From Bacteroidota bacterium (GTDB lineage Bacteria > Bacteroidota > Rhodothermia > Rhodothermales > UBA10348), in contig JAQBZH010000012.1 of assembly GCA_027622005.1 (NCBI GenBank), forward strand, positions 1-58,726: 58,726 nucleotides of DNA, given 5' to 3'. The notes below the pieces were generated by a model, which did no database searches, was not told where the DNA came from, and saw only the letters and a program-made list of their open reading frames with translations. A program made the translations under genes and the position numbers. This document shows, piece by piece, positions 1 to 58,726 of the stretch. Every line of letters starts with the position of its first letter. Position 1 is the stretch's first letter.

Positions 1-894
1 CGCTACTTTCTGCTCGAATAGCACTTCCGGCGTTACCCCTTCTGGCAGACGGGCTCCTGGAGGAATAATGTGCCCTGGAATCAGGTCGACGTTGCACATC
101 TGCGCAATTTCACCCGAAAGATGTAAGGAGGCCAGGGGCAGCCCTCGCCTCGCAAGCTCGGCTTCGGGCTGTACATAGGCCATCGAATTACTCGGGCGCT
201 CGGGGTGTTCATCAAACACCGTAATCCCATTCCGAATGCACGTTAGTAGGTCGTAGCGCCAGTAGTGGGAGGGAGTGGCATACCGAACATCGCCCGTTGC
301 GACTAGTGGAATGTTTGTTTCTGTCGAGAGACGAACCAGCCGGCTGAGCCGCCGGTCATCCCCCTTGCGACGCTGGTGGGTGGCCTCAATAAACAGCCGA
401 TCTCCAAAGATATCGCGTAGCGTACCCACCCAGCGCTTGGCTTCCTCTACGTGCGCGGTGTCGAGGAGCGAATAGAGCATACCCTCATCGGTACCCGTAA
501 GGCAGAATAGGTTATCACTATGTGCTGCAAGGGATTCGAGGCTGGTGGCGGGGTTGTCTCTATCGTCTTGAGCGGCTCCCTCCATGTGGGCAAGCGTCAG
601 GATTTGGCACAAGTTGGCATATCCCTTTCGGTTCTGAGCAAGCAAAACAAGAGAGTGACGGGACCGCGTTGGGTTTTCTGCCTCGTCATAGATAGGTACC
701 TCGGCGCCAAACACGTGCCGCAGGCCATGCTCTTTACAGGCCTGTTGAAAGCGCACCACGCCGTAGACTCCGTGACGGTCGGTTATGGCCATGGAGGCCA
801 TACCGAGACGCGCCGCCTCGGCGACGAGCGCTTCGGGCGGTGACCCTCCGGCTCGAAAAGAGAACCAGCTTCGTGCGTGTAGGTGGGCAAACAT
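1..894 (-). CDS. dnaE2: Error-prone DNA polymerase III alpha subunit DnaE2/ImuC (N-terminal part, runs off the left edge)
   Basis: Catalytic subunit of the SOS mutasome, doing translesion synthesis together with ImuB. The 298 visible residues are an open N-terminal PHP domain: they begin MFAHLHARSWFSFRAG, followed by the PHP strand MASMAITDRHGVYG and a later block LVATGDVRYATPSHYWRYD. DnaE2 proteins are usually about 1000-1100 aa, so roughly the last 70 percent lies left of position 1. The short FAHLHARSWFSF start, with no long leader, and the location downstream of imuB and DUF6504 favour DnaE2 over the replicative DnaE1. The start ATG (892-894) follows a pyrimidine-rich leader and an unusually AT-rich 230-bp spacer. 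It may be transcribed from the imuB promoter or from its own promoter in that spacer. Confidence 0.9.
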   Translation of the reverse strand, partial: MFAHLHARSWFSFRAGGSPPEALVAEAARLGMASMAITDRHGVYGVVRFQQACKEHGLRHVFGAEVPIYDEAENPTRSRHSLVLLAQNRKGYANLCQILTLAHMEGAAQDDRDNPATSLESLAAHSDNLFCLTGTDEGMLYSLLDTAHVEEAKRWVGTLRDIFGDRLFIEATHQRRKGDDRRLSRLVRLSTETNIPLVATGDVRYATPSHYWRYDLLTCIRNGITVFDEHPERPSNSMAYVQPEAELARRGLPLASLHLSGEIAQMCNVDLIPGHIIPPGARLPEGVTPEVLFEQKVA

Positions 895-1124
895 GGAAGA
901 GAGGGTTAAGGCGAGGAAAAGAAGAAATAGTGATTTATATAAATAATAAATACATATATAAATAGAGCACTAAAAAGAAGGTATATAAATATCATAAAAA
1001 ACGAGTGTATATGTGTTTTAATAACATCATAAAAATGATCTATAAATTATCAAAAGTCCAGACAATAGATTCGTAAATAGTCATCGTAATAAACGCGTAA
1101 AAAAGTATAAATATCTGTACATAT
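895..1124. other. AT-rich intergenic island with iterated TATAAAT motifs
   Basis: This spacer between dnaE2 and the DUF6504 gene is far richer in A+T than the flanking coding DNA. The 9-mer TATATAAAT occurs three times on the plus strand (936-944, 955-963, 982-990), and shorter TATAAAT copies lie near 1041 and 1106. A small inverted repeat ATCAT-AAAA-ATGAT lies near 1027-1040. No coding potential is visible. It may hold a dnaE2 promoter or an operator array; that role is inference. Confidence 0.5.
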
Positions 1125-1373
1125 TCAATCATGTATTCCTGCTAGTGACCATTGACCTGTTTTCATGTCTCTGGCCACCTCAAACGTGCCCTGATTGGTG
1201 CGCAGGGTTACATAGCGGCGGTGCCGCTCATTTCCCCACCACGTTCCGCGTACATCCCACTGCTCGATTACCTCTTTGACGACGTAGCTCCGCTTACCTC
1301 GAATGAGCATTGTGGGGCGGTCTCCTTCGAACCGCACCTCGGTGTCCCGGTGGCTTCGTTTTATTATTCCCAT
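1125..1373 (-). CDS. DUF6504 family protein, ImuB-associated small protein
   Basis: An 82-residue protein of unknown biochemistry. It resembles the DUF6504 family, small proteins often encoded beside ImuB/Y-family polymerase genes. Visible family-like features are an N-terminal basic/acidic stretch (RSHRDTEVRFEGDRP), a central RGKRSYVVKEVIEQWDV segment, a WW pair and a closing GQWSLAGIHD. Its ATG (1371-1373) overlaps the last codons of imuB, so the two are very probably translationally coupled and cotranscribed. By context it is an accessory of the mutasome. The family call rests on pattern and neighbourhood. Confidence 0.72.
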   Translation of the reverse strand: MGIIKRSHRDTEVRFEGDRPTMLIRGKRSYVVKEVIEQWDVRGTWWGNERHRRYVTLRTNQGTFEVARDMKTGQWSLAGIHD

Positions 1374-2539
1374 GTGGTATATCCCGATTGATCTTCGTGA
1401 AAATGTGCTCCTGGCCGGGCCACGCCGCGCTTTAGCGCCCTGGGAAAGCGGCGGTGAACCTTACTGACTGCTGCCGTGAGTTTGCGTAGCCTTTCGCCAA
1501 AAAGACTGGTTTGGATCATCTCTCCGGTGAGTAGCCCCGCCAATTCGAGGTCAATGCGCTCGATCCCAACCCGGCCTCGCTTCTGACGTAAGACCGCGAA
1601 CATGCCGGTGGCCAAGCGCTCCGCAAACCGGGTGATGGCATCGAGCCGGGCCGTAGGATGCGTCAATAAGCGGGCACTTCGAACCGGTGGACACCCCTCA
1701 AGATGTAAAACTATACGAATTTGCCCAACAATATTGGACTTCAAATCGGCGTGAGCCTTCTCGGCAAGTCGATGTACAATGGGCATAGCCTCACTCGGAT
1801 GATAACAGGGTACGTACAGTGTGAATCGTTTTCGGATGAAGGGGGCGGGCCTAAAAAGCGATACCACCGATGCATCCGTTGGATGGAGAATATTAAACAG
1901 AACCTCGCCCTCCTTGGCATAGGCTAAGGTGAGGTGGCGTTTGTTCAGATTGCGAGCCAACCCCACGGACGTACATCCCAGCAGTTCTAACCCCTCAATG
2001 CAGGAATCGCTAAACCCAGCCCGGGTGAGTAACGCGGTGGGGAAAGCGTCCATAAAGGTGTTAACATCCCCTTCCCCAACGGTGAGCATACCGCCTTGAT
2101 GGGCCTGAAGAGAGGCCATCCACGCCGTAGATCGGTAGGTAGCAAACCCAGCAGACGCACCCAAGTAGAGGGTAAGTGCCCGTATTTCATCCGGAGTAGC
2201 CGTAAACCACAATCGTGGTGGATCGCTCTCCATAAAAGGGGTGATCCTGTTCATGCGCTCCAGCACATACTCCCAAGCGCTGAATTCAGCTACGGAGTCC
2301 CGCACATACACCATAGCACCAGGACACAGCGCAGTGGCCCGTGCGGCCGTCATACCTGTTTCAAGCCCCAAAGCCTCTGCAGCCGCATTCAGGGCTACAA
2401 TATGCTCATCTTCCTGCACCATTAGCGGCCGAACGGCGTCGTGACGCCGAATCAGGGAGATGGCCCAAGCAGGAAAGTGTTTGATGGTCAGGCAACCGAT
2501 CATAGAGCACACAGGCGCGAATGCATGGGCCACCATCAT
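1364..2539 (-). CDS. imuB: ImuB, Y-family polymerase-like mutasome subunit
   Basis: A 391-residue catalytically inactive Y-family homologue that bridges DnaE2 to the sliding clamp during SOS mutagenesis. The N-terminus carries the Y-family-like core (GCLTIKHFPAW, then IVALNAAAEALGLETGMTAA). The carboxylates that coordinate metal in active polymerases are not evident, as expected for ImuB. Near the C-terminus is MIQTSLFGERLRKL, whose QTSLF fits the beta-clamp-binding pentapeptide. The start is uncertain: tandem ATGs sit at 2534-2539, but the family-like sequence begins at the later ATG at 2503. The gene overlaps the DUF6504 start and precedes dnaE2. No imuA is adjacent; a mazEF pair is divergent upstream. 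Confidence 0.88.
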   Translation of the reverse strand: MMVAHAFAPVCSMIGCLTIKHFPAWAISLIRRHDAVRPLMVQEDEHIVALNAAAEALGLETGMTAARATALCPGAMVYVRDSVAEFSAWEYVLERMNRITPFMESDPPRLWFTATPDEIRALTLYLGASAGFATYRSTAWMASLQAHQGGMLTVGEGDVNTFMDAFPTALLTRAGFSDSCIEGLELLGCTSVGLARNLNKRHLTLAYAKEGEVLFNILHPTDASVVSLFRPAPFIRKRFTLYVPCYHPSEAMPIVHRLAEKAHADLKSNIVGQIRIVLHLEGCPPVRSARLLTHPTARLDAITRFAERLATGMFAVLRQKRGRVGIERIDLELAGLLTGEMIQTSLFGERLRKLTAAVSKVHRRFPRALKRGVARPGAHFHEDQSGYTTWE

Positions 2540-2560
2540 TCTGCGCTATCACATTCTGAA

Positions 2561-2584
2561 GTAGACCCATATTAAAGGGTCTAC
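2561..2584. repeat. Inverted repeat GTAGACCC-N8-GGGTCTAC upstream of imuB
   Basis: Perfect 8-bp arms (2561-2568 and 2577-2584) flank an AT spacer. It lies just downstream of the candidate imuB promoter, where a repressor such as a LexA-type protein would block transcription. No T-run follows on the minus strand, so an operator is more likely than a terminator. Confidence 0.55.
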
Positions 2585-2614
2585 ATGTTAATATGTGCAA
2601 TATATGTGTGTCAA
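2585..2614 (-). promoter_or_regulatory. Candidate sigma70-type promoter for imuB
   Basis: Read on the minus strand, a perfect TTGACA lies at 2609-2614. Downstream are TATTAA at 2588-2593 (15-bp spacer) or TAACAT at 2585-2590 (18-bp spacer). The element sits about 50-75 bp upstream of the imuB ATG and between two inverted repeats, as a regulated SOS promoter would. No experimental start is known. Confidence 0.5.
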
Positions 2615-2638
2615 GCGAAATCGATAGTTAATTTCGCT
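2614..2638. repeat. Inverted repeat AGCGAAAT-N9-ATTTCGCT between imuB and mazE
   Basis: Perfect 8-bp arms (2614-2621 and 2631-2638) abut the TTGACA element of the imuB promoter. It lies in the divergent spacer and could be an operator for imuB, for mazEF, or for both. Confidence 0.5.
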
Positions 2639-2752
2639 GATCTAGTAAACTTCTCAACTTTCCTAGATTGGCGGGTTATCTGCGTTCGGTGTGGGGGTCT
2701 AGTACAGGACTCAAGTCTAGCATGGAACAAAACGCCCTGTCAAATTTATCAA

Positions 2753-2762
2753 TGTAATTACA
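2753..2762. promoter_or_regulatory. Palindrome TGTAATTACA directly before mazE
   Basis: A perfect 10-bp palindrome ends one base before the mazE ATG. MazE-type antitoxins bind palindromes overlapping their own promoter and start region, so this is a plausible autoregulatory operator. No strong Shine-Dalgarno sequence is visible, so occupancy could also affect initiation. Confidence 0.35.
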
Positions 2763-3041
2763 ATGTACCTACCTGAACTCGACGTGAACCTAAAAACAAA
2801 GATCATCCAGATTGGAAACTCGCAAGGAATCCGGTTAGCCAAACCCATTTTGGAGCAGGCTGGAATTACGGATGATGTCGAACTGCGGGTCAAGGGCGGT
2901 CAGATCATCATCCAAGCGGCGAACCGTCAACGACTGGGATGGGAAATCTTGTTCAAAGCGATGGCCCAAAGAGGGGATAATGCGATGCTAGATCCTGATA
3001 CGAAGACGGATTGGGATGAGACCGAGTGGAGTTGGGAATGA
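2763..3041 (+). CDS. mazE: MazE/AbrB-family antitoxin
   Basis: A 92-residue antitoxin. The N-terminal half is a typical MazE/AbrB swapped-hairpin DNA-binding domain: LKTKIIQIGNSQGIRLAKPI, then DVELRVKGGQIIIQ. The C-terminal half is polar and acidic and ends in a Trp/Glu-rich tail (DWDETEWSWE), the part that in MazE homologues wraps around the toxin. It should neutralise the adjacent MazF and repress its own operon. The ATG at 2763 is used; a GTG at 2784 immediately before NLKTK is an alternative. Its TGA overlaps an ATG of the toxin gene. Confidence 0.9.
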   Translation: MYLPELDVNLKTKIIQIGNSQGIRLAKPILEQAGITDDVELRVKGGQIIIQAANRQRLGWEILFKAMAQRGDNAMLDPDTKTDWDETEWSWE

Positions 3042-3073
3042 GTGAATTGGGAATGAGTGAATTAGGAATGACA
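3029..3073 (+). repeat. Triple 15-nt direct repeat at the mazE/mazF junction
   Basis: Three tandem near-identical 15-nt units begin at 3029, 3044 and 3059, of the form GAGTTGGGAATGAGT. Each carries an in-frame ATG (3038, 3053, 3068) preceded by GGGA or AGGA. They encode two extra ELGMS units at the toxin N-terminus and overlap the mazE stop. One 15-nt unit can be gained or lost without shifting frame. Confidence 0.85.
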
Positions 3074-3397
3074 GGCGAAATACGCCGATTCGATATCTAT
3101 TTGGTTGATCTCAACCCAACCCAGGGCAGCGAAATCAGGAAAAAGAGACCCTGTTTGGTCATTTCTCCAGACGAAATGAACCGGCACATCCGCACCGTGA
3201 TTATTGCGCCTATGACAAGCAAAGGCCGCAACTACCCGACGCGCATAAACTGTACCTTTCAAAAAGTGAAGGGACAAGTGGTGCTGGACCAAATCCGTAC
3301 CGTGGACAAATCAAGGCTAACCCAAAAACTAGGGACCATCAGTAAGAAGGTACAGGACCTCACCTTGCATACGCTTGCTGAGATGTTTGCTCGGTGA
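3038..3397 (+). CDS. mazF: MazF/PemK-family endoribonuclease toxin
   Basis: Sequence-specific mRNA interferase of the PemK/MazF fold. The conserved body starts RRFDIYLVDLNPTQGSEIRK (the beta1 strand and the P-x-x-G-S-E loop), continues RPCLVISPDEMN and VIIAPMTSKGRNYP, and ends in QIRTVDKSRL, where the Arg and the TVD/S segment are typical of the active site. Four in-frame starts are possible (GTG 3026; ATG 3038, 3053, 3068). I take 3038 because its ATGA overlap with the mazE stop suggests coupling; 3068 would give the N-terminus most like known MazF. Length (about 110-120 aa) is normal. It follows mazE directly in one operon. Confidence 0.9.
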   Translation: MSELGMSELGMTGEIRRFDIYLVDLNPTQGSEIRKKRPCLVISPDEMNRHIRTVIIAPMTSKGRNYPTRINCTFQKVKGQVVLDQIRTVDKSRLTQKLGTISKKVQDLTLHTLAEMFAR

Positions 3398-3478
3398 GAA
3401 ACAGCCACGCTTATTGGGACTAGGCTTAAGGGACTAGCTTACCGATGCCGCACTGGCCATCGTTACTCAAGCACCACC

Positions 3479-3823
3479 TCACGCCGGCACCGTCACCACA
3501 AACGTGGCCCCGCCACTTTCATTCGACTCAGCTCGCATCGTCCCATTATGCGCCTTGACCACAATATCGTACGACATAGAAAGGCCAAGTCCCGTCCCTG
3601 CACCTGTGGGTTTTGTAGTGAAAAACGGTTTGAATACCTCGTCTAGGTTTTCCGCTTTAATCCCTGAACCGTTATCTATAACCCGTATTTCGACCTGGTT
3701 GCCAACCCGGCTGGTTTGGACCTCAACTAGCGGAGCGAACAGCCGTAAAAGCAATGTTTTTTGGCTGTTTGCCGTTTTCGTGTAACTAAATCGTTCAATA
3801 TGCCGTGTAGGGAGCATAATCAT
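3479..3823 (-). pseudogene. Histidine kinase remnant (HATPase_c C-terminus only)
   Basis: The reading frame matches only the ATP-binding end of a sensor kinase: VEIRVIDNGSGI (N/G1 box), VFKPFFTTKPTGAGTGLGLS (F and G2 boxes) and a final GGATFVVTVPA. The upstream part that should carry the sensor, DHp helix, phospho-accepting His and N box is missing. The first 35 residues look like noise up to LVEVQTSRVG. It is therefore probably a truncated remnant rather than a working kinase. It is divergent from the permease gene, with 28 bp between them. Confidence 0.75.
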
Positions 3824-3851
3824 TGCTCACCTTTAACAGTTGATTGAACCC

Positions 3852-6266
3852 ATGTTCAAAAATCTGCTCCAAACATCACTTCGAAATCTGTCGAGTAAAA
3901 AAGGCTTTTCTTTTTTGAATGTTGGTGGTTTGGCCATAGGACTTTCCTGTTTCATTTTGATTGGACTTTTTGTTCAAAATGAACTCAGCTACGATCGATA
4001 CAATGAAAAGGCTGACCAAATCCACAAAATGGGTTTACACCTCTTTTTAGATGGGACTGAATCGAATTTTGCTGTTGTAGCTGCTCCTGTTGCAAAAGGA
4101 TTAGTAGACGAATTTCCCGAGGTTGAAGCGTCCACTCGTTTCAGTAAAAACGGCGTTCCAGTACTTCGGTATGAGAATAAAGCGTTTAGTGAAGAGGAGT
4201 TTTATTGGGCGGATTCTACTGTATTTGATGTTTTCACCATGCCTTTTGTGGTGGGCGATCGCAAAACTGCTTTGACCAGTCCTTATACGATTGTCTTTAC
4301 AGAGTCGATGGCCGAAAAATATTTTGGCAAGGAAGACCCCATTGGAAAGGTCGTAACTATGGATGGTAGGCAAGATTACACGGTTACGGCAGTTATAGAA
4401 GATGCACCCGAAGCGTCTCATGCTCACTACGACTTTTTGGGCTCTAGCTCCTCTAGAGAAATGAGTAATAATACTTCGTGGGCTACAAATAACAACTTTG
4501 GGACCTACTTCGTGCTCAATCCGAGCGTTTCGGCTGCTGAGTTTCAGGAAAAGCTTAAAGCCTTGGTGGTAAGCCATGTTTATCCGGAGATTGCAGAGCT
4601 ATTCAATGCTCCCGTTGAGGCCATTATGTCCAGTGGCACCGAGTTTGAGTACCTCGTCATGCCGCTCACGGATATTCACTTGAGATCACGGCTCCGTGGA
4701 GAGCATGAAACGAACGGCAATATCCTCTATGTTTGGCTGTTTGGAGGAATCGCCATAGCCATATTATTAATTGCCTGTGTTAACTACGTCAATCTTTCTA
4801 CTGCAATTTCGTCCCGAAAAGCAAAGGAAGTGGGCGTGCGCAAGGCTTTGGGGTCTAGCAGAGGACAACTCATTGCTCAGTTCATGTCCGATAGCATTGT
4901 CCTAAGCGTGCTTTCAGTAATGCTCGCACTCGTACTGGTCCAGGTGTTCTTGCCGGTAATGAACTCATTCACAAATAAAAACCTCGATTTGTCGTATTTC
5001 GACAATTGGTTGGTGATTCCGGGATTGCTTGGATTGGCCATTGTCGTTGGTTTTGTAGCTGGAATTTACCCAGCCTTTTTAATGTCGTCGTTTAATCCAG
5101 CAGCTGTTTTAAAAGGAGGAGGCCCCAAAGGCAAGTCTAAGTCCTTATTGCGCAACGGATTAATCGTTTTTCAATATTCAGTTTCTGCCGTTTTGGTGCT
5201 CGCTTCCCTCGTCGTATACGGTCAACTTAAATTCATCCAGAACACGAATCTGGGCTTTTCAGGCGATCAAGTCATCGTCGTAAAAAAGACGGACGATATT
5301 CCAAATGGGCTGCAATCGCTCAAGCAAAATTTGCTTCGTAATGCTGCCGTTGTATCGGTGGGAAATAGTTCAAGTCTGTTTGGAGAACTCAACAACGATA
5401 ATATGTTTAGGGCCGAAGGCCAGCCTGAAACCGAGAATAAACTGATCTGGACAAACAATACGGACGAAGGATTCGCTGAGACCTATAAACTTGAAATGGT
5501 TGATGGGTCCTATTTTACTTCAGATACGCCCCTAGATCGATCGTCAATCGTTTTAAATGAGACCGCCGTTGCGCTTTTGGGTCTTGAAAATCCGGTAGGA
5601 CAGAAGTTGCATTCCATGTTCGCCGAGGGCACGATGACAGTGCTCGGCGTTGTGAAAGACTTTCACATAGAATCATTGCAAAACGAGATAAAACCATTTG
5701 GGTTTGTTTCCATGGGGGAGGGCGATGCAGGGCGTAATCTCTCCGTTAGGGTTTCTTCCGCTGATATGATGGGGGTTATTGGCAGCATCGAAGAAGAGTG
5801 GTATAAAGTATCCAATGGCCAGGCCTTTGAGTACGAGTTTTTCGATTCGGTATTTCAAGAACGGTACATGGCGGAGCAGGATATGGGCCGCATTTTGATC
5901 GTGTTTTCCATCTTGGCCGTTTTAATTGCCTGTCTTGGACTTTTTGGCCTGGCTGCTTTCGTAACCACGCAGCGAACCAAAGAAATAGGCATTCGAAAAT
6001 CGTTGGGCGCTTCTGCTTCAGGAATCGTGCTGTTACTGTTCAAGGACTTTGGTAAATGGATCATCATAGCCAATGTGATTGCTTGGCCCTTAGCCTATAT
6101 CGTAATGAACAAGTGGCTGCAGAATTTCGTGTTTAGAACCGAAATCAACTTGTTCCAATTTCCAGTTGCTTTGATAGGAGGGCTTGTTGTCGCGTTTCTC
6201 ACGATCAGCTACACCACGATCAAGGCTGCACAGGCGAATCCCGTCTATGCTTTAAAATCCGAATAG
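3852..6266 (+). CDS. MacB/FtsX-type ABC transporter permease
   Basis: A roughly 804-residue inner-membrane permease of the family common in Bacteroidota, which have two MacB_PCD-FtsX units. There is an N-terminal transmembrane helix (residues about 17-38), a large periplasmic domain, then the first FtsX segment (ISSRKAKEVGVRKALGSSR) with three helices. A second periplasmic domain is followed by a second FtsX segment (TTQRTKEIGIRKSLGASASG) with its helices. The ATG at 3852 is preferred because family members start MFKNLL; an upstream TTG at 3840 is possible. No ATPase gene is adjacent, so the partner must be elsewhere. Substrate unknown; the family includes peptide, lipoprotein and stress-response transporters. 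Confidence 0.85.
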   Translation: MFKNLLQTSLRNLSSKKGFSFLNVGGLAIGLSCFILIGLFVQNELSYDRYNEKADQIHKMGLHLFLDGTESNFAVVAAPVAKGLVDEFPEVEASTRFSKNGVPVLRYENKAFSEEEFYWADSTVFDVFTMPFVVGDRKTALTSPYTIVFTESMAEKYFGKEDPIGKVVTMDGRQDYTVTAVIEDAPEASHAHYDFLGSSSSREMSNNTSWATNNNFGTYFVLNPSVSAAEFQEKLKALVVSHVYPEIAELFNAPVEAIMSSGTEFEYLVMPLTDIHLRSRLRGEHETNGNILYVWLFGGIAIAILLIACVNYVNLSTAISSRKAKEVGVRKALGSSRGQLIAQFMSDSIVLSVLSVMLALVLVQVFLPVMNSFTNKNLDLSYFDNWLVIPGLLGLAIVVGFVAGIYPAFLMSSFNPAAVLKGGGPKGKSKSLLRNGLIVFQYSVSAVLVLASLVVYGQLKFIQNTNLGFSGDQVIVVKKTDDIPNGLQSLKQNLLRNAAVVSVGNSSSLFGELNNDNMFRAEGQPETENKLIWTNNTDEGFAETYKLEMVDGSYFTSDTPLDRSSIVLNETAVALLGLENPVGQKLHSMFAEGTMTVLGVVKDFHIESLQNEIKPFGFVSMGEGDAGRNLSVRVSSADMMGVIGSIEEEWYKVSNGQAFEYEFFDSVFQERYMAEQDMGRILIVFSILAVLIACLGLFGLAAFVTTQRTKEIGIRKSLGASASGIVLLLFKDFGKWIIIANVIAWPLAYIVMNKWLQNFVFRTEINLFQFPVALIGGLVVAFLTISYTTIKAAQANPVYALKSE

Positions 6267-6272
6267 GGCACA

Positions 6273-6370
6273 TTTGCTCGGGTACGGTTCTGCATCCTAC
6301 CCGTCGGTAAAATCAAAAAAGGCAGATCCACGAAAGTGAATCTGCCTTTTTGGCTCCCCGGGTAGGATTT
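6273..6370. repeat. Tandem repeat copy 1: terminator plus truncated tRNA-Asn 3' end
   Basis: This 98-bp unit begins TTTGCTCGGGTACGG and ends CTCCCCGGGTAGGATTT. It is nearly identical to 6435-6530. Its right end reproduces the 3' acceptor and T-arm half of the tRNA-Asn (minus strand), then breaks off into unrelated sequence. The left part, GGTTCTGCATCCTAC, resembles a T-arm in inverted orientation, so CCTACCCG and CGGGTAGG flank the hairpin as outer arms. Confidence 0.8.
6315..6351. terminator. Intrinsic terminator, first copy
   Basis: GGCAGATCCAC-GAAA-GTGAATCTGCC, with one mismatch, flanked by an A-run on the left and a T-run on the right, so it can act in both directions. It follows the permease gene on the plus strand and is a copy of the tRNA-Asn terminator. 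Confidence 0.8.
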
Positions 6371-6434
6371 ATTCGGGCTTCGCCCTCATCAGTCGGCGCT
6401 CCCTTTGGGATCGCCTCGTGTGAACCTCCCTCGC

Positions 6435-6530
6435 TTTGCTCGGGTACGGTTCTGCATCCTACTCGCCCGGAAATCAAAAAAGGCAGATCCACGAAAGTGA
6501 ATCTGCCTTTTTGCTCCCCGGGTAGGATTT
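6435..6530. repeat. Tandem repeat copy 2, running into the intact tRNA-Asn
   Basis: Second copy of the unit at 6273-6370, differing by a few substitutions and small indels. Here the right end continues into the full tRNA-Asn. The roughly 64-bp spacer between copies (6371-6434) holds short GC-rich inverted motifs such as GGGCTTCGCCC and GGCGctccctttgggatCGCC. Confidence 0.8.
6476..6512 (-). terminator. Intrinsic terminator of tRNA-Asn
   Basis: Same hairpin as at 6315-6351, two bases past the tRNA-Asn 3' end on the minus strand, followed there by a T-run. It also has a T-run on the plus strand. Confidence 0.85.
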
Positions 6531-6585
6531 GAACCTACGACCCTGCGGTTAACAGCCGCATGCTCTACCGCTGAGCTACCGAGGA
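6514..6585 (-). tRNA. tRNA-Asn (anticodon GTT)
   Basis: A complete 72-nt cloverleaf. Acceptor arms TCCTCGG and CCGGGGA pair (one T-G), with discriminator G at 6514. The D-arm is AGCTCAGCGGTAGAGC, the anticodon stem-loop is GCGG-CTGTTAA-CCGC giving anticodon GTT, and the T-arm is GTAGG-TTCAAAT-CCTAC. The 3' CCA is not encoded, so it must be added after transcription. Confidence 0.95.
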
Positions 6586-6618
6586 ATGTTATCTAGATTT
6601 AATTCTAGAGCGGCCCGA

Positions 6619-6648
6619 AAGATACCGTGATGCACGAGCCGGGGCAAG
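6619..6648 (-). promoter_or_regulatory. Candidate promoter of tRNA-Asn
   Basis: Read on the minus strand, CTTGCC (6643-6648) and TATCTTTC (about 6617-6624) are spaced close to the Bacteroidota TTG / TAnnTTTG pattern. They lie about 35-60 bp upstream of the tRNA 5' end. Two TCTAGA sites (6592-6597, 6604-6609) lie between promoter and tRNA. Confidence 0.45.
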
Positions 6649-6769
6649 TCCTTTTGCTAAGTTTTCAATTTCTTTGCAAAGGGTGCTGCAAAGTGACCCT
6701 CAGGGTCCTATTTACGGCTTTACCAGTGTCTCCAAACCTTGATTACCCACCTAAATAGAGTAATTCTAT

Positions 6770-7306
6770 ATGAAACGGATCTTTACGTATCTACTAATAT
6801 TCCTAGCTTTCGTTTTGACCGGATGTGAGGGCGCCAAAGCTCCACTCGGAGCAGCTGGTGAGGTTGCGCTCGATAACCGTTTGATAGGGACGTGGATCGG
6901 CGGTAATGAGGATGGGGAAGAAGCTTCGCTATTATCCATTTCACCACTAGGCGAAACGGAATACGCCTTGGTTTACAAAGAGGCCAATGAAAATGAGTCG
7001 GAAGAGATGCATTTAAGGGCATTTGCCTCCTCTGTGAACGGGGTGCTTTTTGCTAATATTACCTGTATCGACTGCGATGAAGAGGAAAACGAGGCAAAAG
7101 ACGAAGAAGAGTGGTATTTCTTTACCTACAGCTTGGAATCTGACGACGAAGTCCTAGTTGCAAGGGCGTTGGTAAATGAGGTGTACAAAGAGGGACTCAT
7201 CGACCTCACAGATTCGGCTCAGATTAGGGAATACGTGGCGGCCCATATGTCGGACCAATCGTTTTTTGAAGAAGAGGCTGGTCGTTTTAAGCGGCTAAAT
7301 AAATAA
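6770..7306 (+). CDS. Small acidic lipoprotein, unknown function
   Basis: 178 residues with a classic lipoprotein signal: MKRIFTYLLIFLAFVLTGC, with the lipobox LTGC and Cys 19 as the lipidation site. The mature part is strongly acidic (runs such as DCDEEENEAKDEEEW) and shows a four-strand-like pattern, GTWIGGNEDGEEASLLSISP and EYALVYKEANENE, that suggests a small beta-rich fold. A CDxxC-like pair (CIDCDEE) occurs in the middle. It is monocistronic: the next feature is a strong terminator shared with the convergent DUF5916 gene. I do not recognise a functional family. It is probably anchored in the inner or outer membrane facing the periplasm. Confidence 0.7.
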   Translation: MKRIFTYLLIFLAFVLTGCEGAKAPLGAAGEVALDNRLIGTWIGGNEDGEEASLLSISPLGETEYALVYKEANENESEEMHLRAFASSVNGVLFANITCIDCDEEENEAKDEEEWYFFTYSLESDDEVLVARALVNEVYKEGLIDLTDSAQIREYVAAHMSDQSFFEEEAGRFKRLNK

Positions 7307-7340
7307 AAAGAGGGGGGCGCCAATGGCGCCCCCCTCTTTT
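7306..7340. terminator. Strong bidirectional terminator
   Basis: A 16-bp perfect stem (7306-7321 with 7325-7340), GC-rich with a 3-nt AAT loop, bounded by AAAA on the left and TTTT on the right. It serves both the lipoprotein gene (plus) and the DUF5916 gene (minus). Confidence 0.92.
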
Positions 7341-7364
7341 CAATTACAGGCAAACTCAGCCGTT

Positions 7365-9581
7365 CTACAGCAGAATTAAATAGGTCAGTTTTGCCACCCC
7401 GACCACGTTGTTCATAAGCAGTTCGGCTCGTGGGTCAAATAACGTTTCGTGATCGTCGGCTACGTGATAAGAAGTATTAAACACCAAGAACAAATCCGAT
7501 CCTGGGTTATGAATCCAGTCCACTCGAATGTTGGCGTTTACGTTACGCGAAAAGTTATCATATTGAATTAAGGCTTTGGCAAACAATTTTCGGCTAACAC
7601 TTGCCAAAATGTCTAAGGAAGCCGTCGTTGCGCTGAAGTTGCCGTTGGCTATTGGTAAATCAATTGAGCTTCGATTCAGGCCGCCTCCCAAAGTCAAGTA
7701 TTTCGATTGACGATAGCCAGCCATCGCACTCATGGTGGTTCGGTTACCGTGATAAAACTGGCCCGTTTCGATGCCAACGGTTCCTGAAAACTTCCGACTT
7801 GGGTCCGATGTGAAGCGTGCCGCTATGCGGTTATAGGTATAGTCGCCGGCAGGAATAGAGGCGTTGGATCTAATATTGAACGCGGTTTCTAGCCGATCAA
7901 ACGAGCGAGATCCGGAGAAGCGAATATTATCGCGTTCCCGGGTTGAAAAAGAAACGCTTGGGTCAAAGTCCCAGGATTGAAGTTCGCCGTCTTGTCCATT
8001 GGTATGAATTCCCATCGCATGAACAGTCATCTGACGAAAAGGGCCTTTTTCGAAAATGGGGCTATATGTAACCGTCGCAATCGACTGCCTGATATCACGT
8101 CGTTGAACAAAACCCAATCTTGGTCTAAAATTTTCACCAACGCTTGTGTACGAAAGGCTTGCACCATAGAGTGCGTTGCGAAAATTGACGCTCGCACTGG
8201 CTGCTTGATCTTCATTATCAGGATTCGAGTCGGAGACCGTAGTGAACCATACATCTGCACTACTAGCTGATCCAAATCGCTGTGAAACGTCAAGACCAAA
8301 GGCCCGGTTATAACTGCCTGCACGGTCATAATTGGTGAAAATGAATCCTGCAGAGCCTCGGTTCAAAAAGTTGGTTTGAAGTCTAGCGACCGAGTTGTTG
8401 GCCGATTTATCACCAAAAATCTGACCCATTTTGTCGGTAAAAGACCCCTCATCGGGAGCTGTTTCAATATTCAAAAGACCGACATTGAAGCGTCCGATTT
8501 GACCAGTCAACCTAGAACCAGCCAGAATGGCTTCCGTGAGTCCAATCTGTCGAGAGAAAAAGGTTTGGGTTCTACGTGAATCACCATGTTCAAATATGCC
8601 GGCTCTCTCTAGAAAAAACTCACGCTTTTCAGGGAAAAACAAGCTAAAACGGGTAAGATTGAGCTGGGTATTATCGTCTTCGACCTGTGCAAAGTCAGTG
8701 TTAACCGTAAGATCTAGGGTCAAATTAGACGTGATGCCGTATTTCAAATCGAATCCAGCATCGTAATTCGTGTCTGATTCGGTTTTCTCAAATTTCAGGT
8801 CCCTGCGAACATTTTGAGCACCGGAAATGACATACGGTTTGATTTCAATGTTTTTACCACGACGAATGTTTTTCAATCCGGTCAATCTTCCATATCTGGA
8901 GACCGAACGAATGTCATCGCTATAGCCAGTTCCATACGTTAAAGGGATGAGAGGCCAGTTCTGGATTTCATTTTTACGGTTGACGGTACGTCTCATCCAT
9001 AATCCAAATGTTAAATCGTCCCCTTCAGGGAATCGAAGCTGCCTGAAAGGAATCCGAACCTCCATGGACCATCCCTTATCATTGATGACCGTTTCACTCA
9101 CAAAAACGGCATCCCAGCTGTAAGAGTCTAAGGTCATGCGCTCGTCTGCAATCAAAGCATCGTCTTGGGTACCTAGGGCGTTCATTTCAAAAAGAAATGC
9201 GTTCCTACCATCGAGAAATGTGTCAATACCGATGTATGCGTGGTCATCACGGTCGTTACGGCCACCGCGCTCCATATTCTTTGCCCGAATCAATTCAGGC
9301 TCTTTATCCGAGAATTGGAAAGCGAAATAAAGGTAATCTTCGTCGTAGGCAATTTTGACCCAAGATTCTTCAGTTGGATCTGCCCCTTCGACGGGCCATC
9401 TCTGAACAAAATCGGTCATCGGTTGAATTTGCTTCCAGATGGCATCATCAAGCAATCCGTCGGCACGGGGCTTTTCGGTTGCGTAAGTGGCTTCAATGGA
9501 CGGTACCGGAGCGTTTTGAGCGACGGCAAATGCAGGTAGCAAGCCCAAAAGAGCTACTGCTACTAGTATCCTTAGCTTCAT
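7365..9581 (-). CDS. DUF5916 outer-membrane protein with N-terminal CBM9-like domain
   Basis: 738 residues. A signal peptide (MKLRILVAVALLGLLPAFAVAQ) precedes a carbohydrate-binding-9-like beta sandwich, residues about 35-240: RADGLLDDAIWKQ, then VKIAYDEDYLYFAFQF, then SWDAVFVSETVINDKGW and RQLRFPEG. The rest is the DUF5916 region, an apparent outer-membrane beta barrel of alternating aromatic and polar strands, with FSLFFPEKREFFLERAGIFE typical of the family and a terminal strand ending AKLTYLILL. Family function is unknown; a role in binding or importing sugars or peptides is inference. Monocistronic, between a shared terminator and tRNA-Leu. Confidence 0.85.
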   Translation of the reverse strand: MKLRILVAVALLGLLPAFAVAQNAPVPSIEATYATEKPRADGLLDDAIWKQIQPMTDFVQRWPVEGADPTEESWVKIAYDEDYLYFAFQFSDKEPELIRAKNMERGGRNDRDDHAYIGIDTFLDGRNAFLFEMNALGTQDDALIADERMTLDSYSWDAVFVSETVINDKGWSMEVRIPFRQLRFPEGDDLTFGLWMRRTVNRKNEIQNWPLIPLTYGTGYSDDIRSVSRYGRLTGLKNIRRGKNIEIKPYVISGAQNVRRDLKFEKTESDTNYDAGFDLKYGITSNLTLDLTVNTDFAQVEDDNTQLNLTRFSLFFPEKREFFLERAGIFEHGDSRRTQTFFSRQIGLTEAILAGSRLTGQIGRFNVGLLNIETAPDEGSFTDKMGQIFGDKSANNSVARLQTNFLNRGSAGFIFTNYDRAGSYNRAFGLDVSQRFGSASSADVWFTTVSDSNPDNEDQAASASVNFRNALYGASLSYTSVGENFRPRLGFVQRRDIRQSIATVTYSPIFEKGPFRQMTVHAMGIHTNGQDGELQSWDFDPSVSFSTRERDNIRFSGSRSFDRLETAFNIRSNASIPAGDYTYNRIAARFTSDPSRKFSGTVGIETGQFYHGNRTTMSAMAGYRQSKYLTLGGGLNRSSIDLPIANGNFSATTASLDILASVSRKLFAKALIQYDNFSRNVNANIRVDWIHNPGSDLFLVFNTSYHVADDHETLFDPRAELLMNNVVGVAKLTYLILL

Positions 9582-9679
9582 ACTATTGGTTTTGGGTTAG
9601 ATAGTCGGAGAATGCAGGACTTTTCCGAGAGTTATTCAATATAGTTACAGTGAAAGCGGCGTAAAAATGAACCCGAAAG

Positions 9680-9708
9680 TTGAACCGTCTAGGCAGAGTT
9701 CGTAACAT
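9680..9708 (+). promoter_or_regulatory. Candidate promoter of tRNA-Leu
   Basis: TTGAAC (9680-9685), a 17-bp spacer and TAACAT (9703-9708, followed by TT) lie about 27 bp upstream of the mature tRNA 5' end. The spacing is right for a housekeeping promoter. Confidence 0.55.
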
Positions 9709-9734
9709 TTAATTCTGTCTTTCTAATACAGAAT

Positions 9735-9818
9735 GCGTTTGTGGCGGAAATGGTAGACGCGCTGCGTTCAGGGCGCAGTGGGCGTAAGCCCGTGGGGGTT
9801 CGACTCCCTTCAGACGCA
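9735..9818 (+). tRNA. tRNA-Leu (anticodon CAG)
   Basis: An 84-nt class II tRNA. Acceptor arms GCGTTTG and CAGACGC pair, with discriminator A. The anticodon stem-loop CTGCG-TTCAGGG-CGCAG gives anticodon CAG. A long variable arm (TGGGCGTAAGCCCGT) and a T-arm GGG-GTTCGACTC-CC follow. CCA is not encoded. Confidence 0.95.
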
Positions 9819-9819
9819 C

Positions 9820-9853
9820 AAAGGCCCGGCGAGATTTCCTCGCCGGGCCTTTT
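9820..9853 (+). terminator. Terminator of tRNA-Leu
   Basis: GGCCCGGCGAG and CTCGCCGGGCC form an 11-bp perfect stem around ATTTC, flanked by AAA and TTTT, beginning two bases after the tRNA. Confidence 0.92.
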
Positions 9854-9879
9854 CACAATCAAAATGTATTTCCAACCAT

Positions 9880-10278
9880 CTAAAAATCGCGTTGAGCTAA
9901 TTTTTCAACGCTTGGTTTTTTCCCTAAGGATGAAGCTCTTTGGACGGGAGGCTTGGAATGACGAGGCTTCTTGCCAAGCAATCGGGGCACGGTCTTTAAA
10001 ACATCAATCAACTCGTTCGTTTGCATTGGTTTCGAAAGGAAGCCCTGCATTCCTGCAGCGTGACACCTTTCTCTATCGTCTTTCATGACGGCCGCCGTTA
10101 AGGCAACGATAAATGGACGATTTTCCGGACTCCATTCCTCAATGATTGCCCTCCTATTGCCCCTATTATGCCCCCAAAAGGGGTACACAGTAACAGGAAT
10201 CTTGAATAGAAATGTGTTTTCGAACCCTGCCGCATAGCCCAACATTTTCAAAAAGGCCCTTCGATGGCTGCTGCGCAC
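9880..10278 (-). pseudogene. Receiver-domain remnant (response regulator C-terminus)
   Basis: Only the last two thirds of this frame resembles a protein family: RPFIVALTAAVMKDDRERC, then AAGMQGFLSKPMQTNELIDVL, which is the beta4-alpha5 end of a receiver (REC) domain of the type at the end of hybrid kinases, including the conserved T and K of the switch (ALTA, SKP). The phospho-accepting Asp and acidic pocket that should precede it are absent in all frames, and the first 50 residues look random. The break lies near 10150. It is probably a decayed gene left between tRNA-Leu and the sulfatase. Confidence 0.7.
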
Positions 10279-10352
10279 CGAAATCAGTCCAATGTGATGG
10301 GTATCGACATTCTAGCGAACCGCTAACTGTTATTGAAATTAATGTTCGCGTG

Positions 10353-11753
10353 TTACCGCCGAACAAAAGTGTCCACAATTTGCTGGTCATATCGCTCGGC
10401 CGTACGAGCATGCCACGATTGTTCGATTGCCCAAATAGGAGGGACGTGGGTAGTTTCCCAGGTGTTCAGCGATCTTCTAAGTTCTGAGAGCTTTTCCGGA
10501 TAAAGAGAAGAGAGGTCTTCCGATTCGGATACATCTCTTTCGACATCGAAGAGCCAGTGTTCCTGACTTGGCGTTCGAACAAGCTTCCAACGACCCGCTC
10601 TAACCGCAGCACCCCATTGCATTTTCCAAAAAAGGGTATCGTGTGGAGCATCAGAGATGTCACCTCTTAAATACGGAAGGAGATCTACTCCATCGAAGGT
10701 CCGATCAGTAGGTAATTTCCCTCCTGCTGCTTTTAAAAAAGTGGGCAGAATGTCTAACGTGGAAACAGGGTCGTTAAAAGTCAATCCTGCCGGAATAACT
10801 CCTTCCCATGACATCACGAAAGGGACCCGATTTCCACCTTCGAGTGCTGTGCCTTTCGCTCCTCTAAGCGGCGCATTTAGCGATCCATTTGAAGGCATGG
10901 CGCCGCCATTGTCATTTGCAAACACAATTATGGTGTTCTTTCGCAGGCCATATTGTTCGAGGGCGGCAATCACCTTTCCTACATTTTCGTCAAGTGATCG
11001 GGTCATCGCCGCATTTTGCGCTCGAATTTCGGTTTCGAAACGCGGAAGTTCTTCATCGAGGAACTCTTCTTTAGCCTGCATTGGGGCATGAGGTGCCGTA
11101 AAGGATACAAAAAGGAAGAAGGGCTCATTTCGATGCCGAGCAATAAAGTCGACCGCTCGGATTCCAAATTCATCTGTCAAATAGGTCAGAGAATCAGGTG
11201 AAACAGGAGACGTTCCGTTTTCAATTCCACCAGCCAGCCCTTCCCAAAAGGGCCCGCTTCCGGCACGCAAGCCAAAAAACTCGTCGAATCCGCGATTCAT
11301 GGGGTGAAAATGATCGGCCATCCCCAGATGCCATTTTCCAACCAATCCAGTTACGTAGTTCTGTTCTTTGAGAAGGTCGGCTATGGTTCGTTCTGAAAGG
11401 GGAAGCCCTCGGATGGAGCCGGGAATAGTCGCATCTCGTGCTCCTGGCAAATTCAGTTCATGGCCAAATCGTTGTTGATACCGCCCCGTCAACATTCCTG
11501 CGCGGGACGGCGAACAGACGGATGCAGTCACATATCCACTGGTAAAACGCACGCCTGCCTGAGCCAATCGATCTAAATGGGGTGTCCGAATATCATGGCT
11601 ACCCTGAAAGCCAAAATCGGCATACCCAGCATCGTCCGAGAAGAGGATAATTAAATTAGGAGGTTGTTCTTCGAGGTCTTGATGTCGCGGGTTTTCACCA
11701 GGCCAAAGAAATAGGGGCCAAAGAATCCAAAATGCGACTTTCAATGGAGGCAT
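10353..11753 (-). CDS. Arylsulfatase-type sulfatase (formylglycine-dependent)
   Basis: 466 residues, a type I sulfatase that would hydrolyse sulfate esters, probably on sulfated polysaccharides, in the periplasm or outside the cell. After a hydrophobic N-terminus come the first metal ligands (LFSDDAGYADFGFQG, Asp 40 and 41). The signature CSPSRAGMLTGRY follows, in which Cys 80 of C-S-P-S-R is the residue oxidised to formylglycine. Later blocks are VGKWHLGM, FLFVSFTAPHAPMQ and VFANDNGGAMPSNG, the second Asp/Asn metal site, and PLRGAKGTALEGGNRVPF. Length is normal. The maturase (FGE or anSME) is not in the window. Divergent from the PhyH gene. Confidence 0.92.
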   Translation of the reverse strand: MPPLKVAFWILWPLFLWPGENPRHQDLEEQPPNLIILFSDDAGYADFGFQGSHDIRTPHLDRLAQAGVRFTSGYVTASVCSPSRAGMLTGRYQQRFGHELNLPGARDATIPGSIRGLPLSERTIADLLKEQNYVTGLVGKWHLGMADHFHPMNRGFDEFFGLRAGSGPFWEGLAGGIENGTSPVSPDSLTYLTDEFGIRAVDFIARHRNEPFFLFVSFTAPHAPMQAKEEFLDEELPRFETEIRAQNAAMTRSLDENVGKVIAALEQYGLRKNTIIVFANDNGGAMPSNGSLNAPLRGAKGTALEGGNRVPFVMSWEGVIPAGLTFNDPVSTLDILPTFLKAAGGKLPTDRTFDGVDLLPYLRGDISDAPHDTLFWKMQWGAAVRAGRWKLVRTPSQEHWLFDVERDVSESEDLSSLYPEKLSELRRSLNTWETTHVPPIWAIEQSWHARTAERYDQQIVDTFVRR

Positions 11754-11810
11754 ACCTAAGATTTAAACGGTGTAACTTTAGTGCAACCTAACAGACAACA
11801 AACGAAGCCT

Positions 11811-12629
11811 ATGAGCGAATCTTTTGAGGTTAATGGAAAATATCCACTTGCACAAAAACAAGTCGAATTTTATCAAAAAAACGGATTTGTAAAATTAAAA
11901 GAGGTGCTTTCGGCAGCTGAAGTGGCCTTTTATAACGATGCCATCACAAAAGCGGTTCAGGACCTCAATAAAGAAACCAGGCCGTTTGAAGAGCGAGATA
12001 CGTATGCAAAAGCGTTCCTCCAGATAACCAACATCTGGCAGAAATACGAACACGTTAAGGATCTCATTTTCAGCCCTCGATTAGCGCGGATTGCAGCTGA
12101 ACTTATGGAAATACCGTCGGTGAGATTGTATCACGATCAGGCGCTTTTTAAAGAAGCTGGAGGTGGATTCACCCCATGGCATGCTGATCAGTATTATTGG
12201 CCCTTGGAAACCGACCGATCCATTACGGCTTGGATTCCGCTTCAGGAGACTTCCCTTAAAATGGGAGCGCTTGAATTCAGCGCTGGCAGTCAAAACCTAT
12301 TGGCCGGGAGGGATTTTGCTATTGGAGATGATAGCGAAAAAGTAGTGAACGAAGCGTTAAAGGTAGCTGGCTACCATTCCGTTGTTGAGCCATTTGATCT
12401 AGGCGAAGTTAGTTTTCATGCCGGGTGGACGTTTCACCGAGCCTCGCCTAATCAAACAACAGAAACGCGTAAGGTCATGTGCATCATCTACATGGATGCC
12501 AACATGAAGTTGAAAAAACCGGTCAACGGACATCAACAATTAGATTGGGAAGGTTGGTGTCCGGGAGTTCAGATTGGTGAGGTTATTAATTCCCCGATAA
12601 ATCCGATTTTGTTCGACGAAACAGTATAG
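11811..12629 (+). CDS. Phytanoyl-CoA dioxygenase (PhyH) family, Fe(II)/2-oxoglutarate oxygenase
   Basis: About 272 residues with the PhyH double-stranded beta-helix. Iron ligands are visible: His 124 and Asp 126 in TPWHADQYYWP, and the distal His 209 in WTFHRASPN, followed by Arg 220 (TETRKVM) as the likely 2-oxoglutarate anchor. The N-terminal FYQKNGFVKLKEVLS is typical of the family. It would hydroxylate a small molecule; the substrate cannot be read from the sequence, and family members act on lipids, ectoine, halogenation-type substrates and others. The ATG at 11811 is preferred; a GTG at 11781 is in frame. It is cytosolic with no signal peptide, and divergent from the sulfatase. Confidence 0.88.
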   Translation: MSESFEVNGKYPLAQKQVEFYQKNGFVKLKEVLSAAEVAFYNDAITKAVQDLNKETRPFEERDTYAKAFLQITNIWQKYEHVKDLIFSPRLARIAAELMEIPSVRLYHDQALFKEAGGGFTPWHADQYYWPLETDRSITAWIPLQETSLKMGALEFSAGSQNLLAGRDFAIGDDSEKVVNEALKVAGYHSVVEPFDLGEVSFHAGWTFHRASPNQTTETRKVMCIIYMDANMKLKKPVNGHQQLDWEGWCPGVQIGEVINSPINPILFDETV

Positions 12630-12735
12630 TTCTTTGGTTAAGCCACGCCTTATAAAGTGTAAAACGCACAGGCACTTTTTCGAGGGTGCCGTGTACTTCG
12701 AGGGAAAGACCACCTCCATTTTAATTTCTTGAGTT

Positions 12736-13266
12736 ATGAGACCGTTTTGCTACATCTTGCTGTTCCTGATCGTTTCTGTGGCACATGCTCAGAACTCAAG
12801 TAGCCGTTCCATTGGTGGGCTAGATGCTACTGGGGATCAATTCGTTTTCTTTAATTTGACTTCAGGAGAAATCGTTGCGGGCGATGCCGCAGCATTTGGT
12901 GGTTGGGATATCGCTTTTCAGGGCACCAATATTCAGGTGAATGGCGCGGCACAGTACTTAAACGTTGCCTACGATTCTCTGTATCAAGCACCGGACTCTG
13001 GTTATTTGACCGCCGAATCGGGACCAGTTTCTCTCCCGACCTCGAGCGAAGAACGTTGGTTTAATTATGACTTCAATACCCATTTTATTTCTCCCGTTGT
13101 AAACCGAATCGTGTTAATTAAGACGAAATCAGGGCATTTCGCCAAGCTACAGATTCTGAACTATTATACATCGAATTTCGGTGTAGAAGGTCCGGTTGAG
13201 GCCCCTAGGTATTATAGTTTTCGCTACATGCTCCAAGCCGATGGATCCGGTACATTTAACAAGTGA
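12736..13266 (+). CDS. HmuY-like exported protein
   Basis: 176 residues with a cleavable signal peptide (MRPFCYILLFLIVSVAHAQ) and no lipobox Cys. The mature part fits the HmuY family of Bacteroidota heme-binding proteins: an early YVFFNLTSGEI-like strand (here QFVFFNLTSGEIV), GGWDIAFQGTNIQVNG, RWFNYDFNTHFISPV, then HFAKLQILNYYT and RYYSFRYMLQADGSG at the end. In characterised HmuY the protein is a surface lipoprotein that passes heme to the receptor HmuR. Here no receptor is adjacent and the lipid anchor is lacking, so it may be soluble or periplasmic. Heme binding is inferred from family only. Confidence 0.78.
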   Translation: MRPFCYILLFLIVSVAHAQNSSSRSIGGLDATGDQFVFFNLTSGEIVAGDAAAFGGWDIAFQGTNIQVNGAAQYLNVAYDSLYQAPDSGYLTAESGPVSLPTSSEERWFNYDFNTHFISPVVNRIVLIKTKSGHFAKLQILNYYTSNFGVEGPVEAPRYYSFRYMLQADGSGTFNK

Positions 13267-13279
13267 TGTCAGCTCGTTG

Positions 13280-13747
13280 TTAAAAACTTCCGACCACGGG
13301 TTGCGTGTCCGCCGTTTTCCAAGCGAGCTCAAATCGACTTTTCACCTCTTTTGCCTGATCGGTCTGTTTAAGCAAAACGAGCGATTGGTAGAGCCCGAAA
13401 AGACTCCAGCCATTTTCCGGGTATTGCTCTAAATCGGCTAGGAAAATTTCTCGGGCAGCTTCGTAATTTTGACTGTCAAAAAGCATTCTTCCTAAGAGTT
13501 GCCTGCTTGGAACACTCCAGGGCGGGGGCTCATCATAAATCAGTTGGCTTTCAAGGTCGACCGCTTCCTCTAGAAGTTCGATGGCATGTTGAACATTCCC
13601 GGAAGCGAATGAAATTTCCGCTTCCAATGCCTGCACCCCAAGCCCAAGGATCGTATTCGCCGGATTCCACCAGATGTAGTAATTGGGGAGGTCGGGAGAC
13701 TGAAAGCTCGTTTTTAAAGCACTCAATTCTTGAGAAGCTTCCGCCAT
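13280..13747 (-). pseudogene. Truncated TPR protein (C-terminal remnant)
   Basis: 155 residues matching only the C-terminus of a larger tetratricopeptide protein. TPR-like helices are ALEAEISFASGNVQHAIELL, LIYDEPPPWSVPSRQLLGRM, then NYEAAREIFLADLEQYPENG and WSLFGLYQSLVLLKQTDQA. In the family I know, LxYDEPPPW and PENGW are near the end of a roughly 550-residue protein, so about 400 N-terminal residues including any signal sequence are missing. Upstream DNA (13748-13820) shows no continuation. It is probably a dead gene, although a short TPR adaptor cannot be excluded. Confidence 0.65.
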
Positions 13748-13820
13748 TCGATTTTATCTGGTAGCGGGTCTCGACCCTTTAGTCCTCGTATTCTCAGTGC
13801 CACGGCCACTGACCAACCCA

Positions 13821-15485
13821 TTATTTATTAGCTGTGAGTGTCTCGATTTCGGAAGCGTCGCCATTCATTTCCCAATTTATCAGAGATACAGGAATCATTC
13901 CGACCCCGTTAAAATCATCCATAAACTGATATAAAGTAAAGGTGTCTTCGCGCTGGCGTGCATATTCAGCTATCAGTGCTTCAATTTCAACTTTTCCAAT
14001 CACGTAGCTTTCGGCATATGCCGGCTGCCTGAGATAAAAATGTTGTTCGTGCTGAATGGTATTACCGTCCCAAGGCAAGTAACCTCTGGGTGTCCACTTG
14101 CTCGCGAATTTAGCGGCCTCTTCGAGGGTCATGACACCTCCCTGTTGATAAAGCCCACCGAGGGCGCGTGCTGCTCGCTGAGCTAATAAGATCCAAACCA
14201 ATTCGCGGGCTTGAGGCTTATCATCCATGATGCCGGCGTGCATCATCATTTCTTCCATTCCGGTAGCCATTCCTTCGGCGCGACCAGCGAATATGTTATA
14301 CCAAAGCGGACGATGTCGAATAGGACTTGAATGGGGTTCTTCTCGCATACGAGCCAAATCAAACCAATGGTTACCATGGCTCCGCATGGGGAGCGCGTGT
14401 CGGTACGTGACTTCGTCAAAAAAGCCCCGAATGCCATCATTAGGTCTAAATTGACCCATCCGTTCGCGAAGAGCTAGATCCATATATGGTTTCATCGGCA
14501 TGATTTGCTCTTCTTCCATGAACGCCATGTACTGATCCACTGCTAGATTGAGCTCCCGATCATACGTTTCGGCATCCGTCATTTTTTCTAATTCTTGAAG
14601 TGCTCGGTTCCGGTTTTCCTCTAATCGGAGGGATGCATGCGCTCTAGCTAATTCGCGTTTAACGATTAAAACCTCTTCTTCCCAGGTCAAATTGACGTAA
14701 TGAATATTTTTCAGGGCCCAAGTCATGTTTTCTTTCCCAACGCCAGAAAGTCCGGTTTTGGATGGGGCTTGTTCTTCCAACCAAACAGCTAATGAATCGG
14801 ACGATGCTTTAGCTGTACGGGACAATTCAGCGAGCACCGGATGAGTCGAGGACACTTGTTCGGCGAAGCTTTCCAGATCATTGGATTGATCCTTTATACT
14901 TTCTATGCCTTTGACCCATAAATCGCGGGCATTCCCAGTAAGGTTTACTCGCGCTTGACGATTCAATTCTGGGATGATGGCGAGTCCGGCTTCTATTTCG
15001 GAAACGTCTTCAGCGCTTAAAGGATACGTGTAGTACGAAGCTTCTATCGAGCCCTCTATCATCGGTCCTTCCCGCATCGGCACGTCCGTGTCGCTGGGAT
15101 AGAAGTATACATAATATGCCGGGTCCCGCTGCCACGGCATCAGGACTCGGTGATCGAAATCGAGGCCGTTCATTTCAGCCCGAATCAAATGCCAGTCAAC
15201 TTGCGCTGTTACAGGCCAATCCGATATGGGGAATTCTGCCAAAGCCTTTTTCCACAGCATCAGATCTTGGAACTGAGTTTTCATCGATTCGACCGAAAAA
15301 TCAGGAACGTTATTTACTCGGGGAGGCGCCCGAAAAACACGCCAAGCGTCGAAAAAAGCTGCCAAGTCTTGATAATTCGATCGATTTGCCGGTATGGAAG
15401 TCGTCGAATTAGTGCTGCAGGATACAAGGAAAAGTGACAACAACATGATTGTTGTCAAACGAGATAGGCGGGAGGGTGATTGCAT
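13821..15485 (-). CDS. DUF885-like lipoprotein
   Basis: 554 residues with a lipoprotein signal: MQSPSRLSRLTTIMLLSLFL, then the lipobox LVSC. The body is helical and resembles the DUF885 family, distant relatives of zinc peptidases. The block FAGRAEGMATGMEEMMMHAG corresponds to the family's EGWA-like helix, and RQPAYAESYVIGKVEIEALI to its C-terminal YxxGK block. A clear HExxH zinc motif is not present, so peptidase activity is uncertain. It probably sits on the periplasmic face of a membrane. Downstream on the same strand is the TPR remnant; upstream is the YdeI-like gene. Confidence 0.68.
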   Translation of the reverse strand: MQSPSRLSRLTTIMLLSLFLVSCSTNSTTSIPANRSNYQDLAAFFDAWRVFRAPPRVNNVPDFSVESMKTQFQDLMLWKKALAEFPISDWPVTAQVDWHLIRAEMNGLDFDHRVLMPWQRDPAYYVYFYPSDTDVPMREGPMIEGSIEASYYTYPLSAEDVSEIEAGLAIIPELNRQARVNLTGNARDLWVKGIESIKDQSNDLESFAEQVSSTHPVLAELSRTAKASSDSLAVWLEEQAPSKTGLSGVGKENMTWALKNIHYVNLTWEEEVLIVKRELARAHASLRLEENRNRALQELEKMTDAETYDRELNLAVDQYMAFMEEEQIMPMKPYMDLALRERMGQFRPNDGIRGFFDEVTYRHALPMRSHGNHWFDLARMREEPHSSPIRHRPLWYNIFAGRAEGMATGMEEMMMHAGIMDDKPQARELVWILLAQRAARALGGLYQQGGVMTLEEAAKFASKWTPRGYLPWDGNTIQHEQHFYLRQPAYAESYVIGKVEIEALIAEYARQREDTFTLYQFMDDFNGVGMIPVSLINWEMNGDASEIETLTANK

Positions 15486-15536
15486 GGAATTAGACCATCT
15501 ACGTAGGTTTGGTTCTATTCAGATTCTCTGCTTTGA

Positions 15537-16043
15537 CTATTCAATCGGGGCCGACTGCTCCCGATCTCCGTGTAAGGTATAGGAGCTTAACTTGTAAGCC
15601 AACTCCATGGCTCTTCTTGCGCGAGATTCAGGACTTTTGACACCTGTTACATACATCGCAATGGATCGCTGCATGCCAGGAGTCATGGCATAAAAACGTT
15701 TTGAGGCGGCGCTATCCATTTGGAGTGCTTGGGTAAGCTCCTCTGGAAGATCGGGGTTCGTTGGGTCAGGATCGGATTTAAGGATAACAATGACCACGTC
15801 GCCCGGTTTGGCCAGAACTCTGCGCAATACAGGAAGCCCCATCACCAGATGATAACCTCCTTCGGAATTACTGTGAATGGCCCGATTTTCATCAATTCCA
15901 TTTATCGTTGCGATGACGCGGCGCGTTCCGCTAGAAATCAATGCTTCCGCCACCTCGTTCGGGATCGGTAAGTAATGATACTTCATTCCTGAGTCCTGTC
16001 TGAGGAAGGGCGCAGGAAACTCAAAGCTTTGATCGATATCCAT
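15537..16043 (-). CDS. DUF1905/YdeI-OmpD-associated family protein
   Basis: 168 residues from the ATG at 16041-16043. The N-terminal half is the DUF1905 beta barrel: YHYLPIPNEVAEALISSGTR, then VIATINGIDENRAIHSNSE and VLAKPGDVVIVILKSD. The C-terminal half is the YdeI-like helical part: LPEELTQALQMDSAASKRF, then ESRARRAMELAYKL. The function of the family is unclear; YdeI homologues have been linked to resistance to antimicrobial peptides. It is cytosolic, with no signal. It starts two bases after the S1/P1 nuclease stop, so the two are almost certainly one operon. Confidence 0.85.
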   Translation of the reverse strand: MDIDQSFEFPAPFLRQDSGMKYHYLPIPNEVAEALISSGTRRVIATINGIDENRAIHSNSEGGYHLVMGLPVLRRVLAKPGDVVIVILKSDPDPTNPDLPEELTQALQMDSAASKRFYAMTPGMQRSIAMYVTGVKSPESRARRAMELAYKLSSYTLHGDREQSAPIE

Positions 16044-16045
16044 AG

Positions 16046-16909
16046 TTAATCGGAAAAAGCTGTGTCTAATAGGTCGGCAAGCCGGACTCCCGCTTGTTTG
16101 ATTCTCTTTTCGAGAATGCCAATATGCTGGTCGTAATAGGCCTGACCGACATCTGTTCCAGCTAAATTGTACGCTGATGCCGTTACTATTGAGAAAGACT
16201 CCTCCGTCCAAACCGCAGGATTAGTCGAAGCCCAAGCCGTCCGGTCGTCATCCGAGATCTGAAAATAAAGAATTGATGCATAGTCCAACCACGGCCTTCC
16301 GGTGTGTTCTAGTAGTCCATAATCCCACATGCCGTGCATGTTGGATGGCTTCCCAAAAAGGGTGATCTTTGTATCATTTCCACCTCGGTCATCTGCGTAG
16401 CCGGCGTGCATCGGTTGATGAATGTCACCCACAAAATGGGATACAAATTTTAAGTCTTCGGCATGTTCGACTTTTGTTCGAGAAGAATTTCGAAGTCCTT
16501 GGAGCGATTCTTCGATCCCTTCCACAACGCAAAAAGCTTCTCCGCAATCTCTTTCGGCGTCAAAAGAAGTGGCGCCTCGAGGTAAATTGACATAGTGGGA
16601 TGTAGACCAACGGTCAAATCGTTCTTCTTTCCCGCGAACATCGTCAGCCCACAAACAGCTCTCCATAAAACGAGGGTATGCATCGTTTTCAGTTAATAGA
16701 GTCGAAATGGCCGATCGAGTGGTTGACTTCATTTCCCACCAGGCGATCATGCAAACCATCTTGTGCCCATCCCGACCCCATCGAACAGGCAGGTTGTTTT
16801 CGGGTGATGAGGAATGTAACCGTTGAATTGGAGAATCCGGCTGGATAACCACGGTTGGATGCTGGGAACCAAGCGAAGATGTTAAAACGAAAAAGAAGGC
16901 GAGAAGCAT
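16046..16909 (-). CDS. S1/P1-type zinc nuclease
   Basis: 287 residues, an exported single-strand nuclease/phosphodiesterase of the S1/P1 family using three zinc ions. After a short hydrophobic leader the ligand set is complete: Trp 44 and His 49 (RWGRDGHKM), Asp 89 (LWADDVR), His 105 (SHYVNLP), His 158 and Asp 162 (SHFVGDIHQPMH), and His 192 and Asp 196 (MHGMWDYG). In typical members the Trp ligand is the first mature residue; here about 25 extra residues separate the leader from RWG, so cleavage may occur later. It is followed without a gap by the YdeI-like gene. It probably scavenges phosphate or nucleotides, or degrades extracellular DNA/RNA. Confidence 0.9.
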   Translation of the reverse strand: MLLAFFFVLTSSLGSQHPTVVIQPDSPIQRLHSSSPENNLPVRWGRDGHKMVCMIAWWEMKSTTRSAISTLLTENDAYPRFMESCLWADDVRGKEERFDRWSTSHYVNLPRGATSFDAERDCGEAFCVVEGIEESLQGLRNSSRTKVEHAEDLKFVSHFVGDIHQPMHAGYADDRGGNDTKITLFGKPSNMHGMWDYGLLEHTGRPWLDYASILYFQISDDDRTAWASTNPAVWTEESFSIVTASAYNLAGTDVGQAYYDQHIGILEKRIKQAGVRLADLLDTAFSD

Positions 16910-17041
16910 GGAGATGGAATGGATTAATGATCCGCCAATCTAACCGCAGAAGTTAATTGCGACAAGAGGATCACAAACCATCTTTTGGACTTGTCGTACC
17001 TTGTGAGATCTTGATAAATTAGTCGGGGTGGTCACCCAACA

Positions 17042-17794
17042 GTGGATTTCTCTATCATTTTATTGTCTCTGGCCGCATTCGTCATTGCGTTTTCTTATTC
17101 CTCAGTTGGTCTTGGGGGAGGGTCTTCCTATACCGCGCTATTAACCATTTTCGGCTTGAGTTACGTTTTAATTCCGTCTTTCTCGCTTGCCCTAAATACC
17201 ATTGTCACTTGCGGAGCTACGTTTCAGTTTTGGAGAAGAAAGCACTTAAAATGGTCCATCCTGGCCCCTTTTGTTCTGACATCCATTCCCGCAGCCTATT
17301 TGGGCGGAAGGCTTGAATTGAGCGAAGAGGTCTTTCAAGCATTGCTCTTGATCAGTCTCATTACAGTGGCGGCTCGAATTTACCTGTGGACTGACCCGGT
17401 ATTTAAATTGCCTCAAACCCGACGATTTCAGCTGGGAGTGTCGCTTTTACTGGGCTTTATTTTGGGATTTGTGGCCGGCACCGTTGGAATTGGCGGCGGC
17501 ATTTACCTCGTGCCGATCGTTATTCTGACAGGTATTGGAAGCGAAAAGCAAGCCGCCGCAACCGGTGCTGCATTTATCCTGATCAATTCAATTGTGGGTT
17601 TGGTTGCGCGCGCCGGCCTAGTTGACATTCCGCTAAATCAACTGATTCCCCTCGGGGTTGCCGTTTTGGTCGGAGGTATGTTGGGCTCGCATTACGGATC
17701 CGGACCATGGAAGCCCCAAACACTTCAAAAAGTGCTCGGAATCCTAATCTTAGTGGCCATTATCCTCTTGGCGCGCAGGCTGCTTTTTAACTAG
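17042..17794 (+). CDS. TSUP (TauE/SafE) family membrane transporter
   Basis: 250 residues, nearly all membrane helices (about seven or eight). Two related halves each begin with a glycine-rich helix: SSVGLGGGSSYTALLTIFGL at residue about 20, and FVAGTVGIGGGIYLVPIVIL near the middle, the duplicated TauE/SafE signature. The family exports or imports sulfite, sulfoacetate or other organosulfur anions; the substrate here is unknown. The start is a GTG at 17042 giving MDFSIILL. It is monocistronic and divergent from the S1/P1 operon. Confidence 0.9.
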   Translation: MDFSIILLSLAAFVIAFSYSSVGLGGGSSYTALLTIFGLSYVLIPSFSLALNTIVTCGATFQFWRRKHLKWSILAPFVLTSIPAAYLGGRLELSEEVFQALLLISLITVAARIYLWTDPVFKLPQTRRFQLGVSLLLGFILGFVAGTVGIGGGIYLVPIVILTGIGSEKQAAATGAAFILINSIVGLVARAGLVDIPLNQLIPLGVAVLVGGMLGSHYGSGPWKPQTLQKVLGILILVAIILLARRLLFN

Positions 17795-17954
17795 AGGTCA
17801 TCTCTTGGGTTTTACCGAGGGTGCCGCGATCGCGTAACAACCTCCGTTCCACATTACCGAGACCGCCAGGACCCTTTGGAATTACCCCAAATGACCGTCA
17901 AGTGATTGAAAGGTGCGATTCTCAACATCAAAACCCAGAAAGATGCCACCCGCC

Positions 17955-19655
17955 TCAGATTTCGCCTTTTTTCAATCGGCTAACAGCGTAATCGACTGCG
18001 CGCGCGGTCAGCGCAAGGTAAGTAATCGAAGGATTTTGGACTGCAGTGGAGGTCATACAAGCCCCATCAGTTACAAACAAATTGGGTACTTCGTGAGCCT
18101 GATTAAAACCGTTTAAAACAGACGTTTTCGGGTCCCGTCCCATTCTTGCCGTACCCATTTCATGGATAGCCAGCCCTTGGGGATTATTCTTGATGTCGTC
18201 CGTAACCGATACGTCCCTGAAGCCGGCCGCTGACATCATTTCTTCGGCGCAAGAGACACAGTCTTTGCGCATCGCTTTTTCGTTATCTCCCCAATCGGCG
18301 CTCACGATCAGTTGGGGGATTCCCCATCGGTCGACAGCATCGGTCGAAAGGCGGCAATGATTCTCAAATCGAGGTAAGGTCTCGCCGTAGCCCCACAATT
18401 GCATTTCCCAAGGGCCGGGATCACGCATGCGCTCTTTTAGGTCGACCCCGATTCCAGAAGAAGAAGCTCCGCGATCTGGGCCACTCCGCCAAGATGAGCC
18501 CTGGTAGGCGAAACCCCGTACATAATCGCTTCGCCTAGACCTATCATCCAGATTTCTAAAACGCGGAATGTAGATCCCGTTTGGGCGAGAACCCATATAG
18601 AATCGATCATCAAAGGAATCCGAAAAACCTTGTGCCGTGATTCCCATGTGGTGGTCCCCGAGGTAATGCCCTAAAACTCCGCTTCCATTGGCTATGCCGT
18701 TTGGAAATGATTCGCTTTTAGAGTTCAACATAATCTGGGTTGTACCCAAGGTCGAGGCGCACATAAACACCACTTTGGCAAAATAAGCCGTCATTTCGCT
18801 TGTAACAGCGTCGATAACCTGAACACCTTCTGCACGAAGGGTTTCCGGATTATATATGATGCTGTGTACGATCGAATTGGGCTGTATAGTCAGGTTTCCG
18901 GTGGCGGCCGCGGCAGGTAAAGCGACGGAAACGGATGAAAAATAGGACCGGGTAGAACAGCCCCGTTCGCACTCGCCACAATAATGACAGGGTTGCCTTC
19001 CATTGAGCTCGCTGGTAAGGACGGCGCATCGTCCAATGGTCATTTTTCGATCTGAAAAAGAGGACTCTATGGCCGCTTTGGCATGTTTTTCAACCGCCGT
19101 CATTTCCATGGGGGGCAAGAACTTTCCATCGGGAAGCTGGGCTAAACCTTCAGCTTGACCTGAGACTCCAACAAACGACTCGACGTAGTCATACCACGGT
19201 TCGATGTCTGCATATCGGATGGGCCAATCAACACCGTGACCGTCTTTAAGGTTGGATTCAAAATCCATCGGGCTCCAGCGATACGTTTGTCGGGCCCACA
19301 TCAAAGAACGGCCTCCAACCTGATTGGCTCGAATCCAGTCATACGGTTTTTCCTGGATATAAGGTTGTTCGTTGTCCTTTACGAAAAGATGCTTCGTAGC
19401 CTGGTCAAACAAATAAACTTTTCCCTGAATGGCGTATTCGCGTTCGAGCTCTTCAGCAGGAATCCGCCCTCTATTGGGAAGTTCGTACGGCTTTTTATGC
19501 TCCGTTACAAAACTGGTCCCGTGTTCAAAATGCACGCCACGCTCTAATACGAGCGTTTTAAGTCCCTTTTCGCATAATTCTTTTGCCGCTAGGCCGCCCG
19601 TCATCCCGGACCCGACTACGATGGCATCAAATTCTATACGTTTGTGAAAGTGCAT
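17955..19655 (-). CDS. GMC-family FAD oxidoreductase (gluconate/sorbose dehydrogenase-like large subunit)
   Basis: About 566 residues from the ATG at 19653-19655; an upstream in-frame TTG at 19688 is less likely because it overlaps the preceding gene. FAD-binding VVGSGMTGGLAAKEL is at residues 13-27. A Cys-rich block, CHYCGECERGCSTRS, is characteristic of the subfamily that pairs with a subunit-3 protein. The C-terminal catalytic region has IHEMGTARMGRDP, VPNLFVTDGACM and QNPSITYLALTARAVDY, with His and Asn in the expected places. It should oxidise a sugar or polyol in the periplasm. No cytochrome subunit lies nearby, so the electron acceptor is unknown. Confidence 0.9.
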   Translation of the reverse strand: MHFHKRIEFDAIVVGSGMTGGLAAKELCEKGLKTLVLERGVHFEHGTSFVTEHKKPYELPNRGRIPAEELEREYAIQGKVYLFDQATKHLFVKDNEQPYIQEKPYDWIRANQVGGRSLMWARQTYRWSPMDFESNLKDGHGVDWPIRYADIEPWYDYVESFVGVSGQAEGLAQLPDGKFLPPMEMTAVEKHAKAAIESSFSDRKMTIGRCAVLTSELNGRQPCHYCGECERGCSTRSYFSSVSVALPAAAATGNLTIQPNSIVHSIIYNPETLRAEGVQVIDAVTSEMTAYFAKVVFMCASTLGTTQIMLNSKSESFPNGIANGSGVLGHYLGDHHMGITAQGFSDSFDDRFYMGSRPNGIYIPRFRNLDDRSRRSDYVRGFAYQGSSWRSGPDRGASSSGIGVDLKERMRDPGPWEMQLWGYGETLPRFENHCRLSTDAVDRWGIPQLIVSADWGDNEKAMRKDCVSCAEEMMSAAGFRDVSVTDDIKNNPQGLAIHEMGTARMGRDPKTSVLNGFNQAHEVPNLFVTDGACMTSTAVQNPSITYLALTARAVDYAVSRLKKGEI

Positions 19656-19665
19656 CTTTTTAGAA

Positions 19666-20220
19666 TTAATTAGCCCAAGTTCGATCAATCTCTGAACGAT
19701 CGATATCCATTTGGGCCTTCCCGAATGGCCGAAGTCTTAGTTCCACATTCATGCCGATCTCTGAGGTATAATAACCTGAAACAATTAACTCTTTTAATAG
19801 GCGAAAAAACCAAACTGAAGATTGAGTCGATGGTTGAAGCCCGTCATATGCCTTCGCGTCCTCTTGGGTTAACACTGATTCGAGGGAAGCGGTATCCATG
19901 TTATCCGCATCGTTCGCTATTCTGAACGCATCCAAATGAGACTGGAAGGAGATTGCTTCTTCGGTCGCGTAATAATTGGCCAACATGTTATCGATAAATC
20001 GATCGACTCCTACGGCTAAAGCCCCGGGCGTATCTGTTTCGGGGATTATAATTTCAGCGATCCGCCCCAATAGTTGATACTGAGTACTTGACAGGATTTG
20101 AGGCGTAAACTGTTCTGCAGCAGGCGTAAAACAACCTGCAAGAAGGCCTGACATCGTGGAAGCGGATATCGTTCCGCCAACGAGTATTCCAATCCTTGAA
20201 AGGGCATCGCGTCGATTCAT
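19666..20220 (-). CDS. Gluconate 2-dehydrogenase subunit 3 family protein
   Basis: 184 residues. The N-terminus MNRRDALSRIGILVGG has a twin-arginine and a hydrophobic stretch, followed by LLAGC, fitting Tat export and possibly lipidation. The folded part has the family block LGRIAEIIIPETDTPGALAV, then VDRFIDNMLANYYA and GYYTSEIG. It stops 10 bp before the start of the GMC subunit. In known enzymes this small subunit carries the FAD subunit through the Tat pathway and is needed for activity. Confidence 0.9.
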   Translation of the reverse strand: MNRRDALSRIGILVGGTISASTMSGLLAGCFTPAAEQFTPQILSSTQYQLLGRIAEIIIPETDTPGALAVGVDRFIDNMLANYYATEEAISFQSHLDAFRIANDADNMDTASLESVLTQEDAKAYDGLQPSTQSSVWFFRLLKELIVSGYYTSEIGMNVELRLRPFGKAQMDIDRSEIDRTWAN

Positions 20221-20295
20221 TGAGAACGTAGCTTGTTACGTCCGAAAATCGGACCTAACTGGTTGTCTTCAAGGCTAGTCGGCTCTAAGTGCGTT

Positions 20296-20505
20296 TTATT
20301 GTTTTTTGCGTCTCAAAAACTTGAACGCTCCAAATCCAACTAGTCCTGCTATCAAAAGGAGGGGTATCCAACCCAAAAACTGGAGTAGAAAAAGTAAAAT
20401 ACCAACAGATGCGGCTCCTTGGACCCAGCCTATGTACTGACCTTTGGTTCGTGCATTTTCAAGTTGCTCTTGCGTATAAACCGCCGTTTCGTATTTGCTT
20501 GGCAT
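20296..20505 (-). CDS. Small single-helix membrane protein, unknown
   Basis: 69 residues. A charged N-terminus (MPSKYETAVYTQEQLENART) leads to a long hydrophobic stretch from about residue 27 to 62, enough for two close helices (AASVGILLFLLQFL, then WIPLLLIAGLVGFGAFKF), ending in FLRRKKQ. Coding character is supported by the ordered amphipathic design and the basic end on the cytosolic side. It resembles short DUF-type inner-membrane proteins, but I cannot name a family. Confidence 0.6.
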   Translation of the reverse strand: MPSKYETAVYTQEQLENARTKGQYIGWVQGAASVGILLFLLQFLGWIPLLLIAGLVGFGAFKFLRRKKQ

Positions 20506-20591
20506 ACAATTAATCTTATTGTGTTGAACAAGTCAAAATTACGAGAGCAATCGACAAAGTGTTACCAACGAGCCGCATCCGCTAGGTATTT

Positions 20592-21011
20592 CTATTTCCA
20601 AACGCTTAGGACAGCACCCATGGCAATCAGGGCAGTCAAGTTATACAGCGAGTTGATGAGCCACAAAACGATGTTTTGACCTGAAAAAGCCACTTGTTGC
20701 CAGCCAATGGTTACAACAAATCCTAACCAAATCCAAAATCCGCCTTGCACTCCGGCCATGGCGCCGGTAAGGCCATTCTTAAAAAAAAATGCGTCTAAAA
20801 CGTGGAGCTGGACATAGGCCATGAGAAGAGCAAAAAGGAAGGTTACTCCATAGGACTTCAGTGGATTGAATCCAGCTTTGAGCTCTTCCTCCGTTTTGCC
20901 TTCCAGTTCCATCCATTTTTTTCCAAAAAGGGGACCATACCAAATGGAACCGAGAATCATGGGGATCAATCCAGCAACGAGAATGGCCAGATAGTTTACA
21001 GGTGCGTCCAT
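20592..21011 (-). CDS. DUF1761 family membrane protein
   Basis: 139 residues with four predicted helices. The start NYLAILVAGLIPMILGSIWY followed by GPLFGKKWMEL is the DUF1761 signature; later helices are FLFALLMAYVQLHVL, GGFWIWLGFVVTIGW and LWLINSLYNLTALIAMGAVL. No biochemical role is known for the family. Stand-alone, with its own short upstream spacer. Confidence 0.85.
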   Translation of the reverse strand: MDAPVNYLAILVAGLIPMILGSIWYGPLFGKKWMELEGKTEEELKAGFNPLKSYGVTFLFALLMAYVQLHVLDAFFFKNGLTGAMAGVQGGFWIWLGFVVTIGWQQVAFSGQNIVLWLINSLYNLTALIAMGAVLSVWK

Positions 21012-21125
21012 CGTTTTTTCCGGTTGGTTGAGGGGAAGTACTAATTACCGTTTTTCACAGGACTTCTGCAAGATGGAGACATTTTTTCTATCAACCCTCC
21101 ATAGGGTCTCAAATTGTCTGGGATT

Positions 21126-21932
21126 TTAACGGTCAGACGGAGGCGCGCCAAAATGTTCGATGATGCGCGCGTTAAATGCTTCTTCAGACAGCCCGGAAAG
21201 AGCGCCTTTGCAGAGGCTTTTCACGTGGGGGGCGAAATCTGCACCTTGAATCCAACGCATATATCCAGGATCTCTCCCTGCTACTTCTAAAATGGGGCGC
21301 CCATTGTACTTCCCAAATCCGAAAACTACTTCTCCAGCTGACCAGACAAACTGATGGGACGGACCGATCCAGAGATCCTTTTCAGGGTTGGTCATCTTGG
21401 CCAACTCTTCCCAACTCGCCTCTTCTAAATTAAACGTCCGTCTAATTCCGCGAAGAACATCGACGGCCGCCTGAACGTCGGCTTCCGCGCTATGGGCATT
21501 TTCCAGTTCAGGCCCCACAAACCTTCGGTAGGCATCAGATAGACTCCTTGGTTCCAGAGCTTGCCATATCCTATACGGATCAACCACTAATTTTGAGGAG
21601 AGATCGATACTTCGTCCAATGCGTTCGAATTCCTGTTCCACACATCGGATGTCAAAACGAACATTGTAGCCGACAAACACTTCCGCTTGAGAAAGAAAGG
21701 CCTCGATCTCGTCAGCGACGTCCTTAAATGAAGGCATTTCAGCCACGTCTTCCATTGAAATGCCGTGGACCGCCTCTGCGCCCTTAGTAATGGTGACCTC
21801 AGGACGAATCAGTTGGTAGTAGCTTTCTTCCCGTCCACCCTCATAAAGACACATCGAAATCTCGACTATTTGGTCGGTTTCCGGGTTCTTCCCAGTGGTT
21901 TCAACATCGAAAGCGATCATGATTTTGCTCAT
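21126..21932 (-). CDS. DnaQ-like 3'-5' exonuclease with C-terminal DUF3820-like domain
   Basis: About 268 residues from the ATG at 21930-21932; a TTG at 21953 is upstream in frame. Residues 5-175 form a DEDDh exonuclease: IAFDVETTG (Asp 9 and Glu 11), VGYNVRFDIRC, and the HSAEADVQAA block carrying the catalytic His and last Asp. The C-terminus has FGFGKYNGRPILEVAGRDPG and YMRWI, the small domain also found at the end of exodeoxyribonuclease X-like proteins. It probably acts in DNA repair or replication clean-up, and is divergent from addB-addA. Confidence 0.85.
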   Translation of the reverse strand: MSKIMIAFDVETTGKNPETDQIVEISMCLYEGGREESYYQLIRPEVTITKGAEAVHGISMEDVAEMPSFKDVADEIEAFLSQAEVFVGYNVRFDIRCVEQEFERIGRSIDLSSKLVVDPYRIWQALEPRSLSDAYRRFVGPELENAHSAEADVQAAVDVLRGIRRTFNLEEASWEELAKMTNPEKDLWIGPSHQFVWSAGEVVFGFGKYNGRPILEVAGRDPGYMRWIQGADFAPHVKSLCKGALSGLSEEAFNARIIEHFGAPPSDR

Positions 21933-22196
21933 AGGGGGCACTGATATATTCAACTATTTAACTTTTTCATTCGGATCGTTAATTATACTGTTCAAAAGAG
22001 TTTGGTGCGCTCGGTCTATCTAATTTGGTGTTTAACTAAGTTCTTTTCCCAGTGATTGAAAAATAAATAATACCATATGACATCCTGCTGTCATAGCCGG
22101 GTAATTATTTTCAAATTAAGGTGATACCTTTAAAACGAAGGACCTGAAAAACCTCACATTTCCGACTGTGTCCATGATTATTCCGACATTTAAAAA
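21933..22196. other. Divergent intergenic region, exonuclease / addB
   Basis: A 264-bp AT-rich spacer that should hold the two divergent promoters. A TACCTTTA element at about 22126 (plus) resembles the Bacteroidota TAnnTTTG box. I see no clear inverted repeat and no gene. Confidence 0.35.
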
Positions 22197-25052
22197 TTGA
22201 CTTCTGCCAGAACATCATATATCCACAGCCAAATTCTTCAGGCCATTTTGACCTGCCGGCATGTGTCCGATCTAAAGATTGTCATTGCACCTACCAGTCA
22301 CGCGGCTGTAGCGATTAGAACGGCGTTGGCCAGAAGCGGTACTCCTCTTATAAATATTGAGGCAGTAACCCCAACGGGGCTTGCCCGTCATGTATGGAAA
22401 GCGGTTAGGCCCGAGGACGGAGCTAAATACATCAGCCGATCTGCTGCCGAATATGTATTGGGATCATTGGCCGGTCAACGGTCCTCTGCGGAGTTCGATC
22501 TTTTGCGCAATTCAGTAAGCACGGTTTTTGAGTCCATTCAATTGGATAAACTACGGGGTCGTTCATTCAAAGAATTGTCGGAGCGAGCACATACTCCCAC
22601 ACAAGAGAGTTATGCCGCACTTTTTCTTCAATACAACGATTATCTAACATCGGCTGAAAAATTGGATGATGGAGATATTCGAATCTTATCCCAAAGTCTG
22701 GTCGATCAATTTGTGGATCAACGTCATGTAGGGCTAGTAGCGCTTTGTGATATGGTTGATTTAACAGAGTCGGAAGCTTCACTGATTGCAACCTTGGGCG
22801 AGCAATCATTCATACGATGTTTGATCGGATCGGGACACAGAAAAAGTTCAAGATTGCCTAACTGGAAGTATCCCCAAGATTCGACATTGAAGGATGATCC
22901 AAGCACCCAAGCCGCTCAAAACGCTCAAGAAGAATCGACCATTCAATTAATTCAGGCTGGAACCCGAAGAGAGGAGGTGAGAAGCGTTCTTGCCGATATC
23001 GTTGGTGGAAACGTGTCGTTTGATCAAATTGAATTGGCCTATACCGATGCCGGTGCTTATGAGAGCGAAATAGTTTCAGCCTGTGAACGATTTGGCATCC
23101 CGTGGCAATCAAGCTCGCCGCATCTTCCGGTTGAACACCGTCTGGGTGGACTGCTACGTTCGTATTCGGATTGGATTTATTCCGGGTACGAAACCCGGGT
23201 ATTGGTTGATATGCTGAGGAGTCAGCTTTTAGATGTACGTCATTTGGAGGTTATTCCAGGGGATATCGCGAGCGCTTTTGAAGCTTTTCCGATCAGTCTG
23301 AAGCGAATGTGCGACCCAGCCGTTTGGCAGGTCATAGCGGAAAAGGCGTCTGGAAGAAACGTTCGCTCCGCTCAACTAAACGCTCTTAAGCAATTTGTAA
23401 ATCAGTTTATTGATTTTGTGGTGCCCAGAAAGCTTTCCTTTTTTGACTATAAAAATCAATTCATCCGGTTGACAGAAGCCTTTGCTGGGGACTATACCGA
23501 ATTAAGACAGGTCACTGACTTTTTAGCCTCTCATTTTTCCTTTGGGGCCAAATTAGATCAATTGGAATCGGATGCCACTTGGATAGCAAAAAGAGTGATC
23601 CAGAGCATTCCGGGGTCAAAGTCATCTCATTCCCTGGGTATATGGGTACTTCCCATTCGTGATGCTGGGTACGGGTCCGCTCGAAAAATTTATGTTCTGG
23701 GATTAGACGACCAAGCCTCATCAGATTCCGGCGAATCAATAGATAACGAATATTCACTTATCCCCGATGTGAACTTCAAACCTAATTTTATTGCGAATGA
23801 TATCGTCTCTATTCGCTTGGTAGCCAAAGAGTTATATAGAAGATATTCCAGTGATTTGGTACTCAGTATTCCGGGTTATGACCTAAGTTCGGGGAGAACT
23901 CTTTTTCCAAGTTCATCCTTAATTGAGCTCACGGCGACGACAAAACTTAATCCTAAACGTCGATCTGCTTGGCTAGACATAGCCGATTCTATGGCCGGGC
24001 GAAAGGAATATTCCGCTTTCGAAGTATATCCTTCGCTTGGCTTCGGACGAGATGCCGACTTAAACCGATTGTCTGATACGTGGACAGAATTTGACGGCGT
24101 TTTGAATGTCCCTCCGGATTGGCGCATTAAATCGACGTCACCCTCGAAACTTGAAACGCTTTCGGCTTGCCCATACCGATTTTTTCTTTCAAATGTTCTG
24201 TCGGTAAACGTCCGTGAGTCTCCAACCGATGCCTGGATAACGAGTCGGGAGGAGGGTACACTAGTTCATCAACTGTTTGAAAAACATACCAGAGGTCGAA
24301 TTGAAGAACAAATAGGATTGGAAGAAGGCCAAAAGGAAATCCTATTTAATCTTTTGGAAGATGAGTTGACGCGATTTGCCCGCTTGATGGAAGGAAATGC
24401 GGACGCCCTCGTGGCTCGAAAGCTGAAGGAGCTGCAGGCTTCTATTGCTTTGTATTTCCGGCACGAACAAGAGAATGAAGGATCTTATTTGCCGGTGGCT
24501 GTCGAATATTCCTTTTCCAATTACCCGGATAGTGATACTAAACCATGCACCGTTTCTGTTTCAACGGGGTCCGTTTCGTTGTCTGGAAGATTAGACCGTT
24601 TGGACCTGACAAGTTCGGGCAATTACGTCATTACGGATTATAAAACGGGCAGTTTTAAAGGCTTTACTTCAAAAGAGCTCCGACAATTAACGGAGCATTT
24701 GCAATGGGCGTTTTACGCGTTCATGGTTGAAAGCAGTACGGGAATACCTGTTGAAAAATTTGAATACTTTTTTCCTTCGAAACGCGGGGCGGGATTAAAG
24801 CGAGAAGTAGCTGCGCCATCCCGGGAAGAGGTCCTCGGAATTATAGAAGATTTGTCCGGCCGTTACGGTAGCGGATACTTTATTCAAGCGGCGGGACAGG
24901 ATGTCTGCAAATACTGTGAGTTTAAAACTATTTGTGGCGATTTGACTCAGCGAAAGGATGAGATCACTTCCAAATTTCTTAGCCCCGGGGATTCATTGAC
25001 ACCAGCCTTTAGCAACTGGAAGCTACGAGAAAAAATAAAGGGTGATGATTAA
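22197..25052 (+). CDS. addB: AddB-like subunit of a helicase-nuclease (PD-(D/E)XK, Fe-S)
   Basis: 951 residues, the partner of AddA in double-strand-break end resection. The N-terminal region is UvrD-like but has no intact Walker A (IVIAPTSHAAVAIRTAL), as expected for AddB proteins that lack ATPase activity. The C-terminal nuclease has GRLDRLDL and ITDYKTG (Asp 814, Lys 816). Four cysteines, Cys 658 (LSACPYRF) and Cys 904, 907 and 913 (CKYCEFKTIC), match the iron-sulfur cluster that staples AddB nuclease domains. The start is TTG at 22197, because an in-frame TAA lies directly upstream and there is no early ATG. Its stop overlaps the addA start (TAATG). Confidence 0.88.
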   Translation: MTSARTSYIHSQILQAILTCRHVSDLKIVIAPTSHAAVAIRTALARSGTPLINIEAVTPTGLARHVWKAVRPEDGAKYISRSAAEYVLGSLAGQRSSAEFDLLRNSVSTVFESIQLDKLRGRSFKELSERAHTPTQESYAALFLQYNDYLTSAEKLDDGDIRILSQSLVDQFVDQRHVGLVALCDMVDLTESEASLIATLGEQSFIRCLIGSGHRKSSRLPNWKYPQDSTLKDDPSTQAAQNAQEESTIQLIQAGTRREEVRSVLADIVGGNVSFDQIELAYTDAGAYESEIVSACERFGIPWQSSSPHLPVEHRLGGLLRSYSDWIYSGYETRVLVDMLRSQLLDVRHLEVIPGDIASAFEAFPISLKRMCDPAVWQVIAEKASGRNVRSAQLNALKQFVNQFIDFVVPRKLSFFDYKNQFIRLTEAFAGDYTELRQVTDFLASHFSFGAKLDQLESDATWIAKRVIQSIPGSKSSHSLGIWVLPIRDAGYGSARKIYVLGLDDQASSDSGESIDNEYSLIPDVNFKPNFIANDIVSIRLVAKELYRRYSSDLVLSIPGYDLSSGRTLFPSSSLIELTATTKLNPKRRSAWLDIADSMAGRKEYSAFEVYPSLGFGRDADLNRLSDTWTEFDGVLNVPPDWRIKSTSPSKLETLSACPYRFFLSNVLSVNVRESPTDAWITSREEGTLVHQLFEKHTRGRIEEQIGLEEGQKEILFNLLEDELTRFARLMEGNADALVARKLKELQASIALYFRHEQENEGSYLPVAVEYSFSNYPDSDTKPCTVSVSTGSVSLSGRLDRLDLTSSGNYVITDYKTGSFKGFTSKELRQLTEHLQWAFYAFMVESSTGIPVEKFEYFFPSKRGAGLKREVAAPSREEVLGIIEDLSGRYGSGYFIQAAGQDVCKYCEFKTICGDLTQRKDEITSKFLSPGDSLTPAFSNWKLREKIKGDD

Positions 25053-28000
25053 TGGATAACTCAATAATCCAAGCGGCGGAATCGGGCGCCCAGCCATCCC
25101 TTTTTAGTCCCAAGACGAATTCGAAGTTACCGGCGGATGAATCCACACGGCAAATCATCCGAGGGGTGTTGGATGGGACGCTTCCTCTGGCATTTGACCC
25201 CCATATTCAGTTAGAGACGACCATATTTGTTCGCGCCGGGGCGGGTTCTGGAAAGACGTCCGTTTTGGTGGACCGAATGCTGGCCTTGGTCCGAAGTGGC
25301 ATATCCTTAGAGAAAATTGTCGCCATCACATTTACAAAAAAGGCAGCAGGGGAGCTACAGGAACGCTTTTTTGAACGGTTAATAGCATCTCGAAAGGAAT
25401 TGGATGCGAATAGATTGAAATCTACACGTTTTGAAGCAGGCCACTCGGAATCGGAAGAAGCCCTACAAAAGGCCTGGGAACTGGAAAGATTTTACGTAGG
25501 CCGAGCCGTCGAAAACGTTGAGCAAGTCTTTGTCGGAACGATACACTCATTTTGCACGCGTTTGCTTCGATTGCAATCGATTAATCTCGGAATACCTCCT
25601 GATTTTGAGCAAATTGATGATAGGGAAGAGGAAAAGCTTCGTAAAAAATATTGGTCTTCGTATTTAAATAGAGCAGCGATTGAAGTCGATTCCGATTTGG
25701 CCATCTTACAAGAAGCTGAGGTTTCCTTTGACGCTCTCTTTCATCAGTTTGGCACACTTTCCAAGCATGCTTCTGCCGATTTCCGACTGTCTGGGAGCCT
25801 TCAGCCCGACTTAAAGCCAACTTTTGACCGCCTTGTTGAATTCGTAAAGGAGGTTTCAAGGCATCTTCCACCTGGCGACCCTGACGACTTTGTTACCGAA
25901 ATGGAACGGCTCCAAGCTATGGTGGCCGCTTTTGATGGATCAGATTCCTTTGTCCAACATCGAATACTGAAAACCGCGTCAAGGATGGTGTCAAGCTCTG
26001 GCAAACGGTCCTTTAAAATAATGGTTACTTATTGGGGTGCGAACAAAACGGCAAGCCGAATTCTAGCCAATGAGTTAATTACTGGCTCAGAAGATTTAGG
26101 ACTTGGCCAGTCATTTCTGAATTTTCTGGTTGACGATGTTAAACCCTCCGTTACAAGTTTTGATCATTGGCTTCACGACCGGGCACTTAGTTTCTGCAAG
26201 CAATCGGTTGAAGGCTATCGATTGCACCGTCTTCAGGCTGGGCGTCTAACTTTTGACGACTTGCTCTCCGAAGCTTTAAGATTGGTCCAGACCACCGCTA
26301 CAGCTAGAGAACTATTTCAGCAGATGTATGCCCGCATTTTGGTCGATGAGTTTCAGGATACAGATCCAACACAAGCCGCTATGCTATTTTCGCTCGCGTC
26401 GTCGCAGCTTGACCCTACGGATTGGTCTAACTCAACGCTAATTCCGGGAATGTTATTCTTGGTAGGGGACGATAAACAGTCCATTTACCGGTTCAGAAAG
26501 GCCGATTTTCAAGCATTTCACTTGGTAGGGGAAGCCGTTAAGCGCCAACATGGATTGGATCTCAAATTGACCGTCAATTTTAGATCAGATGAACGTATTT
26601 GTCATTGGGTCAATCTCTCAGTTGGCCAACTTTTTGGGAAATCCGGATTTCCGTATCAAGCGCCGTGGGAAAATCTTAAGCCATATCATCAAAGCCGTGG
26701 GTACTCGCCAATCATTCATTTTAACGTGGCTAAAAGCGTCGGAAAGAGTCAATATCCTTCAATTATGGGGGAGTCCGTGGCGATTGTTCAACACATTCGT
26801 CGCATGCTAGACAGCGATGTCAAAAGCGAACTGGATTATGGCAGTTTTTTGATTCTGGTCAGACGACATACACACATTCCAACCTATGTGGCCGCTTTAA
26901 CACAAGCCGGTATTCCCGTAGGTGTCACAGGGGGCAAGCCGGAGAAAATTTCGGAGGTTCTGGCCTGGCTGGACGATTTCTTTAGGGCAGTCTATAATCC
27001 GAATGACGGGGTTTCTTTGATAGCAACGCTACGCGGTGTCTTTTTTGGCGTAAGTGATCAAGATTTGTTCGACTTCGTCCGAAACGGAGGAGTTTTAAAC
27101 GTCCTTTTGACATCGCCCATAAAATCTGATACACCCCATAGGTTACAGCTGGCCGTCCAAAAGTTAATCCGGTTTCGAGAACTATTTATTGTCCTTCCGC
27201 CGCATCAGGCGTTGGAAAAAGTCTTGGCTGAATCGGGATTTGAGGCCATGCTTCGGCTTCGCCCCGACGCCGACTTGGCGTCAGGGATGTTGCAACGCGT
27301 TTTGGACCTGTTCAGGTCATGGGAAGTCAGCGGAGCCAGTTTTGGAAAGTGTGTGGAGGACTTTGGGATGTATCGAGATGGGACAATCTCGCTCGATACC
27401 TTTTCTGAGAGTGTTCCGTATGGATCGTGTGTTCGGATCATGACGGTTCATCAAGCCAAAGGACTTCAGGCTCCTGTTGTGTTTCTGGCAGATGCGGGCG
27501 GAAAAGAGCCGCCTGATTCGATCCTCCATACCCATCGCGAAGGACCTGATGTCTTGGGCTTGGCCCCGCTGGTCTGGAAAAACGGATTTCAAACATCCAT
27601 TGAACTAGAACCTTTTGGATGGGCGGAAGCTTTGGCTGAAGAACGATTGTTTGATGTCGCAGAGAGGCAGAGACTGCTTTACGTGGCTTGCACACGCGCT
27701 GAACTCCAACTCGTCATATCTACCAACGAAAATCCCGGGAGCGGTCCTTGGGATGAATTGACTGAGTTTTTGACTACTGATTTGGTAGAATCCGTTCTAG
27801 TTGCTCCTGTGTCTGACCTGGATGAGTGGTTTGCAGAGCATCCTGAGGTTCGGCCGTCGACAAGAAAACCGAATCAGTCTGCCCCCAGCGATCCCGCAAC
27901 CACTCAAGAAGAGAGTCTGAAATGGGATATGGCAACAGTTAAAGACCAAATTGAGGCTCTTTCTATAGCGACTTGGAGCGTAAAAAGGCCGAGCGACAAA

Positions 28001-28612
28001 GCAGCACCGCTCGCAGGGATTTCCTCTAGAGGTGTTCCGGTATCAAATGACAACCAACGGAATAAGGTCAGTTCCTCAGCTTCGAGGTTAGGCACCGACC
28101 CATCCATTAACCTGGGAATGGAGTACGGTTCAGCGATCCATGCTTTGTTTGAATCGATGATTTCAAGGCGGCGGGAAAAACTCCCTCGAGCGTACATCGA
28201 ATCTTGGACTATTGAGGTCATGCAGTCTCGATTTAGCCAGTTGAATCTGCAAACTCTGTTGAAAGAGTCCGTTTCTGCGGCGTTGGCGTTTTTTGACTCT
28301 CCGCTTTGGGAAGAGATTGCTAGTGCCAATCGAGTGCTGACGGAAGTGCCTTTTACCGTTACGGAAGTAATAGACCAACACGAATGGGTGGTCAGCGGCG
28401 TTGTCGATCTCGCTTATCGGAATGAAATCGGATGGCATATTGTTGACTTCAAGACGGATTACGCCGACGAGAATATCCTACGGGAGCGCCATTCAGCACA
28501 ATTGTTGAGCTATCAACGAGCTTGGAACCAGCTTTTTACGGACGAATCGTGTCGATTGAGCATCTGGTCGACCCATCTGGGGAAAGAGATTGAGGTAGTA
28601 TCGCTCGAATAA
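25052..28612 (+). CDS. addA: AddA-like UvrD-family helicase-nuclease
   Basis: 1186 residues with the full superfamily 1A helicase set. Walker A GAGSGKTSVL has Lys 68; motif Ia is ITFTKKAAGEL; motif II is LVDEFQDTDPTQ (Asp 432-Glu 433). Then come GDDKQSIYRFRKADF, NFRSDER, TVHQAKGLQAPVVFLADAGG and LLYVACTRAELQL. The C-terminal nuclease begins YGSAIHALFE and has WHIVDFKTDY (Asp 1132, Lys 1134) and LLSYQRAW. With AddB it should unwind and degrade broken DNA ends and load RecA. The gene starts at the ATG overlapping the addB stop, so the two are translationally coupled. Confidence 0.93.
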   Translation: MDNSIIQAAESGAQPSLFSPKTNSKLPADESTRQIIRGVLDGTLPLAFDPHIQLETTIFVRAGAGSGKTSVLVDRMLALVRSGISLEKIVAITFTKKAAGELQERFFERLIASRKELDANRLKSTRFEAGHSESEEALQKAWELERFYVGRAVENVEQVFVGTIHSFCTRLLRLQSINLGIPPDFEQIDDREEEKLRKKYWSSYLNRAAIEVDSDLAILQEAEVSFDALFHQFGTLSKHASADFRLSGSLQPDLKPTFDRLVEFVKEVSRHLPPGDPDDFVTEMERLQAMVAAFDGSDSFVQHRILKTASRMVSSSGKRSFKIMVTYWGANKTASRILANELITGSEDLGLGQSFLNFLVDDVKPSVTSFDHWLHDRALSFCKQSVEGYRLHRLQAGRLTFDDLLSEALRLVQTTATARELFQQMYARILVDEFQDTDPTQAAMLFSLASSQLDPTDWSNSTLIPGMLFLVGDDKQSIYRFRKADFQAFHLVGEAVKRQHGLDLKLTVNFRSDERICHWVNLSVGQLFGKSGFPYQAPWENLKPYHQSRGYSPIIHFNVAKSVGKSQYPSIMGESVAIVQHIRRMLDSDVKSELDYGSFLILVRRHTHIPTYVAALTQAGIPVGVTGGKPEKISEVLAWLDDFFRAVYNPNDGVSLIATLRGVFFGVSDQDLFDFVRNGGVLNVLLTSPIKSDTPHRLQLAVQKLIRFRELFIVLPPHQALEKVLAESGFEAMLRLRPDADLASGMLQRVLDLFRSWEVSGASFGKCVEDFGMYRDGTISLDTFSESVPYGSCVRIMTVHQAKGLQAPVVFLADAGGKEPPDSILHTHREGPDVLGLAPLVWKNGFQTSIELEPFGWAEALAEERLFDVAERQRLLYVACTRAELQLVISTNENPGSGPWDELTEFLTTDLVESVLVAPVSDLDEWFAEHPEVRPSTRKPNQSAPSDPATTQEESLKWDMATVKDQIEALSIATWSVKRPSDKAAPLAGISSRGVPVSNDNQRNKVSSSASRLGTDPSINLGMEYGSAIHALFESMISRRREKLPRAYIESWTIEVMQSRFSQLNLQTLLKESVSAALAFFDSPLWEEIASANRVLTEVPFTVTEVIDQHEWVVSGVVDLAYRNEIGWHIVDFKTDYADENILRERHSAQLLSYQRAWNQLFTDESCRLSIWSTHLGKEIEVVSLE

Positions 28613-28631
28613 TGGGCGAATGAGGTTCATT

Positions 28632-28679
28632 ACGGGACCTGGTTGGTTTCTGATGGGGTCCCGTTTTAGTTGTTTTTTT
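28632..28679 (+). terminator. Terminator after addBA
   Basis: ACGGGACC (28632-28639) pairs with GGTCCCGT (28657-28664) around a 17-nt loop, followed by TTTT and then a run of T at 28672-28679. Confidence 0.75.
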
Positions 28680-28699
28680 AGATGTTTGGAAGGACAAAA

Positions 28700-30043
28700 A
28701 TGGTAGAAATTATACTAGCGTTAGTGGCGGGCTTCGGACTGGGAGTGGCTGGGCATCACCTCTTTAATAAAGCAAAACTAGCGGGCGTCTTTGAAGCGAG
28801 GTCAGATTTAACGGCTCAGGTAGCTCAAACCAAGCTGGAACTCGCAACCGTGCGCGAATCGTTTGTGCAATTGCGAGAAGAATATGCAGCCCTAAAGGCC
28901 AAACGTGAACAAGAAATAATCGGTTGGGAAGAGAAGCGGCGGGCATTAGTACAATCCCAAGAAGAGCTGTTAAAACAGTTTGATTCTGTGTCTCGAAAAG
29001 CCTTGGACTTGAATAGTGCTACATTTTTAGAGCTGGCCAAGACCCAAGTTAAACAGATGATCACGGAAGTGGATGCCCGGGAGGAAAAACGATCTTTGTT
29101 GATGCAGAATCTGGTGGATCCGCTGTCAAAAACGTTAAAACAGGTGAGCGATCACGTTCAAGAAGTAGAAAAACTTAGGATTAATGCGTATTCGGGACTC
29201 TCTGAACAGGTAAAGGGGCTTTTGGAGGCTCAGTCGGTCATCCGAAAAGAAACCAATAATCTGGTCAATGCGCTTCGAAAGCCAACCGTAAGGGGAAGGT
29301 GGGGTGAAATTCAGCTAAAACGGGTTGTTGAAATGGCCGGGCTGTTGGATCATTGTGATTTTGAAGAACAGCATTCTGTCAGCACGGAAAATGGAAAATT
29401 GCGACCTGACATGTTGGTCCATTTACCAGGGGGAAAGCTTATCGTCGTCGACGCTAAAGCGCCGCTGTCAGCCTATTTAGAAGCTATTGAAACCAATACA
29501 GAACAAGAAAAAGACCTCTTGATGATCAAGCATGCCGAGCAAATTCGGGTCCATGTTCGACAACTCTCGACCAAAGGCTATCAAGATCAGTTCGATACGA
29601 CGCCCGACTTGGTCATCCTTTTTCTTCCAGGTGAATCGTTCTTTTATGCCGCCCTTCAACACGATCCAGGTCTGATAGAGTTTGGCGCTGAAAACAACGT
29701 AATTATTGCTACCCCCACTACACTCATTGGGCTGTTAAGAGCGGTTGCTTACGGTTGGCGCCAAGAGCAGATTGCCGAAAATGCTCAAAAAATCTCACGG
29801 CTCGGTAGCGAGTTGTTTGACCGATTATGTACCATGGCGGATCATCTTAACAAAGTTGGAAGGGATTTGGGCGGCGCTGTCACGAGTTACAATAAGGCAG
29901 TAGCCTCGATGGAAAGTCGAGTGTTAGTTTCAGCACGGAAGTTCAAAGAAATGGGGAGCAATTCGTCCGGGGATTTGGACGAATTGCTCCCCATTGAAAC
30001 TATTCCCAAGCAATTATCAGCGCCTGAAACTAGAACGACCTAA
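28700..30043 (+). CDS. rmuC: DNA recombination protein RmuC
   Basis: About 447 residues from the ATG at 28700, preferred over 28682 because GGAAGGA ends five bases before it. An N-terminal membrane helix (ILALVAGFGLGVAGHHL) is followed by a long coiled coil (residues about 30-180). The RmuC nuclease-like domain comes next: RKPTVRGRWGEIQLKRVVEM, LRPDMLVHLPGGKLIVVDAK (PD-(D/E)XK-like Asp and Asp-x-Lys), PDLVILFLPGESFF and ATPTTLIGLLRAVAYGWRQE. In E. coli RmuC limits inversions at short inverted repeats. Here it follows addBA, making a recombination cluster. Its end carries a 19-bp inverted repeat, and it abuts the convergent desaturase with no gap. Confidence 0.93.
   Translation: MVEIILALVAGFGLGVAGHHLFNKAKLAGVFEARSDLTAQVAQTKLELATVRESFVQLREEYAALKAKREQEIIGWEEKRRALVQSQEELLKQFDSVSRKALDLNSATFLELAKTQVKQMITEVDAREEKRSLLMQNLVDPLSKTLKQVSDHVQEVEKLRINAYSGLSEQVKGLLEAQSVIRKETNNLVNALRKPTVRGRWGEIQLKRVVEMAGLLDHCDFEEQHSVSTENGKLRPDMLVHLPGGKLIVVDAKAPLSAYLEAIETNTEQEKDLLMIKHAEQIRVHVRQLSTKGYQDQFDTTPDLVILFLPGESFFYAALQHDPGLIEFGAENNVIIATPTTLIGLLRAVAYGWRQEQIAENAQKISRLGSELFDRLCTMADHLNKVGRDLGGAVTSYNKAVASMESRVLVSARKFKEMGSNSSGDLDELLPIETIPKQLSAPETRTT
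29950..29995. repeat. Perfect 19-bp inverted repeat inside the 3' end of rmuC, likely desaturase terminator
   Basis: Arms 29950-29968 and 29977-29995 are perfect complements around the 8-nt GGGGATTT, about 50 bp before the rmuC stop. Read on the minus strand, the hairpin is followed by TCTTTG after the ATT of the arm, giving a weak T-rich tail about 50 nt past the desaturase stop. It is thus a plausible terminator for the convergent desaturase, embedded in coding sequence. Confidence 0.7.
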
Positions 30044-31210
30044 CTAGGCCATACGAAGCGCCATTTTGTGTTCCGACGTTTCCAAAATCAAGTGGCACAT
30101 TTTCTTCCATTCAGCCATCTCCAAAGCAATATTTGCTTTGACTTCTTTGATTTTGGCCCGAAGAATTTCAACTTCTTCGTCTTTTTGCGCTTTCAACTTT
30201 TGATAGCGATCAGAAGCGGTTTTTAATCCGTTCAAGTTCTCCGTTAGCGAGGCAGCAGCATCCTCAATTCTGGCAATCCAAGCTTCGCGATCAATTTTGA
30301 TAGAAAGGGCTTGAATTTTTTCAACCATAAGGTGCCTATCGGCTGCAACCAGATTTCGCTTGATGGTAATTTTATTTACCGACTTAAGATTGCTTGCTAA
30401 TCCTACCTTGCTGAGCGCCCAGATAAAATACTTAGGCGGATCGAATTGATACCAGCGAACCCCATTCCGGTAATCGCCAGCGAATGTATGATGATAGTTA
30501 TGATACCCTTCACCGAACGTCAAAAACGATAAAATGAAGTTATTAACGGCCGTATGCTCGGTGGAATAAGGTTGGGAGCCCCATATGTGGGCCAGCGAAT
30601 TAATGAACCAAGTGCAATGGTGGACAACAAACATGCGAAGCAGCGTTCCAATCACAAAAGCACCGAATAAATCCCCAGTTACGGCCCACAAAAATCCAAT
30701 TCCAATGGCGTTCGCGGCTACCATAAAGTAGGCATATTGATCGTGCTGAAGTTGGAGGGCTGGTCTTTTAACCAAGTCGTGAATGACGCGAGGATTAATA
30801 TCGGGGCGCTTTTTGAGCATCCAAAGCATATGTGAATGCCAAAACCCGTCGGGAGCACTGTACGGGTCCAATTTCGTATCCACATGCTTGTGATGAATAC
30901 GGTGATCGTGAGACCATGAGAAGACACTTCCTTCGGTGGCAAAAGTACCGAAAAACACTAATACGGCCTCGATGACAGGATGGGTCGTAAAAGTCTTATG
31001 AGCATACAGTCGATGATAACCCATCGTAATGGCAAGTAAACTCGCGGCGCCTAGCCCTACGGTCCACCAAATTAAAGCCGCAGAAGGCGACGATAAGACC
31101 AGGTAGATTGGAAGGAGGATTAGAAGAAGTAAATGATAGCCGAGTAGAAATAGGGTATTGGTCCAATCAACGGACCATGAGCGCTTTGGGGCGCTGTCGT
31201 TTTGCTTCAT
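30044..31210 (-). CDS. Acyl-CoA/acyl-lipid delta-9-type desaturase with C-terminal coiled coil
   Basis: 388 residues. Membrane di-iron desaturase with three histidine boxes: HRLYAH (66-71), HDHRIHH (101-107) and GEGYHNYHH (His 237, 240 and 241), plus four or so membrane helices. Residues about 292-375 form an extra, highly charged heptad-like coiled coil (YQKLKAQKDEEVEILRAKIK) not needed for the catalytic fold. It should introduce double bonds into saturated fatty acyl chains for membrane fluidity. It ends exactly where rmuC ends on the other strand. The soluble electron donor is not nearby. Confidence 0.9.
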   Translation of the reverse strand: MKQNDSAPKRSWSVDWTNTLFLLGYHLLLLILLPIYLVLSSPSAALIWWTVGLGAASLLAITMGYHRLYAHKTFTTHPVIEAVLVFFGTFATEGSVFSWSHDHRIHHKHVDTKLDPYSAPDGFWHSHMLWMLKKRPDINPRVIHDLVKRPALQLQHDQYAYFMVAANAIGIGFLWAVTGDLFGAFVIGTLLRMFVVHHCTWFINSLAHIWGSQPYSTEHTAVNNFILSFLTFGEGYHNYHHTFAGDYRNGVRWYQFDPPKYFIWALSKVGLASNLKSVNKITIKRNLVAADRHLMVEKIQALSIKIDREAWIARIEDAAASLTENLNGLKTASDRYQKLKAQKDEEVEILRAKIKEVKANIALEMAEWKKMCHLILETSEHKMALRMA

Positions 31211-31392
31211 GAAGTTGTTTCGCGCCGTAATACGGTGGCTTGGTCTGAAGAGAATTACAACTAGTCCTTAAGATAATGGACAACCCAATCCCGAACAATG
31301 AAATCAAAAGACTATCCAACGCATTTCGAGAAAAGGCAATATTGCACTTGTCAGCGAATTGTTACGACACAACGCCACAGAAGTTTTGTGCC

Positions 31393-32916
31393 CTAATAAG
31401 CTCCCGAAGACCGAACGACTGCACTGAAGGTTCTAACCAAAATGACGATATCGAGCCAAATAGACCAATTGCGCACGTAATACGAATCAAACAATTCCAT
31501 TCCATTCGTTCCTGCATCCGATCGCCCAGAAACTTGCCACATACCGGTCATACCCGGGCTTACGCGTCTTCGCATTGCGCGAATTCGTTCCTCCAACTCC
31601 TCCTCGTGATAGCCAGGAAGAGGACGGGGTCCCACGAGCGACATTTGACCTATTAGGACATTGAACAATTGCGGGATTTCATCTAGGGAATATCTTCGAA
31701 GAAAGTGACCTAAGGGAGTAATACGGGGATCTTTTTTGAGCTTAAAGTCCTTTTCCCACTCTGCTTTTAGTGCAGGATCGTCCAACAGGGCTTTTTGTAA
31801 GACCTGTTCGGCGTTGGTCACCATGGTCCGGAACTTCCATGTTTGAAAAACCCGTCCTCTGTGCCCCATTCGTGTTTGTAAAAAGAAGGGGTTTTTACGG
31901 TCTCCCATCCAAATCAAACCGGCCACAACCCCGACCAACGGAAGCCAGAAAACAGATGTCAAGACCGTAGCGGCCAAATCAAACGAGCGCTTAACGAGCT
32001 TAGAAATGGGGTCTGCCAGGTTCATCGAAATTTTGAGGCCCAGCGTTCCTCCCATATCTACAGTACCTACCCAAAGGGAAGGTAATTCTCGCAAATCTGG
32101 GATGATGATTACGTTGCGATAGTAGGAGAGAGGACCTTCCAAAAGATGCTGTCGATACTCTGGTTCGACGTTATTCATTGCTAAAATGGCCACCTGGGCA
32201 TCTGGCAATACGAGATTCGTATCACCTAAAACGGGAATGCCTCTGATGTGGGCTCCCCAATAAGCCGGATGATCGTCCAAAAAGGCGATTGGTTTATAAC
32301 CGAGGCCTTTCTCCGATTCGAGGTGTCGGACTAAATCACGACCTTCCTCTTCCGCTCCATAAATGACCACTGGAAGGCCGTATTGATTCGATTTGATCAA
32401 AAGGGCTTTAACTACTTTCCTTATGGCCGGAACCAGAAAAAGACCGAGAGCAAATGCGACCGTGAGGGAAAAACGACTGGTTATACTGCCCATTTGGAGC
32501 CAAAAGAGCATCGAAACGGCCAGCGAAAACACGATGCAAAGACTAAGGGTTTGTCGCCTCAATTCCTCCACCGCGCCGAGTCCCCAACCTGGGTACAATT
32601 TGAACGCAATAGCGACAAGTATCCACATTGGTACAATAAACTCGATCCACCAATGCGTCAACGGCTCGCCTAAAAACGCAAAACGAAGGGATCCGGTTAT
32701 AAATAGGGAAGCGGTAAGAGCAAAAATATCCCCCAGCATGAGCGCGAAGGCGTTGTACAATCGACGGTACTCGAACGTAACGGCCGAAACGTGATGGCCG
32801 TGAGAGCGATGTGCCCGAATGGTTTCTCCGATCATGTGATCCGAGATTTCCATGTTTTCCAACAAGCAGTCTGAACCTATCTTTTTTCGAGTGATTCGAT
32901 TAACAACCAGTTCCAT
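31393..32916 (-). CDS. wbaP: Polyisoprenyl-phosphate hexose-1-phosphate transferase (WbaP-like), initiates polysaccharide
   Basis: 507 residues. Four to five N-terminal helices (from about residue 50), a cytosolic Rossmann-like domain (GLPVVIYGAEEEGRDLVRHL), a fifth helix, and the catalytic bacterial sugar transferase domain. The last has KRSFDLAATVLTSVFWLPLV, KNPFFLQTRMGHRG, WKFRTM, RITPLGHFLRRYSLDEIPQL, SLVGPRPLPGYHEEE and PGMTGMWQVSGRSD. This domain architecture is that of WbaP/undecaprenyl-phosphate galactose phosphotransferases. It loads the first hexose-1-phosphate on undecaprenyl phosphate at the cytosolic face. It is the last gene of the polysaccharide operon, 135 bp after the preceding gene. 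Confidence 0.92.
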   Translation of the reverse strand: MELVVNRITRKKIGSDCLLENMEISDHMIGETIRAHRSHGHHVSAVTFEYRRLYNAFALMLGDIFALTASLFITGSLRFAFLGEPLTHWWIEFIVPMWILVAIAFKLYPGWGLGAVEELRRQTLSLCIVFSLAVSMLFWLQMGSITSRFSLTVAFALGLFLVPAIRKVVKALLIKSNQYGLPVVIYGAEEEGRDLVRHLESEKGLGYKPIAFLDDHPAYWGAHIRGIPVLGDTNLVLPDAQVAILAMNNVEPEYRQHLLEGPLSYYRNVIIIPDLRELPSLWVGTVDMGGTLGLKISMNLADPISKLVKRSFDLAATVLTSVFWLPLVGVVAGLIWMGDRKNPFFLQTRMGHRGRVFQTWKFRTMVTNAEQVLQKALLDDPALKAEWEKDFKLKKDPRITPLGHFLRRYSLDEIPQLFNVLIGQMSLVGPRPLPGYHEEELEERIRAMRRRVSPGMTGMWQVSGRSDAGTNGMELFDSYYVRNWSIWLDIVILVRTFSAVVRSSGAY

Positions 32917-33051
32917 GCGCAGGGTTGAATAAGTATTTGGGGATGTTTTCAGACTTACTACAGTTATCGTACCAAACTATCCAAGACCCCAATTTGAGAG
33001 TCATTTTGGCGATAGTGACATTTTTGTCGGTCTCGAGTCTGCATTTGAGAC

Positions 33052-35319
33052 TCAATATTTCACCAGACAAGTGTGATGTGAGACATCACTTCCTCGAAGC
33101 ACTTCATAAGGCTCGGCGACCTCATATAAAAAAGACGTCATCTCCATATCAGGATCGAGTCCGACTACCTGCGTTGAACACAAATGCGTAATATCCTTCG
33201 CGTCAATTTGGATATCTGCCACGTCTGGGCCTGGAATTTGGCCGTTCGAACTGAATTGGTTGGAAAGAAAGCGATTGAAACCGCTTTCTGCTCGATCATC
33301 GTCACGGACCCAGATACCTGCACCGTCATTTTGAACTATGCGACTATTTGTAACTGAGACACCCGTTGTTGCCTGAATTAGAATACCAGAACCCGCCCAG
33401 CCCAGCCTACGAGTATTGGAGATGGTCACTCGTTTAATATCGACGGCCTCGCTTCTGAGCTCAACAAAGATTCCTGCAGCCAAATTGCCGTCGAAACTGG
33501 AGTAAGAAACATTGAGATCCTCGTTGTCGCCGTCAAACCAAAGTCCTGGTCCTTCGTTGCCTTCAGATCGATGGTAAAGGAAGTTGACTCGTTTGGAAGC
33601 AATCCATTTTCCACCACCGGCTTCCCAAAAAGGGTCGTGTCCTACCCAATTATTAAATGAGGTCTCATTCCCGATCAAGAGGCAATCCGTACAGGATCCA
33701 TTGATTCCAGATTGGCCATTGTGATTGGCCATCGAATTCCGAATTTCATGATTATTGCCGATGACTTCAATACCAACTCCATTAGTCCAAACCACGCGGA
33801 CTGAGTCTAACAGGGTACCTTCGGGACCGGTGCAAACCGCACCAGACTGAGCTTGGTTGGCTGCATAGGTAAACGTTAGATTTTTGAGGTGAAACCAACC
33901 TGGCGCCAAGGGATCGTCACAACCGGTCCACTCACTTCCAGGCTTAAAAAGGCTTCCGCGTTTGCCAATTTGGATGATGGGGGCTTCGACAGAACCCGTA
34001 TTAATTAAAATATTGGCTTTTGAAAAACCAGATTGTTCTAAATAAAACGTCCCTGGACTCAATTCAGATCGCTGGAAAACGGGCTTGAGCGGGATCCCAT
34101 CGGCTACGATTAAATCTCGTTGGTAAAGAGTATCGTCTCCGTAGTGATCCAGAGGCGTGTAATTTTTGATCGCCCACAAGGTATTATTAAGCTTGGTAGG
34201 CTTTCCGTACTGATCGGCGCCGGTGATGGTTACCTGATGGCCAGGAGCAGCCCTAATGACCACTCTGCTAGTGGCGCCAATTCCACCCGTAGTAGGCCTC
34301 AATTCTTCGGCATAAACGCCGGATTCAATGAGCAGGGTGTCACCAGGTTGGAGCATCTCGCGGCTGAGAGCCTCTGATATGGTGCGAAAAGGGAATTCCT
34401 TGGTACCCGGATTGCTGTCCGATGCAATCGGGTTCGTTTGACTAACCCAATACGAACGAAATGAACGTGCTTCTGGAGCTGACTGGAAGGGTAATTCAGG
34501 TATCACAGTCCCGCTCAAAAGGACCAAACCCGCTAAGAGAGGAAGGATCGAAAAAAACGCAATTCTTTTTAGCCGCAAACCCAGGAGTTGAAAGCCTGCT
34601 CCTACGATAAATCGGGGATTGTAAATCACGTATCGTTTCCAGAGGCGTTTAGGCTCCATCATCAACCGAAAAAGCCACTCTAGGCCGGATTTTCCCATCC
34701 ACGCGGGAGCCTGTCGAATCGCTCCGCTATGAAAATCAAAAGCAGCACCGACTCCAAGCTGGACCGCTTTAATCGAGTCTCGATGAGCATGCATCCAGCG
34801 TTCTTGTTTGGGGCACCCAATGCCGACAAACAGGATCTTTGTTTGACTATTCCGCAGGTCATCCACGACCTTTTGGTCTTCGCTTTCTGTCAGGGGACGA
34901 AATGGAGGCGCCCAGGAAAACGTGACGTTTAGCCCAGGATACTTTTTCGCCAAAAAAGACGTAAAAGAATCCAGACTTGACGGCGTTCCGCCATAGAGCC
35001 CAATCCCGAGTCCTTCGCGCTCGGCCATCTCGCACACTCTCAAAACCAACTCAGGACCATAAACTCGTTCGGAGCTTTTCAGACCTAATGCTTTGAGCAT
35101 CCAAACCAGCGGCATTCCATCTGAAGTGACTAGGTCAGCTGAATTGACCACGGTCTTAAAATCGGCGGCATCTACCGCTTCCATCGTCATGTGAACGTTG
35201 GCCACACACACGTAACGAGACTCGGATGCAAGAGCCCATGTTCGAATGAGATCGGTGCTCGTTTCGTAGGTACCTGAATGGACCTTCATTCCAAGAATAT
35301 GTCTGGAAGGACTACTCAA
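33052..35319 (-). CDS. WecG/TagA/CpsF glycosyltransferase fused to a right-handed beta-helix domain
   Basis: 755 residues in one open frame. Residues 1-250 are a complete WecG/TagA/CpsF transferase: HILGMKVHSGTYETSTDLI, then VTSDGMPLVWMLKALGL and RVYGPELV, IGLYGGTPSSLDSF, ILFVGIGCPKQERWM, GVGAAFDFHSGAIRQAP and EWLFRLMMEPKRLWKRY. Residues 253-272 are one membrane helix with basic residues before it (KRIAFFSILPLLAGLVLLSG). Residues 290-755 look like a parallel beta-helix: DSNPGTKEFPFRTISEAL, QPGDTLLIESGVYAE, then repeated NxxxxGI/V strands. The helix is outside the cytosol if the transferase is inside. The start is TTG at 35319, since family homology begins at residue 8; an ATG at 35289 would remove it. 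It overlaps the wzy end by 8 nt. Confidence 0.85.
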   Translation of the reverse strand: MSSPSRHILGMKVHSGTYETSTDLIRTWALASESRYVCVANVHMTMEAVDAADFKTVVNSADLVTSDGMPLVWMLKALGLKSSERVYGPELVLRVCEMAEREGLGIGLYGGTPSSLDSFTSFLAKKYPGLNVTFSWAPPFRPLTESEDQKVVDDLRNSQTKILFVGIGCPKQERWMHAHRDSIKAVQLGVGAAFDFHSGAIRQAPAWMGKSGLEWLFRLMMEPKRLWKRYVIYNPRFIVGAGFQLLGLRLKRIAFFSILPLLAGLVLLSGTVIPELPFQSAPEARSFRSYWVSQTNPIASDSNPGTKEFPFRTISEALSREMLQPGDTLLIESGVYAEELRPTTGGIGATSRVVIRAAPGHQVTITGADQYGKPTKLNNTLWAIKNYTPLDHYGDDTLYQRDLIVADGIPLKPVFQRSELSPGTFYLEQSGFSKANILINTGSVEAPIIQIGKRGSLFKPGSEWTGCDDPLAPGWFHLKNLTFTYAANQAQSGAVCTGPEGTLLDSVRVVWTNGVGIEVIGNNHEIRNSMANHNGQSGINGSCTDCLLIGNETSFNNWVGHDPFWEAGGGKWIASKRVNFLYHRSEGNEGPGLWFDGDNEDLNVSYSSFDGNLAAGIFVELRSEAVDIKRVTISNTRRLGWAGSGILIQATTGVSVTNSRIVQNDGAGIWVRDDDRAESGFNRFLSNQFSSNGQIPGPDVADIQIDAKDITHLCSTQVVGLDPDMEMTSFLYEVAEPYEVLRGSDVSHHTCLVKY

Positions 35320-36823
35320 ATTTCACGGTATGGCTGCGCACAATGACGGGAATTTGGTCCAATCCAGTTGCGACTTGTGTTTTGTAAAGGTGATATGCCC
35401 CAACTCCAAACCCCATCACGCTCCAGAGCCACACGCCACCCATCGGGTTTTCCAAAAACACGTCAAATGAGGCATTTATGACAAATGCGATCCAATAGGC
35501 TAACAAAAAAGCAAAAATGCCGTGCCAGTTGTGAAGTGATCGCTTCCGGGCTTCCAGGCATGCCCCTAAAAGAGTAAAAAACCAGGTTAAATGGACGGCA
35601 ACCCAAAGTCCAAAACCAACGACACCGGATCGCGCCAAAATAGTCATGTGGGCATTGTGGGGGCTCCTCAGCACATCATCATCCAATACTTGATATCCAT
35701 CGTCGGAGGCGAGGTTGATGCCATACCCCTTTCCAAAAACAAAATACTTCCCGCCAAACGTATAGTTGATGATGTCCGTCCACCAATTGATTCGCCAGGA
35801 TTTGGTGGTTTCAAGTGTAAATGAAGCGGAATTGTCGAATGTCGAAACAACATTTTCGGTTAGCTGCTCCGCCGAAATGACACGGCCATGTCCAAGATCA
35901 ATTTTTGGATTGATGAGCAAGACCAAGGTAGCAGCAAGCACAACAGCGTAACTAATGGCCGTCAGCTTCAATTTTGGCGGGTTTAAAAATAACAGCAGAA
36001 TAAAGGCTGCCCCGAAAGCCAACATTCCGGCCCTTTTGCTGATCAACAGAATTCCGAGATTTATTAGTAGTAATGGCACGAAAACGAGCCGATTACGGCT
36101 CATTCCTACAGCAATGAAAGCCATAACGCCAGAAAGGTGCACTAACAAGTCTCCTCCTCTGGCTTCAAAAAAGTCAATGGAGGATCCAGGCAGCTTGAAT
36201 CCCTTAAAGATTTCCGAGGTCGTAACTATAAACATGATCCCGGCAAGGGCCAGAAAAATGACGGAAAAGCTTCTATAGCGCATAATGACCCAACGGAAAA
36301 CCGGAGGGGATGACACTAATATGGAGGCTATAACTAGAGCGAAAATGGAATAGCCCCAAAGAACACCATCTCGTAACACAAAGAGACCATATTCAGGAAT
36401 ATGCGGAAGAGTCACCATCAAGCTCCAAACCAAAAACGCCAAGAGAAGCTGCACTACGGGGTACTTCAGAAACGTCGGAAGACTTTTTGACCGAATCATG
36501 GCGACAATACCGAGTCCGAGAACGAACTCGCCGACATAGAAGGGAGCCACGCCAAGGTTGGCAAAACCGCGGCCAATGACGCCATATCCGAGCAGAATAA
36601 AGACCCATCCAAACAGAAAACATTTGGATATGAACGAGGACGTCGGAGGTCTCGAGAAACGGTCTTTTGTAAGCAAGTCGGCCGATTTTCGATTGCTAGT
36701 TCGCCGAAGTCCGGCAAAGGGTGTCCGCGCGAGCGTATTGGAATACGTCGGCAAATCAGGCTTTAAAGACTGTTCTTGCGACTCCCCAGGTCTCGATAAA
36801 ACGATTTGAGAAAGATCTTTCAT
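35312..36823 (-). CDS. wzy: O-antigen polymerase/ligase-like membrane protein (Wzy/WaaL family)
   Basis: 503 residues. A polar N-terminus of about 70 residues is followed by about ten to twelve helices and one large periplasmic loop before the late helices (about residues 310-395, containing GKGYGINLASDDGYQVL and SPHNAHMTILARSGVVGFGL). The late PHNAHMTILARSGVVG block, with its His, is the O-antigen ligase/polymerase signature. In this context it most likely polymerises repeat units (Wzy) on the periplasmic side. The ATG at 36823 overlaps the stop of the upstream GT4 gene (ATGA). Confidence 0.85.
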   Translation of the reverse strand: MKDLSQIVLSRPGESQEQSLKPDLPTYSNTLARTPFAGLRRTSNRKSADLLTKDRFSRPPTSSFISKCFLFGWVFILLGYGVIGRGFANLGVAPFYVGEFVLGLGIVAMIRSKSLPTFLKYPVVQLLLAFLVWSLMVTLPHIPEYGLFVLRDGVLWGYSIFALVIASILVSSPPVFRWVIMRYRSFSVIFLALAGIMFIVTTSEIFKGFKLPGSSIDFFEARGGDLLVHLSGVMAFIAVGMSRNRLVFVPLLLINLGILLISKRAGMLAFGAAFILLLFLNPPKLKLTAISYAVVLAATLVLLINPKIDLGHGRVISAEQLTENVVSTFDNSASFTLETTKSWRINWWTDIINYTFGGKYFVFGKGYGINLASDDGYQVLDDDVLRSPHNAHMTILARSGVVGFGLWVAVHLTWFFTLLGACLEARKRSLHNWHGIFAFLLAYWIAFVINASFDVFLENPMGGVWLWSVMGFGVGAYHLYKTQVATGLDQIPVIVRSHTVKFE

Positions 36824-38067
36824 ACCAGACCTCTGTGAATCCTACTCAACTCGTCCGACTTAACAGTCATCGAGAAAAACTCCGTAACACGTTGTCTACC
36901 AACCGCACCCAGTTTGTCACACAAAGTGGAATCCGAAGCAATAAGTGTCATGCCGTGAGCCAAAAATGCAATGGCATTCTCCTTCGAATCGATGGGTGCG
37001 ACGAATCCGCAGGTCGAGTCTACAAACAACGATGGTCCGCCCGTGTCAAGGCATAAAACAGGATTTCCAGCCGCCATCATTTCCAAGCACACATACCCAC
37101 CGGATTCGTGTAGGCTTGGGTGGACCAACGCGTGGGAGGTCTTCATCAGGCTGAACATGTCTTTCCGCGGTATTTGCTCTATAAATTCTACCTGCTCGTT
37201 AATACCCAAGTCGCTCGCAAGCCGAACCAATCTTTTTTTAAAGGAGCCAGAACCCACTATCAAGTATTTTGCGTCGGATAGCTCGGCACGCGCGAATGCT
37301 TCAAGACCAAGTTGAAATCCTTTCCATTCTAGCAGCCTGCCTATACTGGCAAAAGTTACTTGTTGGGAGCGATTCGTTGGTCCCGCTAGGTATTCAAGAT
37401 CGGAAGACGAAAGTGCAGCCGCATTCATTATTTGAACATTATCGGCCCCCATTTTTTTCATCCGTGAAGCCGTTTCCGGGGTATTGGCCAGCGCGATATG
37501 GCTTGTGAGCGCATTTTTCCTCGTTAAAAGGGAAAACTCCCCCATACGTCGCATGACGTTTCGAACAACCTCAAAAAGGCTTCCTTTGAAAGAAAACACG
37601 TCGTTAAAGGCACTTGGCACCGACTCACCGCCACCGACGGGACCCCAAACAAAGGGAATCGGGAGCGCGGAGAGGGGAGAAGGCATCCAATAACGCGCAT
37701 AGGTCACATGTTGGGACGAGGTGAACGAGTGTCCAACATGCAACCTCAAAGCCACCCCTCTCGCTTTCAACAGCCAAGTCAAGTAGCCAAAATCGACGCC
37801 GATCTTTCCTATTTTTGAAAAGAATGATTGTACGGGACCAGGAAGGTCGCACGATTCAAAAGTGGGCCGGTGTTCGACGTTAAGATCCCGGAATTTATCC
37901 TCAGAAAGCGCCTTTTCGGATGATCGCGTTAGGACTACGACTTCGTGACCACGATTCGCGAGTTGTAATGCGGTGTCCCACCCGACGGACTCTTCAGAGC
38001 CTCGATCTGGCGAACAGGCGTACGCGCAAAGCAATATGCGACTCGAATATGACGAAGGGCTATCCAT
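36820..38067 (-). CDS. GT4-family glycosyltransferase
   Basis: 415 residues with a GT-B fold. The N-terminal domain starts RILLCAYACSPDRGSEESVG, the donor-side loop that recurs in this subfamily, and contains FVWGPVGGGESVP. The C-terminal half has FASIGRLLEWKGFQLGLEAF, YLIVGSGSFKKRL, then VHPSLHESGGYVCLEMMAAG, which holds the E-x7-E motif, and PVLCLDTGGPS. It transfers a sugar from a nucleotide donor to the growing lipid-linked unit on the cytosolic side; sugar not deducible. It overlaps both the wzy gene (4 nt) and the kinase/GT4 gene (8 nt). Confidence 0.88.
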   Translation of the reverse strand: MDSPSSYSSRILLCAYACSPDRGSEESVGWDTALQLANRGHEVVVLTRSSEKALSEDKFRDLNVEHRPTFESCDLPGPVQSFFSKIGKIGVDFGYLTWLLKARGVALRLHVGHSFTSSQHVTYARYWMPSPLSALPIPFVWGPVGGGESVPSAFNDVFSFKGSLFEVVRNVMRRMGEFSLLTRKNALTSHIALANTPETASRMKKMGADNVQIMNAAALSSSDLEYLAGPTNRSQQVTFASIGRLLEWKGFQLGLEAFARAELSDAKYLIVGSGSFKKRLVRLASDLGINEQVEFIEQIPRKDMFSLMKTSHALVHPSLHESGGYVCLEMMAAGNPVLCLDTGGPSLFVDSTCGFVAPIDSKENAIAFLAHGMTLIASDSTLCDKLGAVGRQRVTEFFSMTVKSDELSRIHRGLV

Positions 38068-39934
38068 TCAGATGGGCACCCCTCAAATTCTCTAAAACAT
38101 CCTGTCCAATGGCGCTCCATCTGAAATGGGTAGTGGCATATGATTGAGCTTTGAGCCCCATCGTTTCCCAGCGTGGTCGCTCATCAATAACACGCCGCAT
38201 CCCTTCCTCAATTCCCCCGGCGGTAGGCTCGACAACGATGCCTAGTCCATGAGCCCGAATGATCGGTGACAGTCCCCCTACATTGGTAACTACCATGGGA
38301 CGCGCCGCAACCATCGCCTCGACCGCGGCTACCGGAAACCCTTCCGAGCGGGAGGGCAACAGAAATACGTCATATTGAGCCATGAGGTCAATAGGACTAT
38401 TTTGGTAGTCAGGTTCGACAAATTTCACGATTGAGGCCAATTTTCTATTCTCAACTTCGCTTTTTAAAGCAGCCAAATCCCCGTTATCCGGTCCTTGGAG
38501 ATAGACTTCAATACAGTGATCGACCGAAATGGAGGAAACTGCAGCTAATAAAAGATCGAGCCCTTTCGTTTTGATCTCGATTCTCCCAAAAAAATGAAAT
38601 CTAACAGGGCCGTCTTTCGACCAAGAAAGTTTTGGCTCCCGATCTAACACGGCTGCGCTAATTCCATTTGGTGCTGAAAATGCCGTTGTATGAATGCCCA
38701 ATTGTTGGAGCCTGTCTATTTGCCGAGAATCCAGCATGTGAATTCCCACGGCTCGGCGGAGCACTCTTTTTTCAAAAAGGTGCCAATACACCCATTTTCG
38801 AACCCAATTCTTGGCAAACATTTGGGGAGAGAGCTCCATGTGAGGCGCGAAAACGAACGGTAGGTCTCGTCGACAAAGAGCAAATACCAGCCAGGTGTTA
38901 AATGGGCTAAATAGACTATTGAAAACGGTTAACGTACCTAGGTCCTGCGACATCAGGTGCTGCTTTAGGGCACGAGTGGAAGAAAAGTATTCCACCGTGT
39001 ATCCAAATTTCGTAGAGCAAACCGCTGGTGGGCCTACGGCAAGCAGTTTAAGCTTGGGATGATGGGCGGATTGGCTTATTCCCTGGAGAAGTCCATGGAC
39101 AGCTTTGTGGATCCCGTTGGATATCGTCGATAAATCGGATGGGAAATCGCCAACGACAAACGACAACTGCGCCAGTGGTCTTTTCCGAGCGCTTTTAAAT
39201 AGTTTTTGTCTGGTATTTGGGCCTTTCCAACGGTAGAATATGCGTCTTGCCCAGGATCCAAACTGCATTCGACTTTGCGCCCTAATCCAGGCCGCATCTT
39301 CAAATGCTAGATTCCATTCTTCGCCAAGCTGGTACGCCAAACGGCCCAAAAACGAACCAATGGCCGAAATTCTGGACAAAGGCAACGACGAACCAGGCCT
39401 GGCACATTCGTACAGGGTGCTACCCACCATCTCTGAAAGAACGGCTCGAATATCGGAATGCTGGATGCCCTTTAAACTTTCTGATCCGTTTCCGAAATCC
39501 AAAAAAGTAATTTTCCCCGAGTCTCGCACAATGATGTGATCTAGCGTGCAATCTGGTTGGAGAATGGACCCTTTTGGATTCAATACTAACAGTCCTTCGG
39601 CTACGAGATCGGCCAATCGATGGATTTCAGATAAATCATGGTCGCGATTCATCAGACATGCCAGTAACGATTCACCCGGAATAAATTCCATGTACAGCGA
39701 CTGACCATCATCCGAGAGACCCAACGGAAGTGGAACGGATACTAATTCGTGATTTTCGGTGCGTCGGTAAGCTTCTTTAAGCGCAACTAACTCTCGTTGT
39801 GCTTTCATGGCTGCCGTTTGTGGGCCTTCGCGATCAAATCGCTTTTCGACTCGATTTAATCGATCATCATAATAGACCGATGCTTCCGAACCTCGACCCA
39901 CAATTCTCTTTGATATGGAAGTGGATGAGTTCAT
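38060..39934 (-). CDS. Fusion of Bud32/RIO-like small kinase domain and GT4 glycosyltransferase
   Basis: 624 residues from the ATG at 39932-39934, which overlaps the wzx stop (ATGA). Residues 1-240 resemble an atypical protein kinase of the Bud32/RIO type. They show a glycine-rich loop IVGRGSEASVYYDDRLN (11-27), then KR at 31-32, the hinge-like YMEFIPGESL, the catalytic-loop-like QPDCTLDHIIV (126-136, Asp 128), and ITFLDFGNG with the DFG at 146-148. Residues about 270-624 are GT-B: PVRFHFFGRIEIKTKGLDLL, VFLLPSRSEGFPVAAVEAMV (E-x7-E) and VVTNVGGLSPII. The kinase could phosphorylate a sugar or lipid intermediate, or be regulatory; that is inference. Confidence 0.8.
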   Translation of the reverse strand: MNSSTSISKRIVGRGSEASVYYDDRLNRVEKRFDREGPQTAAMKAQRELVALKEAYRRTENHELVSVPLPLGLSDDGQSLYMEFIPGESLLACLMNRDHDLSEIHRLADLVAEGLLVLNPKGSILQPDCTLDHIIVRDSGKITFLDFGNGSESLKGIQHSDIRAVLSEMVGSTLYECARPGSSLPLSRISAIGSFLGRLAYQLGEEWNLAFEDAAWIRAQSRMQFGSWARRIFYRWKGPNTRQKLFKSARKRPLAQLSFVVGDFPSDLSTISNGIHKAVHGLLQGISQSAHHPKLKLLAVGPPAVCSTKFGYTVEYFSSTRALKQHLMSQDLGTLTVFNSLFSPFNTWLVFALCRRDLPFVFAPHMELSPQMFAKNWVRKWVYWHLFEKRVLRRAVGIHMLDSRQIDRLQQLGIHTTAFSAPNGISAAVLDREPKLSWSKDGPVRFHFFGRIEIKTKGLDLLLAAVSSISVDHCIEVYLQGPDNGDLAALKSEVENRKLASIVKFVEPDYQNSPIDLMAQYDVFLLPSRSEGFPVAAVEAMVAARPMVVTNVGGLSPIIRAHGLGIVVEPTAGGIEEGMRRVIDERPRWETMGLKAQSYATTHFRWSAIGQDVLENLRGAHLNG

Positions 39935-41250
39935 CGAGTTGTTGGATCCAGACTTAATCGCGCGGCCAATTCTGGTTTTACCAGAGCTTGAGCCAGAAAC
40001 ACACCGATAACTACATGCTGAACAATCCGAGATAGAGGAGCTCCCAAAATGCCCACCCAAGAAATCAAGCCGATGGTTACCGTAGCAAACAAGGCAAGTG
40101 AAATGAATTGAGCAACCATAACGGGCCTGTTGTTTTCGGTGGCAATCAGACCCAACTTGGCAAAAAGGGCTGCAAACGCGAAGAGTCGGGCCAATGCCGA
40201 AACCGATAGCACCACGGCGAATAATTCGGTGGCATATCGGACATCAAAAAACAGCGTTAATAGCTCCATTGCGCCTACGCTAATGGCCATTACTAAAATC
40301 GCATAGGGTATACAAAGCATCAGAGCCTGTTTTCGAAGCCAGGCAATCATGGCGGGCCTCCCCTCAGCTTCAACTATCTGAGAGGCCTTCACGGGGAGGT
40401 AGTTAGAAACGGAAAGGTCTAAGGGATTTAGCAGGTTGGTAACGTAGGTCGCCGCTCTGTAGCCGGCCACAAGAGGTGCTCCCATAAAAGCCCCGATTAC
40501 CCACGTATTTCCGTTTTGACCGATCCAGCCAATAAACTCGCCCGTAGTCAACCATTTTCCGAATTGCCATAGCTGCTTTGCTACCTTCCCGAGGCCTTCG
40601 TTGCCTTTGAAAAAGCCGGTTAAGTAAGTTCGGATTTGAAATAAGCCCCATACAGCCGCAATTAGAGAGGATCCGCTGAGTACGTAGAATACGGTTAGTG
40701 CCGATCCCGTAACCGAAGCCTTGATCAGGACAAGAATGGCGGCGAGTTGAAGTACATAGCAAATGGCATCGTTGAGGGTGGCAGCTGCGATGCGTTCGGA
40801 AGTGTATAAAATGCGTCTTATCGCGTCTTGTAGCATCCACGGAAGAATTCCAATGGCCAGAGCGAAGGCGCCATTAGACCACGGGGACCAGGACAACCAG
40901 CTAAATATGAATCCGAACCCGACAAATAAGAGGGTCGTCAGCATTCCGAATACTAACACGAGCTTAACGACCGACTTGGTCAAGTGCGAGTATTCTTTTC
41001 CTTCTTGCTTCGCTCCCAACACATTGTGAGCTCTGGTTATAAGGGCGTGTTGAACGGATTGAACAAACAGTAGAACCGTGAAAATGAGAATGTATTGACC
41101 AAACTCGGTGACTTCCATCCAGCGAGCTAGCACCAGAAAGGTCAAGAAGTTCATACCACTGATTATGCCCTGATCAACGACGGCATAAAAACCGTTTTTA
41201 CGGATTCCTTTTCGGCACAGATCAACGATATGGCGAAGCTGAATTTTCAC
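39931..41250 (-). CDS. wzx: Polysaccharide flippase (Wzx/MATE-like)
   Basis: 439 residues with about twelve membrane helices. The N-terminal LVLARWMEVTEFGQYILIFT, a typical polysacc_synt pattern (F-x-x-x-x-L-A-R-x-x-x-x-x-x-F-G-x-Y), is followed by repeated short loops, with a Trp-rich central part (EFIGWIGQNGNTWVIGAFMG). It should flip the lipid-linked oligosaccharide from cytosol to periplasm. The start is a GTG at 41250; no in-frame ATG precedes the family-like sequence. Its stop is coupled to the kinase/GT4 gene. Confidence 0.88.
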   Translation of the reverse strand: MKIQLRHIVDLCRKGIRKNGFYAVVDQGIISGMNFLTFLVLARWMEVTEFGQYILIFTVLLFVQSVQHALITRAHNVLGAKQEGKEYSHLTKSVVKLVLVFGMLTTLLFVGFGFIFSWLSWSPWSNGAFALAIGILPWMLQDAIRRILYTSERIAAATLNDAICYVLQLAAILVLIKASVTGSALTVFYVLSGSSLIAAVWGLFQIRTYLTGFFKGNEGLGKVAKQLWQFGKWLTTGEFIGWIGQNGNTWVIGAFMGAPLVAGYRAATYVTNLLNPLDLSVSNYLPVKASQIVEAEGRPAMIAWLRKQALMLCIPYAILVMAISVGAMELLTLFFDVRYATELFAVVLSVSALARLFAFAALFAKLGLIATENNRPVMVAQFISLALFATVTIGLISWVGILGAPLSRIVQHVVIGVFLAQALVKPELAARLSLDPTTR

Positions 41251-41284
41251 ACCATTTAGAACTTCTTAATTCCGCTTTTTGCGC

Positions 41285-43894
41285 TTATTTGGATTTTTTA
41301 TTAGTCACGCGAGCCGTGTCAAATCCGTTCAAAATGGCACGTACAGTGGATCCAGTCGAACCTTTGACGTCATCAGCCATATCCTTTAATCGTTTGCTGT
41401 CCGATGCGCCTGAACGTACCACCAGTATTAATTCTTCGGCGATTTTTGAGAGCCCAAGCGCAATGGTTGAGTGGGACAATGAAGCCGTGTCAATGACGAT
41501 GGCATCAAACTGCAAGCGAATTTGCTGGATCAAAGGAACGAGGTTGTTCGAAAGCAAAACGTCGGGATTCGGATGCCCCGACGTGTCCACCGTTAAGGCA
41601 AATAAGGTGGGCAAATAAGGTGAAAAGACCTCAATACCTTTTCCACTAGCAAACGAAAACGCATCGAGGTCAAACTTCGACTGGTCAGTCAAGCCCAAAA
41701 CGTCGAGTTGCGAAGGTCGATGAATGTTGGCATCCACCAGCAAAACCTTTGCTCCTGACTTTGCCAGGGAAGCGGCCGTATTGGCCGCCAAAAAGCTAGT
41801 GCCGACCCCATTTTCGATTCCTGAGAAAACAAAGATGCTGTTTTTGAGTCGATTTCCCGCAAATCTCAAAGGAATGGATCGCAAAGAACGCGTTGCGGGT
41901 GAATCAGGGTTCAAGATGGTCACCATTTCGGAGGATACCTTTCGGTCATAGTAAACCCGTTTCGACTTGCGAGACACATTTTTTATGTTGGGGATAGTGC
42001 AAATGACATCCACTCCCAGCTTTTCAATATCCGACTGCTCAAATACTCGACGATCCGTTTTTTCAGAGGTTATAGCGGCCCCAATACCGGCTAGGATTCC
42101 AAATAATCCGCCCAGAATGAGGATAAGCCGTGGATCGGTTTTTGGGGTCAATGGCACGTTAGCAGGCAGGATGATCCTAGCAAATGAGCGCCGTGCGTCC
42201 GATGCTTCTTCAACGAGACGAATCTTATCGTCCAGGTCTTCCAATTGCTCCGTTGTAGCCGTGTGTCTACTCTGGATGTTTTTGAATTCAACTTCGCGTT
42301 CAGGCATCGCTTTGCGACGAACTTCGTAGTCGGCAAGCTTAATGAGGGTTGCAGACTCCCTTGCTCTCGCAGCATTTAAAGACACCTTGGCTTCAGATAT
42401 CGTGCGACCCAACCTGGCCATATATGAAATCATGCCGTCATTCGATCGAAGGTCTACGCCCCCAACCGCAGTGATGGAATCCGCGTAATCTTGTGACAGA
42501 GTAGCAACTTGCTTTTGAAGAAGTTCACGTTCAGCTAGTTTATCGGTCAGGTCTTTGCTAGGCGATGGATCGACTTTAAGGTCTGGGTTTTTGACGTAGT
42601 ATTGCTCAATCGCAATATTCAAAACCGAGATACGCTTATAGTTTTGGTCCAATTGGTCTTCAATACCATGCGCAGTACGTTCTGCGACCAGCTGTCCGTC
42701 CATAGAAGAAACTTCCAATTCAAGCGATTCAATAGACGCCTTGAATTCCTCTATTTCTATAGTCGTTTTGTCCAGAATGGTGGAGAGGGATGATATTTGA
42801 TCCAACACATGTCTGGATTCTTCCGACCCGAAAAGGCCTCCGTCCGCCCGAATAAGAGTCCGTAATTCCTCGGACAGCCCTTCTAATTTATTGACTTGCG
42901 CATCTCGTCGTTGACTAAAGTAGGATAGAGCCTCTTCGAAATGGCGCGAAACCAGCGTTTCAACGTGCTCGACATAGGTTCGCCCAAACACATTCGCGAT
43001 CAAGGCTGCTTCACGAGCGTCTGTACTGGAAACTAAAATGTTGATAGCGTCGGGTTCGTTATCGTCAGTAGCGCTCCCTTCAACAGTTACATACTCGGTT
43101 CTAAGAAGCGTAGCGAGTGTGATTCCATCTTTGTCAAGGGCTGCTTGCCTCTCAAAAATAGTCCAGGTCGCTGCATCTGGCGATTCAGATCGAACCACGG
43201 CCAAGTCGGCTGCAGCTCTGCTGGACAATTCGGAGGAAGTCTGAAGTATCAACGTTTGATTGGCAAGCTTAGAGCTTCCCATGGGGGCATCTTCGGTGTT
43301 TAGACGAGGCAGATCCTTGATTTCATCTTGAAATCCCCTTGTATCCACCATAAGCGTCGTTAAAGCCGCATACTGAGGATCGACAAAAGTGACATAGACG
43401 CCAACTGCTGACCAAATTAGAATGGCGACAAAAATGAACACTGGAAATCGACGTAACAGAACCCGAATCATTCGATCAGGATCGGATACCTTTTGCGAGG
43501 CATTTTCAAACATGTCCGGAAACAGGGGCTCCGGCGCAGGAATGTGGACCACCTGGTGATGCGTCTCAACAACGGGAGGAGCAGGGCTGAAAGCGTGCGA
43601 ATCGCTAAGTTTCTGCCAGGTCGGAAACGCTGAACGAGATGACTGCGTCCGCATTTCTTCCGGCTCAATAACTTCATCGTGATCCGATGGCGCTGCATTC
43701 CAGTCTGGCCAAATTTTAAACTCGGCAGATGTTAAAAATTGCTCCAAATCTGGATCAACGGCGGGACGCCCGCTTTGCCGACGACCACCTCTGACCGGAA
43801 GCCTGCTTGAGGCCTCCCGCCCGGAATCATGCCCTCGACGCCTGGGGTCTCCAGTGCCAGCTGAGCCGTTGTCGATATGGTCTAGAACGCTCAT
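41285..43894 (-). CDS. Wzz/Wzc-like polysaccharide chain-length protein with degenerate BY-kinase domain
   Basis: 869 residues. A polar, probably disordered N-terminal extension (1-145) precedes the first helix (151-170, [20 protein letters not shown]). There is a Wzz-type periplasmic region with coiled coils (about 300-570), a second helix (590-608), and a C-terminal MinD/BY-kinase-like domain (690-869). In the last, the P-loop is GVGTSF (696-701) where active kinases have G-x-G-K-S/T, so the lysine is replaced by Thr. The Walker A' is [11 protein letters not shown] and the Walker B is DAIVIDTA. The C-terminus lacks the tyrosine cluster. It probably sets chain length and couples to export but may not autophosphorylate. 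It overlaps uxs by 4 nt. Confidence 0.85.
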
Positions 43895-44970
43895 GTTCTT
43901 GGGTCTTGAGATTTGATTCTACTTTTGATACGGATGCGTCTCTGAATAGCGCCTCTTTGGCCCATCTTCCCGACGGGTCGATCTGACTTACGGAAGTGAG
44001 TTTTGGCACCTGATATTTTTGCTACTTCGTTGACAAAGTATTCCAAGGTGGTTGCAAGCCCAGTACTCCGGTTCATGGTCGGAGACCAATTCAAAATGGA
44101 TTTAGCTCGGGTAATATCGGGGCAACGGACCTTCGGGTCGTCCTGGGGAAGTGGATGATACGTGATAGTGCTTTTGCTACCCGTCAGCGCGACCACTTCT
44201 TCTGCAAACTGGCTAATGGTGCATTCTTCTGGATTTCCAACGTTTACCGGGTTTGGTTCGTCACTATGCAGTAACCGAACTATGCCTTCAACAAGGTCAT
44301 CGACATAGCAAAAAGACCGCGTTTGGCTGCCATCACCGAAAATGGAAATCGGCTCTCCGGAGAGCGCTTGTTTCATAAACGTAGGCAGTACCCTTCCATC
44401 ATCTAGCCTCATACGAGGCCCGTACGTGTTGAAAATGCGTACAATTCGAGTTTGCAAACCCAACTCCCGATGATAGGCGGACATCAGAGCTTCGGCAAAC
44501 CGTTTAGATTCGTCATAGACACTTCGAGGTCCAATCGGGTTAACGTTTCCCCAATAGGATTCTTCCTGTGGATGGATGAGGGGGTCTCCATATACCTCGC
44601 TGGTTGAAGCCTGCAAAATGCGAGCGTTCGACTCAACGGCCAAATCCAGCAGGTTTTTCATGCCACTCGATCCAACCGCTAACGTCTCCATCGGAAACTT
44701 CAAATAATCGATTGGAGAAGCAGGGCAAGCAAAGTTCAAAATGAACTGAAAATTGCGTCCGACGTCCAGCGAAGCTGAAATATCTTGGTGCAGAAAGGTA
44801 AAATGGGGCGTTCCGAGTAAATGATCTACGTTTTCGAGCCGACCAGTTAGCAAGTTGTCAACACACGTAACGTGGTGGCCATCAGCCAAAAATCGTTCAC
44901 AAAGATGCGAGCCGATAAAGCCAGCACCACCAGCAATAAGGGTGTTAGGACGCGAGGGATTCGCCACCAT
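43891..44970 (-). CDS. uxs: UDP-glucuronate decarboxylase (UXS), NAD-dependent SDR
   Basis: 359 residues. NAD-binding [20 protein letters not shown] at 14-33, the UXS-typical [33 protein letters not shown], the Y-x-x-x-K pair (Tyr 152, Lys 156 in [13 protein letters not shown]), [19 protein letters not shown] and [15 protein letters not shown]. These blocks distinguish UXS from GalE-like epimerases. It converts UDP-glucuronate to UDP-xylose, a donor for the polymer. A basic tail of about 40 residues beyond the usual end (RIRIKSRIK) is extra. It is the first gene of the operon, and its stop overlaps the next start (ATGA). Confidence 0.87.
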
Positions 44971-45150
44971 GTCGAAATACAGTGTAATAGGTTAAAATCT
45001 TTGGCTAAATCTGACTTATGTGATTCGCCAAGTACTTACATCTGTTTTATCGACCAATAACAATTTTCCTAAATGGAAAAAGGGAAAATTGATGATAGAG
45101 GAATCAAGTAAGGAATCACCCTACATTTTAAGAGATAAAAGACCTACATA
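44971..45150. promoter_or_regulatory. Leader/promoter region of the polysaccharide operon
   Basis: The spacer upstream of uxs holds the inverted repeat CAATTTTCC-N13-GGAAAATTG (45061-45069 with 45083-45091), an AT-rich candidate operator or leader hairpin. A confident promoter is not visible on the minus strand. No ORF of interest lies here. Confidence 0.4.
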
Positions 45151-45154
45151 ACCC

Positions 45155-45301
45155 CGGTTCAGGTTACAGTACGTTGCCTTACGAAACCGATCCTGCGGCC
45201 GGAAACGGCCGGTTCTTGGGTCGGTGCATCACGTCTCAGTGATGATTGGTTCTGGGTGAAGCTGCCCGTCTCCTCAAAAGGGAGTCGGGCATGCTTTTTT
45301 T
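45155..45301 (+). ncRNA. Candidate stand-alone structured RNA
   Basis: On the plus strand three stem-loops line up. Stem 1: CCGATCC (45187-45193) with GGGTCGG (45218-45224), enclosing CGGCCG-GAAA-CGGCCG (45196-45211), a perfect 6-bp stem with a GNRA tetraloop. Stem 2: CATCAC-GTCTCA-GTGATG (45227-45244). Stem 3: an intrinsic terminator, GCCCG.CTCC with GGAG.CGGGC (45264-45290), followed by T7. Genes on both sides are on the minus strand, so this is not the leader of any plus-strand gene. The GAAA loop and the T-run both favour the plus strand. It does not fit 6S, SRP, tmRNA or RNase P. The 5' end is a guess. Confidence 0.5.
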
Positions 45302-46940
45302 AATGACTCACCACCAAAGGATGCGTTTTGTCAAACGCAATTCCATTAAAGCCCGAAACCTTGATGCGGAAGAAATAGGTACCAGCTGACAGATCCGAGA
45401 CATCAGCTATCTGCGAGTACCACTCGTCCTCCGTTTGAAATCCGGTTTCCCATTCTCGGACTTGCCGTCCTAACGCATCGTATAGACTAACGGTAACGAG
45501 CCCTTCAACCGACAAAAAGTATCTAAACTGAGCGGTTGTCGATGTAGGATTCGGAAATGCAGAAGTCAGGAGGTAGGTGGACGGATCCGCAATTTCAACT
45601 TCTATCCTTGCCAATTCTTGTTTTCGACCATCTGCTCGGCTCGCAATGAGCAAATACGTTACCCTTGATTCGCCCAAAACACCTTCGTCCGTGAACGAAA
45701 GCGAACCCAGGGCATCGAGTACGATTTTGGAAGTTCCGAGACTGGTGATGCGTTCGACATAGAGAGAGTCTATGCCAAAATCTTGAGTAATACTCCAGGA
45801 CAGATCGACTCTTCCCTTAGCGTCCGCTGAAGCCGTCATCGTGCCAACCCCAATCAGCTCATTCCCCGACACCAACAAATTCGCAACCTGCACGCGGAGT
45901 TGTGGCAAAAGTACATAATTATTGTCTCCGGGGCACGCCGTTGTGCTGAAATCTCTGTGGCCTCGGATTAAAGTGGGAGCAACCCCATACCGTTCACTTA
46001 AGAATGCGAAAAGGACTTTATAGGTCTCGTAAGCCGCTGGTGTAATTTGCTGGACGCAGCTAGAACCCTCCGGTGGGTGGTAACATCCCATGATGACCAC
46101 ACCAATATTTCCCGTATTTCCATTGCCTACGTGTGCTCCCATTGCGAGGACGGGCACCTGAGACAACGAAGTGCTGTTGTCCATAAACGGCCGGCCTTGA
46201 TACAAGCGACCTCCGCGGTCGATTGCAAACTGATACCCGATATCGCTCCATCCACGCACGTTTTGGTGGAGATCCTGCATGGCCAGCATCTGAGCCTTTC
46301 CCTGAGCCTCCGTTTCGGCGGAATATCCAGCGGCGTGATGCATCGTCATAAATTGGTAAGCCCCATTCGCCAGGGGGGAGGGAGAACCGCTTTTAAACGG
46401 CTTGGCGCTCCACTGGGCCCGAGTTATCAGCGGTGGTGGAATAATGGAGCCCGTTTTTGATCCAATCGCAGGTTTGAAATCCCCGGAAGGACGTTGGTCT
46501 TGATCCAATGCGTTGTTAAAAACACCCGCGTTACGAACCACCGTAACAAAATCCGAATTGGAGTCGACCTTAAACTCGAATCGGCTGGCGATGATGAGCT
46601 TATCTTGGCGATACCCTGCTACCAACGTGCCACCCGTAGCAGATCGATTGATATAGGCATCCGTCCATTCCGACCATATATCATCGTTCAAAAATCGAAA
46701 AAACGCTTTTGGGTCTGGATCCGTGCTGCCAATTTCGACGGCAACCCCAGAAAAGGGGGTCGAAACGAATTCGCTAGTATAAAAGAGCTGCGTTCGCTTT
46801 CCGGCTACAACGCGGGTTTCATTATCCAACCCCGTGAAGGTGTCCACGACGTCGGCAAGCATTTGAGCCTTAGCAGAAGTGGCTACCAAAACAAGTAGCA
46901 GGCCCCACACGAGACGTTTTCCCATCGATCGAATTCCCAT
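45300..46940 (-). CDS. N-acetylmuramoyl-L-alanine amidase (PGRP/Amidase_2) with T9SS sorting domain
   Basis: 546 residues. A signal peptide (MGKRLVWGLLLVLVATSAKA from the second Met at 46925; the first is at 46940) is followed by a roughly 150-residue beta domain. The amidase runs from about 165 to 345: LITRAQWSAKP, MTMHHAAGY, the DIGYQFAIDRGGRLYQGRP block, NIGVVIMGCYHP, then IRGHRDFSTTACPGDN, with His, His and Cys as zinc ligands. An Ig/FN3-like linker and a T9SS type A domain close the protein (FPNPTSTTAQFRYFL, YDALGRQVREWE, LSAGTYFFRI). It should be secreted to the surface and cleave stem peptides from peptidoglycan, possibly of other bacteria. Confidence 0.9.
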   Translation of the reverse strand: MGIRSMGKRLVWGLLLVLVATSAKAQMLADVVDTFTGLDNETRVVAGKRTQLFYTSEFVSTPFSGVAVEIGSTDPDPKAFFRFLNDDIWSEWTDAYINRSATGGTLVAGYRQDKLIIASRFEFKVDSNSDFVTVVRNAGVFNNALDQDQRPSGDFKPAIGSKTGSIIPPPLITRAQWSAKPFKSGSPSPLANGAYQFMTMHHAAGYSAETEAQGKAQMLAMQDLHQNVRGWSDIGYQFAIDRGGRLYQGRPFMDNSTSLSQVPVLAMGAHVGNGNTGNIGVVIMGCYHPPEGSSCVQQITPAAYETYKVLFAFLSERYGVAPTLIRGHRDFSTTACPGDNNYVLLPQLRVQVANLLVSGNELIGVGTMTASADAKGRVDLSWSITQDFGIDSLYVERITSLGTSKIVLDALGSLSFTDEGVLGESRVTYLLIASRADGRKQELARIEVEIADPSTYLLTSAFPNPTSTTAQFRYFLSVEGLVTVSLYDALGRQVREWETGFQTEDEWYSQIADVSDLSAGTYFFRIKVSGFNGIAFDKTHPLVVSH

Positions 46941-46972
46941 ACACTCAATAACCGTCTATCCTTTTTGAAAAC

Positions 46973-48043
46973 TTAAAATTGCAGATTAAACGTGTACCAA
47001 TGGGTTTGTTCAAGCCGCCCGAAATCAGCGTAGGCGTAATCAAAACTGGCCTTCGTCGATTTGTCCATCCGTAAATTTATTCCAGCGCCCATCGTAAGTC
47101 CTTGCTCGCCATCGGTTTCGAATGCATTGCGATAACCAGAGCGTAAAGCAAACAGATCTCGAAATTTGTACTCAATCCCCATATTCAAATACTCGCTATT
47201 GTCATTGGGGTGGGCCGCATCAGTCATCACAACAATTTGATGATTGGATGTGGAAACCGCGTCCCAGGCCAACCCGACTCGAAACATAAGCGGAAGCGGG
47301 TGTTGATCCATTGAATATTCAGAGTTCACGATTTCAACGTTGCCACTTTGGTTGGGGGTAGGATCGGTACTGAAAATGATGTCACGACCGGACATTTGCA
47401 TTTTGGGACCAAAGTTGGACATAGACGCTCCAAGTCTGAGATCCTGATACGGCGTAGTGAACAGCACTCCCACGTCGAATGCCATGGCCGATGCTGAACT
47501 GTGCCAGATTTGCTCCCGAATGTATTTAAAGGTCGTTCCGATTGAAAAACGATCGGTTAAAGCTTTGGCGTAACTCAACTGAAGGGCTAGGTCTTGCTTT
47601 TTAAACAGCTCCCCAGTGCCTTCAGGCGTAGCGGTCGTCCTGACCTCCATTTCACCCGAATCAAGGTAAACCAAACTTGCAGCGATCGTCCCCAGTTGCC
47701 CGACATTAACCCCAAACGCTGCATAGTTATAGGAGATATTGGCTAGATATTGTGTGTGGGAAAACTGAACGGCGCCCCCAGATATTTTACTAAGACCCGC
47801 AGGATTCCAATAAAGAGCAGAGAGGTCGTTGGCTTCCGCAACAAACGTTCCGCCCAACCCGATTGCACGCGCCCCGACACCCAATTTCAAAAATTGAGCG
47901 GAGGTCGTTCCTACCTTGGTAATGGTTTTAGTGGCGCCTCCGTCCGAAAGACTTTGAGCCCCAACAGGAATTCCAATGGCAAAAATGACAACCAAAGCAG
48001 CGATTCGCTTCAATGCCGACATAAATTGAATTGAATTTGACAT
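46973..48043 (-). CDS. PorV/PorQ-family outer-membrane protein
   Basis: 356 residues. A signal peptide is followed by an outer-membrane barrel of the FadL-like PorV/PorQ family: QFLKLGVGARAIGLGGTFVA, then LSALYWNPAGLSKISGG, VQFSHTQYLANISYNYAAFG, and a final amphipathic strand ending THWYTFNLQF. PorV is the shuttle that accepts T9SS cargo, and the family also includes PorQ/PorP relatives. The start codon overlaps the stop of the upstream giant gene (TAATG), so it is translated with it. By context it is a dedicated partner of that T9SS-sorted protein rather than the general PorV. Confidence 0.82.
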   Translation of the reverse strand: MSNSIQFMSALKRIAALVVIFAIGIPVGAQSLSDGGATKTITKVGTTSAQFLKLGVGARAIGLGGTFVAEANDLSALYWNPAGLSKISGGAVQFSHTQYLANISYNYAAFGVNVGQLGTIAASLVYLDSGEMEVRTTATPEGTGELFKKQDLALQLSYAKALTDRFSIGTTFKYIREQIWHSSASAMAFDVGVLFTTPYQDLRLGASMSNFGPKMQMSGRDIIFSTDPTPNQSGNVEIVNSEYSMDQHPLPLMFRVGLAWDAVSTSNHQIVVMTDAAHPNDNSEYLNMGIEYKFRDLFALRSGYRNAFETDGEQGLTMGAGINLRMDKSTKASFDYAYADFGRLEQTHWYTFNLQF

Positions 48044-51000
48044 TATTTAATCACCGCGAATTTACCGATGAAAGACCCTTCAGCCGACTCTACTTGGAAT
48101 ATGTAGAGACCGTAGGCGATGTTCATGTTGTCTTTGGAGCGAAGGTCCCAAAAAGCTTTTCCATCGTCAAGAGTAGAGTCGTGGTAGATCGTATCCACCA
48201 GCTCACCCGCTAAACTGTAGATGCGGATTGTACATTTTCTAGGTACGTTTGCGAAATAAAGCCTACGGTCGCCACGTTCGGATCGCGAAACCGGATTTCT
48301 AGGCTCCAATTCGTTGGTTCCTACGTAAGGGTTGGGCACTACGAAGATGTCCCGCAATGCCGCTTTCGCCGATTCTGAATCCGTAGAGGCAGCCAGCGTT
48401 GAAAAACTGAACGTATCAGTAGACGCAAACGGTTTGCTGGTTTTGATATAAAAAACGTCGCCTGTACCAGGTATCGATCCATTGTCCACCAAGGTTACCT
48501 GCCAACTGGCAGTCAAAACGCCCGCAACATTATCCAAGAAAATAATGGCTTCGTTGATGTTCCACTTACCATCACGATTGAGGTCCGTCACAAAGACGTC
48601 TATTCTTTGATTGGCTTGTGTTAGATTCGTGACTGTAAAGGGGAGGGGCAGATTGTTTGAAAAACCAGTCGAAACATTCGCGTTGTCAAACACGATCTCA
48701 TAATCGTTCGGTTGTGGAATTCTGCGAGGTCCTGCCTTAGCCACTTCTACGGCAAATTCGATCGATTTACCGCCAGCAGACCAACCAGTATCTTCTTCAT
48801 CAAGCCCCAAGACATCGTTTTGCACGAACACATGCAAGCCGTCAAAAATAGGATTAGACTCCTGATTTGAAAGCAATCTGCTCTGATAGACGGGGAAATA
48901 TTGAAACGTTGCCGTTAGTAAGTCGCCGTCTGTTATGCTGGATCCCAATACCAACACATTTCCGATGGAAGCATTCAGTACATAGTCTGCAGGAGAAGAC
49001 AACTGGTTCCCTGATGCAGTTTTGAGGATAAATGTTTCAGGCTTGATGTTCTGCAATCCTAAAGCTGCAGTTTTTCCCTTGACGGCCTTAAGCGTCTTTG
49101 TAATGATCTGAGCATCTTCAACGGAGTAATTTAACGGGGAACCTTGAAAACTCATCCGGTATTGCCCGGCATCTTTCACTGCCAATTCGTCGACGATTTT
49201 GATCGAAATATCCCCGGTAGCATGCCCCGTGTCATGCTGAATGCCTCCTGCCTCCGTAATAGAAGGCGCCACGTAACCACCTGTTCGAGGCTTCGGGATA
49301 ACCGAGACCGAATTAATATCAAAAATATAGCTGTCGTCGACCGGATTGTAGGTGATGGTTTTAGCCGTCTCGCTCGGTGGGATGCCCGTAACGAACGCGC
49401 CCGTCTGACCAGGGGCAAACCCTCGGTCGTAAGCCGTGACCGAGTAGTAATAGGTCTGTCCGTTTACGACGTCGGTGTCTTCATAAGTATGAAATAGACC
49501 CGTATCGTCACCCAAGTCAAATGACACTCCTCTTTGGGGAAATACGATCGGACTAGGGCCCCTAAGGCCGTTATTTAGGTCAAACTTGGCCTCTACGCCC
49601 AACTTATTAGTGAGGGGTTGGAATAAAAACTTAGAGCCGTTGATATCGGTAATAGTCTGTCGATCACTGAACTCATGATCAGTAGATCGATAGATCGCAT
49701 ACCCTTCAAAGTCGAGGGTTCGAGAGAGAGGATCTAACGACAACTCCGCCCGATTGTCCCAATACAGGGTAACCTTTTTATCCCCGGCTACTGCTCTGAT
49801 TCGAGGCTTATCGGGAGGTCTTGCAAACCGATATCCTACGTTGAATATCTGCTGGACGGTTTCCGCGTTTAATCGAAGGTCCGAAAGGTTTTCTCCCACA
49901 ATCAGAGCAATCGAAAATCGTTTGGTTTCACCGGCTCGAAGAGGGAAGCTTCCTGAACCGTACAAAAACACGTAATCGCCTGGTTCGGATGGCACTGAAT
50001 CGAATCGACCCGGCTTGACCCATCCCCAGACTTGCTCGTCTTCCCGAATATTGGAACCGGAAAAACGGGGAGAAGCAAACGACGTCAATCCAATCATGTC
50101 GGATTCGTCGATATCTGTAAATTCAAAATTCGGCTCACCCGGTTTCGTTATGTCAAACTGATCGCCAGCTGTTGGCCTACCATCATTTTCACCGCGGTCC
50201 CCAGTGCCAGGAATCCCGTCGACACCCGTGTCATCTGTTTCCTGATTCCAGTCGTTATCATTGTCAATGCCATCGGTCCACGATTCATCGAGCATTCGAT
50301 CACCGTCATTATCGATCCCGTCTCCCGGGTAAAAAACGCCATTGATTATTTCATTCCCCAAACCCGGACTTTCAAGAAACTTATAGCCAAAATAACCGGG
50401 AATGCGTCCAGGAACGTCTCCGATTTGATTGTTGTCCCAGGCAAAAACCATATTTCTGGACTGATCAAAAAAGGCGAGGTCATCCGCCCAATCTCCAGGC
50501 CCTCCCACATGCGGGTCTCCCCACATCCCGAAGGTCACTTTTTCGAGGTCCGTATCGCTTTTGTTTGAGATTTTGTACACCAAGAAAATGGTGTCTTCTG
50601 CCAGTGGATTGGCCCATTGGTACAAACGCACCTCAACTTCTAATCCAAGGCCCTTTTTAGTGGTGTTATTGTTGAAGGGGAAGTAGGCAAACTCCTTATT
50701 GGAGTAGTCATTCATGAAATACAGGGCTTCTTTATCGGCATTCGACGAACCTTGTTGAAGAGCGCCTGGCCAAACGTATTCCTTCAGATTGTCATTATAC
50801 CAGGATGAAGGCCATGAATCTGGCCGGCCATCGAGATCCTTATCCCGGGCGTCAGACGTCGGAATTTGGTCGGAGTCCCGGCTAACCACTTCAATTCCTT
50901 CGAACGCGCCCACGGGCTCGGCGCAGGGTATGGGTTGCCATCCCCAGCGCTCCGACTGGTCGGGTGAAATTTCTGCTCCGTTGGATACAATACCGTCCGA

Positions 51001-51423
51001 AACAATATGCATTACCCAAATAGGATTGCCCGCAGTATCCGTTACCAGAGTGCCATTATCATCTCTTTTTAGGACGCTCTTGGGATCCTTATGACCAACA
51101 TCTACAACTTCAGCGGCCACAAAGGGGCCAAACTCGTATCCGTATCCCAGGCCATTCCAAACGATATCGGTAATGGTATTTCCGGGTGATGAAATGGAAC
51201 CGAAATTCAAAATTTGGCTCGTAATGCGGTTTCCATTCAAAATGGCTTCACGACGGGTGGTCTGGTCTTCTAGGCAATCCGAAACGGCCGGCCGACCACT
51301 TTTGGCTGCTTGATTATCGAGCCAACGACGTTGCTCACGATAGTCCCATCCGCGTTCCCGGTCCTGAGAAGAAGCAGGAAGCGCCAATACGGCGATCAAA
51401 CAAAAGAAGGAGAGTGTTTTCAT
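48043..51423 (-). CDS. Giant T9SS-sorted surface protein with calcium-type repeats and FN3 domain
   Basis: About 1126 residues from the ATG at 51421-51423, where a clean signal peptide starts (MKTLSFFCLIAVLALPASSQ); an in-frame TTG at 51468 and ATG at 51465 lie upstream. Around the middle is a cluster of D/N-rich calcium-binding-type motifs, GDGIDNDGDRMLDESW, TDGIDNDNDW and DTGVDGIPGTGDRGENDGRP, as in thrombospondin type 3 repeats. An FN3-like domain follows (KVTLYWDNRAELSLDP, FEGYAIYRS, TYYYSVTAYDRGF). The C-terminus is a T9SS type A domain (FVVPNPYVG, IRIYSLAGELVDTI, YGLYIFQVES). It is cotranscribed with the PorV-like gene and preceded by the TonB receptor. Function unknown. Confidence 0.8.
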   Translation of the reverse strand: MKTLSFFCLIAVLALPASSQDRERGWDYREQRRWLDNQAAKSGRPAVSDCLEDQTTRREAILNGNRITSQILNFGSISSPGNTITDIVWNGLGYGYEFGPFVAAEVVDVGHKDPKSVLKRDDNGTLVTDTAGNPIWVMHIVSDGIVSNGAEISPDQSERWGWQPIPCAEPVGAFEGIEVVSRDSDQIPTSDARDKDLDGRPDSWPSSWYNDNLKEYVWPGALQQGSSNADKEALYFMNDYSNKEFAYFPFNNNTTKKGLGLEVEVRLYQWANPLAEDTIFLVYKISNKSDTDLEKVTFGMWGDPHVGGPGDWADDLAFFDQSRNMVFAWDNNQIGDVPGRIPGYFGYKFLESPGLGNEIINGVFYPGDGIDNDGDRMLDESWTDGIDNDNDWNQETDDTGVDGIPGTGDRGENDGRPTAGDQFDITKPGEPNFEFTDIDESDMIGLTSFASPRFSGSNIREDEQVWGWVKPGRFDSVPSEPGDYVFLYGSGSFPLRAGETKRFSIALIVGENLSDLRLNAETVQQIFNVGYRFARPPDKPRIRAVAGDKKVTLYWDNRAELSLDPLSRTLDFEGYAIYRSTDHEFSDRQTITDINGSKFLFQPLTNKLGVEAKFDLNNGLRGPSPIVFPQRGVSFDLGDDTGLFHTYEDTDVVNGQTYYYSVTAYDRGFAPGQTGAFVTGIPPSETAKTITYNPVDDSYIFDINSVSVIPKPRTGGYVAPSITEAGGIQHDTGHATGDISIKIVDELAVKDAGQYRMSFQGSPLNYSVEDAQIITKTLKAVKGKTAALGLQNIKPETFILKTASGNQLSSPADYVLNASIGNVLVLGSSITDGDLLTATFQYFPVYQSRLLSNQESNPIFDGLHVFVQNDVLGLDEEDTGWSAGGKSIEFAVEVAKAGPRRIPQPNDYEIVFDNANVSTGFSNNLPLPFTVTNLTQANQRIDVFVTDLNRDGKWNINEAIIFLDNVAGVLTASWQVTLVDNGSIPGTGDVFYIKTSKPFASTDTFSFSTLAASTDSESAKAALRDIFVVPNPYVGTNELEPRNPVSRSERGDRRLYFANVPRKCTIRIYSLAGELVDTIYHDSTLDDGKAFWDLRSKDNMNIAYGLYIFQVESAEGSFIGKFAVIK

Positions 51424-51505
51424 TCTGCTCGTGGTGAACATAAAAAATGCGTGTTTTTGGAGCATCAATTTAATTAGACAGATTGGCTCTTAATTGGTCT
51501 TGTTT

Positions 51506-51520
51506 GCCCCTTAAAGGGGC
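51506..51520. repeat. GC hairpin between the TonB receptor and giant surface protein genes
   Basis: GCCCC-TTAAA-GGGGC, a compact stem with a 5-nt loop in the 108-nt region between the receptor stop and the next start on the minus strand. It is not followed by a T-run on that strand, so it looks like an mRNA-stabilising or attenuating hairpin, not a terminator. Confidence 0.45.
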
Positions 51521-51528
51521 GCAGACTT

Positions 51529-54303
51529 TTAAAAAGACAGGGTGGCTCCAATTTTCACTTCGCGCGGCGCACTGTAAAAATCAGGACGGGTATTGAACTC
51601 ACCGAGATTTTGTATTCCCGGTAGTCCATATGCAGGCTCCCATGAAGCATGCGTTCCCCGTTGTCCGTTCAACGAGTAAGTCGCCCTTCCCGTATCACTA
51701 AACACCGAAGTCTCATTCAAATGGTCCAGCACGTTAAATACTTTAGCAAATAATCTCAAATGAGAACGACCTGACATTTTGAGGTCTCGATATAGATGAG
51801 CATCCAGCTTGGTCAAACTCGGTTTGCGGTCCTGGTTAGGCAATTGATCGATTTTTTGATCAAACAAAAGAGGAGTGTAGGGATACCCGGTTGAGAAGGA
51901 GGAAATGATGGACAATCCCCATTTTCCAGGTTTAGCTATGGTCACAGTGCCTGACAAGATGTGGCGTTGGTCAAAACCGAGCGGAATTAACTCAAGTTCG
52001 TTTTCACGTCCGGACAAATGATTGTAGAAAAAGGCGTTTGTTTCATTGTTGTTGCCTTCGGCAATCTGAAACGTGTAGTCAATTCCAGCTGACAATAGCC
52101 CATTGCGAGCACGGCGCTTAGTAAGGGAAAACGTGACGCCCTTCACGTTGGCATAGTCACGATTTAGATAGATGTTGTAAATGTCTTCCCCAGCAATCGA
52201 ACTAAAGCGAATGGTCTGTAGGGCCAAATAATCGCGAATGTCCTTAAAGAAACCCGTGACTTCAAATGCCAAGGTGGAAGTAAGTCCCTGTTGCAGGCCA
52301 ATTTCATACTGAACGGTACGCTCGGGACGCATATTGGTATTACCAAACGTCGGGTTATCACCCACTCCGAATTCAAACTCCGGATTCGAGTACAGATTTC
52401 GGAGTCTTGGCATCTGAGCAAAATGCCCATAAGAAAAGTGGATGATACCGGTTTCCGTGATGGGGAAGGAGACTCCTAGTCTCGGCATCAGCAGCATGGT
52501 AGCATCAGCAGTTTTCGACAAACTAGCGTAGTCTCCGTCATGAACGGGGGGCTCTAATAAGTTTGGAAAGTAGGTTCCATTCGGGTCAAAGCGCTCAAAT
52601 CGAAGACCGGCGTTGATGATAAAATTCTCAAACTCCAGTTTGTCCTGTGCATAAAGGCTGAACTCCAACACCTTCTGGCCCACATACTTATCATGGGTCG
52701 GCGTTGAGACGTCTGGAACGGTTGGGACGGGGAAATTATCGCCATCATAAAGGATCTCGAAATTCTGGCGATCCAACGAGTGGAGGTTTAGCTCCACACC
52801 CGTTTTAGTTTCATGAATAACGCCAATTTGGGCAGTTAGATCGGCTTTTATCCTAAACGAAGTTGATGCTTCGTAAACATGCCCCTTCTGGTCGCCTCCC
52901 ATGAAAAACTGGTTTCCTGGAAATCCAACAACATTTCCATCAGACACATAACGAGGATCCAATGGGTTTTTGTAAAGAAAGGACTTCTCATCAGTCGTGG
53001 CATAAGAGGCCCGAACGGTGTAAAAAGAGCGATCGTTTAGGGTGTGTGTCCAGTGCAGGCTATTGTTAATTGAGATGTCGCGAGAGCTCCTCGTACCGTA
53101 TGGATTGTACTTATACAAAAAACTATAAGACTTTCTCTTGCCCGTATCCATCAGGAAGGAGTATTCCAATTTGGCTCCTGAAAACGGCCGGGTACTCAAC
53201 TTAGCAATCAAATTGCCCCCTTCTCGAGGATTGAGAGCCACATCCTTACCTGGAAGCGGTTCGCCTTCTGCGTATTCGTACCAGGGCTTTCCGTGGAGCT
53301 CATAATACCAAAGCGGGCCATCGTAGCCAGGTTTAAATGTTTGAATGGTCTCTAGTAAACTCCTGTCTCCGTTGAAGTTGGCGGAATCCGACGGAAGGTG
53401 AAGATCCTTGCCGTAGATGGTCCCTTCGTTTCGATCAAAACGTCCAGAAAGGAAAAAACGAACCTTTTTGTAGAAGGGAAGGGGTCCCGATAAGGTGGCT
53501 TCGCCCGTAAAAACATTTAATCCAAGATTACTCGTACTGGTGGGTTCTCCGAAAATGTTACTGTGCTGGGTCACATTGTCACCACCGTAGAAACTGACAG
53601 ACCCTTCCATTTTTTCATTTCCTTCCTTCGTCACCAAATTGACGATTCCGGACATGGCTTTGCCATATTCTGCGTTAAAGGCACCCGAAATGACCGTCAT
53701 TTCCTGAATGGCGTCGGCAGCTACCGATGTTGCCAATCCATTGGTCTCAAATGGATTTCCTACGGACATGCCATCGACTAGGTAGGAAATTTCGTTGCTT
53801 CGGCCTCCACGGATGTGAATTTCTCCTCCAGGACCCTGATTCACGCCAGCCTGGGTTACTAGAATGCCAAAAAAGCCTTCAACAGGTAGCGCTTCAATTT
53901 CAGCCGCAGTTACCGTCTTACTCGATGAGGTAAGGTCTTTTTGAACGAGCGGCCGCTCCGCCTGAATGATGATTTCCTCCCCTTCGATTATCTCTTCCCT
54001 CATCTTTAAGTTGTATCGGGTCGTTTGACCAGTAGAGACATTGATTCCCGAAATGACCTGGGTCGAGAACCCGATGTAAGAGAATTTCAGCGAATACCCG
54101 CCCGGCCGGACGTTCAGAATTATGTAATTGCCATCCAGGTCGGTTGTGGTCCCTTGAGTGGTACCGTCGATAATGACGTTCACCCCAATCAGTGGATCGC
54201 CGGATGTCGTGTCGGTGACGCGTCCCGCAATTTTGCCTTGAGCAAATGCTGAAGAGGCTCCAACAAAGAGTAGTAGTGAAAAGAAGAGGCTTTTTCTACG
54301 CAT
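51529..54303 (-). CDS. TonB-dependent receptor with N-terminal carboxypeptidase-regulatory domain
   Basis: 924 residues. Signal peptide MRRKSLFFSLLLFVGASSAF; a CarboxypepD_reg beta domain (KIAGRVTDTTSGDPLIGVNV to about residue 95); the plug (VTAAEIEALPVEGFFGILVT, then EIHIRGGRSNEISYLVDGMS and SGAFNAEYGKAMSGIVNLVT); and a 22-strand-type barrel ending in REVKIGATLSF. It is an outer-membrane gated channel driven by TonB. The substrate is not deducible; no SusD homologue is adjacent. It is the first gene of the receptor - giant protein - PorV-like block. Confidence 0.9.
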   Translation of the reverse strand: MRRKSLFFSLLLFVGASSAFAQGKIAGRVTDTTSGDPLIGVNVIIDGTTQGTTTDLDGNYIILNVRPGGYSLKFSYIGFSTQVISGINVSTGQTTRYNLKMREEIIEGEEIIIQAERPLVQKDLTSSSKTVTAAEIEALPVEGFFGILVTQAGVNQGPGGEIHIRGGRSNEISYLVDGMSVGNPFETNGLATSVAADAIQEMTVISGAFNAEYGKAMSGIVNLVTKEGNEKMEGSVSFYGGDNVTQHSNIFGEPTSTSNLGLNVFTGEATLSGPLPFYKKVRFFLSGRFDRNEGTIYGKDLHLPSDSANFNGDRSLLETIQTFKPGYDGPLWYYELHGKPWYEYAEGEPLPGKDVALNPREGGNLIAKLSTRPFSGAKLEYSFLMDTGKRKSYSFLYKYNPYGTRSSRDISINNSLHWTHTLNDRSFYTVRASYATTDEKSFLYKNPLDPRYVSDGNVVGFPGNQFFMGGDQKGHVYEASTSFRIKADLTAQIGVIHETKTGVELNLHSLDRQNFEILYDGDNFPVPTVPDVSTPTHDKYVGQKVLEFSLYAQDKLEFENFIINAGLRFERFDPNGTYFPNLLEPPVHDGDYASLSKTADATMLLMPRLGVSFPITETGIIHFSYGHFAQMPRLRNLYSNPEFEFGVGDNPTFGNTNMRPERTVQYEIGLQQGLTSTLAFEVTGFFKDIRDYLALQTIRFSSIAGEDIYNIYLNRDYANVKGVTFSLTKRRARNGLLSAGIDYTFQIAEGNNNETNAFFYNHLSGRENELELIPLGFDQRHILSGTVTIAKPGKWGLSIISSFSTGYPYTPLLFDQKIDQLPNQDRKPSLTKLDAHLYRDLKMSGRSHLRLFAKVFNVLDHLNETSVFSDTGRATYSLNGQRGTHASWEPAYGLPGIQNLGEFNTRPDFYSAPREVKIGATLSF

Positions 54304-54372
54304 AATTGGTGCGTTTTGACGGAGAAAACATGCGTCTCTACGTCTGAAACAAGCGGTTCAATAACGGAACCG

Positions 54373-54403
54373 AAAAAAAAGGGGGGGCCCGAAGGGCCCC
54401 CCC
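54373..54403 (-). terminator. Terminator after the FG-GAP protein gene
   Basis: GGGGGGGCCC-GAA-GGGCCCCCCC, a 10-bp perfect GC stem with an 8-T tract on the minus strand. It separates this gene from the TonB receptor transcript. Confidence 0.9.
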
Positions 54404-54423
54404 GCGAAAAGAAGTAGGCCTGA

Positions 54424-56310
54424 CTACTTCAACAATACCATCGTCTTCGTTTGGGCAAAGTTGCCAAACTTGAGCGTGTAAAGGTACGTGCCGCTAGCTG
54501 CCGAAGCGCCTGCATCCGTTGTACCATCCCATTGCACTTCATGTACACCTTGCGAATACACTTGGTTGTTCACCAAGGTCTTCACAACACGCCCAGAAAC
54601 ATCGTAAACCGTTACTGAGATCGCTTTGTCAATAGGAAGTTCAAAGCGAATGCTCGTAGTTGGATTGAACGGGTTTGGATAGTTCTGCTCAAGGACATAG
54701 TCCGTTGGAATAACCACGCGTTCATCGGCAATACCGATTCCCGTAGCGCCAGCAGACAAAACGCGCATGAACACGCGCTGTGAATTTACCACCGCTATCC
54801 GAGTAGATAGATCTACAACGTACGTGCTATCTGCTGGGTTGAATCGCTCTGTAAACGTTAGTAGAGAATCACTTTGTCCCTGGAATCCGAGAGCAACTTC
54901 GTTGTGACCATCGTTATCCACGTCACCTAAAAACGCAAACTTGGAAGCAAACTGAGGACCATTCGCAGCTTTCGAACGATATGTTGTAATTACGCCGGCC
55001 GAGTCCCTCGTAACTAGGTTAAACGCGTCCGTGCGGTCATTCGGGAAGAAAACTTGCGTTTTTGGAGAGTAGGAGGCAGGGTCTTCGGGAGACCCACCCG
55101 TAAATTCAACGATATTTACCCAGTTGGGGTCTTTTCCGGCGTTGTACTGTTCGTGCGTGAACGATACGCCACTTCCAATCAGGTCCATATTTCCATCACC
55201 ATCCAGATCGCCAGCAGCAAGTCCGAGAGAGGAAAGACCAGGCACTACTGCTAGTTTGTAGTTGTCAGGAGTGATGGCCAAAACGTTTTCCCCTTGGTCG
55301 TAATTCAATACCCAAACGTTTCCTGTATTGTATTCCGATCCAAATACTTCTTCGGTTCTATCTCCATCAATATCCACCTTTAGGATCCCAAAGAGAGGAA
55401 CTGTGTCTTCTGTTGGGTTAATATGTGCCCAATGCGTTCCTTGGTCTCCAGATGGAAGGAAATACGTATTCGGCGCAACCGCTTGTCCAATGGTGAGGTT
55501 ATTGTTATTCCAGGAAGACATAACTAGTTCAACGATTCCATTACCATCAAGGTCTGCAGATACCATTCCATAAGGAGATCCACCCCCTCTATCTACGAGA
55601 TCAAAAGCACGATTTCTAGAGCTAGCCTTCATTTCGTTGCTCCAAGTTTCGAATCCGGATCCGATGTCCCCGTCAACAGAGATAATCCACCAGTTATCGT
55701 GGTCGCTGTTGCCTCCGTTGTTGCCAAACATCATTTCCTGTTTGCCATCGTTGTCCACGTCTTCTACTACAATCTGCTCCTGGGTCCAACGGTCTGGCTG
55801 GTCAGGCATTTCGTAAATGGTTGTCGGAGCGGAGCCATAATCGTTGTCCGTACCCGTAAATTCAAAAACGTATAGACCCGTTTTATAATCAGGATTCGCA
55901 AACTTTGCAGCACATCCAGCACTGGTGGTGGCACAACCGGAGAAAAAGTAAATTTCTCCTTTTCCATCTCCGTCCATATCGCCGCCGGCAATGGCGCGAC
56001 CGTTTCCTGTTCCAGAGTAATCGTCTAGCCAAGGAGTCGAATACACGTGCTCCCACAAATCAGGGCCAATTGCTTCTAGTACGTGAACCCGACCGCCACC
56101 GGTATAATCCGACACAAGGACTTCCATTTTACCATCGCCGTCCAGGTCATGTGGCCCAGAAACCGTGCGGACCCCTGAATGGCTGGGTGGATATGGTGCA
56201 CGAGGATCGGTCGACCGTTCCACAATGAATGAATAGTCAGTACTCTGGCCAAAAGCGTTTCCTACAAAAAGAAACGACAAAACCATGAGTAAATTAGTAG
56301 CTTTGCGCAT
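54424..56310 (-). CDS. FG-GAP/VCBS repeat protein with T9SS sorting domain
   Basis: 628 residues. Signal peptide MRKATNLLMVLSFLFVGNAF. Several FG-GAP/VCBS-type beta-propeller blades follow, each with a calcium loop: GPHDLDGDGKMEVLVSDYTG, GGDMDGDGKGEIYFFSG, EDVDNDGKQEMMFGNN, SADLDGNGIVELVMSSW, KVDIDGDRTEEVFGSEY, GDLDGDGNMDLIGSG and GDVDNDGHNEVALGF. The end is a canonical T9SS type A domain (LEQNYPNPFNPTTSIRFEL, VYDVSGRVVKTLV, GTYLYTLKFG). It is a secreted, surface-anchored propeller, probably adhesive. A strong GGAGG (56315-56319) four bases before the ATG confirms the start, unlike most genes here. Confidence 0.9.
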   Translation of the reverse strand: MRKATNLLMVLSFLFVGNAFGQSTDYSFIVERSTDPRAPYPPSHSGVRTVSGPHDLDGDGKMEVLVSDYTGGGRVHVLEAIGPDLWEHVYSTPWLDDYSGTGNGRAIAGGDMDGDGKGEIYFFSGCATTSAGCAAKFANPDYKTGLYVFEFTGTDNDYGSAPTTIYEMPDQPDRWTQEQIVVEDVDNDGKQEMMFGNNGGNSDHDNWWIISVDGDIGSGFETWSNEMKASSRNRAFDLVDRGGGSPYGMVSADLDGNGIVELVMSSWNNNNLTIGQAVAPNTYFLPSGDQGTHWAHINPTEDTVPLFGILKVDIDGDRTEEVFGSEYNTGNVWVLNYDQGENVLAITPDNYKLAVVPGLSSLGLAAGDLDGDGNMDLIGSGVSFTHEQYNAGKDPNWVNIVEFTGGSPEDPASYSPKTQVFFPNDRTDAFNLVTRDSAGVITTYRSKAANGPQFASKFAFLGDVDNDGHNEVALGFQGQSDSLLTFTERFNPADSTYVVDLSTRIAVVNSQRVFMRVLSAGATGIGIADERVVIPTDYVLEQNYPNPFNPTTSIRFELPIDKAISVTVYDVSGRVVKTLVNNQVYSQGVHEVQWDGTTDAGASAASGTYLYTLKFGNFAQTKTMVLLK

Positions 56311-56418
56311 AATGCCTCCATAAAAGTGAGAAATAACCGAGGATACCTGCTTTTATAGTCTAATGGCAGGTGGGCCTCGATCCGTATTCAAATACGATTG
56401 AAACCGTAGTGTATTAAA

Positions 56419-58332
56419 TTGTGGATCACGAATCAACCAAAATCGACCTTGAATTTTAACAAATTGGTACTGCGAGTCATCAAACTTGTGATTGTCGTAA
56501 TCACCTTTTCCTCTGCCGCGAACGCTCAAGCGATCAAGCATGAAATGAGGGGCGCTTGGCTTACTACCGTATTTGGACTCGATTGGCCTACCCAGAATCC
56601 CGTTCAATCGACCGATAGTCAGAAAGCACAATTAACCACGATCTTTGACAATTTGAAAAAGGTCGGCATCAATGCCGTTTTTTTTCAGATTCGCTCCGAA
56701 GCGGATGCCATGTACGACTCCCAAAATGAACCGTGGTCGAGGTTCTTGACAGGCACGATGGGGGTTCCTCCGTCTCCGTATTACGATCCGCTGGGATTTG
56801 CTATTGAACTGGCTCACGATCGTGGAATGGAGCTGCACGCCTGGATGAATCCATTCAGAGCGGTGAGCGACCGCGGGCCTTTTGGACTAAGTTCGAATCA
56901 CATCGCCAAGACGCGGCCCGATTGGATTCTGAGTGTGAAATACAAAGGATCGAATCCACTACTCAAAGACGATGTCGTTGAGATCCTGAATCCCGGCATA
57001 TTAGAGATTCACGACTATATAGCGGATGTGGTTCGCGACGTGGTTGCCAGATACAACGTCGACGGGATTCATTTTGATGATTATTTCTATCCATACCCGT
57101 CCTACCAAATCACCAATGAAGATGAAAATCTGTATTTAGCCAACCCCAGAGGCCAATTAACCCTTCCAGATTGGCGCCGAGATAACATCAACCGATTTAT
57201 TGCGACAGTCGCCGCCAAAATTCGGACAACAAAACCGGGAGTCAAGTATGGAGTAAGTCCCTTCGGAATCTGGAAAAGCGGTGTCCCACAAGGGATTAAC
57301 GGACTGTCATCGTACGATGTTATTTTTGCAGATCCCCTCGTCTGGATGGAGCTGGGAACCGTAGACTATTTGGCCCCGCAACTTTACTGGGCTTTTGGGG
57401 GCGCGCAGGATTTTGGAAAATTAGCCGATTGGTGGGTCTCAAAATCAAATGGTCGACACATTTATACGGGTCAAGCGGTCTACAGAACGGAAGGCGCATT
57501 TACCACTCCAGAATCGCGATACAAGGCGACCGAAATTCCTCTTCAAATTGACTATGGCCGTGCTACCGCCGGAATCCAAGGCAGTATCCATTTTAGAGCG
57601 GCCAATTTGAGCCCATCTGCCGATAACCTTGGGCTCACGGCAGCGCTCTCAGGTAGCACTTATGCCCAGAAGGCTTTTACACCATTCATGATATACGCGG
57701 ATACGGGTTCGCCCGACAAACCTGACAACTTGACAGCGACTATCAATGAAAACAAGGTCGTATTGCGTTGGGATCCGCCGCTCACTGGCTTCGCTTATGC
57801 GAACAAATTCGGTGTTTACCGCGTGCGTTCGGACGTGGGGGTGCCAAATTCCCGGGATATGACGAATGATACAGCTAATCTTATCGCGATCTCTTGGAAG
57901 CCGGAGTTCACGGATACCGCGTCCTTAGTAACAGGTGGGAGGTATTTTTATGCGGTTACCGGCGTGACTCCGAATTCAATCGAGGGGGTTGAGTCTAATC
58001 TGGCCAATGTGGTTGCGCTTAATACCGCAAACGAAAGTTTACCGACCACCCCTTTGATTTCCATGGAATTCTACCCGAATCCAGCTTTCAACCAGGCAAC
58101 TTTAGAGTTGAACCTAGCCAATACAACCTCGGTAAGGGTCGATGTTTTTGATTTAATAGGGCGTCAAGTAGCTGAAATTAGCCGGGGCTCAATTTCGCAT
58201 ACGGGTGGAACGCTCCAATTAATGTGGGATTTGAATTCGCTTGATGGGACGCGTTTGGCACCAGGAACGTATTTCATCGTAGCGACAACTGCGTTTCAAA
58301 CCCTGACTAAGCCCATCGCCATCTCGAGATGA
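56419..58332 (+). CDS. GH10-like (DUF187) family glycoside hydrolase with T9SS sorting domain
   Basis: About 622-637 residues. The start is uncertain: GTG at 56419 or TTG at 56464, the latter giving a clean signal peptide (RVIKLVIVVITFSSAANAQ). The catalytic region is a TIM barrel of the GHL10/DUF187 type: HEMRGAWLTTVFGLDWPT, GINAVFFQIRSEADAMY, LHAWMNPFRA, YNVDGIHFDDYFYPYP, VKYGVSPFGIWKSG and VDYLAPQLYWAFG. An FN3-like domain (KVVLRWDPPLTGFAYANKFG) and a T9SS type A domain (FYPNPAFNQATLEL, VDVFDLIGRQVAEI, LAPGTYFIVA) follow. It probably cleaves a glycan at the surface; related enzymes act on peptidoglycan-like or capsule glycans. Convergent with the LytTR gene, with a 3-bp gap. Confidence 0.85.
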   Translation: MWITNQPKSTLNFNKLVLRVIKLVIVVITFSSAANAQAIKHEMRGAWLTTVFGLDWPTQNPVQSTDSQKAQLTTIFDNLKKVGINAVFFQIRSEADAMYDSQNEPWSRFLTGTMGVPPSPYYDPLGFAIELAHDRGMELHAWMNPFRAVSDRGPFGLSSNHIAKTRPDWILSVKYKGSNPLLKDDVVEILNPGILEIHDYIADVVRDVVARYNVDGIHFDDYFYPYPSYQITNEDENLYLANPRGQLTLPDWRRDNINRFIATVAAKIRTTKPGVKYGVSPFGIWKSGVPQGINGLSSYDVIFADPLVWMELGTVDYLAPQLYWAFGGAQDFGKLADWWVSKSNGRHIYTGQAVYRTEGAFTTPESRYKATEIPLQIDYGRATAGIQGSIHFRAANLSPSADNLGLTAALSGSTYAQKAFTPFMIYADTGSPDKPDNLTATINENKVVLRWDPPLTGFAYANKFGVYRVRSDVGVPNSRDMTNDTANLIAISWKPEFTDTASLVTGGRYFYAVTGVTPNSIEGVESNLANVVALNTANESLPTTPLISMEFYPNPAFNQATLELNLANTTSVRVDVFDLIGRQVAEISRGSISHTGGTLQLMWDLNSLDGTRLAPGTYFIVATTAFQTLTKPIAISR

Positions 58333-58335
58333 TGC

Positions 58336-58726
58336 TCAAATCATGAGGCGATCTTTTAGCACCTTTGAACGCTCTCGGCTGGCAATTACTTCGTGGCCTC
58401 CGGTCAAAATCAGTTTGTAGCGGCCACTAAACCAGGGAATCAGTTCCTTGATGTGTTTAAACTGGACAATAGCCGAGCGGTGGATGCGCATAAAGGAATC
58501 TGGATGCAGCAGCGCTCCCAGCTGGTCAAGCGTATAGCTTACAATGTGCTGTCGAATTTTGGGTCTTGGTCCCACAGGATCTTCTTCCAAGATGTGCACT
58601 CGTGTAATACCCTCACTAATTTCGATCGAAACGACTCGCTCGATAGGAATGATCAAGATTCGATCCCGAAAGGGAATGGATAACTGTTCCAAATAGTGCC
58701 CAGACTTAAGCGGCGCGGATTCCGCG
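58336..58726 (-). CDS. LytTR-type DNA-binding domain, C-terminal part of a regulator (runs off the right edge)
   Basis: About 129 residues are visible and the frame stays open to the window edge, so the N-terminus, normally a response-regulator receiver, lies outside. The visible part is a LytTR domain: LSIPFRDRILIIPIERVVSI, then HIVSYTLDQLGALLHPDSFM, RIHRSAIVQFKHIKELIPWF and SGRYKLILTGGHEVIASRER. A TTG at 58692 could give a short protein, but in-frame coding continues upstream with no stop. It probably regulates nearby cell-envelope genes. Confidence 0.8.
   Translation of the reverse strand, partial: AESAPLKSGHYLEQLSIPFRDRILIIPIERVVSIEISEGITRVHILEEDPVGPRPKIRQHIVSYTLDQLGALLHPDSFMRIHRSAIVQFKHIKELIPWFSGRYKLILTGGHEVIASRERSKVLKDRLMI

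Follow-up and report, generated by a model that had tools for sequence, protein, structure and literature searches.

Organisation of the Fusion Gene

The window (the whole analysed stretch of DNA, 58,726 nucleotides) carries a gene at 33052–35319 in which a GT26 (WecG/TagA) glycosyltransferase, a single membrane helix and a right-handed beta-helix are encoded in one open frame. Our preferred reading, held at a probability of roughly 0.55, is that its product is an inner-membrane-anchored, PslG-like glycosidase of a Wzx/Wzy exopolysaccharide pathway, hard-wired to the transferase that adds the second sugar. The evidence is computational: the two domains, a single helix between them, a join kept in relatives, conserved GH120 active-site residues and the cluster context.

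33052–35319, minus strand: whole fusion gene, 755 amino acids (open frame; the same frame in G002 and G013, partial in G005)
34570–35319, minus strand: GT26 WecG/TagA transferase half, residues 1–250 (PF03808, TIGR00696, TagA 7mpk)
34501–34557, minus strand: single membrane helix, residues 255–273 (hydropathy 2.26; K/R-rich flank)
33055–34470, minus strand: right-handed beta-helix with inserted second domain, predicted to be extracytoplasmic, residues 284–755 (AlphaFold2, Foldseek, VIA-align)

The order of the parts is GT26 (1–250), membrane helix (255–273) and beta-helix (about 284–755). The start codon is TTG and lines up with the ATG starts in G002 and G013. The original prediction of one frame with a transferase, a helix and a beta-helix was borne out by family profiles, hydropathy and a structure model. 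A full-length fusion model built from three sequences had a pLDDT of 47 and was set aside; the good model covers the beta-helix half only.

Conservation of the Join

The fusion is one frame with 64% identity in G002, which belongs to the same genus, and one frame in G013, another genus of the family, with halves that are 67% and 52% identical. In G005, residues 198–755 are present with 57% identity and the frame ends at the contig end. A profile of the fused proteins found the joined frame only in the window and in G002, G013 and G005 among 245 genomes of the class, so the fusion is kept in three other genomes and two genera (one copy at a contig end). Elsewhere in those 245 genomes, including most of the order, the halves are separate genes. 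WecG without the beta-helix occurs in many genomes of the order and the reverse in some, and therefore neither half needs the other. The 79 near WecG genes on other contigs, from many phyla, included none with more than 36 residues past the match. An 850-residue frame of G012 that contains WecG and resembles a fusion was rejected as an unused reading frame over Wzy.

The separate halves in most of the order would favour a sequencing or assembly error that joined two genes here. Three further genomes, each assembled independently, carry the same join with 3–48% divergence per half; chance and misassembly are therefore excluded, and we give an assembly error a negligible probability. One case that would have overturned the original prediction was that homologues exist only as two genes with an error in this contig; instead, the join recurs. 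When 36 beta-helix domains were placed on a tree, those fused to WecG, four in all, grouped together with support of 100/100, so the joining of WecG and beta-helix probably happened once.

The pairing of WecG or GT26 with a beta-helix or hydrolase domain was not found described in the open-access papers searched; its kind, namely glycosidases of exopolysaccharide clusters and membrane fusions of transferases with hydrolases, is already known.

GT26 Transferase Half

A complete WecG-type transferase had been predicted at residues 1–250. PF03808 matched residues 61–230 (E 6.8e-57, 192 bits against a cut-off of 27.4), TIGR00696 scored 175.5 bits against a cut-off of 69, and TagA (7mpk) matched at 2.7e-29, aligned over residues 8–238. 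TagA is characterised by the general base Asp65, by Arg221 in the C-terminal appendage and by Thr37, which positions ManNAc (PMC6493773).

35119–35121, minus strand: D67 codon, corresponding to TagA general base Asp65 (alignment; role from PMC6493773)
34645–34647, minus strand: R225 codon, corresponding to TagA Arg221 of the C-terminal appendage (alignment; PMC6493773)

In the 7mpk alignment, TagA Asn39, Arg83 and Gln167/Glu168 correspond to N41, R85 and Q172/E173, and the appendage arginines Arg214/221/224 to R218/R225/R229. TagA Thr37 is replaced by V39. As judged from sequence, the profile cut-offs, the catalytic Asp and the appendage Arg place this half in GT26, and the replacement of Thr37 therefore bears on the donor sugar and not on membership. 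Since the other TagA residues are kept and Thr37 is V39, this half is expected to be functional, possibly using a different sugar; homology is unlikely to settle which sugar is donated. WecG-family enzymes add the second sugar onto a monosaccharide linked to undecaprenyl pyrophosphate (PMC11340318), and by analogy the GT26 half would do the same.

Fold of the Beta-Helix Half

PF13229 (Beta_helix) matched residues 493–635 (E 8e-16), and a DUF1565 piece was found at 300–339. A profile built from an alignment of eleven relatives from the order matched the GH120 beta-xylosidase XylC (3vst) best (E 7.8e-25), and mannuronan epimerases at 2e-6. The right-handed beta-helix of about 465 residues that had been predicted was recovered by AlphaFold2, with a pLDDT of 93.4 and a pTM of 0.93 from a 36-sequence alignment. 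Foldseek ranked 3vst first (E 6.3e-19, TM 0.71 by query length), followed by the glycoside hydrolase BT_1002.

The longest structural alignment by VIA-align was with XylC (414 residues, 2.5 Å, Z 29.0, about 21% identity). The highest Z (34.5) was given by the epimerases AlgE6/AlgE4, over about 320 residues only, and PL6 lyases were also among the high-Z matches. The extra length aligned with XylC fits an inserted second domain common to XylC and the fusion. The predicted model has the fold of GH120, in which, as XylC shows, the right-handed beta-helix core carries an inserted second domain. The scores are split between XylC and AlgE6/AlgE4; therefore the fold alone is not decisive and the residues decide.

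Active-Site Residues of the Beta-Helix Half

In XylC, Asp382 is the nucleophile and Glu405 the acid/base; three relatives of XylC lose their activity when the corresponding residues are mutated (PMC8954004). GH120 is a retaining family (PMC6887791). The XylC residue matches were counted from the printed ends of the profile alignment.

33532–33534, minus strand: D596 codon, predicted nucleophile, corresponding to XylC Asp382 (profile alignment; role from PMC8954004)
33460–33462, minus strand: E620 codon, predicted acid/base, corresponding to XylC Glu405 (profile alignment; role from PMC8954004)
33607–33609, minus strand: K571 codon, invariant, corresponding to XylC K358 (profile alignment, 36 relatives)
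33622–33624, minus strand: E566 codon, corresponding to XylC E353 (profile alignment; E in 25 of 36 relatives, gap in 7)

D596 and E620 align with the GH120 nucleophile and acid/base and are unchanged in all 36 relatives. K571 and W594 (XylC W380) are also invariant across the 36 sequences. A divergent branch (family f2; L161, L138–L147) lacks E566 and keeps K571, D596 and E620. Taken together with the model, these residues make a predicted GH120-like retaining glycosidase the preferred reading of the beta-helix. At about 21% identity to XylC, the substrate and even the reaction could differ, and a CAZy family or subfamily separate from GH120 is possible.

The original prediction named lyases and epimerases among the options and proposed a check for rows of Lys/Arg/Asp; the GH120-like Asp/Glu pair points to a glycosidase instead. 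A polysaccharide lyase or C5-epimerase shares the overall fold and is represented by AlgE6/AlgE4 and PL6 among the high-Z matches. We consider it improbable: the epimerase and lyase alignments are about 320 residues long against 414 for XylC, the invariant Asp/Glu pair matches GH120, the AlgE-type DPH motif was not seen by eye at the aligned place, and the cluster contained no gene recognisable as part of a uronate pathway. Beta-helices often bind glycans, and a non-catalytic domain holding the flipped unit close to Wzy would also explain the tethering. This is very improbable, as D596, E620 and K571 never vary among 36 relatives from different phyla, some of them separate proteins bound to the surface.

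A retaining transglycosidase, transferring or cyclising chains instead of hydrolysing them, is a further and rather unlikely reading of the outer half. The predicted active site is of the retaining type, GH120 enzymes also perform transxylosylation (PMC8954004), and the GH17 half of NdvB was proposed to act likewise (PMC10237404). No acceptor-site feature was identified in the beta-helix, and the sequence does not set hydrolysis apart from transfer.

Relatives of the Beta-Helix in Other Genomes

Outside the class, the beta-helix was sampled through 50 genomes carrying near WecG genes. Its relatives lie mostly in exopolysaccharide clusters, often adjoining WbaP, and are usually separate proteins that are secreted, lipid-anchored, or dockerin- or T9SS-tailed. 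In family f12 the beta-helix is a separate gene with a lipobox-like N-terminus, and in family f8 a separate gene with a signal peptide plus a dockerin or T9SS tail. Distant relatives were found within 10 kb of WecG in Accumulibacter, acidimicrobial, chloroflexus-type and Rubrobacteraceae contigs. In G025, a family f2 beta-helix is present as two neighbouring genes beside GT4 and WbaP.

A second type of fusion was found in G007 (L102:9121–11898), where GT4, a membrane helix and a beta-helix form one 925-residue frame directly after a separate WecG. The beta-helix is thus joined to a pathway transferase at least twice, once to GT26 and once to GT4.

Membrane Helix and Topology

One membrane helix had been predicted at 253–272; the hydropathy peak was located here at 255–273, with a positive-inside flank before it. 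The 20 residues ahead of the helix contain four K/R and no D/E, and all four WecG fusions have three to four K/R and no D/E at this place. Such a flank fits an N-inside, C-outside protein, and we infer this topology for the fusion. The beta-helix would be extracytoplasmic because its separate relatives carry signal peptides, lipoboxes, or a dockerin or T9SS tail. The helix occupies the signal-peptide position of these relatives and is probably the former signal peptide of a once separate beta-helix gene.

The same position raises the alternative that signal peptidase cuts the fusion, leaving the transferase in the membrane and setting the glycosidase free in the periplasm, and that the joining has no function. 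In the GT4 fusion of G007, a good signal-peptidase-like site (AQA/AP) follows the helix. By a simple rule, the four WecG fusions have no good A-x-A site there and only weak −3,−1 matches, and their joining is kept across two genera. Given the good site in G007 and the weak ones in the WecG fusions, processing is the main rival to an anchored glycosidase, and we regard it as unlikely.

Operon and Cluster Context

The operon (31393–44970) has the order SDR, Wzc, Wzx, GT4, GT4, Wzy, fusion, WbaP.

31393–32916, minus strand: WbaP-type initiating sugar-phosphate transferase, downstream neighbour (TIGR03022, 423.9 bits against a cut-off of 403)
35312–36823, minus strand: Wzy/ligase-like polymerase, overlapping the fusion start by 8 bp (PF04932, 2.4e-14)
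36820–38067, minus strand: GT4 glycosyltransferase (PF00534, 1.1e-27)
38060–40060, minus strand: GT4 glycosyltransferase with an extra N-terminal part (PF00534, 3.8e-21)
39931–41250, minus strand: Wzx-type flippase (PF01943, 4.7e-9)
41285–43894, minus strand: Wzc-type chain-length protein with a P-loop domain (TIGR01005, 3e-21)
43891–44970, minus strand: nucleotide-sugar epimerase/dehydratase (SDR), upstream cluster end (PF01370, 9.5e-50)

WbaP, Wzx, Wzy and Wzc occur together in 31393–43894, as in a Wzx/Wzy cluster, and G013 has the same gene order. The original prediction knew of no standard operon with this fusion. This holds in that the halves are usually separate genes in the order; it does not hold for the operon itself, which is an ordinary Wzx/Wzy cluster, and a membrane fusion of transferase and hydrolase has a precedent in NdvB/Orphan (PMC10237404).

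About 300 residues before the transferase domain of the GT4 at 38060–40060 had no family match. The Wzx and GT4 genes of the window overlap by about 130 bp (39931–40060). In G018 (L107:2000–5479) and G021 (L104:15340–18849), a Wzx-type flippase region and GT4 are joined in one frame, about 1160 residues long in each genome. An amidase with a T9SS tail, a PorV/PorQ-family protein and a 1141-residue protein without a family match lie together at 45300–51468.

Deletion scars in relatives mark the SDR as the cluster boundary. In three genomes of the same genus (G001, G003 and G004; L192, L193 and L194), the exopolysaccharide cluster seems to have been lost as a whole, and the scars differ: WbaP residues 435–486 are left beside the amidase in G001, WbaP 415–507 at the contig end in G003, and WbaP 469–507 is joined to SDR 1–78 in G004. 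Repeated independent loss of the cluster at one site is suggested.

Proposed Mechanism

In the anchored-glycosidase reading, WbaP would load the first sugar onto undecaprenyl phosphate, and the GT26 half would add the second sugar, on the cytosolic side, to the resulting undecaprenyl-pyrophosphate-linked sugar. The GT4 enzymes would finish the unit, Wzx would flip it and Wzy would polymerise it outside. The membrane helix would hold the beta-helix in the periplasm next to Wzx and Wzy, where D596 as nucleophile and E620 as acid/base may hydrolyse particular beta-linkages of the unit or of the polymer. The beta-helix may thereby trim, release or clear the nascent polymer, in the manner of PslG in the Psl pathway, and the fusion would be a permanent version of the PslG-type association with the inner membrane. 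In this way, synthesis and polymer processing may be physically linked.

GT26 forms beta linkages, the type of bond that GH120 cleaves. The fusion could therefore count, release or abort chains at the reducing end, with the outer half cleaving the linkage, or the lipid-proximal end, built by the inner half. We regard such a make-and-break enzyme as a long shot; if true, recycling of the lipid carrier would be regulated through chain release or abortion.

Comparison with Known Systems

PslG of Pseudomonas aeruginosa, a glycosidase from an exopolysaccharide cluster located at the inner membrane, is by analogy the closest functional parallel. Its inner-membrane association and hydrolytic activity are both needed for normal Psl production, and free periplasmic PslG lowers it (PMC6813494). 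PslG differs from the fusion in being a separate protein with a different fold, and it is kept at the membrane through PslA, PslD and PslE instead of being fused to a transferase. NdvB/Orphan of pseudomonads combines a GT2 domain with a GH17 on the periplasmic side (PMC10237404) and likewise carries a cytoplasmic transferase and a periplasmic hydrolase in one polypeptide connected by membrane segments. Its GT2 is processive, spans the membrane several times and makes cyclic glucan, whereas the fusion has a GT26 predicted to act on a lipid-linked monosaccharide, one helix and a beta-helix enzyme.

XylC shares with the outer half the fold, the inserted domain, the position and spacing of nucleophile and acid/base, and the GxK and GLWxD motifs. 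In addition to its low identity, XylC differs in degrading xylo-oligosaccharides and lying outside any polymer-making cluster. TagA and WecG match the transferase half over the full domain, down to the catalytic Asp and the arginines of the appendage; TagA has nothing beyond the appendage, is bound to the membrane only peripherally and has Thr37 where the fusion has Val. The promonan cluster of Sphingomonas LM7 is also Wzy-type, with a WecG-family transferase and two glycosylhydrolases, but all its genes are separate and the hydrolases belong to other families, one of them GH10 (PMC11340318).

Why polymer-making clusters encode polymer cutters such as PslG, AlgL and BcsZ is still debated. The two joinings, to GT26 and to GT4, point to a need for a cutter at the assembly site, and the fusion is a compact protein in which this idea can be tested. 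From the sequence comparisons, the GH120 active site would extend from xylan degradation to enzymes found with polymer-making genes.
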